Below, piece after piece: positions 1-50,835 of a stretch of DNA of 50,835 nt. The stretch comes from Pontiellaceae bacterium B12219. GTDB lineage: Bacteria; Verrucomicrobiota; Kiritimatiellia; Kiritimatiellales; Pontiellaceae. How positions within the stretch are numbered: position 1 is the stretch's first letter; each line of letters opens with the position of its first letter. Both the position numbers and the translations under genes were made by a program. The DNA lies in NCBI GenBank assembly GCA_029432795.1, contig JARNMJ010000030.1, forward strand, positions 1 to 50,835, written 5' to 3'. Under the pieces are notes generated by a model, which saw nothing but the letters and a program-made list of their open reading frames with translations, did no database searches and had not been told where the DNA came from.

Positions 1-378
1 TATGGATTGAGCGGAACCGATGCGGATTGGAATGTCGACTATGATGGCGACACCGAAAACAACTTCTATGAGTATGCATTCGGTGGAGATCCGACCGATA
101 GTGCGAGTACAGGTTATGTGCCGGTGAGTTCAACGGTGGTAGACGGTGGAACAACCTATTTCGAATATGTCTATGCACGACGGATCGGAACAGAATCCGA
201 TCTCGATTATACAGCTCAATTCGGAAGCAACCTGGTTTATACGAACTGGACAACTGCCGGTGTGGTTGAACTTCCTGAGACCGGAACCCTCGATGCCGAT
301 TATGAGTCCGTCACGAACCGGGTCGATATGACCGGCAAACCGGTTGGATTCATGCAGGTGACGGTCGAAGAACTCTAA
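1..378 (+). CDS. C-terminal fragment of a large secreted protein (shared C-terminal domain)
   Basis: The reading frame is open from the first base of the window and ends at TAA 376-378, so the start lies upstream and only about 125 residues are visible. The visible part is a domain that recurs at the C-termini of the next two large genes. It has an acidic N-terminal stretch, NFYEYAFGGDPTDSA, YVYARRIGTESDLDYT, and ELPETGTLDADYESVTNR near the end. The domain resembles C-terminal modules common on secreted proteins of Verrucomicrobia and Kiritimatiellota, but I cannot name a family. By position and neighbours it probably belongs to a secreted carbohydrate-active protein. The catalytic part is outside the window, so its function cannot be stated. 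A diverged copy of the TTCCA-N5-TGGAA palindrome lies at the LPETG codons. Confidence 0.7.
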   Translation, partial: YGLSGTDADWNVDYDGDTENNFYEYAFGGDPTDSASTGYVPVSSTVVDGGTTYFEYVYARRIGTESDLDYTAQFGSNLVYTNWTTAGVVELPETGTLDADYESVTNRVDMTGKPVGFMQVTVEEL

Positions 379-402
379 CTCCGGTTTGGGTTTGAGCACA
401 GA

Positions 403-431
403 ACATGTCCGTACAGTCTGTACGGACATGT
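403..431 (+). terminator. Perfect hairpin downstream of the first gene
   Basis: ACATGTCCGTACAG at 403-416 is the exact reverse complement of 418-431, with a single base between the arms (effectively a 12 bp stem with a 5-base loop). It lies between the stop at 378 and the start at 467. Only a short T-rich stretch follows, so it may act as a terminator, an mRNA-stabilising hairpin or a protein-binding palindrome. Confidence 0.55.
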
Positions 432-466
432 TTATGTGTCGAGATAAAGGCTTCAAGAGGAGAGGC

Positions 467-3400
467 ATGAAAGCAAAGAGGTGCGGCAGTTTAACAGTTC
501 TCTGGCTGGTTCTGGCTGGTTCTGCATATTCCGCGAGCTATACGCGTGAATCGGGCGATGCCAGTTGGTCTAATCTCGGACAGTGGAATTACTACAACGG
601 CACAAACTATGTTAATGCGATCTCTTTTCCCTCTTCATCCGATCTGATCCTTCTGAACGGAGGCAAGGTATTGTCTGTCGATACCAACGCATACGCGGAT
701 TGGATTAAATTACCGAATGCATCTTCTGATGCGACGCTGGAACTGAATCTTCCCGGGCAGACGTTAACCGTGGGGAGGCTTCATGTTGCAAACAACACGC
801 AGGCGGGAAACGGAACGGTGAACCAGGCTTCCGGTTCAGTGATTGCGGACACGCTTTCTCTCCGTCCAAGCGGAATAAAAAGCGGGGTTTATAATTTATC
901 CGGCGGTTTGGTTTCTGCAACCGGTTTGGAAATCGGCAACTCCGCTGCAGGCGCCACCGGAACGGCAGCCTTTGTTCAATCCGGAGGGATCGTCACCTCA
1001 CCTGATATCACGATTGGCGGTACGGGGCAGAGTACTTACTCTATTTCGGGCGGAACTCTCGACGTCTCGGGAGCCCTTGATGTCGTCACAAATGGTCGAT
1101 TGAATATTGTGGGTTCTGCGCCGGTCATTTCTGTGGATTCGATGAATATACAATCCGGCAGTGCGCTGATTTTTAATCTGGATGAATCGGGTATAACTAC
1201 AATGCAGATCGATGGAAACCTGGATCTGGCCCATGCATCCGTTTTAGTGAACGGTTCCTCCTATTGGGGCCCCGCGGCGGATTTCATCCTGATGGAAGCG
1301 GGAATGCTGACCGGTGCACCGGATTTCGGAAAGATTAGCATTTCAGGATTGGTGAATGCCTCGGTGTTGCAGGTAGACAACCGCGTGGTACTGCATGTGG
1401 AGGAGTCGAAATCCACCACCGTTTTTGAAAATACGACCGGTGACGGTTTGTGGGGCACGCCGGGAAACTGGTCGTCCAATATGGTTCCTTCCGGCGCAAT
1501 TCTTGCCGAGGTTGGAAACGGGGACGTGGTAACGGTGGCGGCGAACCCGCCGCCCGTGGATGGGGTCGTGGTCGGAGGTAATGCGACATTGGTTGTGCGA
1601 GCTGCATTTTCCGCGGCTGAGCTGCATATCGAAAGCCAGGGGATTCTGGAACTCGAGCTTGGGATGCTGGGCATGCTGCCGGTTTCGCTGACCGCAAGCG
1701 CCAACTTCGATCCTGCCAGTCAGCTCATCATTGACGGCAGCGAATATGAAGGGCTCGACGGTTATTTGCCGTTGATCCAAACCGATGCCTTTGTTGGCGA
1801 TCTGTCCTGGACCAATAGGATTGCTTTTGTGGGAATGGAAGAGCGGGAACCCGCTGCGGTACTTCAGGCGGATGGGCTGTGGCTGCGTCTGATTGCACCG
1901 CCCGCGCTGTCTGACCGTCTTTGCTCATTGGTGCCCGCGAGCACGGTTGAAGGGGATTATTCAAACACCACGTTTTTTGCTTCGCGAGCGTTGGAGCCGA
2001 CGGGGTCCGCCTGGGGCACAACAATTGAAGAGGCCCATGTGATGGACACTCGTTTATCGCAGGTGGCGACATCGAATCAGAGTTGGGATATCCGCATTGG
2101 CCGTGGAGGTCAGATTGCTTCGTTCCGCACTCCCGCTCTGGGCGAAACCGTTCCTCCATCGCATTCATCCCCTCCGAACAAATCACCATGGATGGATGAA
2201 GTCTGGCAGGGGGTTGCCATTGATACCTCATTGAATGGAACCGTGGATGATTCGCCCTATTTCATTCATCAGGCGGGCGTCTATCCATATAAAGATCCAA
2301 CCCTGGAAAAACCCTTTTATTCGCCCATGGTGGCCGCTTCCATCAATCAGCAGGAGCGCAGCTTCACCACCATCAACTGGGGGCAGCATGCGCATCTGCA
2401 GGTTTTTACCAATGCCGCAACTGCGGATGACTGGCATTCAGACCTGCTCTATTTCACCCGTTTCCGCGATCTCGGACAGGGAGTGATCGAGGTATCGCTC
2501 GGCTTTTACAACTATGGAACCGACATGCCGAACTACTTTAATATGCCGTGGGGCGGCGTGCGGCGCACCAGCATGGAATATGCTTTTTTCTCGGAACCGG
2601 GCGGTATCGGCTGGACGGCTTCTCTTACCAATAAGTTCGGGGAAGGGGTCAGTAAAAAATATTACCAGACGGGCGGTTCAATGGCATTCTGCGGAACCTC
2701 CAACGGAACCACCCCGGCTCTGGGCCTCGTTTTCGGGCAGGATCCTGATCCGTTGATGACGAACCAGACTGCAGACAGTCTGATGCGTTACGGATATGCG
2801 GGCGGAAACCCGACGGGAAATGAAGACGATTGGCGGAATTACTATGTCATAAGCGCCATACGGAAATATAATCTCAGTCAGGGACGTGGCGTATGGGCGC
2901 GTTATTATTATGTGTTAGGGGATGATCTGGCTGATCCGGAAGCACGCATTGCAGCGCGAAACCTGACCGAAGAACCGTCTTTAACTGAATTCGATTATTC
3001 CGAAGCGACCACTCCATTGATTGGATACCGTTATACAGGTAGCGGCGCAACCTTCCGGATACTGGAAGACGGCCGTTCACCCGGCTTCTTTCTTTATGCG
3101 TTTCCAATCTCTGGAAGTTTCCCGGTTTATGAAATTATTGAGGACGACGAAACGCGGCATCTGACCTGGAATCCCTATGCGACCGGCGTGGTTAAAACCT
3201 ACGACGGAACGATCGGAAGTATCCGGCTGCTCGGCTTTGCGCGGCGTAGCGCTGATACCGATGGTTCATCTTATTCGTATGAATCCATGGAAAGCGCGAT
3301 GTCCGGCGCACCGGAAAACTACCTTCCATCCGGCGAATCATTGTCCGTCAGAACCGCTACGCCCATCGAAACCTGGCGGGTACGTCATTTCGGTTTTTCC

Positions 3401-3772
3401 GACAATGCCGGTGACGGAGCGAACAATGCCAACCCGGACAATGATTCGGCGCAGAATCTCTATGAATATGCGCTTGGCGGAAACCCGACCAACAGCGCCG
3501 ATATCGGCTACCTTCCAACGTCTGGAATCTTGGCGGAAGAGGGGACCAACTTTTTCGAATACGCCTATGCCCGGCGGATCGGTTCCGCCGGGGAGTTAGC
3601 CTATACGGTGGAATCCGCTTTCAACCTGGTTTCCAATGATTGGAACGCGGCGGAGTATATCGAACTTCCAATGACTGGAAATCTGGATGCCGATTTTGAA
3701 GCGGTGACCAATCGCATCGGTACCACCGGAAAAACCAACGAATTCATTCGATTAAAGGTTGAACTGGAATGA
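467..3772 (+). CDS. Large secreted beta-repeat protein with the shared C-terminal domain
   Basis: The protein is 1101 residues long. I chose ATG 467 over the upstream TTG 386 because AGGAGAGG precedes it and it begins with a clear signal peptide (basic start, hydrophobic core, AYSA cleavage site). Residues about 30-480 carry short glycine- and asparagine-rich repeats of the kind seen in autotransporter passengers and PEP-CTERM proteins, which form beta-helices. Residues about 490-960 form a region rich in aromatic residues that I do not recognise; it may be an enzyme or a carbohydrate-binding part. Residues about 970-1101 are the domain shared with the genes on either side. Four exact palindrome copies lie in its 3' part (3102-3116, 3513-3527, 3631-3645, 3666-3680). 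Its stop overlaps the start of the next ORF (ATGA), so the two are probably co-transcribed. The secreted location is well supported; the function is unknown. Confidence 0.75.
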   Translation: MKAKRCGSLTVLWLVLAGSAYSASYTRESGDASWSNLGQWNYYNGTNYVNAISFPSSSDLILLNGGKVLSVDTNAYADWIKLPNASSDATLELNLPGQTLTVGRLHVANNTQAGNGTVNQASGSVIADTLSLRPSGIKSGVYNLSGGLVSATGLEIGNSAAGATGTAAFVQSGGIVTSPDITIGGTGQSTYSISGGTLDVSGALDVVTNGRLNIVGSAPVISVDSMNIQSGSALIFNLDESGITTMQIDGNLDLAHASVLVNGSSYWGPAADFILMEAGMLTGAPDFGKISISGLVNASVLQVDNRVVLHVEESKSTTVFENTTGDGLWGTPGNWSSNMVPSGAILAEVGNGDVVTVAANPPPVDGVVVGGNATLVVRAAFSAAELHIESQGILELELGMLGMLPVSLTASANFDPASQLIIDGSEYEGLDGYLPLIQTDAFVGDLSWTNRIAFVGMEEREPAAVLQADGLWLRLIAPPALSDRLCSLVPASTVEGDYSNTTFFASRALEPTGSAWGTTIEEAHVMDTRLSQVATSNQSWDIRIGRGGQIASFRTPALGETVPPSHSSPPNKSPWMDEVWQGVAIDTSLNGTVDDSPYFIHQAGVYPYKDPTLEKPFYSPMVAASINQQERSFTTINWGQHAHLQVFTNAATADDWHSDLLYFTRFRDLGQGVIEVSLGFYNYGTDMPNYFNMPWGGVRRTSMEYAFFSEPGGIGWTASLTNKFGEGVSKKYYQTGGSMAFCGTSNGTTPALGLVFGQDPDPLMTNQTADSLMRYGYAGGNPTGNEDDWRNYYVISAIRKYNLSQGRGVWARYYYVLGDDLADPEARIAARNLTEEPSLTEFDYSEATTPLIGYRYTGSGATFRILEDGRSPGFFLYAFPISGSFPVYEIIEDDETRHLTWNPYATGVVKTYDGTIGSIRLLGFARRSADTDGSSYSYESMESAMSGAPENYLPSGESLSVRTATPIETWRVRHFGFSDNAGDGANNANPDNDSAQNLYEYALGGNPTNSADIGYLPTSGILAEEGTNFFEYAYARRIGSAGELAYTVESAFNLVSNDWNAAEYIELPMTGNLDADFEAVTNRIGTTGKTNEFIRLKVELE

Positions 3773-3963
3773 AAATCAAAAGCGTACTTTCTATCCTGTT
3801 TGTCAGTGGAGTCGTTGCGGTTTCTGCTCAGCGTCCCGATGCGCAGTGGACGTATAAAACGGTCGCCCGCAAAGATCTGAAGCTGGATGTCTTGCTGCCT
3901 GATACGTATGAGTCTGCAGAGAAAACCTTTTTGAATGCAGAGGAGTTTGAATCTTATGAATAG
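3769..3963 (+). pseudogene. Truncated esterase-like leader ORF (signal peptide plus about 40 residues)
   Basis: This 64-residue ORF starts within the stop of the upstream gene (ATGA). It encodes a signal peptide (MKIKSVLSILFVSGVVAVSA) and then YKTVARKDLKLDVLLPDTYE. That resembles the first strand of secreted alpha/beta-hydrolase esterases, which usually read YKT-DGKELKLDVFLP and then continue with HGGGW. It stops before any catalytic motif, and its last codons contain the ribosome site of the sulfatase and overlap the sulfatase start at 3956. It is most simply an esterase gene truncated by a deletion fused to the sulfatase. It may survive because translation through it feeds the downstream gene. 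A genuine small secreted protein is the alternative. Confidence 0.5.
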
Positions 3964-6900
3964 AATGATGCTGTTACTGTTGGCGGGAATTGCGTCGAGC
4001 ACGCTGACTGCAATTGCGCAGCGCCCGGAAAAACCTAATTTTGTAATTCTGCTGGCTGATGATCTCGGCTGGCAGGATGTGGGGTGCTACGACGTGGATG
4101 GCAATGCGGTGTATGAAACGCCGTATATGGATCAACTGGCCGCTTCCGGCGTGCGGTTCATGCAGGGCTATTCTCCAACCCCGGTGTGCGGGCCGAGCCG
4201 ATACGGCATTCTGAGCGGCCGGTTTCCAGCTTATGGAAAAACCCATGTGCAGGGCGGGGAGTGCCCGAAACCCTATACCCAGTCCTTTCGGATGATGGAT
4301 CCTTATTACACCGGCCGCATGGAACTGGAGGAGATCACCATTGCCGAAGCCCTGAAACCCTATGGCTATCTGAGTGGGCACAGTGGGAAATGGCATGTGG
4401 CGGTGAATCATAATTCGTTTCCGCAGCCGACCGATCAGGGCTTCGATTTTTCAAAACATGATCTGGGTATTTCGAAAAAGGTGAGCGATCGACTGAGTAC
4501 CTTTGCAACCACCGATCCTTCCGATGAATTTCAGCTGCAGGATCTGGACGGAGCAGCCTCCGCCGATGGATTTGCATTTGACCAGACCACGCAGGATATC
4601 ATCGACTTTATGGACATGGCGGTAGCTTCCAATGCTCCGTTTTTCAGCTACTACGCCGCATGGTATGTGCATTCGCCGATCCAGACGCATACCGAGCGCC
4701 TGCTGGAAAAATATGCCTTGAAGATGGGCTATTCCTATCCGCTGGATGGAAACGAGGATCTTTCTGCGGATGCTCAGATTAATCCGTATTACGGGGCCAT
4801 GGTGGAAGAGCTCGATTTTAATATGCAGCGTATTATCAACTATCTTGAAGAGACGGATGATCCGCGCTGGCCGGGCCATAAGCTGATTGAAAATACGTAT
4901 ATTTTCCTGACCTCGGACAATGGCGGAATGGAAGGAACGGCCACCGAAACCTATACCGACAATGATCCGTTGGACCGTGGTAAAATCCGGGCGGAAGAGG
5001 GCGGGGTACGGGTTCCGTTCATTGTCGCCGGGCCCGGTGTCCCGACCAATGTGGTGAGTGATGTCATGGTGAACGGACTCGATTTTTACCCGACCATGCT
5101 TTCCCTTGCAGGCATTCCGGTTCCGGAGCGGTTGGACGGGTGCGACTTGAGTCCGCTGCTTTTGAACGATCCGCAGGATGCCGATCTGGTTACTCATTTA
5201 GACGGTTCCGTGCGCGATACGATGTATTGGCATTTTCCGCACGGCGGTGCACTGCACAGCACCATTCGTAAGGACGGTTGGAAATTGTTCCGTAACTATG
5301 ACTATTTAGATAATCCCGGTCTTGAGCCGTATCGGCTCTACCAGCTGTACGACACCAATAATGCCGATAATGATATCGGGGAGGATGTTGATCTGGTGGA
5401 TGTTGAAACCGCGATGGCTTCGCAGTTGTCGGCCGAGCTGAACAACTGGCTGACGGATGTGGGAGCTCGGCTGCCGCACTACAATCCGACCACCACCGCC
5501 ACGTTGACGAATAAGGAAAATGTTCCCGCTGTTTTGGATAAAGGGCATAGTAACGGCACAGCATGGGTGAGCTTTGAAACGGATAAGGCGGCGGTTGTTC
5601 ATGCCGATCTGATCTACACCTTGAACGGGGATGGCAGTGCAGATGAAGAGTGGTTTCGGATGGATGCAGTGCTGGATGCCGCCCATGGTCGCGCCGAAGC
5701 CGGGATTCCGGAAGGCACCACCCATTATGTGTTCAATCTGATCGATGAAAATAATTTTCTCATCAGTTCCGAAGATGTCGGCATTCTTTCGGATCATATT
5801 CCCGACTCTCAAATGGTGCCGGCTTATATTGCTTCGCCCGTTACTATGGAGGCGGGTTTCGAGAATATCGGCACCATCTTCCCGACGGACAATGTGGTGC
5901 TGAGCAATGCAGTCAGCGAAGTCAACGGTGTGCCTGTGCGGGATAACGATTCCTACACCAATTCGGGCGGTCAAACCTTCCGCCTCACAGAAGCCGCAAC
6001 ACTTACCGCCCTGACGTTGAAAGGCGGAAACAATGTGAGTTTCGGTGACGGTGAACACAACGTAGAGCTCTGGATCGGCCAATACGTCAATGGAGTGCCG
6101 GGGGATACGCTGGTGAGGGAATATATTGATTTGGAGAACCGTTCGGTCAGTAGCGGAAACTTTTATACGATCGACTTTTCCGATACGGATTTCCCAACCG
6201 GAAGCTATGCGTTCCAACTGGCCTGGACCACGAATGATTCTTCGCACGATATCCGCTTTTTCCGGGCGAACGGCAACAGTGCTGCCGATGGCGAAGGGCG
6301 GCTCTATTCCGGCTCCGCAACTTTACCCTTCAGTGATTCGGTCTATGATGACACGAAGGATGTCGTGTATGCCTTGCACGGAACCGTTAACACGATTGAG
6401 ATTGAACCGGGCATTACTGATAACAAACTGAATTATACCTATCTCTATTTTGAAAATGGTTATCCAACGCCGTTGAGCGGATACCGCCGCTCCCAGAGCG
6501 AGGCCAACACGGCGGCACGAGCCAATCCAGATCTGGTGGTGCAGACCGGATACTATAGTTTGATGCTGGATTGCGATGATATGGAGCTGAAGGGGTATGA
6601 CGCGCTGGAGGGATCGGACTACCGTACGGCACTGCACGAAGATGTGACGGTGTTTACTCCGGCTGATCTGACGCTGTCTGTGACGAAAGACGGCACGAAT
6701 TATACCTGCACATCGGCCGCGGTGCAGAATTCAACGAATCAGCTCGTTCGGCTGATTCAGAGCAACCGGTTCAATCAGCGCTTTGACCTTCTCGGTTTGG
6801 TGTTCGAAGACAGCAATGGAAATGTGCTGGATGCCGATGCCCGGTTTGAGGTGACGGCGTGGGCGGACCGTGTGGCTTTTAAGCTCGATGTTGCAGGCGT

Positions 6901-9145
6901 ACCCGGCGTAACCGAAACCTCCGTTCGTGTGGTGTCGCCATTCAGTGTGCTGCATGAGGCCACCGTGGCGGGGGACTCCGCTGTGCTGGCCATTCAACCC
7001 CATACCGACACCTCGGTAGCCGCATGGAACTCCGGCGATTATATTCTCAATGCCTATAACCGCGACTCATTGGCTTCGTTGGCGACTTCGTTCGATGCGG
7101 ATGAGTATGGTCTCCATATTGATGTTCCGGCGGGTGGCATTTCGTATCCTGCCGATACCAATCGCGTTGATGAATATGTGATTGAGGTCACCAATCCCGG
7201 CAGCATCGCGCAGAATATTCCGCTCATTTTTGAACAGCCGACGCCCCGGGCGATTACAGGCACGGTCATGTTAATGTGCGAAGAGGCTGACGGTCGGCCC
7301 ATCGGCATTCCGGTGCAGATTTCAAAAAACTGGCACGGCACCTCCAGCGATATTGTTCACCGCGGTTCCTGGCTGCGCGGCTATACAATGGTTCCGCTGG
7401 CGCCCGGCGAAACCAAGCAGTTCCGCCTTCGGGTGGTCTATGGCTACTGGGGCGGATCGGGCACCATCTCCCATTCGCAGCTCAGTCTGATCGGCTGGGG
7501 CAAGAATTGGAAATGGGATGAAAGCGCCTTGGGTGCCTGGGGGGAATCCTGCACCTACGATCCCTGTCTGCATGCCGGCGTGGCGTTTATGGATGACATC
7601 CGGCCCGCCTTTACGACGCCGATGAATGGGGGGACGGATCATAACTGGACCGAAAACTCCGGCGGCGGTGACTACCTTATTTACCGCGACAGCTCTGATA
7701 CCTATCGCTGGATTAAACGTCTGAAGACGGCTTATCTATGGACGGGTCCGAATATGACGGAAGTGCTTTATTCCGGCACGACCGATGATGATAAAATCCG
7801 GGTGACTTATTCCAGCCAGGCCGTGCGAACCAGTGATTATCATCGTCGTTTCCATGGATATACCTATGAATTCCTGGAAGATGTCACAACACCGGAGCGA
7901 CTGGTTTTTCATCAGATGGCGGCAGACTATTACACGGGGCCAACCTTCACGAATTATTATCGGGGCGACGAAACCGGCTTGCTTGCTGCAGGCGTAATCG
8001 ATCCCGGTGGCAATACGTATAAAGGCACTCCGGTGCAGTTTAACAATCAATGGCTGAGTATTGACGATGTGATGTCATTCGACAAAGTATCCCGGAGCCG
8101 CCGCGGAATCATCAATCTTTCCTCCACACTGAACGGAAATTCATTCCCGCTCTATATGCATACCTATGGACGAAGCTGGGGAGGGGACCGCATGATGTTT
8201 GATTTCAGTGCCGATTCTGTTGAGCGGTCCTATAGCGCCGGCGATGTAGTTGAAGGCGAATTTGAATTTATCATGCCGCCAACCGCCGCGAGCGAGTATT
8301 GGGGGAATGATGCCGCATTTGCCAGCCGGTTGGCAGCCTATGGTTCGAATCCTTGGAACGCGGTACACGATGAATTCAGGTACAATGTCGAAATGGATCT
8401 TGCGGTGAATGAAGGAACTCTGCTGCGGAACTATCCCGTGGAAGTTGAGTCGGCCGGCGCTACCGTTTTGGCAGATTTGACCATTTACGCGGGGGGAATC
8501 GGGCATGTTCCGGTTGTGTTGAAAGGAGTTGTCCCGGGGCTGGCTCTGCAGGCGCAGCGCTGGTCGGGCGGCAGTTGGGTTGCACTTGAAACGGCTGACG
8601 TGAATGCAAATACCGATTATCAGGGCGTCCAGAATCCCGATGGCACGATGGATGTGGTGTTTAATATCACCCGTCCTTCTCTAGATCTGGGCGAAAGCTG
8701 GCGCATACGCATTGTGTCGGGAGCTGCAACCGATCTGCAGGGGATCTATGCAGATTGGATCTCCGGCTTCGGCCTGAATGGAACCAATTTGGCCAGCACC
8801 GCGAATCCCGATGGGGATCGTGCAAATAATCTATACGAATACGGTTTTGGCGGCGATCCGACCAATCCGGCGGATATCGGCTATCTTCCAGAGGCTGTAA
8901 CCATGCAGGAAGGCGGATCCAATTGGCTGGAGTATGTCTATGCCCGGCGGATCGGTTCCGAAAGTGAGTTGAGTTACACACTGGAATCGGCCTCCAACCT
9001 GACTTCCAATGATTGGAATGCAGCTGCCTACGAGGAACTTCCAATCGCTGGAACCCTGGATGCCGACTATGAGGCGGTCACCAACCGCATCGACACCTCC
9101 GGCAAGATCAATGAATTCATCCGGCTCAATGTTGAATCGCTGTAA
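3956..9145 (+). CDS. Giant secreted sulfatase with extra domains (1729 aa)
   Basis: This is a formylglycine-dependent sulfatase that probably removes sulfate esters from polysaccharides outside the cytoplasm. ATG 3956 is preferred to ATG 3935 because AGAGGAG (3939-3945) is correctly spaced and a signal peptide ending TAIAQ follows. The alkaline-phosphatase-fold domain spans about residues 24-505. It has the metal-binding LADDLGW, the modified Cys78 in CGPSR (codon 4187-4189), HSGKWH, and the metal-site SDNGG. Ordinary sulfatases have 450-600 residues; here over 1200 more follow. These include a beta-sandwich-like part (about 635-810), a long unrecognised region (about 810-1590) and the shared C-terminal domain (about 1600-1729). 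Exact palindromes lie at 4224-4238, 9004-9018 and 9039-9053. Sulfatase identity is firm; the exact substrate is unknown. Confidence 0.9.
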   Translation: MNRMMLLLLAGIASSTLTAIAQRPEKPNFVILLADDLGWQDVGCYDVDGNAVYETPYMDQLAASGVRFMQGYSPTPVCGPSRYGILSGRFPAYGKTHVQGGECPKPYTQSFRMMDPYYTGRMELEEITIAEALKPYGYLSGHSGKWHVAVNHNSFPQPTDQGFDFSKHDLGISKKVSDRLSTFATTDPSDEFQLQDLDGAASADGFAFDQTTQDIIDFMDMAVASNAPFFSYYAAWYVHSPIQTHTERLLEKYALKMGYSYPLDGNEDLSADAQINPYYGAMVEELDFNMQRIINYLEETDDPRWPGHKLIENTYIFLTSDNGGMEGTATETYTDNDPLDRGKIRAEEGGVRVPFIVAGPGVPTNVVSDVMVNGLDFYPTMLSLAGIPVPERLDGCDLSPLLLNDPQDADLVTHLDGSVRDTMYWHFPHGGALHSTIRKDGWKLFRNYDYLDNPGLEPYRLYQLYDTNNADNDIGEDVDLVDVETAMASQLSAELNNWLTDVGARLPHYNPTTTATLTNKENVPAVLDKGHSNGTAWVSFETDKAAVVHADLIYTLNGDGSADEEWFRMDAVLDAAHGRAEAGIPEGTTHYVFNLIDENNFLISSEDVGILSDHIPDSQMVPAYIASPVTMEAGFENIGTIFPTDNVVLSNAVSEVNGVPVRDNDSYTNSGGQTFRLTEAATLTALTLKGGNNVSFGDGEHNVELWIGQYVNGVPGDTLVREYIDLENRSVSSGNFYTIDFSDTDFPTGSYAFQLAWTTNDSSHDIRFFRANGNSAADGEGRLYSGSATLPFSDSVYDDTKDVVYALHGTVNTIEIEPGITDNKLNYTYLYFENGYPTPLSGYRRSQSEANTAARANPDLVVQTGYYSLMLDCDDMELKGYDALEGSDYRTALHEDVTVFTPADLTLSVTKDGTNYTCTSAAVQNSTNQLVRLIQSNRFNQRFDLLGLVFEDSNGNVLDADARFEVTAWADRVAFKLDVAGVPGVTETSVRVVSPFSVLHEATVAGDSAVLAIQPHTDTSVAAWNSGDYILNAYNRDSLASLATSFDADEYGLHIDVPAGGISYPADTNRVDEYVIEVTNPGSIAQNIPLIFEQPTPRAITGTVMLMCEEADGRPIGIPVQISKNWHGTSSDIVHRGSWLRGYTMVPLAPGETKQFRLRVVYGYWGGSGTISHSQLSLIGWGKNWKWDESALGAWGESCTYDPCLHAGVAFMDDIRPAFTTPMNGGTDHNWTENSGGGDYLIYRDSSDTYRWIKRLKTAYLWTGPNMTEVLYSGTTDDDKIRVTYSSQAVRTSDYHRRFHGYTYEFLEDVTTPERLVFHQMAADYYTGPTFTNYYRGDETGLLAAGVIDPGGNTYKGTPVQFNNQWLSIDDVMSFDKVSRSRRGIINLSSTLNGNSFPLYMHTYGRSWGGDRMMFDFSADSVERSYSAGDVVEGEFEFIMPPTAASEYWGNDAAFASRLAAYGSNPWNAVHDEFRYNVEMDLAVNEGTLLRNYPVEVESAGATVLADLTIYAGGIGHVPVVLKGVVPGLALQAQRWSGGSWVALETADVNANTDYQGVQNPDGTMDVVFNITRPSLDLGESWRIRIVSGAATDLQGIYADWISGFGLNGTNLASTANPDGDRANNLYEYGFGGDPTNPADIGYLPEAVTMQEGGSNWLEYVYARRIGSESELSYTLESASNLTSNDWNAAAYEELPIAGTLDADYEAVTNRIDTSGKINEFIRLNVESL

Positions 9146-9146
9146 C

Positions 9147-9164
9147 ATCCCGTAAACACGGGAT
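9147..9164 (+). other. Small hairpin after the sulfatase
   Basis: ATCCCGT (9147-9153) pairs with ACGGGAT (9158-9164) across a 4-base loop, starting two bases after the sulfatase stop. No T-run follows, so termination is uncertain. Confidence 0.3.
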
Positions 9165-9247
9165 ATACGAACTGGTCATATAGGGATAATCTGCACTCCT
9201 AATCGAGAAATATTTAAATTTCAGGTTAAAAATAAAATGGAGAAAAA

Positions 9248-10306
9248 ATGAAAAGTATATCAGAAATCGGCTCAAACAGAAAAACTGCAGGTGCGCTCCT
9301 CTTATGCACCATGGTTTTGCCCTGCATCAGTCTGGCTGCAACGGTTACCCCGACGGGAAACGGAAGTTGGGACCAGAATTGGAATAATGCGACAGTTGCA
9401 GGCGGCAGTGGTAATTTACTCCCGTCCGCTTCAGTCCCGGACACCGCAATTATTAATAATAATCGCATTATCAATGTGGACAGTGTTGTCGACATCGTTG
9501 CCGGCTCTGTGATTTTGAACAATCAGAATGGCTCAACAACGACGGCAACGTTGAATATTAACAGCGGCGGCAGTTTGACGACGGGAGTCATTACGGTGTC
9601 TGCGAATGATAATGAAGGAACCCTGAATGTTCAGGGCGGCGCACTGACGGTCACCGATCAGGTTGATATTAGAGCAAACGGAACCTTCAATATGATCAGC
9701 GGCTCTTTTTCGAACAGTGCAACGGGACCCCGAAGCATCACAAAAGATGGTGGCGGTGGCACGTTGAATATCCAAGGAGGCACTTTTACAGCACTGGGTG
9801 CGGCTGCCTCCGATGTGCTCCGGCTGGAGAATGACACGATCAATATCAGTGGAGGAACTGTCAGTCTGACGGGCGGGCAGGTGCTGTTGGCGGATACCAC
9901 CACACTTACCATTGCGGGGGATGCCGCGACGATCAAGCTGGATAATCTGAATATGAATACCGCCGGGCGGGCCGCAACCATTAATTTTAACTTCGATGAG
10001 ACCGGTGTCAGCACGATTAGCAACGATGGTTTTCTTAATCTGGATTTTGCAAAACTGCGGATCGATGGATCCGCCTACACGGGCGGTGCCGCGACGTTTG
10101 ATCTGTTTGATGCCGTCAATGTGGCATCTCTTTCCAGCGATGTCATCGTTACAGGCTTCGGAGTCGAAGGGGTGGACTATACGTTCACACAAAGCACTAC
10201 AGAGAATATTGTGCAGTTGAAGGTCATCCCAGAGCCGGCGACACTCGGCCTGATTGGCGCATTTGGCGGCGGGATGCTGTTTATACGGCGCAGATTTCTA
10301 ATCTAA
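9248..10306 (+). CDS. PEP-CTERM sorted beta-repeat surface protein
   Basis: The protein has 352 residues. ATG 9248 follows GGAG at a normal distance, and an N-terminal signal peptide ends near SLAA. The body is built of glycine-, serine- and asparagine-rich repeats (GGSLTTG, GTLNVQGG, GTFNMISG) typical of a secreted beta-solenoid. The C-terminus is a PEP-CTERM signal: PEPATLGL, a hydrophobic stretch, then a basic RRR end. Proteins with this signal are normally processed by an exosortase and placed in or beyond the outer envelope. The gene stands alone between the sulfatase and a bidirectional terminator. The location is well supported; the molecular role is unknown. No exosortase gene lies in this window. 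Confidence 0.85.
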   Translation: MKSISEIGSNRKTAGALLLCTMVLPCISLAATVTPTGNGSWDQNWNNATVAGGSGNLLPSASVPDTAIINNNRIINVDSVVDIVAGSVILNNQNGSTTTATLNINSGGSLTTGVITVSANDNEGTLNVQGGALTVTDQVDIRANGTFNMISGSFSNSATGPRSITKDGGGGTLNIQGGTFTALGAAASDVLRLENDTINISGGTVSLTGGQVLLADTTTLTIAGDAATIKLDNLNMNTAGRAATINFNFDETGVSTISNDGFLNLDFAKLRIDGSAYTGGAATFDLFDAVNVASLSSDVIVTGFGVEGVDYTFTQSTTENIVQLKVIPEPATLGLIGAFGGGMLFIRRRFLI

Positions 10307-10334
10307 CCGAATTCACACCTTTCGCATTGAAAAA

Positions 10335-10366
10335 GGCTGCATGTTTTTCAACATGCAGCCTTTTTT
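10335..10366. terminator. Bidirectional rho-independent terminator
   Basis: GGCTGCATGTT (10335-10345) pairs with 10350-10360 across a 4-base loop. It is followed by six T on the + strand and preceded by A residues that serve the other strand. It lies between the convergent PEP-CTERM and sod genes. Confidence 0.9.
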
Positions 10367-10405
10367 ACGGGCCTGCCGAAACAGGCCGGATTTCAGGAAG
10401 TACGA

Positions 10406-11020
10406 TTAAACTTTAGCGTACAGTTCGCCGACTTTTTCCCAGTTCACTACGTTGAAAAACGCATTGATGTAATCCGGGCGACGGTTCTGGTAATGCAGGT
10501 AATACGCGTGTTCCCAAACGTCGAGTCCAAGGATTGGAAGTCCGTCGCATGCGACGTCTTTCATCAGCGGATTATCCTGATTCGGGGTGGAGCAGACGCT
10601 GAGCTTTCCGGCATCGTTTTTACAGAGCCAGGCCCAGCCGGAGCCGAAGCGTGTGGCCGCGGCTTTGCTGAATGCATCTTTAAAACCGTCGATACTTCCG
10701 AATGAATCGTTGAGCGCTGCAAGCAGATCGCCGGTAGGTGCGCCGCCATTCGGGCTCATGATTTCCCAGAAGAAAGAGTGGTTGGCGTGTCCGCCGCCAT
10801 TGTTTCGAACAGCCGTTCGTTTAGCTTCCGGAACTTCGTCGAGGCGGGCGCAGAGTTCGCATACGGGAAGGTCTGCCAGCGCAGTTCCTTCAAGCGCCGC
10901 ATTCACGTTGTTCACGTAAGCCTGATGATGTTTGGTGTGATGGATTTCCATCGTGCGGGCGTCGATATAGGGCTCCAATGCATCATATGCATAGGGTAAG
11001 GCGGGTAATTCATATGCCAT
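10406..11020 (-). CDS. sodA: Superoxide dismutase, Mn/Fe family (Mn-type)
   Basis: The enzyme converts superoxide to peroxide and oxygen in the cytoplasm. It has 204 residues, the usual size. The four metal ligands are in place: His27 (MEIHHTKH), His81 ([11 protein letters not shown]), Asp167 and His171 (DVWEHAYY). Gly in NGGGH and Gln in TPNQDNP favour manganese over iron, but some members use either metal. GGAGG stands seven bases before the ATG. The gene is alone, with a shared terminator downstream, and no signal peptide is visible. Confidence 0.95.
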
Positions 11021-11051
11021 AATAAACCTCCAATACGTTGTTTTAACTGCC

Positions 11052-11082
11052 GCTATAATGAATTGAATGGAGTGGAAGTCAA
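11052..11082 (-). promoter_or_regulatory. Possible sod promoter
   Basis: On the minus strand, TTGACT (complement of 11077-11082) is followed 19 bases later by TATAGC (complement of 11052-11057), 31 bases upstream of the sod start. The spacing is long for a sigma-70-type promoter, so this is only a candidate. Confidence 0.3.
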
Positions 11083-11154
11083 ATTAAATAGAACTAAAAT
11101 GGTATTAAATTGAGGCGCCGGGTGATAGGAGCAGGGCTTTAGGGTTGAATTAAT

Positions 11155-11169
11155 TTCCAATCCTTGGAA
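11155..11169. repeat. Interspersed palindrome, intergenic copy (TTCCAATCCTTGGAA)
   Basis: An exact member of the TTCCA-N5-TGGAA family, between the divergent sod and tyrA genes and 54 bases upstream of the tyrA ATG. Confidence 0.8.
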
Positions 11170-11223
11170 AATGGCCGCTCAATTTTTGAAGACCCGTCAT
11201 TCGGGATAACGGTTGGAACCGAC

Positions 11224-12105
11224 ATGGACCATACACAGAAAATATCAATTTTAGGATTAGGACTGATGGGCGCTTCATTAGCCCTCGGCTTGAAAAAGCG
11301 CGGGTTCTCCGGCGAAATCAGCGGCTATGCCCGGCGGGAGGAAACCCGGTTCCAGGCCCTGGAAAACGGGGTGGTGGATGCGGTTTTTTCCGATCCGAAG
11401 GATGCGGTTCGCGAAGCGCATATTGTGGTCATCTGTGTTCCGATCTGGTCCATTGCCAAACTGGCGGGCGAGATTGCCGGCGCGCTGAAATCGGGCGCGG
11501 TGGTGACAGATGTCGGAAGTACCAAATCTGAACTGCTGAAAACGCTTCAAACGATTTTCCAACCTTTGGAAGCATATTTTGTGGGGTCGCACCCCATTGC
11601 CGGCTCCGAAAAAACGGGGCTTCACGCGGGGGATCCGGATCTCTATGAAGGCCGTTTAACCGTTGTATGTCCTTCCTGCGATACACCAGCAGCCGCGGAG
11701 CTGGCCGTTAGCAGGCTTTGGGCTTCGGCGGGGTCGGAAGTTGTGGAAATGTCGCCGGAACAGCATGATGCCATGCTGGCCTCGACCAGTCATCTGCCGC
11801 ATATGATTGCCGCCGCGTTGGCTCGCTCGGTGGCCGACGGGAACCCCGGGGAAAAAGCTGATTTCTGCGGTACGGGCTTTAAGGATACCACGCGCGTCGC
11901 CTCCGGGTCGGCGGATATGTGGGTCGACATTATTGATACGAACCGAGCAGCCCTTGAAACAGAGCTGGATCGTTTTCATACCGAACTTCAGGGATTGATT
12001 AAAATTCTGCGCAGCGGTAACGGTGACGATATTCGTAAATGGCTTGAAGATGCGCGGGATGACCGCGACGAAATTTTAAAACTGAATAAATTTCTAAAGA
12101 GGTGA
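11224..12105 (+). CDS. tyrA: Prephenate dehydrogenase
   Basis: The enzyme makes 4-hydroxyphenylpyruvate from prephenate for tyrosine synthesis (an arogenate-specific form is possible). I take ATG 11224 as the start: the frame is open to a TTG at 11164, but those 20 residues precede the Rossmann fold and read through the intergenic palindrome. The product has 293 residues, normal for the family. The NAD site is GLGLMGAS near the N-terminus; DVGSTKSEL, GSHPIAGSEKTG and TSHLPHMIAAAL are the family active-site motifs. It overlaps or abuts aroA, making a shikimate and aromatic operon. Exact palindromes at 11350-11364 and 11557-11571 encode FQALE and FQPLE. Confidence 0.92.
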   Translation: MDHTQKISILGLGLMGASLALGLKKRGFSGEISGYARREETRFQALENGVVDAVFSDPKDAVREAHIVVICVPIWSIAKLAGEIAGALKSGAVVTDVGSTKSELLKTLQTIFQPLEAYFVGSHPIAGSEKTGLHAGDPDLYEGRLTVVCPSCDTPAAAELAVSRLWASAGSEVVEMSPEQHDAMLASTSHLPHMIAAALARSVADGNPGEKADFCGTGFKDTTRVASGSADMWVDIIDTNRAALETELDRFHTELQGLIKILRSGNGDDIRKWLEDARDDRDEILKLNKFLKR

Positions 12106-12108
12106 AAC

Positions 12109-13479
12109 TTGAACCCAGAAACTGGAAACCTGAAACAAGAAGCGTCGCAAACCGACGAATCGGAAATTAAAAATCGGAAATCAAAAATTGTTCACCCAGC
12201 GCAGCTGGAGGGAACGGTTAAGGTTCCGGGCGATAAGAGTATTTCACAGCGCGTGGCCATGTTGGCCTCGTTGGCGGATGGTACATCGAAGGTAACGGGC
12301 TACCTCAACGGCGAAGATGCGCGCAGCACGCTTTCGGCTATGGAACAGATGGGGGCCAAAGCTGAATTTAAGGATGACGTTTTATACATTACCGGTGTGG
12401 CGGGTGAATTACAGACGCCGCTCGAACCGTTGGATATGGGCAACTCGGGAACCGGGACGCGTCTGCTCGCCGGTATTGTGGCGGGGTCGGGCATTGAAGC
12501 CTCGATGATTGGTGATGATTCGCTTTCTTCGCGACCGATGGGACGCATTCGGCATCCGCTGGAACTGATGGGCGCGAGCATTGGGCTCACGGGAAAACGC
12601 GGCACGTTGCCGATGATGATTGCCGGCGGAAATCTGAAGGGAATCGGCTATCTGCTTCCGATGGCTTCGGCACAGGTTAAATCCTGCGTGTTGCTGGCCG
12701 GGCTGTTTGCGGATGGAAAAACGACGGTGGTTGAACCGCGGCCGACGCGTGACCATACCGAAAAACTGTTTCAGGCTCTGGATCTTCCGATCGCCATTAA
12801 CGGATTGGAAATTTCAATCGAAGGCTTTGGTAAAACGGGGCCGCGCTATAAAGCGCGTGATTTTGTGGTGCCGAGCGATTTTTCTTCCGCATCCTTCTGG
12901 ATTGTGGCTGTTGCGGCGCGGCCGGGTGCGGAATTGGTGATTGAAAACGTCGGATTGAATCCGCGGCGTACGGCGCTGCTGGATGTTATGAAACGTATGG
13001 GCGCGGATATTGAAGTCACAGTGACGGAAGCGAAGGGCGATCCGATCGGAAACATTAAAGTGTGCGGAGCGCAGTTGAAAGGGACCGTGATTGAAGGCGA
13101 TGAAATCCCGAACCTGATCGACGAACTGCCGATTCTTGCGGTGGCCGGTGCGTTGGCGGAAGGACAGACTGATATTCGGGATGCGGCGGAATTGCGCGTG
13201 AAGGAATCGGACCGTATTGCAGAGATGGTGAAGAATCTGAAACTCTTCGGTGTTGAGGTGGAAGAAAAAGAAGATGGCATGATTGTAACCGGTCCGACGC
13301 AACTGAAAACGCCGGATGCGGTGATTGACAGTCATGGCGACCATCGGATTGCAATGTCGGTTGCCATTCTCAATACGTTCAGCGATGGACCGATTACGAT
13401 TGATAAAGTCGGTTGTGTGGATACCTCGTATCCGGAATTCTGGCAGCATATGGAAGCGCTCGGCGGGCGGGTCGGATAA
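12109..13479 (+). CDS. aroA: 3-phosphoshikimate 1-carboxyvinyltransferase (EPSP synthase)
   Basis: The enzyme joins phosphoenolpyruvate to shikimate 3-phosphate, the sixth step of the shikimate pathway. It has 456 residues counted from TTG 12109. No ATG or GTG lies between there and the conserved core, and AGAGGTG at the end of tyrA serves as its ribosome site. The core begins with KVPGDKSISQR, then GNSGTGTRLL, SSRPMGRIRHPLE, DELPILAVAG, KESDRI and GDHRIAMS. The first 28 or so residues are hydrophilic, lie outside the fold and are encoded by AT-rich, partly repeated DNA. It sits three bases after tyrA and upstream of cmk. Confidence 0.93.
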   Translation: MNPETGNLKQEASQTDESEIKNRKSKIVHPAQLEGTVKVPGDKSISQRVAMLASLADGTSKVTGYLNGEDARSTLSAMEQMGAKAEFKDDVLYITGVAGELQTPLEPLDMGNSGTGTRLLAGIVAGSGIEASMIGDDSLSSRPMGRIRHPLELMGASIGLTGKRGTLPMMIAGGNLKGIGYLLPMASAQVKSCVLLAGLFADGKTTVVEPRPTRDHTEKLFQALDLPIAINGLEISIEGFGKTGPRYKARDFVVPSDFSSASFWIVAVAARPGAELVIENVGLNPRRTALLDVMKRMGADIEVTVTEAKGDPIGNIKVCGAQLKGTVIEGDEIPNLIDELPILAVAGALAEGQTDIRDAAELRVKESDRIAEMVKNLKLFGVEVEEKEDGMIVTGPTQLKTPDAVIDSHGDHRIAMSVAILNTFSDGPITIDKVGCVDTSYPEFWQHMEALGGRVG

Positions 13480-13510
13480 GCGGTAAAACTAAAATTTAGG
13501 TGGAGAGAAC

Positions 13511-14173
13511 ATGAGTAAGACAATTGCAATTGACGGGCCGTCGGCTTCGGGAAAATCATCGGTATCCAAAGGGGTGGCCGCTGAACTGGGCTTTATTTAT
13601 GTTGATTCCGGTGCGCTGTACCGCGGGGTAACCTGGCAGGCCGTTCGGAAAGGTGTTGATGTAACGAATGCCGAAGCGGTCGTGAACCTGCTCCACGATT
13701 CCGACTGGGATTTCTTTATTCAGGACGGGGCTTCCACGTTTTCGATTGATGGCGATGTGCCGGTGCAGGAGTTGCGGGAAAAAGAGGTTCGGGAAAATGT
13801 GGCGCATGTGGCGGTTATTCCCGAAATTCGGAAGTTCGTGGTGGAAAGTCTCCAATCGCTGGAACATTTCGGTTCGCTGGTGATGGAAGGCCGGGATATT
13901 GGAACGGTTGTTTTTCCCGATTCCCCGTATAAATTTTATCTGGATGCCGACCCGGAAGAGCGGGCCATGCGGCGTTACCGTGAACTGGTGGCCGCCGGTG
14001 AAAGTGAAAAGGCGGAAGAGGTGATGGAAAGCCTGAAAAAGCGCGATAAGATTGATTCAACGCGCAAGGTTGATCCGCTGACGGTTGCACCGGGGGCACA
14101 GGTCATTGACAGCACTTCGATGTCGCTCGAAGAAGTGATTCAAACAGTCGTGAATTTTGTGAGGGCGGACTGA
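13511..14173 (+). CDS. cmk: Cytidylate kinase
   Basis: The enzyme phosphorylates CMP and dCMP in the cytoplasm. It has 220 residues and starts with the P-loop GPSASGKSS, followed by VDSGALYRG and later MEGRDIGTVVFP and RDKIDSTRKVDPL, all typical of Cmk. GGTGGAG precedes ATG 13511. It lies 31 bases after aroA, a neighbourhood found in many bacteria, and its stop overlaps the plsC start (TGATG). A near match to the palindrome (one change) is at 13850-13864. Confidence 0.95.
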   Translation: MSKTIAIDGPSASGKSSVSKGVAAELGFIYVDSGALYRGVTWQAVRKGVDVTNAEAVVNLLHDSDWDFFIQDGASTFSIDGDVPVQELREKEVRENVAHVAVIPEIRKFVVESLQSLEHFGSLVMEGRDIGTVVFPDSPYKFYLDADPEERAMRRYRELVAAGESEKAEEVMESLKKRDKIDSTRKVDPLTVAPGAQVIDSTSMSLEEVIQTVVNFVRAD

Positions 14174-14829
14174 TGGCCAATGAATTGGTGAAATATGAAG
14201 CGATGGCTGATATGCGGATCTATCAGGCATCGACTCGGATATTTAAGCTGTTTCTACTGATCTGGCATCGGTTGAAAATTCGCGGTGCGGAAAATATTCC
14301 GAAAGAAGGCGGCGTATTGATTGCCTCGAATCACGCCAGTTTTCTCGATCCCCCCGTCGTGGGCGTGGGGTATCGCGGTCGTCCGGTTCATTTCATGGCG
14401 CGCGATACACTTTGGAATTCAAAATTCGGTTCGTGGTGGATGAATAAAGTCGGTTGTATTCCGGTTTCGCGCGGGACGGGCGACATTAAAGCGCTCAAAC
14501 TGACCATCAAAGCGCTGAAAGAAGGCAAAGCCGTTTCTATGTTTCCCGAAGGAACGCGTACTGAAAACGGTGAACTGCAGGAGGCCAAAGGGGGCATTGC
14601 CTTCATCATCGAAAAATCCGGGTGTGTCGTGGTGCCGGCTTATATTGACGGAAGTTATAAGGCGCACCCGAAAGGGACAAAATTTATTAAACCCTGCAAG
14701 GTGAGCATTACTTTCGGAAAACCGATTACACAGGAAGAATTTCAGGCATTGGGTTCGGGACGCGAGGCGTACGATGCGCATGCCGCGCTGATCATGCAAC
14801 GTATTGCGGACCTGAAGAATAAGGGGTAA
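14173..14829 (+). CDS. plsC: 1-acyl-sn-glycerol-3-phosphate acyltransferase
   Basis: The enzyme adds the second acyl chain to lysophosphatidic acid in membrane phospholipid synthesis. It has 218 residues. The catalytic motif is NHASFLD (NHX4D type), and the glycerol-phosphate site is FPEGTRTENG. An amphipathic or hydrophobic segment precedes the first motif. Its start overlaps the cmk stop, so the two are translationally coupled. The same pairing of cmk and plsC is known in other phyla. The exact acyl acceptor is assumed from the family. Confidence 0.88.
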   Translation: MANELVKYEAMADMRIYQASTRIFKLFLLIWHRLKIRGAENIPKEGGVLIASNHASFLDPPVVGVGYRGRPVHFMARDTLWNSKFGSWWMNKVGCIPVSRGTGDIKALKLTIKALKEGKAVSMFPEGTRTENGELQEAKGGIAFIIEKSGCVVVPAYIDGSYKAHPKGTKFIKPCKVSITFGKPITQEEFQALGSGREAYDAHAALIMQRIADLKNKG

Positions 14830-14870
14830 TTCACCGGTGCAGGCCGCCGGAGTGTGCGATTGCCGAAACC

Positions 14871-14905
14871 TCGAAGCCATCATTCCAAAAGAGTGATGGC
14901 TTCGA
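14871..14905. terminator. Hairpin at the end of the tyrA-aroA-cmk-plsC operon
   Basis: TCGAAGCCATCA (14871-14882) pairs with 14894-14905, a 12 bp perfect stem with an 11-base loop, between the convergent plsC and the small basic gene. No T-run follows, so it may need Rho or act as an RNA stabiliser. Confidence 0.6.
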
Positions 14906-14927
14906 ACATTCAGTATAAATGCATTTT

Positions 14928-15050
14928 TTATGCACTGTAATCTTTGGTGGCCGCTTTTGCTTTTTTAGCCTGTCGTTTTTCTTTCAGGGTGAGTTGGGGT
15001 TTCTTTTTCTGTTCTTTCTTCCCGTGGTCCTTTTTTCCTCGGTCACTCAT
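14928..15050 (-). CDS. Very small lysine-rich protein (40 aa)
   Basis: The frame is open further upstream, but ATG at 15050 has GGAGAG seven bases before it and begins the conserved-looking part. The product starts MSDRGKKDHGKKEQKKK and continues LTLKEKRQAKKAKAA, so about a third of it is lysine. Short basic proteins of this pattern (an MSDRG-K start, then LTxKEKRxxKK) occur as hypothetical genes in Verrucomicrobia and relatives. Their charge suggests RNA, ribosome or DNA binding, but the function is unknown. No membrane segment or signal peptide is present. Confidence 0.6.
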   Translation of the reverse strand: MSDRGKKDHGKKEQKKKPQLTLKEKRQAKKAKAATKDYSA

Positions 15051-15183
15051 CTTGCGCTCTCCGTTGGTCTGTCGTTCAGGTTGCCCTCTGTTTTCAAGGG
15101 GGGATTTTATCCGCCGTTTATAAATACGCAATCTATTCTTTTGGAGGGCCGGGTGCGTATCCTCTGCTTCAGATGAACATTGA

Positions 15184-15210
15184 CTTGACCAACTTGACCA
15201 ACTAGATTGG
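15184..15210. promoter_or_regulatory. Tandem repeats upstream of the antitoxin gene (possible operator)
   Basis: CTTGACCAA occurs twice in direct succession (15184-15192 and 15193-15201). The second copy runs into an inverted repeat, CCAA-5-TTGG (15198-15210), 16 bases before the antitoxin ATG. Repeats in this position are typical binding sites of Phd-type antitoxins that repress their own operon. Confidence 0.5.
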
Positions 15211-15225
15211 TTCCTGAGGTTGGAA

Positions 15226-15474
15226 ATGAAAAATCGGGTTAATATTTACGAGGCAAAGACACATCTTTCCGAGCTGATAAAAAAAGTCCAGGAAACCGGC
15301 GAGCCTTATACCATCTGCAAGAATAACAAGCCGGTGGTGGATATTGTGGCGCATAAGGACGTTGCGAAAGACTTCGACCCGTTGAAACAGGACCCGAAGC
15401 TGAAGGGCTCAGCCGTTTATCTTTGCGATCCACTGGAATCGACAGAAGACCTCTGGCCTGAGGAATATCGCTGA
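15226..15474 (+). CDS. Antitoxin, Phd/YefM family
   Basis: The 82-residue protein begins MKNRVNIYEAKTHLSELIKK, the usual Phd/YefM N-terminus that binds operator DNA; the C-terminal half should wrap the toxin. I use ATG 15226; a TTG six bases upstream is in frame but lies in the ribosome-site region (GAGG). The toxin gene starts on the last base of this stop (TGATG), the tight coupling expected of a toxin-antitoxin pair. It would neutralise the PIN-domain RNase and repress its own promoter through the upstream repeats. Confidence 0.88.
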   Translation: MKNRVNIYEAKTHLSELIKKVQETGEPYTICKNNKPVVDIVAHKDVAKDFDPLKQDPKLKGSAVYLCDPLESTEDLWPEEYR

Positions 15475-15863
15475 TGCTGTTGCTGGATACGCATGCACTG
15501 ATTTGGCTGGCAACCGATTTGACTCAACTGACTGATGTGGCGAAAGCGGCTATTCGCTCCCATGCTTTGGAACTGCACGTGTCTTCAATTACAGCGTTGG
15601 AAATCAGTTTGCTGACGCAATGCGGAAAATTGGAGTGGGGAAAAAATCCACTTTCCCGTTTTCAGCGGGCCCTGGAACATCATGGTATAAATGAAGTGCC
15701 GATCGATTCTGCGATTGCCTGGGAATCAGGGCAATTGCCGTCCATTCACCGGGACCCGTTTGACCGAATCATTATTGCAACGGCCATGGAGCACAAAATG
15801 ACGATTTTGACAAAAGACCGGATCATTCCAACCTATCCGAAAATAAAGGCGGTATGGGAATGA
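15474..15863 (+). CDS. PIN-domain toxin, VapC-like RNase
   Basis: The 129-residue protein is a Mg-dependent endoribonuclease of the PIN family, expected to cleave RNA and arrest growth when unpaired. Acidic active-site residues are visible: Asp5 in LLDTHALIW, Glu in SSITALEISLL, and Asp in HRDPFDRIIIATA. A Phd-like partner rather than VapB is common for this subgroup. It starts within the antitoxin stop and its own stop overlaps the recQ start, so it is wired into the recQ transcript. All key motifs are intact. Confidence 0.9.
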   Translation: MLLLDTHALIWLATDLTQLTDVAKAAIRSHALELHVSSITALEISLLTQCGKLEWGKNPLSRFQRALEHHGINEVPIDSAIAWESGQLPSIHRDPFDRIIIATAMEHKMTILTKDRIIPTYPKIKAVWE

Positions 15864-18028
15864 GCGAATCAAAACATGAAGCGCTTCAACGGATCTTCGG
15901 GTTTAATACCTTTCGTCCGAATCAGGAGGAGATTGTTTCCGCCATTCTGGATAAGCGAGATGTTTTTGCGGTGATGCCGACGGGCGGCGGAAAGTCGCTC
16001 TGCTACCAGCTTCCGGCCCATTTGATGGATGGATTGTGTGTGGTGGTGAGTCCGTTGATTTCGCTGATGAAGGATCAGGTGGATGCAGCCAAAGCCAATG
16101 GGTTGGAGGCTGAATTTTTAAACAGCACCCTTTCTGCAAAAGACCGAATCCGTGTTTTCCAGGCTCTGGAAGATGATCAGCTGGATTTGCTCTATGTTTC
16201 TCCCGAGCGCTTTGCGATGCCCGATTTCATGATTCGGCTCAAGCAGGCGAAGGTTTCCTTTTTTGCAATTGATGAAGCGCACTGTATTTCGGAATGGGGG
16301 CACGACTTCCGGCCGGATTACCTTTCGCTGGCCAATATTGTGCCCCATTTTCCAAAGGCTGGAATTGCGGCCTTCACGGCCACGGCGACGCACAAAGTTT
16401 CGGAAGACATCATCACAAAGCTGGGGCTGCGCAATCCGCACCTGACGCGCGCATCGTTCGACCGGCCGAATCTGTTTTATCAGGTATTGCCGAAGGAGGA
16501 TCTGGATCTCCAATTGCTGGAATTCCTGCATGAACACAAAGATCAGTCCGGCATTATCTACCGCACCACACGCAAGAGTGTGGAAGCAACGGCCGACTTT
16601 CTGCAAAGTCAGGGTATTTCGGCACTGGCCTATCACGCAGGGCTCACGCCGGTGCAGCGCAAGAAAAACCAGGAACAGTTCAACCGCGATCAGGTACAGG
16701 TGGTGGTGGCCACCATTGCGTTCGGGATGGGGATTGATAAATCGAATGTTCGTTTTGTGCTGCACGGTGATCTGCCGAAAAATATGGAAGGCTACTATCA
16801 GGAAACCGGCCGCGCGGGACGCGACGGCGAGCCCGCGCGTTGCCTGCTCTATTTCAGCCGCAGCGATATTGTCCGCATTCGCTATTTTATTGAACAGACC
16901 GACGATTTAAATGAACGCAAAATTGCCGAAAACCAGCTGTACCAGATGGTGCAGTTTTCCGAGTCTAATGTCTGCCGGCGCAAAGCGATTCTCGGGTATT
17001 TCGGAGAGACGTATGAAAAGGAAAACTGCAAAACCTGCGACATTTGCGTAGGCGATGTGGAGCGGTCCGATGCCACGGTGCCGGCGCAGAAGGTGATGTC
17101 GGCGATTTATCGGTCGGGTCAGAAATTCGGGGCGGTGCATATTGCGGATATTGTGGTCGGTGCCAAAACGGCGAAGATTAAGCAATTGGGCCACGATCAG
17201 CTCAAAACCTACGGTGCCGGCAAGGATCAGGATAAAAAATACTGGCGACGCGTCATCGATGATCTGCTGGCTCAGGAGTGTATCATTCAAAATGCCGAGC
17301 AGTATTCGGCGCTGGAACTGACGCCGAAAGGAAAACAGATCCTTTTGGGTAAAAAGACCTTCGAGGTGATACGTCAGAAAGCCGTGAAAAAGAAAGCCGC
17401 GGCGGGCATTACCTCCGATTATTCACCCAAACTGTTCGATCAGCTGCGTGCCGAGCGACAACGGTTGGCGCAGGAAGAGGGCATTCCGCCTTTTGTTGTT
17501 TTTTCGGATCGAACCCTGCGCGAAATGGCGCTCTATTTCCCGGACACGGCCGAACAGATGGCGGGCATTTCCGGAGTGGGTGCCGCGAAGCTGGCGAAAT
17601 ACGGCGACACCTTTATGACGATCATCGAAATGTTCAAACACATGCATCCCGGCGAAGTGGAAAAACGGGCGTTGCTGCGCATTCCGGTTAAAGTGAATAA
17701 ATCCAAAAAACCGAAAATCAGCAAGACCGCGCTGGAAACGCTGAAGATGGCGGAGCAGGGGTTGACGATGGAGGCCATTGCGGCGGTTCGCGATATTTCC
17801 GAGGGCACCGTGAGCCAGCATATTGAAAAACTGCTGGAAGAGGGGCTGGGCGATGGATTGGATCTGGATCGTCTGATCGATCCGGAAAAACGAATGTTAT
17901 GCGAAGAGCTTTTCAGCCGTCTTTCCGGTGCATCGATGCGCTCCATTATTGAAGCGTCCGGGAATAAAGTCAGCTATGCCGACCTGCGCCTGGTTCGTGC
18001 GTTTATGACGAAGAGGGAAACGGCGTAA
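15860..18028 (+). CDS. recQ: ATP-dependent DNA helicase RecQ
   Basis: The 722-residue protein is a 3'-5' DNA helicase for recombination and replication-fork repair. ATG 15860 is chosen over 15854 because AAGGCGG is seven bases upstream and it forms ATGA with the vapC stop. Visible parts in order: PTGGGKSLCYQLP (Walker A), DEAHCISEWGHDFR (motif II and aromatic loop), GRAGRDGEP (motif VI), the zinc site CRRK with CKTCDIC, a winged-helix RQC region, and an HRDC domain around VFSDRTLREMA. A C-terminal helix-turn-helix (TMEAIAAVRDISEGTVSQH) lengthens it beyond E. coli RecQ. Exact palindromes lie at 16157-16171 and 16350-16364. Confidence 0.95.
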   Translation: MSESKHEALQRIFGFNTFRPNQEEIVSAILDKRDVFAVMPTGGGKSLCYQLPAHLMDGLCVVVSPLISLMKDQVDAAKANGLEAEFLNSTLSAKDRIRVFQALEDDQLDLLYVSPERFAMPDFMIRLKQAKVSFFAIDEAHCISEWGHDFRPDYLSLANIVPHFPKAGIAAFTATATHKVSEDIITKLGLRNPHLTRASFDRPNLFYQVLPKEDLDLQLLEFLHEHKDQSGIIYRTTRKSVEATADFLQSQGISALAYHAGLTPVQRKKNQEQFNRDQVQVVVATIAFGMGIDKSNVRFVLHGDLPKNMEGYYQETGRAGRDGEPARCLLYFSRSDIVRIRYFIEQTDDLNERKIAENQLYQMVQFSESNVCRRKAILGYFGETYEKENCKTCDICVGDVERSDATVPAQKVMSAIYRSGQKFGAVHIADIVVGAKTAKIKQLGHDQLKTYGAGKDQDKKYWRRVIDDLLAQECIIQNAEQYSALELTPKGKQILLGKKTFEVIRQKAVKKKAAAGITSDYSPKLFDQLRAERQRLAQEEGIPPFVVFSDRTLREMALYFPDTAEQMAGISGVGAAKLAKYGDTFMTIIEMFKHMHPGEVEKRALLRIPVKVNKSKKPKISKTALETLKMAEQGLTMEAIAAVRDISEGTVSQHIEKLLEEGLGDGLDLDRLIDPEKRMLCEELFSRLSGASMRSIIEASGNKVSYADLRLVRAFMTKRETA

Positions 18029-18117
18029 GGGTTTTTGACATAATTAGCTGGATTCGGGTGCCGCTTGCCCTCAGGTTCCCCCGATTCCGAATTTAACGTA
18101 ATACAGGACATACAGTT

Positions 18118-19230
18118 ATGAAATCATTTAAACAATTAGGAATCGCCGACGATTATATCCGGGGATTGGAAGAACTGGGTATTCAGATCCCGACCGAAAT
18201 TCAGGAAAAAACCATTGCCACGCTGCTGGGGAAAACGACCGACTTTATCGGGCAGGCCCAGACCGGCACCGGTAAAACAGCGGCATTCGGCCTTCCGCTG
18301 CTGGCGGCCGTGAATGCCAAACAGCCCTCCATTCAGGCCGTTGTTCTGGCACCGACCCGCGAGCTCGCCAAACAGGTGCAGAAACAGCTCTTCCGTTTTA
18401 CCAAATACACCGATCGCATTTTTTCCTATGTCGTCTGCGGCGGAGATAAAATTGATCTTCAAATTGAAGCGCTTAAACGCCCGACGCAGGTGCTGGTGGC
18501 CACGCCCGGCCGTCTGATGGATCTGGTTCGCCGTAAAGCGGTCGATCTTTCCAATGTCCGGACACTCGTGCTGGATGAAGCCGATGAAATGCTGAAGCTC
18601 GGATTCCGGGATGATATTGAGCAGGTGATGAAACTCACCGCCGGGCAGCGGAATATCTGGCTGTTTTCGGCCACGATTCCGACCGGCATAAAAAAAATGA
18701 TTCACAAGTTTCTGGCTGCAGATTGCCCCTTTTTGAAGATCGATAAGAAAAATGTGGTGAACCCGAACATCCGCCACCAATACGTGCGCTGCATCGAAGG
18801 AGACAAGCTGAAGCATATTGTCGACTTCCTGAAAGAGCGCGGGGAGCAGCAGGGAATCATTTTCTGCCGCACGCGGCAGGATACCATCGATTTCGGGAAA
18901 GCACTGGAGCCGCATGGTTTTTCAAACGTGGTTCTGCACGGCGATCTGATGCAGAGCGAACGCGACAAATTTATGCGTATGTTTAAAAAGGGCCGGGTTC
19001 GTTTGCTGATTACCACCGATGTATCGGCCCGCGGCATTGATGTGGATGACCTCTCGTTTGTGATTCACCACCAGCTGCCGGAAAAGAACGAATACTATAC
19101 GCACCGGAGCGGTCGTACGGGGCGTGCCGGAAAGTCGGGTATTTCATTGGTGCTCGCCACGAAGCACGATGAAAAACGCATCGAGCAACTGGCCAAAGAA
19201 CTGAATATCCGGTTCAGCGAAATTGCCTAA
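18118..19230 (+). CDS. DEAD-box ATP-dependent RNA helicase
   Basis: The 370-residue protein is a minimal two-domain RNA helicase. It has a Q motif (IPTEIQEKTI), AQTGTGKT, PTRELA, TPGRL, DEADEML, SAT, and HRSGRTGRAG in order. It ends directly after the second domain with no basic or RNA-binding tail, so the specific client (ribosome assembly, mRNA decay or cold response) cannot be told. The 89-base gap after recQ has no clear terminator, and RNase HI follows closely. Confidence 0.93.
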   Translation: MKSFKQLGIADDYIRGLEELGIQIPTEIQEKTIATLLGKTTDFIGQAQTGTGKTAAFGLPLLAAVNAKQPSIQAVVLAPTRELAKQVQKQLFRFTKYTDRIFSYVVCGGDKIDLQIEALKRPTQVLVATPGRLMDLVRRKAVDLSNVRTLVLDEADEMLKLGFRDDIEQVMKLTAGQRNIWLFSATIPTGIKKMIHKFLAADCPFLKIDKKNVVNPNIRHQYVRCIEGDKLKHIVDFLKERGEQQGIIFCRTRQDTIDFGKALEPHGFSNVVLHGDLMQSERDKFMRMFKKGRVRLLITTDVSARGIDVDDLSFVIHHQLPEKNEYYTHRSGRTGRAGKSGISLVLATKHDEKRIEQLAKELNIRFSEIA

Positions 19231-19273
19231 TCATTAATCCATATAATCTGCGAAATCGGTGGATGGAGTTTTC

Positions 19274-19774
19274 ATGCAGGAAGTAATCCAAATTTATACG
19301 GACGGGGCCTGCAAAGGAAACCCCGGCCCGGGCGGCTATGGCGTGGTACTGATTTCAAGTGTTTTGAAAAAAGAGCTGTCCGGCGGATTCCGGAAAACCA
19401 CAAACAACCGCATGGAACTGCTGGCCTGCATTGAAGGGCTGAAGGCCCTGAAGCAATCAAGCACGGTGGTGCTGACGAGCGATTCTAAATATGTCGTGAA
19501 TGCCATTGAAAAGGGATGGGCCATAAAATGGCGTTCCAAGGGGTGGAAACTTTCGCCGTCCAAACCGGCTAAAAACCCGGATCTCTGGACTGAACTGCTG
19601 GAGCTTTGTGAGCGGCATACGGTTGAATTTAAATGGGTGAAAGGGCATAATAATCATCCGGAAAATGAACGATGCGATGAACTGGCGGTTGCCGCGTCCT
19701 GTGAAAAAGAACTGCCGATTGACGAAGGGTTTGAAAATCCGCGTCCGCCCGAGGGCGACCTGTTCAACCTGTAA
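19274..19774 (+). CDS. rnhA: Ribonuclease HI
   Basis: The 166-residue enzyme degrades the RNA strand of RNA-DNA hybrids. I use ATG 19274, which has a GGAG-type ribosome site just upstream, instead of GTG 19259. The acidic catalytic residues are in TDGACKGNPGPGGYG, NNRMELLACIEGL, TSDSKYVVNAI and CDELA, and the conserved His is in KGHNNHPENE. It sits between an RNA helicase and a small conserved gene. A palindrome at 19534-19548 encodes SKGWK, the segment that matches the substrate-handle loop of the family. Confidence 0.95.
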   Translation: MQEVIQIYTDGACKGNPGPGGYGVVLISSVLKKELSGGFRKTTNNRMELLACIEGLKALKQSSTVVLTSDSKYVVNAIEKGWAIKWRSKGWKLSPSKPAKNPDLWTELLELCERHTVEFKWVKGHNNHPENERCDELAVAASCEKELPIDEGFENPRPPEGDLFNL

Positions 19775-19789
19775 TGGAGAAACCATCTT

Positions 19790-20131
19790 ATGAAAAAGAC
19801 ATTTGATCTGAATCACGAAAAAATTAAATACCCGCGCATGATCGATGCGACCAAAAATGAAATCCGTAAATACATCAAACGGGAACGCCGCAGGGAATTG
19901 CCGGAAGGCGTCGATTTCTGGGATTTCGACTGCAAATTCGGTGATACCGAAGCGGATGCGAAAACCATCCATCTTTCGGAAATTGATGCCTGTATCGCAG
20001 ATGTTGAAAAGCGCGAACTGACCTCGTTTTATCTTGAGATTCTCCGCAAGGAAGGGGTTCGGCTTAAGAAAGAAAAAGAAAAACCGGTCGTGAATATTGT
20101 CGTCCCGAAACCGAAAGGCTTCGGGGAATAA
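19790..20131 (+). CDS. Small conserved protein, DUF6172-like
   Basis: The 113-residue cytoplasmic protein begins MKKTFDLNHEKIKYPRM and contains RKYIKRERRRELPEGVDFWD followed by FDCKFG. I recall this arrangement from a family of about 110 residues annotated DUF6172, whose biochemical role is not known; the assignment is from memory. It is highly charged, with no membrane segment. It lies 15 bases after rnhA with a good ribosome site and 24 bases before the pseudouridine synthase, so it may belong to the same RNA-related operon. Confidence 0.6.
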   Translation: MKKTFDLNHEKIKYPRMIDATKNEIRKYIKRERRRELPEGVDFWDFDCKFGDTEADAKTIHLSEIDACIADVEKRELTSFYLEILRKEGVRLKKEKEKPVVNIVVPKPKGFGE

Positions 20132-20155
20132 GCAGTATCTGAGCAGGAACTTCAA

Positions 20156-20857
20156 ATGCAGCAGAAAAAACCATTTAAACAACCGCCGAAAAAATTCCAC
20201 CCCAAAGGCATCACCATTCTCTATGAAGACTGGGATATGATTGTGGTGAACAAATCCGCCGGCATGCTCAGTGTCAGCAGCGACATCAATGACGGTTCGG
20301 TTCATGCGGCGTTGTGCGAGTATGTCAAAAAAGGCAATACCAAATCAAAGAACCGGGTGCTGGTGGTACATCGGTTGGAAAAAGGGATGTCCGGCCTGCT
20401 GGTGTTTGCCAAGACCGAACAGGCCAAAGAATTCCTGCAGGAAAAATGGCCCGACTTTAAAAAAAGCTGTGTTGCGGTCGTGAGAGGAAAACCGCCGGAG
20501 GAAAAAGGAGTGATTACCTCCTTCCTCGCAGAAAACAGTATTCATCTGATGTATTCACTTCCCGAGGCTGGAAGCGGCGTCTTTGCGCGTACGTCGTATG
20601 AAGTGATTCGGACGGCGGAAAACTTCAGCCTGCTGAAAGTTAATCCGATGACGGAACGTAAAAACCAGGCTCGCGTGCATCTGGCCGATCTGGGATGTCC
20701 CGTTGCCGGCGACAAAAAATACGGCGAGAAGGTTCCCGGAGTTAAACGGCTGTGTCTGCATGCCCTGACCGTCGACCTGGTTCATCCTTTTTCCAAAGAA
20801 CCGATGATGTTCGAAGCGCCGATGCCCGTCTATTTTAAAACCGTGATGAAATCATAA
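20156..20857 (+). CDS. RluA-family pseudouridine synthase with Asp-to-Glu change
   Basis: The 233-residue protein has the RluA-type fold: YEDWDMIVVNKSAGMLS at the start, then HRLEKGMSGLLVFAKT, and RKNQARVHLADLGCPVAGD near the end. It has no S4 domain. The usual motif is HRLD-x-x-TSGLL, whose Asp attacks uridine. Here it is Glu75 (GAA at 20378-20380) and the Thr is Met, so activity is doubtful or altered. RTHQIR is also relaxed to RKNQAR. It closes the recQ-side gene series and ends before a bidirectional terminator. It may be a divergent enzyme or an RNA-binding derivative. Confidence 0.85.
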   Translation: MQQKKPFKQPPKKFHPKGITILYEDWDMIVVNKSAGMLSVSSDINDGSVHAALCEYVKKGNTKSKNRVLVVHRLEKGMSGLLVFAKTEQAKEFLQEKWPDFKKSCVAVVRGKPPEEKGVITSFLAENSIHLMYSLPEAGSGVFARTSYEVIRTAENFSLLKVNPMTERKNQARVHLADLGCPVAGDKKYGEKVPGVKRLCLHALTVDLVHPFSKEPMMFEAPMPVYFKTVMKS

Positions 20858-20880
20858 CCGCGGCTATTCGAAATGGATGC

Positions 20881-20914
20881 AAAAAAGGGCAGACGTTTGA
20901 GTCTGCCCTTTTTA
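20881..20914. terminator. Bidirectional rho-independent terminator
   Basis: An A-run and GGGCAGAC pair with GTCTGCCC and a T-run around a six-base loop, between the convergent pseudouridine synthase and purM genes. The poly-A and poly-T flanks serve both directions. Confidence 0.9.
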
Positions 20915-20918
20915 ATTT

Positions 20919-20933
20919 TTCCAGTGTCTGGAA
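20919..20933. repeat. Interspersed palindrome, intergenic copy (TTCCAGTGTCTGGAA)
   Basis: An exact family member, wedged between the terminator and the purM stop. Confidence 0.8.
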
Positions 20934-20936
20934 GCG

Positions 20937-21971
20937 TTAATTGATGAGCACCGATTTACCGGAACCTTCCACAATTTCGCCAACAACAAGGGCATCCTGA
21001 TCGTTGGATTTCAGAATACTGTTAGTTTCTTCCACATCTGCTGCAGCAACGATCAGGACATAGCCGATGCCCATATTGAAGACGCGGTACATTTCTTCAT
21101 GGTCAACATTGCCCTGCTCTTCGATGAATTTGTAGATCGCCGGCGTTTCCCAGGTGGAACGGTCGAACTGTGCATCTACATTCTTGGGCAGTACGCGGGG
21201 GACATTGTCGTAAAGACCGCCGCCCGTGATATGGGCCATACCGTGTACGTCGACTTTTTCCAGCACCGGCATGACTTCGTTCAGATAGCTCTTATGAATC
21301 GCCAGCAGGGTGTCCTGGAAAGTGCGGTCCGTTCCGGGAACCAGATCATCGAGTTTTTTACCGGCGGTTTCAAAGATCACTTTACGGGCCAGTGAATAGC
21401 CGTTGGTCTGCAGGCCGGTTGATGGCAGGCCGATCAGCACATCGCCCTTTTTAATGGTTTCACCGGTGATCAGCTTATCGCGTTCAACGGTTCCAACGAT
21501 GGTTCCGACGAGGTCGTATTCGCCATTCGGATAAAGGCCGGGCATTTCAGCGGTTTCGCCGCCGAGCAGGGCCGCACCGTTTTCGCGGCAGGCTTTGCAG
21601 AATCCGCTGACTACGTCTTCGAACACCTGCGGGGCCAGTGCAGCGGTGCCGAGATAGTCGAGGAAGAAGAGGGGGCGCGCACCCTGAACGAGAATGTCGT
21701 TCACGCAGTGGTTTACCAGATCCTGACCGACCGTGGTGTGAACGTTGGCCATATTGGCAACCTTCAGTTTGGTTCCGACGCCGTCAACAGAGCTGACCAG
21801 CAGACTGTCAGCGCCCGGCGATTTAAAAAGTCCGCCGAAGGAGCCGATTTCGCTGACCACACCATCGGTGTTGGTTGACTTCACATCAGCCTTAATGTTC
21901 TGCAGCGAACCCATCATTACATCAATATCCACGCCGGCTTCGGCATAGGCGGATTTTTTCTTTTCACTCAT
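20937..21971 (-). CDS. purM: Phosphoribosylformylglycinamidine cyclo-ligase (AIR synthetase)
   Basis: The enzyme closes the imidazole ring in purine synthesis (FGAM plus ATP to AIR). It has 344 residues, the usual length. Recognisable parts are YAEAGVDID near the start, SSVDGVGTKLK, DLVNHCVNDILVQGARP, GGETAEMPGLY, PSTGLQTNGYSLAR and HITGGGLYDNVPRVLP. A run like AAGGGA precedes the ATG. It is alone, with no other purine genes nearby. Confidence 0.96.
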   Translation of the reverse strand: MSEKKKSAYAEAGVDIDVMMGSLQNIKADVKSTNTDGVVSEIGSFGGLFKSPGADSLLVSSVDGVGTKLKVANMANVHTTVGQDLVNHCVNDILVQGARPLFFLDYLGTAALAPQVFEDVVSGFCKACRENGAALLGGETAEMPGLYPNGEYDLVGTIVGTVERDKLITGETIKKGDVLIGLPSTGLQTNGYSLARKVIFETAGKKLDDLVPGTDRTFQDTLLAIHKSYLNEVMPVLEKVDVHGMAHITGGGLYDNVPRVLPKNVDAQFDRSTWETPAIYKFIEEQGNVDHEEMYRVFNMGIGYVLIVAAADVEETNSILKSNDQDALVVGEIVEGSGKSVLIN

Positions 21972-22133
21972 AGTTTGATCCCTTTCTGAAAATAATGCGC
22001 GCGATTAAACCCGCTGACGGCTCTAAAGGAAAGTATGAAAGATGAATTATGATATACGAATGAGGGACGCAATCGGCGTTGGCCTTTTTTATAGCGTCGC
22101 AGGCCCGATTTCATATTTCATCTGTCCTGGTTC

Positions 22134-22916
22134 CTATTTTATCTGTATTGGATCGGCATCAACTTCCGACACTGTAATGTCAACTCCGTTCCCGAGTGCC
22201 TTAGAGAGAGTTTTTCCAAAGATTGGAAGATAACCGCGTTCGGTATTCGTGTGTTCGCAGAGTATCACGTGGGAGCCGTTCAGGGTGGCTGCAAGCGCAT
22301 TGTGATGGCTCATCTCACCTGTGAGGTAACAATCCGCCTGGATGCCCTTAAAGACGTCCGTTCCGGCTCCGGCGCAGAGGGCGACGGTTGAAATCGGGGA
22401 GTCTTCTGCCGGAGCGGCGATCCGGACGTGTTGAAGCCCTAGGTATTTTTTAATCCGTTCAGTCAGCGTTTTCAATTGAACCGGTTTGTTCAGCGTCACC
22501 AATCGGCCCTGTCCGGCATCCGAGTTTTCCAAAGGTTGGAGAACAGTCACTTCGCCCTCGCCGACGCCATCCGCCAGCCAGTCGTTCACGCCCCCGATCA
22601 CGGCATCCAGCGCGGTGTGGGGAGAATAGACCGCGATATTTTTCTGAATCAGTTTCATCACCGTCCGGTCATACGCATTGTCCGCATTCAACCGGTTTGC
22701 CGGTCGAAAGAGAATGGGATGATAGGCTATAATCAGATCCGTTTTTTCAGCGATGGCTTCATCGGCCACGGCTTCGGTCAGATCGATCGTCAGCAGGATC
22801 TTTTTGATATTTTTCGGTTTCAACGGGTTGATCAGCAGCCCCACATTGTCCCAGTCTCCGGCAAGCGAAAGCGGGGCGATTTCTTCCAGGGTTTGGATAA
22901 TGGATTGAAGTTTCAT
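22134..22916 (-). CDS. NIF3-like protein (YbgI / GTP cyclohydrolase 1 type 2 family)
   Basis: The 260-residue product starts at ATG 22916 (MKLQSIIQTLEEIAPLSLA); the open frame runs 38 codons further but reads through non-coding DNA. Family motifs are GDWDNVGLLI, DLIIAYHPILF, YSPHTALDAV, GAGTDVFKG, GEMSHHNAL and CEHTNTERGYLP, whose His and Glu residues bind two metals. The biochemical role of the family is unsettled, and the cyclohydrolase name is historical. It lies 162 bases beyond the purM start with no clear regulatory site between. An exact palindrome at 22214-22228 and a near match at 22527 lie inside. Confidence 0.88.
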   Translation of the reverse strand: MKLQSIIQTLEEIAPLSLAGDWDNVGLLINPLKPKNIKKILLTIDLTEAVADEAIAEKTDLIIAYHPILFRPANRLNADNAYDRTVMKLIQKNIAVYSPHTALDAVIGGVNDWLADGVGEGEVTVLQPLENSDAGQGRLVTLNKPVQLKTLTERIKKYLGLQHVRIAAPAEDSPISTVALCAGAGTDVFKGIQADCYLTGEMSHHNALAATLNGSHVILCEHTNTERGYLPIFGKTLSKALGNGVDITVSEVDADPIQIK

Positions 22917-23295
22917 CCGGATAATTAAACATACGCAGGCCGACGCGGGAAGAAAATTGGCAGGGCGGAGTGACCGTGCGGGATGCGGCGGGCAGAGATT
23001 ACTCGTATTCCTCATAATCACATTCCTCAACCGTGACCCGCCCTACAATGTGCGGGTTTGTAGGACTGAAATGGCTGAGGAACGATGCCTTTCAGCCGTC
23101 CCTGCCTGGTCATTACGGGCTGATCTCGGCTGGGAACTGGTAGTACGCGCCACCGGCGGATAAGGCCGCGAGGTTGGCGGTGTCCTCAGCGGCCGCGGAT
23201 ACGTTTGTACATCTGAAATGTAGCAAATATGTTAACCCGTTCTTGTCATAAGGGTTTTTGAGATTAAACTGATTTTCACCTAACCAGGAGTACCT
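22917..23295. other. Gene-free stretch with imperfect hairpins
   Basis: This 379-base region between divergent NIF3 and rubredoxin-like genes shows no supported ORF. It is GC-rich near 22950-22990 and 23150-23200. An imperfect inverted repeat runs from AGGACTGAAATGGC (23062-23075) to GCCTTTCAGCCGTCCCT (23087-23103). The last part should hold the promoter of the + strand gene, but no clear -35/-10 pair was found. Confidence 0.4.
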
Positions 23296-23631
23296 ATGAA
23301 AAAATGGAAATGTGAAGTGTGTGGTTACATTCATGACGGGGATGAGGTTTGTGAAAACTGCCCGAAATGCGGCGCGCCGGCAGAAAAATTCACGGAGCTC
23401 GATGAAAAGGCAGCGGGACTGATTGAGCGTTCCCGGCATACGAATGCGCTGCATGCCCAGCTGATTGATCTGGCGCGCCAGATTGAACGGGTCTGCGAAG
23501 ACGGAATTAAAGATGCGCTGGATCCGGGATGTGTGAAGGTGTTTGAACAGTGCCTGAATATGTCGTATCTGCAGATGAAACTGGCCATGACCGAAATGCA
23601 GGGTCACATGAATAAGGGAAAGTGGGGCTGA
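23296..23631 (+). CDS. Rubredoxin-like domain fused to a helical domain
   Basis: The 111-residue protein begins WKCEVCGYIHDGDE, then CPKCGAPAEKF. Cys6, Cys9, Cys22 and Cys25 form a mononuclear iron site like that at the end of rubrerythrin. Residues 40-111 are predicted helical (LIDLARQIERVCEDG, MSYLQMKLAMTEMQ) and carry no ferritin-type EXXH diiron motif, so it is not a rubrerythrin. It is probably a small electron carrier or redox sensor. AGGAG precedes the ATG. The gene is alone, followed by a repeat element and a terminator. Confidence 0.8.
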   Translation: MKKWKCEVCGYIHDGDEVCENCPKCGAPAEKFTELDEKAAGLIERSRHTNALHAQLIDLARQIERVCEDGIKDALDPGCVKVFEQCLNMSYLQMKLAMTEMQGHMNKGKWG

Positions 23632-23639
23632 GGAAAAAG

Positions 23640-23693
23640 CTCGCAGTTCCGCCTTTAGGCGGTCTTGCGAGGGAGCCGCCTGAAGGCGGAACT
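23640..23693. repeat. REP-like nested inverted repeat
   Basis: An 18-base arm (23645-23662) and its near-perfect reverse complement (23676-23693, one mismatch) surround a short loop. Each arm is itself a small hairpin of CCGCC-4-GGCGG. CTCGCA and TGCGAG (23640-23645, 23666-23671) give an alternative pairing. The architecture resembles bacterial REP/BIME elements, which are usually dispersed. Confidence 0.7.
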
Positions 23694-23706
23694 ACATACC
23701 TTTTAA

Positions 23707-23742
23707 AAAAAACGCCCGTCCGTTTGCACGGAGGGCGTTTTG
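23707..23742. terminator. Bidirectional rho-independent terminator
   Basis: AAAACGCCC-g-TCCGT pairs with ACGGAGGGCGTTTT, giving poly-A and poly-T flanks between the convergent rubredoxin-like gene and the V-ATPase operon. Confidence 0.88.
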
Positions 23743-23748
23743 CATGAC

Positions 23749-23763
23749 TTCCAATGGTTGGAA
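23749..23763. repeat. Interspersed palindrome, intergenic copy (TTCCAATGGTTGGAA)
   Basis: An exact family member between the terminator and the stop of atpK, the same arrangement as at 20919-20933. Confidence 0.8.
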
Positions 23764-23765
23764 GC

Positions 23766-24227
23766 TTATTTCAGGGCCATCTGGATGAAGATCATCACGA
23801 AGAGGGCTACGGTTTCCACGATACCGAGTGTGGTCAGGTAGTTACCAAATCCCTGTCCGGTTTCAGCCATGGCGTCGGATCCGGCCGCGCCGGCTTTGCC
23901 CTGATACCAGGCAGACATGCCCATGGCAATCCCGCCGATGATGCCTGCGCCGAGAACGGCCGGCCACATGACGGAGGCAGTCTCAGCGACAGCCATTTTA
24001 TTGAAGGAGAGCAGCAGGAGCAGTCCATAAATGGTCTGCGACAGCGGCGCTCCGATGAATACGAGCAGAATGAAAGGCGCGGGCTTACCCTGCAGGTAGC
24101 ATTTTTTCCATGCTCCGATACCGGCCATGCCGGCTGTTCCGGTTCCCAATGCGGATCCGATTGCTGCGAAGCTCAGAGCGGCTGCTCCACCAAGTTTGAT
24201 CAGTGCGGGTGCTAATGCTGCGTCCAT
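23766..24227 (-). CDS. atpK: V-type ATPase subunit K (c-ring proteolipid), Na+-type residues
   Basis: This 153-residue proteolipid has four membrane helices, a duplicated hairpin as in other V-type K subunits, and forms the rotor ring. The ion-carrying carboxylate is Glu138 in the fourth helix (GIVETVALF). Ser63, Gln64, Tyr67 and Gln109 match, with an offset of one, the Na+-binding Thr64, Gln65, Tyr68 and Gln110 of Enterococcus hirae NtpK; Glu138 matches Glu139. Sodium coupling is therefore likely but not proved. It is the last gene of the ATPase operon. Confidence 0.93.
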   Translation of the reverse strand: MDAALAPALIKLGGAAALSFAAIGSALGTGTAGMAGIGAWKKCYLQGKPAPFILLVFIGAPLSQTIYGLLLLLSFNKMAVAETASVMWPAVLGAGIIGGIAMGMSAWYQGKAGAAGSDAMAETGQGFGNYLTTLGIVETVALFVMIFIQMALK

Positions 24228-24258
24228 TTGTATTTCCTCCGGTTGATAATTCTATTTG

Positions 24259-26058
24259 TTAAAGGTTTTCGTTGTTTTTTCTAAAGGGATTGAAGTGCAG
24301 GCCGGCCCACTCAACACCAGCATGGCTGGAAAATTCGAGTGTGTTCAGTCGAATGCCGTGAACCATCACGCCCATCGCTCCGAGAATAATATTCAAGGCA
24401 TGGCCGGCAAAGAGAATCAATGCCGCTCCAATGGCGGCAGCGCCATTGAAGCCCATATCCATTGCCATTCCGTTGAATGCCTGAGCAATCGCCAGGGAGG
24501 CGGCGCCGACAGCATACAAACGAACGTATGAAATAATATCCACGAAATTGTTAATGACATCCAGCGCCAGGGTAACCAGTCCGAAGTAGGATTTGGACAC
24601 CACCAAACTGACGATAATCAGCCCTATTCCAGTTCCAAGCATTGGAAGCTGAGCTGCTGTTACCCAGGTGGGAAGCTGCACACTCAGAACCATATTGAGT
24701 ACTACGCCGTAGAGCATCCAGGTGCAGCAGAGCCAACCGAGATCGGTCAGACAGCTCCATGAATTAATCTTGCGGACAAAGTTCCAAATGTGGGCAATGG
24801 AAATATGAACGGTTCCGATGCTGAAGCAGATGAACATGATGTTCTTTGCCGCCAGATCCGGATCCCAGCTTCCATCCGCCAGTTTGCCGGTCATGTAATT
24901 ATTACTGAGGGCCTGCATCCATCCGGGAAGCGAACTCAAAGCAATGCCGAAATAGTTTCCGGTCAATGCGCCGAAGATCACGCAGAACACGCTCATCACC
25001 ATGAGCAGGTTCAGCCCGGGTTGCGCAGCGGCGTTGCCTTTGGTTTTCATCTTACCCCAAAGCGTGAGACCGATAAACAGCAGACCGTAGCCGGCATCAC
25101 CGATAATGAATGCAAAGAAGACGCTCAGGAAAATCAGGAACAGGGCACTGACGTCCAGCTCCTTATAACCCGGAACAACGCCGATCATGTCCAGTGCAGC
25201 TTTAATGGGGGAAACCCATTTCGGATTGCGCAGCAGCGTTGGCGGCTCGTCATCATCGGAGACCTCTTCGAAAGTATATCCCCAGCCGAAGTCCTTTGCG
25301 GCCGATGCAATATCGCTTTCGCGGTCTGCCGGATAAAACCCTTTCAGATAGACGACTGCGCTGTCTGCACCCATGCCGTTCTGAACTTCCAGATAGTGGA
25401 CGGCATCGGCGGCACTGTCGGCAACTTCGTCGACCAGTTTTTTGTCGCCCGCATATTTCTGAAATTCAGCTTCTGTTTCTTCAAGGTCTTTCTGGGCCCG
25501 TTCAATATGGCGCTTCAATTCGGCCAGCGATTGATCCGGAACCCGGACTTCATGCGGAGCGCATTCAAACTCTTCACGTCCGACAGCCAGAACATAGGTT
25601 GTATTTTTGTCGCGACTGATTTCCACAATTGCCACACCTTCGGGCATTTCCGGAGTATCTTTAATCGGAAATGCACAAAGCTTGGCAAAGAGGCCTTGCT
25701 CGTTCAGTTTTTTCAGTGCACGCGGCTCAAAATTACCAAACGGGGCAATGCGTTCCACTTCGTGTCTTAAGGATTGGAGCGTTTCGTTGAGCTCCTTTTC
25801 CTTATGAAGCAGTTCCCAAACCGTATCAACCACTTGATCCGCATCTTTTCCGGTCGGGTCCGAATCAGGACGGGCACTTAGAACTTCCTGTGCGCGCTGC
25901 ACATACTGAAGGTGGTTGCGTGCTTTTTCCAATGCCGCTCCATCCGGGGCTTTCACATGCTGCACATGAAGCACTTTCAGTTCGCGGAGTTTGTCCAGCG
26001 TCTGTTCCTGTTGCGCTGCCGTGCACAGGAGCGTAAGTTTTTTCATCTTAACGATCAT
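24259..26058 (-). CDS. atpI: V-type ATPase subunit I (a)
   Basis: The 599-residue stator subunit has an N-terminal soluble half (about 1-320) with coiled-coil stretches and a C-terminal half of about seven membrane helices next to the ring. The start overlaps the atpD stop (ATGA). DISYVRLYAVGAASLAIA in the membrane half holds the conserved Arg that faces the rotor carboxylate. Palindrome 24633-24647 lies in the membrane part (LPMLG). The family and operon position make the assignment firm. Confidence 0.93.
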   Translation of the reverse strand: MIVKMKKLTLLCTAAQQEQTLDKLRELKVLHVQHVKAPDGAALEKARNHLQYVQRAQEVLSARPDSDPTGKDADQVVDTVWELLHKEKELNETLQSLRHEVERIAPFGNFEPRALKKLNEQGLFAKLCAFPIKDTPEMPEGVAIVEISRDKNTTYVLAVGREEFECAPHEVRVPDQSLAELKRHIERAQKDLEETEAEFQKYAGDKKLVDEVADSAADAVHYLEVQNGMGADSAVVYLKGFYPADRESDIASAAKDFGWGYTFEEVSDDDEPPTLLRNPKWVSPIKAALDMIGVVPGYKELDVSALFLIFLSVFFAFIIGDAGYGLLFIGLTLWGKMKTKGNAAAQPGLNLLMVMSVFCVIFGALTGNYFGIALSSLPGWMQALSNNYMTGKLADGSWDPDLAAKNIMFICFSIGTVHISIAHIWNFVRKINSWSCLTDLGWLCCTWMLYGVVLNMVLSVQLPTWVTAAQLPMLGTGIGLIIVSLVVSKSYFGLVTLALDVINNFVDIISYVRLYAVGAASLAIAQAFNGMAMDMGFNGAAAIGAALILFAGHALNIILGAMGVMVHGIRLNTLEFSSHAGVEWAGLHFNPFRKNNENL

Positions 26059-26642
26059 GCGCTTTTTCCTTTGGCAATTTTAGAGCGGGCAACGGCGGCG
26101 GTCTGCTGGTCGCCCATGAAAATGCGGATCACACGAATGTTTTCTTTTGCTTCCGGAATTTTCACTTTTTCAAAAAGATTTACGCGCTGGGTGGTGGTAC
26201 GCAGCTCATCTCCAAGCAGGCGATGCTGCTCTTCGAGAATCTGCCGTTCCACACGAAGCTGGGTGAGCTGCTTCAGTGTGCTGATCCCCGCATCCGTCCA
26301 GGCATCGGTTTCAAAGAGGTTTACAGGAACGTCTTTGAACACAAGGCTGTCAAGAATCGGAATATTCACACCGGCAATGTTGCCTTGCGAGGTCTTGAGC
26401 GTTTCAAGTTCTGCGTAGGGAGCGAGATCAATCGGCTCGGAATACAGCTGAATCCATGAACTCAGCTTGGCCCGGGCTTCCTGCTCTTCGTCGCGTTTTT
26501 CCAGAATTTCCTGGTCGAGGCGCCGCATCTCCATCTGGAGCTGCTGCTTTTTCAACATCAGTGTCGGCAGGTAGCGACTGAACCGCTTCAGCGAATCGCG
26601 CTGAGACTTAAGCTCGTTTTTAGTTAGTTTAATCTTTGCCAT
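26055..26642 (-). CDS. atpD: V-type ATPase subunit D (central stalk)
   Basis: The 195-residue coiled-coil protein begins MAKIKLTKNELKSQRDSLKR, the conserved start of V/A-type subunit D, which forms the rotating shaft inside the A3B3 head. Two long helices are predicted at the ends (RYLPTLMLKKQQLQMEMRRL; LRTTTQRVNLFEKVKIPEA). It overlaps atpI by four bases and is separated from atpB by a 79-base spacer with an inverted-repeat element. Confidence 0.93.
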   Translation of the reverse strand: MAKIKLTKNELKSQRDSLKRFSRYLPTLMLKKQQLQMEMRRLDQEILEKRDEEQEARAKLSSWIQLYSEPIDLAPYAELETLKTSQGNIAGVNIPILDSLVFKDVPVNLFETDAWTDAGISTLKQLTQLRVERQILEEQHRLLGDELRTTTQRVNLFEKVKIPEAKENIRVIRIFMGDQQTAAVARSKIAKGKSA

Positions 26643-26650
26643 GTTTTTCT

Positions 26651-26712
26651 ATCCACAGATTACTCAGATTCCCCTGATTAAAAATCTGTGTTAATCAGCG
26701 AAATCTGTGGAT
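26651..26712. repeat. Intergenic inverted-repeat element between atpB and atpD
   Basis: ATCCACAGATT (26651-26661) has its inverse AATCTGTGGAT at 26702-26712, with TGATTAA and TTAATCA nested within. The words AATCTGTG and AATCAG recur. Similar short AT-rich word repeats occur between genes in several bacterial phyla. It is transcribed within the ATPase operon and may adjust the mRNA ratio of the subunits. Confidence 0.6.
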
Positions 26713-26721
26713 TCATGTTAA

Positions 26722-28020
26722 TTAACCCTTCGGCCAGAATTTGTCCGTCAGAGTAGATTTAATTCCGGTTTCCGCCGGCTCAAAGCAGTCGGCCAGAATT
26801 TTCCATCCCGCATCCAGCGCTTCTTCGAGCGGAAGGTTCACCGTGATGTCCATCATCGTAGACTCAAAGCGTGCTCCATATTTCAGCAGCTTGCTGTCCC
26901 AATCCGACATCCGGAAGCCCATGGACTGTTTTTCCAGCGTTTCTTTATAGGATGCGTAAAGCTGAATCATGGTGTCCATGACGGCGCGGTGGTCATCGCG
27001 GGTACGGTCGTTCACCTGCTGTTTCAGACGGGACAGGGAACCGAACGGTTCAATGCGTCTGTTCTTCAGATAGAACTGACCTTCCGTGATGTATCCGGTG
27101 TTGTCCGGAACCGGGTGGGTTACGTCATCGCCCGGCATGGTTGTAACAGCAAGAATGGTGATCGATCCGCTGCCTTCAAAGTCAACCGCTTTTTCGTAAC
27201 GGGCGGCCAGCTGTGAATAAAGGTCGCCCGGATAACCGCGGTTCGAAGGGATCTGTTCCATGGTAATCGCCACTTCCTTCATGGAATCGGCAAAGTTGGT
27301 CATATCGGTCAGCAGTACGAGTACACGTTTGTCTTCCTGCGCATACTGTTCAGCAACGGCCAAGGATACGTCGGGAACGAGCAGACATTCAACCGTCGGG
27401 TCGGATGCCGTGTGAACGAACATTACGGTACGGGAAAGGGCGCCGCTTTCGTCCAGCTTGTCGCGGAAGAAGAGATAGTCGTCGTATTTCAGGCCCATGC
27501 CGCCGAGAATAATCACATCCACTTCGGCCTGCAGCGCAATCTGCGCGAGCAGTTCGTTGTAAGGCTCACCGGCCACGGAGAAAATCGGAAGCTTCTGCGA
27601 TTCAACGAGGGTGTTGAACACGTCAATCATCGGAATGCCGGTACGAACCATATTGCGCGGAATAATACGCTTGGCCGGATTGACCGACGGTCCGCCGATA
27701 TCAATCATGTTTTCCTTGATTTCCGGACCTTTGTCGCGCGGTTCACCGGATCCGGTGAAAACGCGGCCGAGGAGGTTTTCAGAAAACGGAATCTGCATGG
27801 TCCGTCCAAGGAATTTAACCTTGGCATCGGTTCCGATGCCGCGTCCGCCGGCAAATACCTGCAGGAACACGTTTTCATTCTCGAGTCGAATGACCTGAGC
27901 CAGCGATACCCCCTGTTCGGAAGTCACCTGCGCGAGTTCCCCGGCGATAACATCGCCCGCTTTAACAACAATCACGTTACCGGTGATCTGTTCAATCCGG
28001 TGATAAACTTTATTCTGCAT
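26722..28020 (-). CDS. atpB: V-type ATPase subunit B
   Basis: The 432-residue subunit forms the non-catalytic nucleotide sites of the A3B3 head. Motifs include [37 protein letters not shown], and [16 protein letters not shown]. It lacks a true GXXXXGKT P-loop, as expected of B. Its ATG overlaps the atpA stop by 11 bases, so the subunits are coupled. No palindrome copy is seen in this gene. Confidence 0.97.
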
Positions 28021-29752
28021 AGTCAGAAACCTCCGCGAGCGCTTTAGTCATTTGCTCTTCAATTTTCTTAAATTCATCTGATTCGAATTCGCTGCCGTTC
28101 CAGTCACGGCAGGTCTGCGTGAGCTGCTGGAAGAAGGAACGGGCGGCATCTTTATCTTTAAACGTCATTTTTGTGTTCATGAGCTTAAGCAACTTACCGA
28201 AGACATATTCCTGACGCTCAATCGAGTTCGAAGAATCTGTTTCATCGAAAGCATTCTGCTGCAGATAGGTTGCATCAATGTATTCCGACTTCAGGTAGAG
28301 AACGAAGTCGTCGATAGAAGTCCCTTCCTCACCGACCACTTTCATCATTTGGCCGACTTCAGCCCCGTTGCGCAGCACCTTGCGGGCTTCTGCCACATTG
28401 GCTTCGTTTACAATACTGGGATATTTGCTCCAGGAATCCAACGGGTCGATCGCCGGGTAGCGGCGGGCATCGGAGCGGGCACGGGAAAGACCGTGGAAGG
28501 CTCCAACCACTTTCAGGGTGGCCTGCGTTACCGGTTCTTCAAAGTTACCGCCGGCCGGGGAAACGGTTCCGCCGATGGTTACTGTTCCCTGTTCGCCGTT
28601 GTTCAACCGCACCGCACCGCCGCGTTCGTAGAACGAAGCAATTACGGATTCGAGGTAGGCCGGGAAAGCTTCTTCACCGGGAATTTCTTCCAGACGACCG
28701 GACATTTCGCGCAGGGCCTGCGCCCAGCGGGATGTGGAGTCGGCCAGCAGGAGTACATCGAGTCCCATCTGACGGTAATATTCCGCCAGCGTCACACCGG
28801 TGTAAACGGAGGCCTCACGAGCCGCAACCGGCATGGAGGAGGTGTTACAAATAATCAACGTACGTTCCATCAGGGATTTCCCGGTACGCGGGTCCGTCAG
28901 TTCCGGGAACTCACGCAGGGTTTCCACCACCTCACCGGCACGTTCGCCGCAGGCCGCGATGATCACGATGTCCACTTCGGCGTTACGCGACATGATCTGC
29001 TGCAGTACGGTCTTACCCGCACCGAACGGACCCGGAACACAGAAGGTTCCGCCTTTCGCCACCGGGAAGAAGGTATCAATGGTACGAAGTTTCGTGGCCA
29101 TTGATTCTGTCGGACGCAGCCGTTCGGCATAGGCTTTAATCGGCATTTTCACCGGCCATTTCTGCATGATCTGGCATTCACGGGTGTTGCCTTTGTCGTC
29201 TTTCAGAACCGCAACAACTTCAACAACGGTGTATTCACCGGCAGGCTTAACACTTTCAACGGTCCATTTTCCGCGGAGGTTGAACGGGACCATAACACGA
29301 TGATCAAACATGCCTTCCGGGATGGTTCCGATGGTGTCGCCGGCAATCACAATGTCACCGGCCTTCAGTTTCGGGGTGAAGGCCCATTTTACATCGCGGG
29401 GAAGGGGATCGAGATATTTTCCGCGCTGCAGGAAGAATCCGCATTCTTCGGCCAAACGGGGAAGAGGGTTTTGCAGACCGTCAAAAACCTGGGTCAGCAA
29501 CCCCGGTCCAAGTTCCACGGAAAGCAGTTCGCCGGTGAATTCAACCGGATCGCCGACTTTAAGGCCGACGGTATCCTCAAATACCTGAAGTTCGGCGCTG
29601 GTTCCGCGGACACGAATGACTTCCGCTTTCAATTTAAGGTCGCCGGCGCCAACGCAGGCGTAGGCCACTTCGTTCTGGATCACGGGTTTGTTGAACTCAA
29701 CCTTCAGGAGGTTGCCGTTCACCCCGATAATTTTACCGATGTTTTCACTCAT
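28010..29752 (-). CDS. atpA: V-type ATPase catalytic subunit A
   Basis: The 580-residue subunit carries the catalytic sites that hydrolyse or make ATP. The P-loop GPFGAGKT lies near residue 238, followed by ACGERAGEV and [20 protein letters not shown], and the V-type-specific insertion domain precedes the P-loop. It starts 43 bases after the DUF2764 gene and overlaps atpB. No palindrome copy is seen here. Confidence 0.97.
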
Positions 29753-29783
29753 AGTCTCTTTCCTCTATCCCAATAAAAGCAAT

Positions 29784-29812
29784 AGACCGCGGGGTCTACG
29801 CGTCCGCGGTCT
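29784..29812 (-). other. Hairpin across the end of the DUF2764 gene
   Basis: AGACCGCGG (29784-29792) and CCGCGGTCT (29804-29812) form a nine-base stem. It spans the last codons and stop of the DUF2764 gene and the start of the gap before atpA. It could protect or attenuate mRNA between the two genes. A short T-rich stretch is on the opposite side only. Confidence 0.45.
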
Positions 29813-30344
29813 CTTCTTTTTCTGTGTTTGCCGTGATGACGGCCTCAATTTTCTCTTTGCCTACGTGAACGTCCATACGATTCCAACGCTCAACAATTTT
29901 AAGCTGGATGCCGTAAGCCAGTACCTTTTCAAATCCGAAGGGATTCTGACCATCCACCAGCTGTTCGGCCAGATTCCACCGACCCCGGTCCAGATGCTGT
30001 TCGAGCTCAACCGGATCGGTTTGAGCAAAGGCGTCTTTGACGAAGGTTTCAACTTCACCGATGAAACCATCGTGCGGCTGGAGGTATTCCTTGAAGTCAA
30101 CCCCGAGTTTCTGGCCGCGCTGCCGTGCGATTGCATTACGAATCTGACATTCCACATCGTAAATAAGTTTGCAGAGCGGGCAGGGCGCAATATCCGGCTC
30201 CTGGAGCAGAACTTTGCGAAGAATTTCTGATTCGCGCTCGGTTACCCACTGTGAAGCATTCTCCACATATTCCTCCGTCGTGAACGGGGGTTCATCCCCG
30301 ATCTGAAGGCTGGGCAAGCTGGCTACGAGTGAATAGTAGGCCAT
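29796..30344 (-). CDS. DUF2764 protein of the V-ATPase operon
   Basis: The 182-residue soluble protein begins MAYYSLVASLPSLQIGDEPP, the typical start of DUF2764. It sits between subunits E and A, exactly where Chlamydia and Bacteroidetes V-ATPase operons carry this family. No subunit C, F or G/H gene is present, so this protein may replace the C (d-type) socket; that is inference. Its C-terminus is acidic. The hairpin at 29784-29812 overlaps its end. Confidence 0.85.
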   Translation of the reverse strand: MAYYSLVASLPSLQIGDEPPFTTEEYVENASQWVTERESEILRKVLLQEPDIAPCPLCKLIYDVECQIRNAIARQRGQKLGVDFKEYLQPHDGFIGEVETFVKDAFAQTDPVELEQHLDRGRWNLAEQLVDGQNPFGFEKVLAYGIQLKIVERWNRMDVHVGKEKIEAVITANTEKEETADA

Positions 30345-30355
30345 CGTTACTTCCG

Positions 30356-30964
30356 TTAGTTGGAAATCTGTTCGCGGGCAATGCCGCTTACGGTCTTGGC
30401 TAGTTCCGGACGAAGGAAGGCTGCCAGCGCTTCGGCAATCGCCTCACCGGTATAATCCAGTGATGCATTTTTGCCCTCGAAAGTTACTTTGAATCCGCTG
30501 AGGATTTCAGAGTCGCTGTCCAGCTCAACGGTTTTGCCCGATTGTCTGGCAATATCCGCGCAGAGTGCTGTCAGTCCGGCTTTATCCGCTTCGCTCACCG
30601 AAACGGCTGCTCCACCTTCGCCTTGCAGAACGATGTCTGAAATAAGCTTGCCCAGCATGTCGCCGCTAAGTGCTCCGTCGACCTCTTTACCGAGTGTGGC
30701 GGTAATGACTTTTTCGCAACCCTGACCCACCGTGATCAGCAGATCACGTGCGGCCTGCTCCAGCGTTTTAACCGAACGTTCAGCAAAAGCGGCAGCTTCC
30801 ACTTCCGCTTTTTTCAGCGTTTCGGCTGCCTTGGCTTCTGCATCGGCAACGATTTTAGCGGCTTTTTCTTTCGACTTTGAAATGATTGATTCCGCCTCTG
30901 TCGTGGCTTTTTCAACCCCTTCTTTCTGGATCTGTTCGATCAAATGCTTCAGTTCTTCAGCCAT
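30356..30964 (-). CDS. atpE: V-type ATPase subunit E (peripheral stalk)
   Basis: The start is ATG 30964 (MAEELKHLIEQIQKEG): GGAGAGG precedes it, and the extra open codons upstream are in the promoter region. The 202-residue product has a long alanine-rich N-terminal helix (ESIISKSKEKAAKIVADAEA, then further AEVEAAA words) and a globular C-terminal part, the usual stalk design. It is the first gene of the ATPase operon. The near-palindrome TTCCGTTAGTTGGAA (30351-30365) covers its stop. Confidence 0.9.
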   Translation of the reverse strand: MAEELKHLIEQIQKEGVEKATTEAESIISKSKEKAAKIVADAEAKAAETLKKAEVEAAAFAERSVKTLEQAARDLLITVGQGCEKVITATLGKEVDGALSGDMLGKLISDIVLQGEGGAAVSVSEADKAGLTALCADIARQSGKTVELDSDSEILSGFKVTFEGKNASLDYTGEAIAEALAAFLRPELAKTVSGIAREQISN

Positions 30965-30998
30965 AGTCCTCTCCGGTATTTTGTGTAAAAGAGGTATC

Positions 30999-31027
30999 GA
31001 TATAAATAGTTTGATTCCCTCTTGCAA
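30999..31027 (-). promoter_or_regulatory. Probable promoter of the V-ATPase operon
   Basis: On the minus strand, TTGCAA (31022-31027) and TATATC (complement of 30999-31004) are separated by 17 bases, 35 bases before the atpE start. This is good sigma-70-type geometry. Confidence 0.55.
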
Positions 31028-31073
31028 GCCCGATTGTATGAAAATGTTTAAAACATGATAAATTTAATAGTGT

Positions 31074-32018
31074 TTATCTGAACGCTATTTGTTTCAGTAT
31101 TTGTAGTGCAATGTTACCCGTGATTTCAAGGCTTTCAGCGCTAATGTTCTGCAGGTTATCAGCTTCTGTATGCCAATGATCATTTAAACCGGGTTCAGAT
31201 CCGTACTTAAAGTCGATCAAATCAATGGCTGGAATGCCGATTTGAAGAAACGGAACATGATCGTCCGTAATAATCGAACGGGACAGCATAAAATGATCGC
31301 GATATCCCAGCGTGTGAGCTGCATTCAGGGTTTCCTGAACCAAATTGGCGGTACTGTTATACGGAATAGTAAACTTCAGATCACGATCGCCAACCATATC
31401 CAACAGAATCATGGCTTTAATTTTTTTGTGATCGCCGGTTTCGACCAGTTTTCGCGCCATATAACGGCTGCCGTGCAAACCATCGCCTTCAACATAGTCG
31501 GCAATACCTTCTTCACCGTCGAAAAACGCAAAAATGATTCCAAGGTCCGGAACTGCATCCGATGATTGGATCATGCGCGCCAGTTCCAGTAAAACCCCGG
31601 TGCTGGAACCGGAATCGTTTGCTCCCTGAAAGTTATCGATGCCGGGCATGGTGTCGAAATGCGACCCGAGGATAACCCATTCTTTTGTTTTTCCGGGAAT
31701 CATACCGATGACATTGATCATCGTTTTTTCGCCTTCAGGCGTCATATCAACGAACGTATCCATATCCGCTTCAACGCCGAAGGTTTCCAGTCGCTGGAAA
31801 ATATGCTTTGCGGCTTTCCAGCCTTCGGAAGTCCCGGCATCGCGCGGGGAGAACTGCACCAGCGCTTCGACCTCCGCAAACGCCTGCTGCCCATTAAACG
31901 GTGGCAGGCCGGATGCCGTCTTTTGCTGCCGGCATCCAACCACTGGAAACAAAAGGGCAGAGAGCCCCAGCGCAATGAGTGTTCGCCTTTTGTATCCGTT
32001 TAAAGTCATCAGAATCAC
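31074..32018 (-). CDS. M28-family peptidase or glutaminyl-cyclase-like lipoprotein
   Basis: The 314-residue protein starts with a basic region and hydrophobic segment ending in a lipobox, PVVGC, so it is probably a lipoprotein. The zinc fold has LGSHFDTMPG, GANDSGSSTGVLLE, FFDGEEG, LLDMVGD and TDDHVPFL, and HTEADNL near the end. This order matches the M28 family, and the spacing resembles glutaminyl-peptide cyclotransferases as well as aminopeptidases; I cannot tell which. It lies seven bases after recA. Palindrome 31785-31799 encodes FQRLE, and TTCCAAGGTCCGGAA is at 31538-31552. Confidence 0.87.
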   Translation of the reverse strand: MILMTLNGYKRRTLIALGLSALLFPVVGCRQQKTASGLPPFNGQQAFAEVEALVQFSPRDAGTSEGWKAAKHIFQRLETFGVEADMDTFVDMTPEGEKTMINVIGMIPGKTKEWVILGSHFDTMPGIDNFQGANDSGSSTGVLLELARMIQSSDAVPDLGIIFAFFDGEEGIADYVEGDGLHGSRYMARKLVETGDHKKIKAMILLDMVGDRDLKFTIPYNSTANLVQETLNAAHTLGYRDHFMLSRSIITDDHVPFLQIGIPAIDLIDFKYGSEPGLNDHWHTEADNLQNISAESLEITGNIALQILKQIAFR

Positions 32019-32024
32019 CGACGC

Positions 32025-33050
32025 TTATTTTTCTGCAGCGGCTTCTTCTTTGGCTTTCAGGATACGTTCAACAACTGAGTCGCAGAGTTCTTTGTCTTCC
32101 TTAAGGGCGCGGACAGCGGCATCGCGGCCTTGTCCAAGCTGGGTGCCGTCCATCGAGAGCCAGGAGCCTTTTTTATCGATAATGCCCACTTCGATTGCCG
32201 CATCAATAACAGAACCCGTGTAGGAAATGCCTTCTGCATAAAGGATGTCAAATTCCGCCTGAGTAAACGGAGCGGCCACCTTGTTTTTAACCACCTTAAC
32301 GCGGGTGCGGTTTCCGTAGACTACGCCGGCGGAATCTTTCAGCTGGCCGATCCGGCGGATATCGAGGCGAACAGAGGAGTAAAATTTAAGCGCCCGACCG
32401 CCGGGCGTGGTTTCCGGGCTGCCGAACATGACGCCTACTTTTTCGCGAATCTGATTGGTGAAGATCACGATGCATCGGGAATGGTTGATGGCCGAAACCA
32501 GCTTGCGCAATGCCTGCGACATCAATCGGGCCTGCAACCCCACGTGAGACTGTCCCATTTCGCCATCCAGCTCGGCGCGAGGGGCGAGGGCGGCAACGGA
32601 GTCGACCACAACAACGTCGAGTGAATTACTTTTCACCAATGCTTCACAGATGTTGAGTGCTTCTTCTCCGGAGTCCGGTTGGGAAACGAGCAGGTTATCA
32701 ATGTCAACGCCGATTTTTTTGGCGTAGCCCGGGTCGAGCGCGTGCTCGGTATCAATGAAGGCCGCAGATCCGCCGGCTTTCTGGGCGTTGGCGATAACGT
32801 GGGAAACCAGCGTGGTTTTTCCGGAGGATTCCGGGCCGTAGATTTCAATAATTCGGCCGCGCGGCAATCCGCCTATGCCCAGGGCAAGGTCAACGGTCAG
32901 TGCGCCGGTTGAAATGGATTCAATATGCTGATTGGCCGAGGCGTCACCTAGTTTAACAATCGCCCCTTCTCCGTATTGTTTCTGAATTTGTGCAACGACT
33001 GCGCTCAGTGCGGTTGCGGGATCTTTTTGGGCGTCTTTTTTCGCTGCCAT
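32025..33050 (-). CDS. recA: Recombinase A
   Basis: The 341-residue protein forms filaments on single-stranded DNA for homologous recombination and SOS signalling. [10 protein letters not shown] is the Walker A motif; [39 protein letters not shown] and the acidic C-terminus follow the RecA pattern. It is the first gene of a pair with the M28 protein. No palindrome is found in it, although one lies just upstream of its promoter. Confidence 0.98.
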
Positions 33051-33096
33051 TCCGGGTTCTCCTTGATCTTGAACTTGAGTTTAAATTGAAAGGCGG

Positions 33097-33124
33097 AATC
33101 TATCAAACCCCCTGAAGGTGTCAA
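33097..33124 (-). promoter_or_regulatory. Probable recA promoter
   Basis: On the minus strand, TTGACA (complement of 33119-33124) and TAGATT (complement of 33097-33102) are separated by 16 bases, 46 bases before the recA ATG. No LexA-type box was recognised. Confidence 0.55.
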
Positions 33125-33134
33125 CGCAACCTGC

Positions 33135-33149
33135 TTCCAATCATTGGAA
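33135..33149. repeat. Interspersed palindrome, intergenic copy (TTCCAATCATTGGAA)
   Basis: An exact family member, 10 bases upstream of the recA -35 element and between the divergent recA and SulP genes. The identical 15-mer occurs inside gspJ at 39301-39315. Confidence 0.8.
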
Positions 33150-33272
33150 AACTGCATTTATATGGGATTTTTAAAAATTTCGTAAAAAACTCGCGTTACC
33201 GAACGATTCTGGGATAGTGCCGCGTTTTTAAAGCTTCCCGTACACATAATATAAAATTGGAATGATCCTACG

Positions 33273-34883
33273 ATGAAAACAAATAGACTCTTCAAGCTGA
33301 ATATTGAGCGTCCGCGAAATGTTAAGAACGATATTCTTTCCGGCCTGACGGTGGCACTGGCCCTGGTTCCGGAAGCTGTGGCATTTTCGTTTGTTGCAAA
33401 AGTCGATCCGGTCATCGGGCTCTATGCCGCTTTTATGATGGGGTTGATCACCGCAATCTTCGGCGGACGTCCGGGCATGATTTCCGGAGCAACGGGGGCG
33501 GTTGCTGTAATCTTTGCTCCGTTGATGATTGAATTGGCGCAACCGGGCATTCTTCCGGAAGGGGTAAGCAAAGAGAGCTATCTTTTTGCGGCCGTCATTT
33601 TGATGGGTGTCATTCAAATGCTCTTCGGTATTTTTAAGCTGGGTAAGTTTATCCGCCTGGTGCCGCATCCGGTGATGCTTGGATTTGTGAACGGGCTGGC
33701 GATCATCATTTTTAAATCGCAGTTCGAAATGTTTTATGTCGGCCACGGGGCTGAAGCGCATTTACTCCCGGCCATGGATCTGGCCTACATGGGAGTGATG
33801 ATTGCCCTGACGATGGGAATCAGTTTTTTCCTGCCCAAACTGACCAAGGCGGTTCCGGCTACACTTGCCGCCATCGTGACAGTAACCATTATTTCGATTG
33901 CGCTCCAGAAGATGGGAATTCATGAATCCCGCACCGTACTTGATTTTGTGCAGGGTATGGATCCGACCAAAGAAACCATTGCCGCCGGCTTTCCAACCTT
34001 CGGAATTCCGCAGATTCCTTTTTCCTGGGATAGTTTTATGATGATTCTTCCCTTTTCCGCGCTGGCGGCTGCCGTTGGTTTGATTGAGTCGCTGATGACG
34101 TTGACGCTGGTGGATGAAATCACGGAAACCCGTGGCCGCGGTAATAAGGAATGCAGAGGGCAGGGGCTGGCGAACATTGTAAACGGCTTCTTCGGTGGCA
34201 TGGGGGGGTGCGCCATGATCGGGCAGAGTATGATCAATATCCGCGGGGGTGGCCGAGGGCGTTTGTCGGGCATCGCTGCCGCACTTTTCCTGCTGGCCAT
34301 TCTTCTGATTGCAGCACCGCTGGTGGAAATCATCCCGCTGGCGGCACTGGTCGGTGTCATGTTTATGGTGGTGATCGGCACCTTTGAGTGGTCGAGTTTC
34401 CGTCTGGTCGGCAGCATTCCGAGAATGGACCTGTTCATTATCATTCTGGTTTCAGTTGTCACTGTGCTGCATGACCTCGCGGTGGCCGTACTCGTTGGTA
34501 TCATTGTGTCCGCGCTGGCCTTTGCCTGGGAACACGGCAAAAAGATCCATGCCAATATCATGGTCGATGAACACGGCACCAAAGTCTACAAACTGGAAAG
34601 TGCGCTCTTTTTCGGTTCGGCTCAATCCTTCAAGGATCTGTTTGATCCGCTCAATGATCCCGAGGATGTTGTGATCGATTTCCGGAAGGCGCGGGTCTAC
34701 GACCATTCCGCCATTGAAGCCATCAACAACATTACCGAGCGCTATGCTGATCAGGGTAAAAACCTGCACCTGCTCAATCTGAGCCCCGAATGTCTGGAGC
34801 TGATGGAAAAGGCCGACAATATTATTGAAGTCAGCGTGATCGATGATCTCGATTGGCACATTGCCGACAACCGATTGGGTTAG
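33273..34883 (+). CDS. SulP-family anion transporter with STAS domain
   Basis: The 536-residue membrane protein belongs to the SulP/SLC26 family (sulfate, bicarbonate or other anions). The signature region reads ALALVPEAVAFSFVAKVDP then GLYAAFMMGLITAIFGG and SGATGAVAV. About a dozen membrane helices follow up to residue 420. Residues about 430-530 form a STAS domain with DHSAIEAI as the regulatory loop. In a sulfatase-rich genome sulfate is one possible substrate, and bicarbonate is equally possible. It stands between divergent recA and a terminator. TTCCAACCTTCGGAA lies at 33991-34005. Confidence 0.9.
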   Translation: MKTNRLFKLNIERPRNVKNDILSGLTVALALVPEAVAFSFVAKVDPVIGLYAAFMMGLITAIFGGRPGMISGATGAVAVIFAPLMIELAQPGILPEGVSKESYLFAAVILMGVIQMLFGIFKLGKFIRLVPHPVMLGFVNGLAIIIFKSQFEMFYVGHGAEAHLLPAMDLAYMGVMIALTMGISFFLPKLTKAVPATLAAIVTVTIISIALQKMGIHESRTVLDFVQGMDPTKETIAAGFPTFGIPQIPFSWDSFMMILPFSALAAAVGLIESLMTLTLVDEITETRGRGNKECRGQGLANIVNGFFGGMGGCAMIGQSMINIRGGGRGRLSGIAAALFLLAILLIAAPLVEIIPLAALVGVMFMVVIGTFEWSSFRLVGSIPRMDLFIIILVSVVTVLHDLAVAVLVGIIVSALAFAWEHGKKIHANIMVDEHGTKVYKLESALFFGSAQSFKDLFDPLNDPEDVVIDFRKARVYDHSAIEAINNITERYADQGKNLHLLNLSPECLELMEKADNIIEVSVIDDLDWHIADNRLG

Positions 34884-34926
34884 CGATGCTTCGCGTTCAG
34901 TCGGAACGTCTAACGTCGGGCCTTTG

Positions 34927-34953
34927 GACCGAAAGACCTTCGGTCTGTTTTTA
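34927..34953 (+). terminator. Rho-independent terminator after the SulP gene
   Basis: GACCGAA (34927-34933) pairs with TTCGGTC (34939-34945) across five bases, followed by TGTTTTTAA. The T-run overlaps the stop codon of the convergent ppk2 gene. Confidence 0.8.
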
Positions 34954-35769
34954 ATAGATATGCGGTACGAAGTTCTGCTCTTCGTGCGGAGGGCGTTTAT
35001 AGGATCCATCGTCCGCTCGCGGAGGCAGAGTGATCGGGGGCGGCGTTAAATCCTCATAAGGAATCACACTGAGCAGATGCGAGATGCAGTTGAGGCGGGC
35101 TTTCCGTTTATCATCCGCTTCCACAACCCACCAACGTGCTTTTTCAATGTCGGTGTACTCGAACATCTCATCTTTGGCCTTGGAGTATTCCGCCCATTTT
35201 TCCCGCGATTTTAAATCCATTGGGCTTAACTTCCAGCGTTTTGTCGGGTTGTCGATTCGTGCTTCAAAGCGTTTTTCCTGCTCCTCGTCGCTGACGGAAA
35301 ACCAGTATTTAACCAGAATGATTCCTGAGCGGATAAGCATGCGTTCAAACTGAGGGCAGGATTTGAAGAATTCCTTCACCTGGGCTTCGCTGACAAATCC
35401 CATGACACGGTCAACCCCCGCGCAGTTATACCAGGAGCGGTCAAAGAGGGTGATTTCTCCGGCTGCCGGGAGTTCGGGAACGTAGCGCTGAAAATACCAT
35501 TGCGATTCCTGCCGCTCGGTCGGTTTTCCCAGAGCAACCACCCGGGCAACACGCGGATTCAGGCATTCCGTGATCCGTTTAATGACTCCGCCTTTCCCGG
35601 CGGCATCGCGCCCCTCAAACAATACAACAACTTTCAGCCCCTTGTGTTTCACCCATTCCTGAAGCTTGATCAGCTCAACCTGCAGACGGGCCAGTTCCGC
35701 TTCATAGAAGTCTTTTTTCAGCTGACCGTTGTCTTTGTAGTGTTTCCCTTTGATTTTTTTATGCGCCAC
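34951..35769 (-). CDS. ppk2: Polyphosphate kinase 2
   Basis: The 272-residue enzyme transfers phosphate between polyphosphate and nucleotides in the cytoplasm. FEGRDAAGKGGVI is the Walker A motif and FDRSWYNCAGVDRVMGF the Walker B with lid region; the length fits single-domain PPK2. SPMDLKSREKWAEYSKAKDE is a family signature. Whether it favours ADP or GDP cannot be read from the sequence. The gene is alone and ends within the SulP terminator. Confidence 0.93.
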   Translation of the reverse strand: MAHKKIKGKHYKDNGQLKKDFYEAELARLQVELIKLQEWVKHKGLKVVVLFEGRDAAGKGGVIKRITECLNPRVARVVALGKPTERQESQWYFQRYVPELPAAGEITLFDRSWYNCAGVDRVMGFVSEAQVKEFFKSCPQFERMLIRSGIILVKYWFSVSDEEQEKRFEARIDNPTKRWKLSPMDLKSREKWAEYSKAKDEMFEYTDIEKARWWVVEADDKRKARLNCISHLLSVIPYEDLTPPPITLPPRADDGSYKRPPHEEQNFVPHIY

Positions 35770-35887
35770 GTCTACCTCCGGTGAATAGCCTGTTGTTTAG
35801 AAACAAAGCTTAGAACCTGCCCTGTGATCCGTCAAATATCTAAAGGGGAAAGCTCGGCGGGCCGTGGTCCGGAGGGCACCGGTGGTG

Positions 35888-36490
35888 TTATCGGGAAACC
35901 ATGTTTTCAGACTGGAGCGTTTGAATGGCCGAATTGATAACCAGCTCCAGACCGTCCTTTTCAGAGCGGTCGTTGGTAATCTGTTTCTGGCCCAGCCAAA
36001 CCAGTTTGCGAGTGTTTACATCATATAGATTGGTTTCGAGTTCATACTCAATATATTCTTCAATTTCAGCCTGATGATATGCGTAGTTATAAAACCCGTA
36101 GTAATGCCAGTAATGATCCGGATATTGATTGACGGCCACTGCGCGAATGCGTTCTTTTTCCGAAGTCATGCGTGTCACAATGATGGAGTCGAACTGGTTG
36201 TCGGTGAGAATTTTAACAATTTCATCTTCCGTCACCAGTTCCTCGCGGCTGATATGCTGGTGCATGGAGTCGGCAGTGATTCCCAGTGCGGTTAAATTAT
36301 CCACAAACATGCTTTCGTAATATCGGCTGATCTCTGCCGTTTTTCCCACCCCCAGCACCATGGTTTTTCCAATGGGCCGGTCTATGTACTCGGGGTTGCT
36401 CCAGGAATACTCACCGCTCGTTGTGGTGCAGGCCGTTAATAGGACTGCAAGTCCGATACTCAGGATTTCACCTGCAAACTTCAGTTGCAT
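35888..36490 (-). CDS. Lipoprotein, paralogue of the neighbouring gene
   Basis: The 200-residue protein has a signal sequence and lipobox (LLTAC). After it come SWSNPEYIDRPIGKTMVLGV and a long middle part, then YELETNLYDVNTRKLVWLGQ near the end. The next gene upstream, 36513-37136, matches in order and motif, so the two arose by duplication. The ending resembles the outer half of DUF4136-type lipoproteins (ETNLYDV-LVW), but I would not assign that family. Role unknown; envelope location probable. Confidence 0.75.
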   Translation of the reverse strand: MQLKFAGEILSIGLAVLLTACTTTSGEYSWSNPEYIDRPIGKTMVLGVGKTAEISRYYESMFVDNLTALGITADSMHQHISREELVTEDEIVKILTDNQFDSIIVTRMTSEKERIRAVAVNQYPDHYWHYYGFYNYAYHQAEIEEYIEYELETNLYDVNTRKLVWLGQKQITNDRSEKDGLELVINSAIQTLQSENMVSR

Positions 36491-36512
36491 GAGTATTCCC
36501 CTTTATAAGGTT

Positions 36513-37136
36513 TCAGTTTAAGAGGCCGCGTTTTTGTAAATCATGAATGACGGTTTTGATAACCACTTTCATATTTTTCTCATCCGACCGGTCATCAAAT
36601 ACGCTTTTTCTGCCACTCCAAACGAGCTTTCCCGACTCAACATCATACACATTCGTTTCAAGTGTGTACTCCATATAGCTGTTGACCAAACCAAAATTCA
36701 TCTCACTCGCCATTATAGTATAACCCCAGTTGTAATAGCCCCAGTAGTCATCGGTATACATGGTTGGGGTATAGCCAATCGGCGCCACCTGCTGCAGTTG
36801 TGTTTCGCCCCGCATCATGGTAACGACCAGAGTTTTAATCTTATTTTCTTTCAGCAGTGAAACGAGTTGCGTCTTATCCATTTTTCCGGTGATGCCGTAA
36901 TTGGCGTGCAGCGATCCGGCCGGAACGTAGGGCAGCAGCGAGTTTACAAACAGTGTTTCATATTGCAGGCAGCGGCTTTCGCTGTTGGCCATCGCCAGCA
37001 CCGAAGTCTTACCGAATTTATAGGTTGTGTACTCGGGATTGATCCAGGATTCCAGTTTGGGCGACCTCATCTGACAGGAAGAAAGAAGAGCGGTCAGTAC
37101 GGTGACTGTGAGCAAGGTTGGCAGATATTTTTTCAT
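36513..37136 (-). CDS. Lipoprotein, paralogue of the neighbouring gene
   Basis: I take ATG 37136 (MKKYLPTLLTVTVL) as the start, because a signal sequence and lipobox (LLSSC) follow at once; the 55 upstream codons contain no such feature. The product has 207 residues: SWINPEYTTYKFGKTSVLAM near the front and YTLETNVYDVESGKLVWSG near the end, mirroring the neighbour at 35888. A tyrosine- and tryptophan-rich segment (YWGYYNWGY) replaces YWHYYGFYNYAY. The ribosome site is weak. The two genes probably act in one envelope process. Confidence 0.75.
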   Translation of the reverse strand: MKKYLPTLLTVTVLTALLSSCQMRSPKLESWINPEYTTYKFGKTSVLAMANSESRCLQYETLFVNSLLPYVPAGSLHANYGITGKMDKTQLVSLLKENKIKTLVVTMMRGETQLQQVAPIGYTPTMYTDDYWGYYNWGYTIMASEMNFGLVNSYMEYTLETNVYDVESGKLVWSGRKSVFDDRSDEKNMKVVIKTVIHDLQKRGLLN

Positions 37137-37152
37137 AATCGTGAGTTCCGCG

Positions 37153-37539
37153 TTATTGAGAGAGGGGGATATAATCGATTTCCTGAAATTCAACGACTTC
37201 TTTAAGCCAAACCTGCTGAACAAAGGCCACGTGATCCGGATGAGTATTATAAGCATCGTATGCCGCCTGATCCGGAAACTCCATAATGAGTCCGTACTCA
37301 AAAGAATTTTTCGGGCTGGTCTCTTCCAGGATCTGGAAGTTCAAAACCCCCGGAATGGAGGACAGTGCCGCGGCTTCAGAAAGAAACCGAGCTTCGGCTT
37401 CCGAACCTTTAGCATGGTTTAATTTAAAAAAGACAGAGTGGGTAATCATTTCGCGGTCCTTTACTTCCGAGGGGGGATTTGATGTGGCACAGCCTCCTAA
37501 CAGGAGGGCCATGTATGAGATGATCAATAGCTTTTTCAT
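37153..37539 (-). CDS. Dabb-domain lipoprotein
   Basis: The 128-residue protein has a lipobox, LLGGC, then a stress-responsive A/B barrel (Dabb) domain: MITHSVFFKLNHAKG, FEYGLIMEFPDQAAYDAY and HPDHVAFVQQVW. Dabb proteins are mostly small dimeric cytoplasmic barrels, so the lipoprotein signal is unusual but seen in some environmental bacteria. It is 16 bases upstream of the lipoprotein pair. Exact palindrome 37324-37338 encodes FQILE in the barrel. Confidence 0.82.
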   Translation of the reverse strand: MKKLLIISYMALLLGGCATSNPPSEVKDREMITHSVFFKLNHAKGSEAEARFLSEAAALSSIPGVLNFQILEETSPKNSFEYGLIMEFPDQAAYDAYNTHPDHVAFVQQVWLKEVVEFQEIDYIPLSQ

Positions 37540-37785
37540 TTGTTCTCAACTTTCAGTGCAATGTGAATATAAACAAAAGAATATATTCCAGGTATTGAAA
37601 AATCGCAAACCATGTTTTCCCCGAGCGTCTCGCTCCGGATGCACCCGGTTTCCCGGCAACGTTTCCGCTGTTTTAAATTGTCACTTTAAGAGTCAAATGC
37701 GTCCAATTCTGATATCGAACTACGTCTATTGTCCTAGATAAAGCGAGCTGTGTGTTAACGAATAGAATCCGGGAGGAAAAGAATA

Positions 37786-38241
37786 ATGTTGGAAGAGAAG
37801 AAGAATAAAAAACGGGGGAGCCAGGCGGGGTTCACATTGCTGGAAGTCCTGATTGCAATTGCTCTGCTCGCAGCCATTGCCGGACTGCTTGTCTCCAACC
37901 TCGACCGTATTCTTGGCGGCGGGCGCGAGGAAGTGGCACGGCTGTTCGTGGAAGAAACCCTTGAAACTCCGCTAACCGCCTATCGCGTGAATATGGGCCG
38001 TTATCCCTCCACGGAAGATGGTCTCGAAGCGCTGCTGAAAAAACCGTCGGATGAAGCCGTAAACTGGCGCGGTCCATACGTTAAGAAACTCAACCCCGAT
38101 CCCTGGGGAACACCTTATCAGTATCGGTATCCCGGAGAGCACAACGAATCCGGCTTCGACCTCTGGTCTTTAGGACCTGATGGGGTTGAAAGCGAAGACG
38201 ATATCGGAAACTGGACGGTAAGCACTTCAGAAAACGATTAA
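37786..38241 (+). CDS. gspG: Type II secretion major pseudopilin GspG
   Basis: The 151-residue protein has a 15-residue basic leader ending SQAG, then FTLLEVLIAIALLAAIAGLL, the pilin hydrophobic helix with Glu5. YPSTEDGLEALL, GPYVKKLNPDPWGTPY and DLWSLGPDG are the GspG signature with its Ca-binding loop. A GGGAGG site precedes ATG 37786. It opens the secretion operon; the 246 bases upstream contain no certain promoter. Confidence 0.95.
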   Translation: MLEEKKNKKRGSQAGFTLLEVLIAIALLAAIAGLLVSNLDRILGGGREEVARLFVEETLETPLTAYRVNMGRYPSTEDGLEALLKKPSDEAVNWRGPYVKKLNPDPWGTPYQYRYPGEHNESGFDLWSLGPDGVESEDDIGNWTVSTSEND

Positions 38242-38256
38242 CCCGAGTGAACGGCG

Positions 38257-38775
38257 ATGAGGCGTTTGCAACAAGCTGGTTTTACCGTAGTGGAGGTGTT
38301 TCTTGTAATCACTCTGCTGGCCATCGTTGCAACCCTGATGGTGGTTCCCGTGCAGCACATGGCGGAACAGGTTCAGGTGCGCCCCCTCGAGGAGACGCTG
38401 TTGAATGTTGTGCGGAAGGCGCATATGGAAGCTCGGCAAAGAAATATTCCGGTTGTTCTGCACTATGCCGGCGAAAGCAATGTGCTCGAACTGGCCACGG
38501 CCTCCGGAATCATGATCGAGGAAATTGATCTGCAGGCGGCAGCGGGGGAGGAGGATGCTGAAATCCTGCGCTTCTTCCGAATGCTTCCCGAAGATCCGAA
38601 AAATGAATCTCTGGCGTATGAAACAGAGGAAGAGAGCATTGATTCCATCGTTTTTCATCCCGCCGGAGCCTCCGCGCCGTTTGCGATTGAACTATTGCAA
38701 AAAGATATCCGCTTGGTCATGGACCCATTTTCAAGCGAACCGTTGATCCGCGAAGTCGAGGGCCACGAATCATGA
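38257..38775 (+). CDS. gspH: Type II secretion minor pseudopilin, GspH-like
   Basis: The 172-residue protein has a short leader (MRRLQQAG), then FTVVEVFLVITLLAIVATLM. The rest is a beta-rich domain with little residue identity to well-studied GspH, but the position after gspG and the helix length fit. It follows gspG by 15 bases and its stop overlaps gspI (ATGA). Confidence 0.8.
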   Translation: MRRLQQAGFTVVEVFLVITLLAIVATLMVVPVQHMAEQVQVRPLEETLLNVVRKAHMEARQRNIPVVLHYAGESNVLELATASGIMIEEIDLQAAAGEEDAEILRFFRMLPEDPKNESLAYETEEESIDSIVFHPAGASAPFAIELLQKDIRLVMDPFSSEPLIREVEGHES

Positions 38776-39281
38776 GACGTGAAGGCTTCACTTTGCCGGA
38801 AACCATTGTGGCAATGAGTCTGTTTGCCATGGCGGCCACCGTTCTTTGCCAGGCTGCACTGAATGCCAATCTGGCCCTCATGCGTCTGGAGCATAAGGAA
38901 GATGCCCATTTAAAAATGGACTGGGTGCGCGAGGAAATTCTCAGCATCACAGACCGTGCGGTCATCGAAGAAGGCGGAGAACTTGTGTTTCCTCTGCACG
39001 TTCGTAAGAAACCGCTCGACGATGAAGAGCCTGAACCGGAGGACGGGATCAGCAGTATTAAGGCCTCCTGGGAAGCAGAGATTTTTCCAACCCATGTACT
39101 CGATGTGCATCGGCTCGATATCACGGTGACTATTGAACTGGGCGAAGAATTGGCGGAGCCGCGAACAGCCTCCTACTATGTTTATCGCCCGGATTGGTAT
39201 GAAGAAACTGACGGCCGCGGCAGTCTTATGTCTGAAAAAGAAGCGGATTGGGAGCGGCAGCAGTTGCTGCGCGGAATCTAA
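38772..39281 (+). CDS. gspI: Type II secretion minor pseudopilin, GspI-like
   Basis: The 169-residue protein has the shortest leader, MRREG, then FTLPETIVAMSLFAMAATVL. The conserved Glu5 is present. An acidic middle (DDEEPEPEDG) is unusual. Its stop TAA overlaps the gspJ ATG. The I assignment rests on order and on the short leader. Confidence 0.75.
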   Translation: MRREGFTLPETIVAMSLFAMAATVLCQAALNANLALMRLEHKEDAHLKMDWVREEILSITDRAVIEEGGELVFPLHVRKKPLDDEEPEPEDGISSIKASWEAEIFPTHVLDVHRLDITVTIELGEELAEPRTASYYVYRPDWYEETDGRGSLMSEKEADWERQQLLRGI

Positions 39282-39934
39282 TGAAGAAGCGAACACACAC
39301 TTCCAATCATTGGAAAGCCGGGTTGACCTTCCTCGAACTCCTGCTGGCTGTTGCAATTTCGGGACTCATTCTGTCAGCATCGGCGCAACTGATGTTTTCC
39401 TTCGGCAATTTCTGGAAGCAGTCCGAACTGGAACCGCGTTTTGAGCATCATGTGGACGGCGTGGTTTCGTTTCTGCAATACTGCCTCGATGAATCGGAAG
39501 TGCTCTCTGCCGACCCCGTCAGTCCCTTCGGATGGAAAAAAGTGCCGGGAGTCAGCCAGAAAGGAATTCAGTTTCGCCTCACGGCACCTCCTCCGTTTTT
39601 TGTGACGGATATACGCCCGGTTCCCCAGATTGACGGATGGCTCTATTTCGACGAAGACAAAGGACTGACCATTCTCTGGCGGATTCCTGCAAAATTTACC
39701 GATGGGAAAACGGAGCTTATGCAAACTCCGGTTTCCCCCTGGGTTGAGGATTTAGAGCTGGGCTATTTTGATGCGGAAAATAATACGTGGGAGTATGAAT
39801 CTTCCGCCGACGATCAATACAAAGCTGCGCGCACCGCTCCGGGGGCCTTGCGCATTCTGTTTAATCAGGACGGACGAAAAAAAATGCGTGATCTTCGTCT
39901 GCTCCGTCACGACCGCCATGTGCTTATTTACTAA
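39281..39934 (+). CDS. gspJ: Type II secretion minor pseudopilin, GspJ-like
   Basis: The start is ATG 39281, which overlaps the gspI stop; the frame is open upstream but without a leader. The 217-residue product has a leader ending HWKAG and then LTFLELLLAVAISGLILSAS. The leader contains SNHWK, encoded by the exact palindrome at 39301-39315, so the repeat sits in the part removed on maturation. The C-terminal part is beta-rich, as in GspJ. It overlaps gspK. Confidence 0.8.
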   Translation: MKKRTHTSNHWKAGLTFLELLLAVAISGLILSASAQLMFSFGNFWKQSELEPRFEHHVDGVVSFLQYCLDESEVLSADPVSPFGWKKVPGVSQKGIQFRLTAPPPFFVTDIRPVPQIDGWLYFDEDKGLTILWRIPAKFTDGKTELMQTPVSPWVEDLELGYFDAENNTWEYESSADDQYKAARTAPGALRILFNQDGRKKMRDLRLLRHDRHVLIY

Positions 39935-41000
39935 TCCATCCAAAAAGCGCCGGGAAGGCGCCGTTCTGCTGATTGTGCTCGGAGTCATTCTGCTCGCAAG
40001 CTGGATGCTGGTGCAGATCCTCGCACGGGTCGGTGAAGAGGTGTCGGTGCGCGGTGAAGACGAACAGAACGATGCCCTGAAAACCTCCGCGTTCCAGGCA
40101 TTGGAAATCACGATGGGGGTCCTGGCGGAAATCAAGTTGCTCGATGACGGCCTCTACAGTCCCGTGCAGGGATGGGGCAATCCCTTGGGCTACGCCGGAT
40201 TTCCATCGCATGCGGCATCGAACGAACTGGAGTTTGCGGCACAGGAGAGCGGCGACATCGAGGAAATCGTTCCGTTTGCATTTCCACCCGGAATTCAGGT
40301 TACCGTGGAGCTTCGTGATGAGTCGGGGCGGTTTCCGCTTAATACGACTTCCGGCGAACGGTGGAAACTGCTGTTTGAAGAAATGGAAATTCAGTCTTCC
40401 GATGCCGCAACCCTTACAGATTGCCTTCTGGACTGGATCGATGCTGATGATGAAACCCGGTTGAACGGTGCGGAAAAAGGTACCTATCAGCGACGCGATC
40501 CCGCCTATTTACCGGCCAATGCTCCGATTGTGAATACGATGGATCTTCAATTGATTGAAGGATTCGACCGTCTGTTTTTTGATGAAGATGGTCTTCCGAA
40601 TGATCTCTATCGGACCTTTCTGGACTGCATCACGGTGCTCAATTTTGAGGGCGTGAATCTGAATGCGGCCCATCCGCTTGTGCTTGCGGTGCTGGGCGAA
40701 GAGCGCGATTTTGAACCGGAACGGATTGCTGACTACATCGCCGGTACCGATCTGGAACCCGGCACGCTGGATGACAATGTCCTGCGACCCGGGCTTGATG
40801 ATCCCGACCTGCCGACGAACAACGAAGGCGAGGCGCTCGATTTGAGCACAACCAGCCGTTTTATAACGGTATACATCACGGCGATGTCCGCCGGTACGGT
40901 GTTTAATCTTTCCGCGCGTCTCGATACCGAGACGCCGTCCGAACATCATATCTATCCAATGACCATTCTGGATTTGCAAACGAAAGGCTCAACCTTGTGA
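39918..41000 (+). CDS. gspK: Type II secretion minor pseudopilin GspK
   Basis: I use ATG 39918 (MCLFTNPSKKRREG), which overlaps the gspJ end by 17 bases, in place of the upstream ATG at 39768 whose extra 50 residues have no leader character. The leader is followed by AVLLIVLGVILLASWMLVQI. The 360-residue product has RDESGRFPLN, the GspK marker, and LLDWIDADD. GspK normally lacks Glu5, as here. Palindrome 40092-40106 encodes FQALE. It ends GTGA with gspL. Confidence 0.9.
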   Translation: MCLFTNPSKKRREGAVLLIVLGVILLASWMLVQILARVGEEVSVRGEDEQNDALKTSAFQALEITMGVLAEIKLLDDGLYSPVQGWGNPLGYAGFPSHAASNELEFAAQESGDIEEIVPFAFPPGIQVTVELRDESGRFPLNTTSGERWKLLFEEMEIQSSDAATLTDCLLDWIDADDETRLNGAEKGTYQRRDPAYLPANAPIVNTMDLQLIEGFDRLFFDEDGLPNDLYRTFLDCITVLNFEGVNLNAAHPLVLAVLGEERDFEPERIADYIAGTDLEPGTLDDNVLRPGLDDPDLPTNNEGEALDLSTTSRFITVYITAMSAGTVFNLSARLDTETPSEHHIYPMTILDLQTKGSTL

Positions 41001-42205
41001 CCGGGGAATTAGTTAAAACAGAATATAAAGCGAGCGGTTTAGTGACCGCCGATCCGGTGCGTTTAGTCGCTTCGGCACGGTTTATTGTGGAGACGCTGGA
41101 GCTGCCGCCCGGCATTTCGCCACGCGATACACAGGGTTTTCTTGAAGGTGAAGTGGAAGAACGCTCGCTCTTTCCGCTGGAATCGACCTCCTGGGGCTAT
41201 ATGGAAAACCGCCGAAAGGGGGCCAATGCTTCCATCCTGCTGTATTCGGCCTTCCGGGAACAGGTGAACGGAGAAAGTGATCCGCATTATGCCCAGCGCC
41301 ATGCGGTGCTGCCCGGTTTTGCCGCGTTGGTCGGTCGGGCGTGGCGGAAAACAACCTGGATTTTTCTGCAGGAAACTGAATGCCTTACGCTTCTTCGTTT
41401 TCCTGCGCGTTCTGAAATTCCGGATCGCGTGCGCAGTCTGTATGGAACGAATCTGGAAGAAGATCCTGCAGCCGCCTGGATCTTGCGCGACACGTTGCTG
41501 AAGGGCGTGGAGGTGCAGGAGGATGAGTGCATCGAAGAAGGACTCGTGCGGTGCAGTAAACCTTCCAATGATCGGAAAGGCGGAGTGATTTTCCCGCTCG
41601 AACGGTGTCGCGCTCCCGGCGAAGAATGGAAGCGCTTCGGTACGGGAAAAATAAGTTCAGAGGCTGCACTTCGGGCGGCAGATGTTCGCGATCCGCATTT
41701 TCTGAACAAGCTTAGGAATCGGCGGAGGGCAGCCCGGCAACTGAATACGTTCCTCCGTCTGGCCGCCGTATTATTGATCGGACTGTCCTTTTTTCAATTT
41801 CGCTACATTCAGTTAAAGAAGAAAACGGCGCGGCTTTCGGATCAGGTTTCCGCACAGCGTCCAGTTGTTTCGGCGCTGCAGCAACAGGAAGCGCTGGCAA
41901 AATCAGCCGGCCGGTTTGCTGACCCGCCGCTGGAAATTTTTGCGTGGCTGACAGCGGTGAATGATATACGCCCGGAAAATATATCCTTTTTGAGCACCTA
42001 TGCCGACCGCGATGGAAACCTCGGTTTTTCCGGAGAAGCTCCGAGTGTGGCGGACGTGAATAAATTCAAAGAAGGACTGAATCAGACGAACCGCTTCAGC
42101 CAGGTTGAGGTGAAAGAAATCAACAGTGCAAAACGCGGCGTTAAATTCAGCATACAGGTCAAGATGAATACAGACGTCCAGCCGCTGGAAGGAGGCGATG
42201 CATAA
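40997..42205 (+). CDS. gspL: Type II secretion inner-membrane platform protein, GspL/PilN-like
   Basis: The start is GTG 40997, overlapping the gspK stop. The 402-residue protein has a cytoplasmic half without a clear ATP site, one membrane segment around residues 250-270 (RLAAVLLIGLSFFQF), and a periplasmic domain. Such a layout fits GspL, or a PilM-PilN fusion. Its position before a GspM-like gene supports that. TTCCAATGATCGGAA lies at 41563-41577. Confidence 0.75.
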   Translation: MTGELVKTEYKASGLVTADPVRLVASARFIVETLELPPGISPRDTQGFLEGEVEERSLFPLESTSWGYMENRRKGANASILLYSAFREQVNGESDPHYAQRHAVLPGFAALVGRAWRKTTWIFLQETECLTLLRFPARSEIPDRVRSLYGTNLEEDPAAAWILRDTLLKGVEVQEDECIEEGLVRCSKPSNDRKGGVIFPLERCRAPGEEWKRFGTGKISSEAALRAADVRDPHFLNKLRNRRRAARQLNTFLRLAAVLLIGLSFFQFRYIQLKKKTARLSDQVSAQRPVVSALQQQEALAKSAGRFADPPLEIFAWLTAVNDIRPENISFLSTYADRDGNLGFSGEAPSVADVNKFKEGLNQTNRFSQVEVKEINSAKRGVKFSIQVKMNTDVQPLEGGDA

Positions 42206-42756
42206 TGCTTAATCTTCTTTCCCGAATTTCCTCTCGCGAGCGCATTATGCTGGCGGCTCTGGTTGTGGTGGGTTCCATGATCTGGCTGAACAGTTTATGG
42301 CGGAACTGGGAGTCGGTCTCCGTTCGGTACCGTAAAGTGAAACTTGAACTCGAGCAGCAAACCGTCTGGCTGGAAAATTCCGATCGATTTGCAGAAGAAC
42401 TGGATAATTCACTGGCTCAGCTGGACCCGAATAAAACCTATAATGATGCGGAGTTAATTGCCCTGATCGACAGTCTGGCAAGGAAACATAAAGTGTCTCA
42501 TGATCTCGGCGCACCGGCCACTGTGGAGGGGGAACTGTTTTTTCAGCATACGCTGAAAGTCAGCGTTAAGAATGTGCCCTTGCCAAGGCTGATCGCTTTC
42601 GAGCGGGATCTTTCAACGCGCTATCCCTATGCCTCGGTAGAAGATTTTTCAATTTCGGCCAACAAGGCCGACCCGCGGCTGCTGAATGCGCGTTTAACCA
42701 TTTGTGCCTATCAACTGACCGCTGAAGAGGATTACTCGAACGCGCTGTTCGATTAG
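42205..42756 (+). CDS. gspM: Type II secretion platform protein, GspM/PilO-like
   Basis: The 183-residue protein has a short cytoplasmic start, one helix (IMLAALVVVGSMIWLNSLW) and a coiled coil (KVKLELEQQTVWLENSDRF) leading to a small periplasmic domain. That matches GspM and PilO. Its ATG overlaps the gspL stop. Identity to known members is low, so the letter is given by position. Confidence 0.75.
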   Translation: MLNLLSRISSRERIMLAALVVVGSMIWLNSLWRNWESVSVRYRKVKLELEQQTVWLENSDRFAEELDNSLAQLDPNKTYNDAELIALIDSLARKHKVSHDLGAPATVEGELFFQHTLKVSVKNVPLPRLIAFERDLSTRYPYASVEDFSISANKADPRLLNARLTICAYQLTAEEDYSNALFD

Positions 42757-42775
42757 ATTTTAAGAAGGAATAACT

Positions 42776-45700
42776 ATGAAAAAACAATCGTTCATTATTT
42801 TCACGGCTATGGCCCTCGCGGCGATACCTCTGTATGCACAGACCAATACGGTGTCGGCACCGCGGATCGTGGCCGCTCCCATCGATTCGCTTGATCCGAC
42901 GGACGAGGTCGGTCCCATCGTCTTGCGGAAGATGTCGACCGATCAGGTGTTTGAACTGCTTCAAACGTACAGTGGCCGGGTGATTATTCCGGCGGCGGGT
43001 CTGCCGAAAACAACCTTCACATTTAACAGTTCGGAAAAGATGCGGCGCGATGAGGCGATACTTGCAATTGAAACGCTGCTTAATTTGAACGGTATTCTGC
43101 TGGTACCTCAGAAAAATGGATTCCTGGAAGCAATTCCGCATAATCAGGCATTGCGGCACGGACCGATTCTGCACGATGGGGCGGTTCCGGAGAGCAGTGC
43201 AGAACAACAGGTCTATGGCCGTATTTTTGAACTGACCCATCTGGATTCAAAAAGCATATATCAGCAGATTCGCAATCTGCTCTCTCCCGGAGGGCTCGCT
43301 ACTATTCTGAATCTGGAATGGCGGAATTCGCTGCTCATTTTTGATACCGATCAAAATCTGGATGCGTTGGCAACTGTCATTAAAATGTTGGATCAACCAG
43401 CCGGACATCGGGCGGAAGTGTATGTGATTCCGATTAAAAACAGCCGGGTCTACAGTGTCTATTATGCGTTGCTTCATGCGCAGCGCTATCGGGCGAATGC
43501 CGCGCTTTTTCGGGCCCGTTTTCACATCGACAGCGCAGCCAACCATCTGGTCGTTGTTTCGTCGCCGGAAAGCAAACCCTATATCGAAGAGCTGGTTGAA
43601 AAACTGGACCGGGAGATTGCACCGCTGACCACCAGCCAGGTGTACACCATCGAAAAGGGCAACCTCCGTACGATCTACAGCATTCTCACCGGAATGATTC
43701 GTCATCAGCAATCGCAATTCGGGAAACGTGGTTTCCAAAGTCTGGAAACATATCGGATTTCGCAGAAATTAAATGAAGCGGACACGCTCACTGAAACGGA
43801 GCCGGTGGATACGCCTCCGGTTGAAACTGTGGTTTCGGAAATTGCGGCCGATGCCGCAAGCACTGCCGAGCTGCAGTTCAGTCCCTATATGGGCGTATGG
43901 CTGGATTATCAGAATAATGCGTTGGTGGCTTACGGCACTCCGGCAGATTTACGGCGCATGGGAGAGTTGATTAAAAAACTGGACCGGGAAACGGCCCCGT
44001 ATACAAGCAGTGAAATTATTAAACTCAAACATGCCTATGCCGCCGGACTGGGGAGCCTGTTGAATCATATGGTGAGCGTGCAGCGTAACCTTTTTTCGAG
44101 ACAGGGATTAAGCAGTGGGGAAGCCCGGGATGGGCAGGGGAGTGATGTTGCAGACGATGCGTTTGAATTCAGTCCATACATGTATATCTGGACCGAACGG
44201 GCGAATAACGCGATCGTTGTGTATGGAACCCGATCGGATATTGACCGGATTAAGTCCATCATTGCGCAGATGGATGTGCAGCAGGCGCCCGTCACACGCA
44301 GTAAAACAATTACGATTCAAAATACGCAGGCGATAACGGTTGCCAATATGATTGGTCGAATTATTTCGATGCAGCGTTCGATGTTCAAACGCGAAGGTGT
44401 ATTTTCCGGCAAGCCTCGTGAAGATGGAACAACTCCGGGCGAAGGCGGGGCAATGGAGGTCGGCTTTGAATTCACTCCGTATGCAATGGTAACGGCTGAC
44501 CGCACCGGAAACTCCCTGTTCGTTTACGGAACGGAACAGGATATCCAGCGTGTGGAAGAATTGCTGGTTGATCTCGACCGGGAAACCGCACCGATTACAA
44601 AAAGCAAAGTATATTATTTAAAGCATGCCGAGGCGTATAGCTTGAGCCGAATCATATCGCAGGTGATTACCTCGCAACGCCGTATTTTTGACCGACGCGG
44701 ACTGCGCTCGGGTGAAGAAACCGCTTCCAGTGACGCGGAAATGAATATGGGATTTGAGTTCAGTGAATTCGCCACCATTGTTGCCGACCGAAGAAGCAAC
44801 AGTCTTTTGTTCTATGGCACGGATTCAGATATTATTCGCATTGATGCCATGATTGCCGAAACGGATATTGCCGTTGAGCCCATCACGGGCAGTCGGGTCT
44901 TTCCGCTCAAGCATGCAGAAGCGAACAGTCTCTCGCGTGTTCTGCAGCTTATCGTCACCAGTCAGCGCCGGGCCATGAAATCGGTGGAATCCGCCAGCGA
45001 GAAAGTGAGAAATTCACAGGAAGGCAGTGATGCTCCGAATGCCGAAGGTGATCTGGCGTTGCAATTCAGCCCCTTCCTTTCCATCGTTCCGGATGCGCGG
45101 AACAACGCGCTGATTGTATATGGAACCCATGGAGATCTGAAGCACGTGGCTTCATTGGTTGAGCAGACGGATGTGGAGGTTGCTCCGCTGACCCGCAGTC
45201 AGGTTTTCTTCCTGGAAAATGCAAAGGCGAATACGCTCTCTTCAATTTTAACCCGCATGATTCGCAGTCAGCAAACGGCTATGCGTTTAGTGCAGTCGCG
45301 TTTTCGTGCGGTGCAGTATCCGGGAGAAGAAAATGACAATGCCGGGGCAATGCTCTACGACCCGAATCAGTCGATGCAGTTCAGTCCCTATGTTTCGGTG
45401 GTTCCCAATGATCGGAACAACTCGTTATTGATTTATGGTACCGAAGAGGATATCCGCCAGCTGGATGCAATCATCAGTCAAAATGACATTGCGGTTGCTC
45501 CGCGTACACAAAGTCGCATTTTCTATATCCGACATGCCGATGCAAACGATGTGGTGCGGACGATTAATCCACTCATCACATCGCAGCAGAGAGTGCGGGA
45601 ACGGGAAGCGACGCTCCGACGGTTCTACCGGAAAAGCGGGGGCGACCTGGATGACGAATTATTGAATGATGAGCTGGAACCGCAGGGAGGGGAAGCACTT

Positions 45701-46807
45701 GCTGAGATGCCCGATGTGGGTATGGAATTTGATGAAGATCTTCAGTTCAGTCCCTATGTCACACTCTCGGCCGACGACCGGAGTAATTCTATTCTGGTTT
45801 ACGGAACGCCCTTTGATCTGGAGCAGGTCGAAAACCTGATCGACCGGATTGACCGGGTTCTTCCCCAGGTTCAGATTGAAGTGGTCATTGCCGAAGTCAT
45901 GCTGGAGAATGGACAGGTTTCAGGGCTGGATTCGTTCGGCGTCAGTTATGACAATCCCTTCCCGTTTCAGGTTGCCGGAGCGGCTGCGGGTGGGGTTGCG
46001 AGCCGCGGTGGTGTGCTTGGGCAAACGGGAGAGATCGACGCGGGCGAAGGCGCAGCCGGTGATATTGGGCTCGGCTTAAATCCGTTCAGCCTTCAAATGG
46101 TTTTCCGCACGGCCAAGGAAGACGGCAAGGTCCGCATTCTTTCCGCCCCGACAATCACCACAAGTCATAACCGCCCGGCCAGTATCAATGTCGGCGAAGC
46201 GCGGCCCATCATCACCAGTTCCACCTCCACGTTGAATAATAACAACACCTCCCGTTCTACGGTGGAATACCGCGATATCGGCATCGAACTCAAAGTCGTA
46301 CCGTTGGTGAGCGACCAAGGCTATATCCAGATGGATATCGAACAGACGGTTGAAACCGTTATCGGTTCGCAAACCATTGATAACAATGAACAGCCGATCA
46401 TCGGAACACGCCGTGCGAATTCATTCGTCAGTGTTCGGGATCAACAGATCATTGTCATGGGCGGCCTGCAATCGGAAACAACTATCGTAACGGATGGGAA
46501 GGTCTGGATACTGGGCGATATCCCGTTAATCGGTCGTCTCTTCCGCCCCAAAAAGAACGTTTCAACGGTTCGGGAACTGATCATTTTTATTCGTCCGCAG
46601 TTGATCACGGACAGCAGTACTCAGGAGATGATGAAGCAGTTGACCGAAGAGCCGGGACTGGCAGCCGAAGATGCGCTGATTTATCTCGAAAACAATCAGT
46701 TTGCCGGACAGCTTGCGCGAATCGAAGAAGAGCAGGAATCCGTGCGGGGAAATACAAATGAGGTAACAGAGGTTATCGTGACCGCGGAGGAATCGGATGA
46801 AAAATAA
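42776..46807 (+). CDS. gspD: Giant type II secretion secretin with about nine N-domain repeats
   Basis: The 1343-residue outer-membrane channel has a signal peptide ending PLYAQ. A probable N0 domain (about residues 46-125) is followed by modules starting near residues 148, 215, 289, 414, 511, 612, 708, 810 and 915, the later ones about 100 residues each. Each later module has xYxLKHAxA, then SxILxxMIxSQRR, a gap, FSPYxxIxxDxRNNxLLVYGT, and ends APxTxS. These resemble the N1/N3 ring domains. The pore region is from about 1033, with LSAPTITTSHNRPA, VPLVSDQGYIQMDIEQ and VMGGLQ. Normal GspD is about 650-700 residues with N0-N3. AAGGA precedes the start. Palindrome 43733-43747 lies in the third module. 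Confidence 0.95.
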   Translation: MKKQSFIIFTAMALAAIPLYAQTNTVSAPRIVAAPIDSLDPTDEVGPIVLRKMSTDQVFELLQTYSGRVIIPAAGLPKTTFTFNSSEKMRRDEAILAIETLLNLNGILLVPQKNGFLEAIPHNQALRHGPILHDGAVPESSAEQQVYGRIFELTHLDSKSIYQQIRNLLSPGGLATILNLEWRNSLLIFDTDQNLDALATVIKMLDQPAGHRAEVYVIPIKNSRVYSVYYALLHAQRYRANAALFRARFHIDSAANHLVVVSSPESKPYIEELVEKLDREIAPLTTSQVYTIEKGNLRTIYSILTGMIRHQQSQFGKRGFQSLETYRISQKLNEADTLTETEPVDTPPVETVVSEIAADAASTAELQFSPYMGVWLDYQNNALVAYGTPADLRRMGELIKKLDRETAPYTSSEIIKLKHAYAAGLGSLLNHMVSVQRNLFSRQGLSSGEARDGQGSDVADDAFEFSPYMYIWTERANNAIVVYGTRSDIDRIKSIIAQMDVQQAPVTRSKTITIQNTQAITVANMIGRIISMQRSMFKREGVFSGKPREDGTTPGEGGAMEVGFEFTPYAMVTADRTGNSLFVYGTEQDIQRVEELLVDLDRETAPITKSKVYYLKHAEAYSLSRIISQVITSQRRIFDRRGLRSGEETASSDAEMNMGFEFSEFATIVADRRSNSLLFYGTDSDIIRIDAMIAETDIAVEPITGSRVFPLKHAEANSLSRVLQLIVTSQRRAMKSVESASEKVRNSQEGSDAPNAEGDLALQFSPFLSIVPDARNNALIVYGTHGDLKHVASLVEQTDVEVAPLTRSQVFFLENAKANTLSSILTRMIRSQQTAMRLVQSRFRAVQYPGEENDNAGAMLYDPNQSMQFSPYVSVVPNDRNNSLLIYGTEEDIRQLDAIISQNDIAVAPRTQSRIFYIRHADANDVVRTINPLITSQQRVREREATLRRFYRKSGGDLDDELLNDELEPQGGEALAEMPDVGMEFDEDLQFSPYVTLSADDRSNSILVYGTPFDLEQVENLIDRIDRVLPQVQIEVVIAEVMLENGQVSGLDSFGVSYDNPFPFQVAGAAAGGVASRGGVLGQTGEIDAGEGAAGDIGLGLNPFSLQMVFRTAKEDGKVRILSAPTITTSHNRPASINVGEARPIITSSTSTLNNNNTSRSTVEYRDIGIELKVVPLVSDQGYIQMDIEQTVETVIGSQTIDNNEQPIIGTRRANSFVSVRDQQIIVMGGLQSETTIVTDGKVWILGDIPLIGRLFRPKKNVSTVRELIIFIRPQLITDSSTQEMMKQLTEEPGLAAEDALIYLENNQFAGQLARIEEEQESVRGNTNEVTEVIVTAEESDEK

Positions 46808-47150
46808 AAGCGGCTTCATTTTGATCGTTTTGCTGTGTGTTGGCTTTGCCGTTGCCGGTGAAAAAGAGCAACCGTACAAATCGCTCATCGATAATTCTCC
46901 GTTTCTGACGCCCGCATTCAAAGCGCGGCTGGGCAAACATGATACGTCTTCGCTGAAATTTATCGGATATACTCAAATTGGAACGGTATGGCATTTTGCG
47001 CTGATTGATAAAAAAAGCGGAAAAATGCACTGGGCTAAAATCGGTGAAGATTATGAAGGCATCAAAATTGAATCGTTTGATGAAAAAACGCGGAGTATTC
47101 ATCTGACGGTAGCCGACATTCCCTATGATCTAACTCTGGCGAAGGAGTAA
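46797..47150 (+). CDS. Small exported protein, possible GspC/PilP-like partner
   Basis: The 117-residue protein overlaps the secretin by 11 bases. It has a signal peptide (GFILIVLLCVGFAVAG), then a beta-rich part: SSLKFIGYTQIGTVWHFALI, MHWAKIGEDYEGIKIESF and IHLTVADIPYDLTL. The pattern resembles the periplasmic HR domain of GspC and PilP, which docks on the secretin N0 ring, and no other gspC is present. The assignment is inference; it might also be a pilotin-like factor. Confidence 0.65.
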   Translation: MKNKSGFILIVLLCVGFAVAGEKEQPYKSLIDNSPFLTPAFKARLGKHDTSSLKFIGYTQIGTVWHFALIDKKSGKMHWAKIGEDYEGIKIESFDEKTRSIHLTVADIPYDLTLAKE

Positions 47151-47156
47151 AACGAC

Positions 47157-48860
47157 ATGCGTATTGATTCCATTGCCAGCAATTCGGGACTGGGTAAAAT
47201 TATCAGCCAGCTCGACCCCGAAGCGGCACGAACTGTTGAAACCGCGGAACGCGAGGATAAACTTAATTGTTTATCCGTGGCGACCGGCATTGATGCCCGG
47301 GAACTCCTGGCTCTGCTTGCTCATGGCACGGGTTATCCGCTTTTAACGGCATTTGATCCGGAGGTTGAAGAATCCGCAGGTTTTCCTGAACGACTCATTC
47401 ACAGCTGCGGTGCATTGCCCATTCATCCCCCGGAGGAGTGCGAAGCAGGAAGCTTGTGCCTCGCGACACTGTGGCCGCCGAGTGAACGGATTAAACAATG
47501 GGTCTATGCCGTGTGTGGACAGGAGGTTCAGTGGTTTCTGGTGGAGCCGCGAAAACTGATTGCTGTCATAACGAGCAACTTCGGCGTCGGAGCGGCCAGT
47601 CTGGATGAATCCGATTCCGAAGGAATCGGTGGCGCGGCTAAAGAAGAAGAGGAAGATGAAAATGCAGCCATTATCCGGTTTGTGAATGATGTCATTCAGC
47701 AGGCGATGCGCGATCGGGCAACGGATATTCACTTCGAACCGCGGAAAGAGCATCTGGATATTCGCTATCGTATTGATGGCCGCCTCGTCCCGGTCCGGGT
47801 TCCGGCAAACCTGGTCAATTTTCAAAGTGCGATCATCTCCCGTATTAAAATTATGTCGCGGATGAATATTTCTGAAAAACGCCGCCCGCAGGATGGGCGC
47901 ATCACCTATGGAAAAGGAAGGCAGGAAGTGGATGTGCGCGTTTCAACACTTCCAACCATGTATGGTGAAAGTGTTAGTATGCGTTTGCTGAATGAACAGA
48001 GTCAGCCGACTTCTATTCAGGAGCTGGGCTTTCTGCCGGACGATGCCGAGCGCATTAACCGGGTGCTCGATCTGCCGCATGGCATAATGCTGATCACCGG
48101 GCCGACGGGTTCAGGAAAAAGTACTACGCTGGCTTCGTTTATGCGGCAGATTGGAACGCCGGAACGCCGGATCATTACGGTTGAAGATCCCATTGAATAT
48201 GAAATTCCCCAGATCAACCAAACCCAGGTGAATTCAGAGATCGGTCTGACCTTTGCGAGTGCGTTGCGCAGTGTGCTTCGTCAGGATCCGGATGTAATCA
48301 TGGTGGGGGAAATCCGCGACCGGGAAACGGCGGATATTGCGGTGCGGGCATCGCTGACCGGACACCTGGTTCTGAGCACCCTTCACACAAATGATGCACC
48401 GGGAGCGATTGTGCGTCTGGTGGATATGGGCATTGAACCCTTTCTGATTGCATCATCGGTTAAAATGGTTATCGCTCAGCGTTTGATTCGCCGTCTGTGT
48501 CAGAACTGTGCCGTGCCCGACGATACCCCGATCGAAGTCATTCGTTCCTGTTTAATGACGCTGGGGGTGGATCCCGCCCGGGCTGATGCCGCAGATGGTT
48601 TGCGCCTGCCCGCCGGCTGCGATTCCTGTTCCGGATTAGGCTTCAGGGGCCGCGTCGGTATGTTCGAATTATTGCAGGTGGATGAAGCCATTCATTCGCT
48701 GATTGTGCAGCGGGCTTCAGCACATGACATCCGCCGTCAGGCATTGTCAAACGGCATGCGCAGTTTGCAGGCCTGTGGATGGGAGCATGCCGCCCATGGC
48801 CAATCCGCCTTGTCGGAAGTTATGCGCTATGCCGAGATGGCGGAAACCAGCGGAGAATAG
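47157..48860 (+). CDS. gspE: Type II secretion ATPase GspE
   Basis: The 567-residue hexameric ATPase powers pseudopilus assembly at the cytoplasmic face. Residues up to about 150 form the N-terminal domain that contacts the platform. Then follow DIHFEPRKEHLDIRYRIDG, GPTGSGKSTT (about 314-321, Walker A), EDPIEYEIP (Asp box), and VGEIRDRETADIAVRASLTG (Walker B). A zinc site is made by CQNC and CDSC near residues 448-491. It lies six bases after the small gene and three before gspF. Confidence 0.95.
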   Translation: MRIDSIASNSGLGKIISQLDPEAARTVETAEREDKLNCLSVATGIDARELLALLAHGTGYPLLTAFDPEVEESAGFPERLIHSCGALPIHPPEECEAGSLCLATLWPPSERIKQWVYAVCGQEVQWFLVEPRKLIAVITSNFGVGAASLDESDSEGIGGAAKEEEEDENAAIIRFVNDVIQQAMRDRATDIHFEPRKEHLDIRYRIDGRLVPVRVPANLVNFQSAIISRIKIMSRMNISEKRRPQDGRITYGKGRQEVDVRVSTLPTMYGESVSMRLLNEQSQPTSIQELGFLPDDAERINRVLDLPHGIMLITGPTGSGKSTTLASFMRQIGTPERRIITVEDPIEYEIPQINQTQVNSEIGLTFASALRSVLRQDPDVIMVGEIRDRETADIAVRASLTGHLVLSTLHTNDAPGAIVRLVDMGIEPFLIASSVKMVIAQRLIRRLCQNCAVPDDTPIEVIRSCLMTLGVDPARADAADGLRLPAGCDSCSGLGFRGRVGMFELLQVDEAIHSLIVQRASAHDIRRQALSNGMRSLQACGWEHAAHGQSALSEVMRYAEMAETSGE

Positions 48861-48862
48861 CC

Positions 48863-50131
48863 ATGCCGAGATTCTTCTACCGGGCTGTTAATACAAATGG
48901 ACACGCAACTTCGGGGGCCGTGGAAGCGGCCGATGCCGCGGCTGTAAGAAAAAAACTCCGGAATGACGGGCTGACTCCCGTTGATATTCGCCGGGCAAAT
49001 CCGGCGGACAGCGCCCATACATCCCATCGCGAAAAACATACCTCCGTTTCTTCCGCCGAAATGGAAAAGTTTACGAAAGCGCAAATCAGCGCCGGAGAAG
49101 CCAATAAAATCTCATTGGAGTTTTTCACCCGGGTTCATCAGCTCGTGGATAACGGTATGCCGTTGGGAGATGCGGTGAAAGCATTGGGCCAGCGCCTAAC
49201 CGTTCCTCGTCAAAAAGCATTATGTGCCGGACTTTGGCAGGAGTTGAGCAAGGGCGCGAATATGGGGGATGCTCTGCGGCGCTTTCCGAAAATTTTTGAC
49301 CCGACCACCATAGCTATGATTGAAGCCGGTGAGGCAACCGGAAACCTTGCTCCGATTCTGGCCAATCTGATTGAAATGCTGAATACCCGCCGGGAGATGC
49401 GAAAGGAAATACTTTCGGGACTGTCGTATCCGGCATTCATTTTGGCTGTCGTTTTTTTTGTGATGATCTTTGTGCTGTTCTACTTGATGCCCAATGTTCA
49501 GACCATGATGGATTCAATGGGCGGGGAGCTCACCTTACCGACTCGCATCGTGATGGGATTCGCGCACTTCAGTCTGACCGGCGGACCGTTCATTCTCGCC
49601 GCGCTGGGAGGAATTGCGCTGGTGATCCGGCAATGGCGTAAATCTGAAAGCGGGCGAATGAGTATTGACCGTTGGATGCTTCAGGTCCCGATTGTGAAAG
49701 ATATTGCGCAGAATGCTGAACTCTGCCGCATGTGTAATTTAACCGCTGTTCTGCTTGATAGCGGAGTGGATACCACCGATGCTTTGCGTCTGATTGAACG
49801 CGCCATGCAAAACCGATACCTGAGAAGCTTATTTTCTTCCAGCCGAACGCTGATCAGCGATGGTGCCTCCTTTGCAAATGCCTTGCGTCATAATAAAGTC
49901 ATGCCTGATATGGATCTGGATATTCTGAGCATCAGTGAAGATGCCGGAGATTTGGTGGCCGGGTTTCGCAGTGTCTATAAATCGCGCAATGAAGAATTGC
50001 GGGACCAGATGAAAAAACTGACCGTCTGGATTTCCACCTGTGCACTCTTATTTGTTTTTGCGCTGGTCTTCCTGCTGGTCTTCGGGATTGTGAGCAGCAT
50101 CCTCCAGCTCAGCAGCAGCGTACTGGGATAA
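48863..50131 (+). CDS. gspF: Type II secretion inner-membrane protein GspF
   Basis: The start is ATG 48863 (MPRFFYRAVN); the frame is open upstream only because it overlaps gspE. The 422-residue protein has two repeats of the T2SSF domain with the membrane segments AFILAVVFFVMIFVLFYLMP and LLFVFALVFLLVFGIVSS. An 80-residue N-terminal part (MPRFFYRAVN... with KKLRNDGL) is common in GspF. It is the final gene of the operon; the next 70 bases show only a weak hairpin. Confidence 0.95.
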   Translation: MPRFFYRAVNTNGHATSGAVEAADAAAVRKKLRNDGLTPVDIRRANPADSAHTSHREKHTSVSSAEMEKFTKAQISAGEANKISLEFFTRVHQLVDNGMPLGDAVKALGQRLTVPRQKALCAGLWQELSKGANMGDALRRFPKIFDPTTIAMIEAGEATGNLAPILANLIEMLNTRREMRKEILSGLSYPAFILAVVFFVMIFVLFYLMPNVQTMMDSMGGELTLPTRIVMGFAHFSLTGGPFILAALGGIALVIRQWRKSESGRMSIDRWMLQVPIVKDIAQNAELCRMCNLTAVLLDSGVDTTDALRLIERAMQNRYLRSLFSSSRTLISDGASFANALRHNKVMPDMDLDILSISEDAGDLVAGFRSVYKSRNEELRDQMKKLTVWISTCALLFVFALVFLLVFGIVSSILQLSSSVLG

Positions 50132-50202
50132 AACTCCAGAATCCGGGATTCCTGATTGAAGCCGGATGGCTCTCCATCAAATACGGGGGCGGTTTCAGGT
50201 TG

Positions 50203-50550
50203 CTATGATAACCGTTTTGTCATGGTTTCGAGACCGTGGCATAGCGGGATGTTCCGAACGCCGCCCGGCGAAACAAACACGCCGGTCTGGCGAAGATCAT
50301 TCTGCCCGAGGGGCTGGAATCTCGATGGCAAGAGCTACTGTGGCAGTTGCTGTGCGCTCATCAACGGTGCTTGTGAATGGGCACCCGGCGGTTTGAATCC
50401 AGCAGAGCATCCTCTCCGTCGGTTTCCATGGCCTCCTTATAGCGATAGAAGGTATCCCGGCGGAATTGCAGCATTTTGCAGGTCTTGAAGTTCTTCGGCG
50501 AGATTGAGCAATCCGAATTTCGTGCTTATGATTTTATCATTTACTGTCAT
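50203..50550 (-). pseudogene. Decayed IS481-type transposase, N-terminal part
   Basis: Translating the minus strand from 50550 gives MTVNDKIISTKFGLLNLAEE in one frame, then KTCKMLQFRRDTFYRYKEAM and ALLDSNRRVPIHKHR in a second, then VDERTATATVALAIEIPAP and LRQTGVFVSPGGVRN in others. This series matches, in order, the helix-turn-helix start of IS481-family transposases (SKACKMLGYSRDTFYRYKE; LRKQGVFVSPGGVRS). At least three frame changes and internal stops are seen, and the DDE catalytic part is absent. It is dead. Confidence 0.8.
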
Positions 50551-50553
50551 TTC

Positions 50554-50614
50554 GTTACCCCTGTCAGGCCAGTCGGCTGGCTGGTTTGTTATTTGTGTTC
50601 CTAACAGGGGTAAC
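50554..50614. repeat. 15-base inverted repeat beside the transposase remnant
   Basis: GTTACCCCTGTCAGG (50554-50568) and CCTAACAGGGGTAAC (50600-50614) are inverse copies with one mismatch, 31 bases apart. The first lies immediately before the transposase start. They may be element ends left by a deletion or the operator of the element. Confidence 0.5.
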
Positions 50615-50765
50615 ATCTTTTCAGATGAAACCGTCCGATCGCATCGCGACTAATACAGATGAAGAGCTCACGAGTTCCGCCCACTCTCGGAAATCCCCAG
50701 CTGATCGCACTTTTTTCAGCCAGTTCACGACCATTGTCAGCTAGCAGTCTGTCGGACTTATCCAT
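50601..50765 (-). other. Short ORF of unknown nature at the right edge
   Basis: From ATG 50765 a frame of 54 residues runs to TAG 50603-50601, with residues RLLADNGRELAEKSAIS then a Gly-Arg segment; it is open a further 15 or so codons upstream. I recognise no family. It lies in mobile-element debris and may be a fragment of another inserted gene. Confidence 0.3.
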
Positions 50766-50835
50766 TTCAGATTTAAGATATCTGTGACAGACTGGATCAG
50801 TCTTAACGGATTGGACTTATGGCGACTCGACTTAA

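Follow-up and report, generated by a model that had tools for sequence, protein, structure and literature searches.

A GspD secretin with seven tandem copies of the N3 domain and a predicted ten-ring periplasmic channel in a member of the Pontiellaceae

In this study, we describe an unusually long secretin encoded in the window, the whole 50,835-nucleotide stretch of Pontiellaceae bacterium B12219 DNA analysed here (contig JARNMJ010000030.1). Judged by its sequence, the protein is a true GspD with the variant architecture N0-N1-N2-(N3)x7-secretin. Standard GspD has four ring modules, N0, N1, N2 and N3. We propose that a complete type II secretion system (T2SS) uses the long protein as its outer-membrane secretin, that N3 has been tandemly duplicated in it to seven copies, and that it would form a tube of about ten rings with an extended vestibule. 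We consider this reading probable (roughly 0.68). That its periplasmic channel is longer than usual can reasonably be expected.

The gene is a single intact open reading frame of 1343 codons with zero internal stops. Membership of the family is judged by the score against TIGR02517, the full-length GspD equivalog model, and here the protein reaches 530 bits against a curated cut-off of 351.35. A Pfam scan finds nine Secretin_N stretches (PF03958), followed by one C-terminal Secretin domain (PF00263, 141 bits, residues 1114-1277). The usual layout of characterised GspDs is three Secretin_N modules (N1-N3), and in this trait the long GspD with its nine differs from them. N0, N1, N2 and seven repeats add up to ten ring-type modules, which agrees with the preliminary description of a secretin with an N0 and about nine further modules. 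Identity as PilQ of type IV pili is rejected by a score under the cut-off (TIGR02515, 194 bits, cut-off 284). The protein also scores under the cut-off on the model for the Amuc_1098-type secretin of Verrucomicrobial type IV pili (NF042912, 71.8 bits, cut-off 750) and on each of the models for MshL, HofQ and YscC. It is encoded together with GspE, GspF and GspG to GspM (Table 1).

Self-comparison of the long GspD yields 25 strong diagonals, and 0 in each of 20 shuffled versions. The motif YGT recurs at residues 386, 483, 584, 680, 782, 887 and 1009. Seven repeats, R1 to R7, are delineated at residues 285-1031, each 96-125 residues long and with pairwise identities of 23-39%; the earlier description of seven close repeats of 95-125 residues from about residue 289 is correct. 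Several lines of evidence concern their origin. The best alignment to a PDB entry (PulD, 6hcg) breaks at PulD 292|307, corresponding to residues 313|995 of the query, and therefore about 680 extra residues are inserted at one point. This point falls exactly at the unresolved N3 loop of PulD (288-303); N3 constriction sites have been described in the channel of the PulD structure (PMC6882859). An HMM built from the repeats only, when run on standard Opitutus-type GspDs, gives 56-73 bits for their single N3 and at most 8 bits for N1 or N2. Moreover, the module tree places R7 and its counterparts with the standard Opitutus N3 (support 0.978), which makes R7 the likely ancestral N3. Generic N1 or N2 repeats are ruled out by the PulD alignment, the repeat HMM and the module tree alike, and on these comparisons the extra modules are tandem duplicates of N3 specifically.

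Table 1. Features of the long gspD gene, its predicted modules and the surrounding T2SS operon (positions in the window)
Feature	Position	Strand	Basis
gspG, major pseudopilin	37786..38241	+	TIGR01710 110 bits, cut-off 89
gspH-like, minor pseudopilin	38257..38775	+	position; prepilin N-terminus; order conserved in other long-form operons
gspI-like, minor pseudopilin	38772..39281	+	position; prepilin N-terminus
gspJ-like, minor pseudopilin	39248..39934	+	prepilin motif; conserved order
gspK, true start probably inside ORF	39768..41000	+	NF037980 87 bits, under cut-off 130; conserved order
gspL-like	40997..42205	+	PilN domain PF05137; weak TIGR01709
gspM-like	42205..42756	+	weak PF04612 (T2SSM), E 6e-5
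long gspD secretin, whole gene, 1343 aa	42776..46807	+	intact ORF; TIGR02517; PF00263 and nine PF03958
putative signal peptide region (MKKQSF...LYAQ)	42776..42841	+	read off sequence
N0, residues ~45-125	42908..43150	+	predicted fold; match to ETEC GspD N0 (4jtm)
N1, residues 145-212	43208..43411	+	Secretin_N; aligned to N1 of PulD/XcpQ
N2, residues 213-284	43412..43627	+	Secretin_N; aligned to N2 of PulD/XcpQ
R1, N3 copy 1, residues 285-409	43628..44002	+	first half aligns with first half of PulD N3, to PulD 292
R2, N3 copy 2, residues 410-506	44003..44293	+	repeat delineation and repeat HMM
R3, N3 copy 3, residues 507-607	44294..44596	+	no counterpart in six-copy forms (alignment gap of one module; tree)
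R4, N3 copy 4, residues 608-703	44597..44884	+	model fits EPEC GspD N3 (5w68), rmsd 1.6 A over 65 residues
R5, N3 copy 5, residues 704-805	44885..45190	+	repeat delineation, HMM, triplet model
R6, N3 copy 6, residues 806-910	45191..45505	+	repeat delineation, HMM, triplet model
R7, N3 copy 7, residues 911-1031, adjoins pore	45506..45868	+	groups with standard Opitutus N3 (0.978); second half aligns with PulD N3 from 307
secretin (outer-membrane pore) domain, residues ~1032-1290	45869..46645	+	PF00263 at 1114-1277
protein X, ~117-118 aa	46797..47150	+	signal-peptide-like start, NSPF motif, small domain; overlaps gspD stop
gspE, ATPase	47157..48860	+	TIGR02533 519 bits, under cut-off 630; best among GspE/PilB models
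gspF, putative inner-membrane platform protein	48863..50131	+	position; E-F pair conserved in other T2SS operons; start placed at MPRFFYRAVN within longer ORF

Structure prediction, also proposed beforehand as a check, supports the assignment at the level of the single module. In an AlphaFold model of the N-module region (residues 28-1060) each repeat is predicted as strand-helix-(disordered stretch)-strand-strand-helix, and the long stretches with pLDDT below 50 sit in the central linkers. The repeats are thus predicted to adopt the fold of secretin ring domains with a disordered loop in each, in line with the variable mid-repeat linker noted before; a prediction of some other fold, named beforehand as a refutation, was not obtained. 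One repeat taken alone matches the N3 domains of 5w68 and 9k8v (rmsd 1.6 and 1.3 A, respectively), and the predicted N0 fits that of ETEC GspD (4jtm) with 2.3 A over 81 columns (TMt 0.80). The R4-R6 triplet, modelled with a deeper alignment of module triplets, has a core pLDDT of about 80-88. The alignment of this triplet to N1-N2-N3 of solved GspDs spans 186-200 residues and keeps the sequence order (E. coli GspD 5wq7: Z 11.1, 186 residues, rmsd 5.1 A). Confidence in the arrangement of the domains is low, with a pTM of 0.26 for the N-module model and 0.38 for the triplet, and we therefore do not draw the ring geometry from these models. Such uncertain inter-domain placement (pTM 0.26-0.38), together with the disordered linkers, would also suit ring-type folds that do not stack and instead form a flexible string of domains binding peptidoglycan, protein X or cargo. 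We regard this as very unlikely: the repeats are copies of N3, which in solved GspDs forms a well-ordered ring, the triplet model matches N1-N2-N3 in sequence order, and the linkers lie within the domains and not between them, so that one domain would follow the next as tightly as in N1-N2-N3.

The central loops of the repeats, about 20-67 residues long, diverge in both sequence and length. They are nonetheless consistently acidic, a newly noticed feature: among 45 loops from seven proteins, 44 carry a net negative charge, one is neutral and none is basic. Their charge amounts to -12 to -18 per 100 residues, whereas the structured cores of these modules have about -1 to +2. Each repeat of the window protein begins with 33 residues that are net basic. 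By analogy with the N3 constriction of ordinary GspD, the loops most likely face the lumen. If they do point inward, the lumen would hold seven acidic layers.

In the architecture that we favour, about 15 protomers would build a tube with about ten stacked periplasmic rings. It would exceed standard GspD by several rings and be, as a rough estimate, about 35 nm long compared with 20 nm for PulD (PMC6882859). Each N3 copy would retain the disordered central loop that belongs to the constriction ring of ordinary GspD, so that seven layers of flexible loops, all with negative charge, would follow one another along the tube. Substrates would enter this long vestibule and be pushed through the gate by the pseudopilus; the extra rings would lengthen and line the vestibule of a specialised second T2SS beside the ordinary one. 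As a more tentative proposal, possible although we do not hold it to be the probable outcome, the acidic N3 loop layers of this ten-ring channel may work as a multi-layer electrostatic brush or as successive gates, selecting and guiding the folded cargo of the specialised system. That N3 loops of otherwise divergent sequence have stayed acidic offers a testable idea on the role of the poorly understood N3 constriction.

Homologous long GspDs are found in seven genomes of two lineages, and one further genome holds a three-copy form. According to the custom repeat HMM, seven repeats occur in G000, G001 and G005, six in G075 (Coraliomargarita), G258, G390 and G422, three in G329 and one in the Opitutus-type GspDs, so that the survey of repeat number called for by the preliminary description gives 1, 3, 6 and 7 N3 copies across related GspDs. 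The six-repeat forms are short of exactly one whole module in the alignment, R3. Occurrence is patchy, with long forms in 3 of the 43 genomes of the window's order, all belonging to one genus (3 of its ~28 genomes), and in 4 of the 273 sampled genomes of Coraliomargarita's order; this suggests transfer or repeated loss. Repeats other than R7 group in the module tree mostly by position and not by species across the lineages, and on these comparisons the N3 expansion is ancient in origin. For the two closest copies, dN/dS is 0.07 overall and 0.05-0.16 per repeat where computable, and 0.04-0.16 when all computable modules are taken (R5 is saturated at synonymous sites and falls outside the range), which places the computable modules under purifying selection. 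Short-read assemblies can collapse or expand repeats, and an assembly or annotation error that joined genes or multiplied a repeat would mimic such a protein. We consider this explanation negligible. With only 23-39% identity among R1-R7 an assembler would not confuse the copies, orthologous modules cluster by position, and the same seven-copy layout is present in two congeneric genomes (87% and 72% identity), one of them assembled into just 6 contigs. Since long forms thus recur in two congeners and in four genomes of another order, the fusion of two genes that had been named as a possible refutation is not what is seen.

The host of the long GspD is a marine polysaccharide-degrading bacterium. 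Its genome carries six secretin genes. One of them encodes a standard GspD of 738 residues with three Secretin_N domains and belongs to another complete T2SS, located on contig C44; a further one is a lone standard GspD-type gene on contig C273 (794 residues, three Secretin_N domains). A standard-length GspD paralogue is present in every long-form genome found. These genes bear on the proposal that the extra rings exist because the periplasm is unusually wide, or layered, and the channel must reach the inner-membrane platform. Such a role has a parallel in Thermus thermophilus PilQ, whose six rings are said by the authors to span most of a wide periplasm (PMC5745081), and long and standard forms, although they coexist, lie in different operon types and could couple differently to the inner membrane. 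However, the T2SS on C44 manages with three Secretin_N domains in the same genome, and all long-form genomes found also encode a GspD of standard length; the long form is confined to 3 of ~28 genomes in the genus, yet the envelope plan should be common to the genus; and electron microscopy (TEM) of a congener reported an ordinary Gram-negative wall (PMC10880615). Because both forms are encoded in one cell, simple periplasm width can account for the expansion in part at most, and we consider it quite unlikely to be the reason. The two machines can moreover be compared within one strain.

The operon has the gene order G-H-I-J-K-L-M-D-X-E-F, which is the same in the long-form loci examined and in the three-copy locus. 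The gene of the small protein X directly follows gspD in the long-form operons examined. Protein X has no Pfam match and no PDB match. As read off the sequence, it starts with a signal-peptide-like N-terminus and contains no further hydrophobic stretch. The idea that X is a GspC reduced in size on account of the longer secretin is weakened: neither Pfam nor the PDB yields a match to GspC-HR or PilP, and X has relatives in many parts of the phylum that begin with a signal-peptide-like stretch and lack an obvious anchor. These include longer X-like frames, at least one of which (G040) adjoins a standard-length GspD.

Concerning cargo, the long vestibule might hold unusually large or multi-domain substrates, for which a giant sulfatase of the window had been put forward. 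Extra rings give more internal length, the carriers come from groups that degrade polysaccharides (for Pontiella, PMC10880615), and a sulfatase, an L-fucose isomerase, a rhamnosidase-like protein and a CBM6 protein are encoded near four long operons. Stacking of rings, however, lengthens a channel and does not widen its bore, and no cargo is conserved beside the operons examined. The large sulfatase (1736 residues, 3935-9145) lies about 29 kb upstream of the long gspD, with recA, a V-type ATPase and other housekeeping genes between them, and shows no linkage to the operon; sulfatases are extremely abundant in the window's genus (PMC10880615), so one nearby means little. This sulfatase is not supported as cargo, and large cargo in general is an unlikely reason for the expansion.

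The presence of one secretin domain at 1, 3, 6 or 7 copies in related type II systems provides a natural series, through which channel length can be related to function. Expansion as such is not new: the channel of Thermus PilQ stacks six rings (N0-N5) and measures about 35 nm in situ (PMC5745081, PMC4463427), so that expansion of ring number is already known in pilus secretins and the earlier remark that no such expansion is known in characterised systems is not supported. In the open-licence literature we found no paper describing an expanded GspD in Verrucomicrobia or Kiritimatiellota, nor a ten-module GspD that arose by copying of N3; the ten predicted rings should exceed those of any secretin described in the open-licence papers found.

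Compared with these pilus secretins, the window protein shares with Thermus PilQ additional ring domains of the b-a-b-b-a type and a long periplasmic channel, predicted in the case of the window protein, but Thermus PilQ is a 13-mer serving type IV pili and DNA uptake with six rings (PMC5745081), and the window protein is a GspD of a T2SS. Another long secretin, Deinococcus DR_0774 (8co1), aligns its N domains with R4-R6 (Z 10.5, 184 residues, rmsd 11.2 A); at 740 residues it is shorter than the window protein, and it is named a probable type IV piliation system protein. The standard GspDs of Opitutus-type Verrucomicrobiota (L046-L056) have a single N3, closest to R7, and their gspD is likewise followed by gspE and gspF, but in the loci examined no gene for protein X separates D from E. 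With solved GspDs (PulD 6hcg, XcpQ 5wln, E. coli 5wq7/5zdh) the window protein has N0, N1, N2, N3 and the secretin barrel in common. Like standard GspD, it is part of a T2SS operon, has an N3 with a disordered central loop and lies well over the TIGR02517 cut-off. It departs from them in its strongly acidic loops and in its module count, with seven N3 copies and ten ring-type modules where they have one and four, and in that the gene adjoining it encodes the small, putatively secreted protein X and not a recognisable GspC with a membrane anchor.

The genome of the window has six secretin genes in total, three of which are additional ones of different types, on contigs C204 (locus L110), C205 (L109) and C253 (L111). 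Downstream of the one on C205 come genes for an ATPase, a platform protein and pilin-like proteins. In G005, another genome with a seven-repeat GspD, the long T2SS operon has genes for an L-fucose isomerase and an AraC-like regulator in its vicinity (L105, 2448-5263), while the genome of the window has comparable genes close to a different secretin locus (L109, 431-3258).

Within the window, Pfam gave no match in the other ~1200 residues of the large sulfatase-domain protein and none at all for the ORF adjoining it. The product of 9248-10306 has a C-terminus weakly resembling PEP-CTERM (E 0.005, under the cut-off of the model).

Features of the window and relatives of protein X
Feature	Location	Strand	Remarks
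1128-aa ORF	window 386-3772		adjoins giant sulfatase
Sulfatase-domain protein, 1736 aa	window 3935-9145		domain confined to residues 34-499
V/A-type ATPase operon	window 24259-30344	-	subunits A, B, I and DUF2764
Protein X	window 46797-47150		small; signal-peptide-like start, NSPF motif; 3' of gspD
Protein X relative	L112 12722-13084		
Protein X relative	L106 14170-14529		
Protein X relative	L044 11843-12205		

In the long-form operons, which encode a multi-N3 GspD, gspD is followed by protein X, with its signal-peptide-like N-terminus and NSPF motif, which has no Pfam family. Longer relatives are spread across the phylum, at least one of them adjoining a standard GspD. Protein X is possibly a phylum-specific substitute for GspC.
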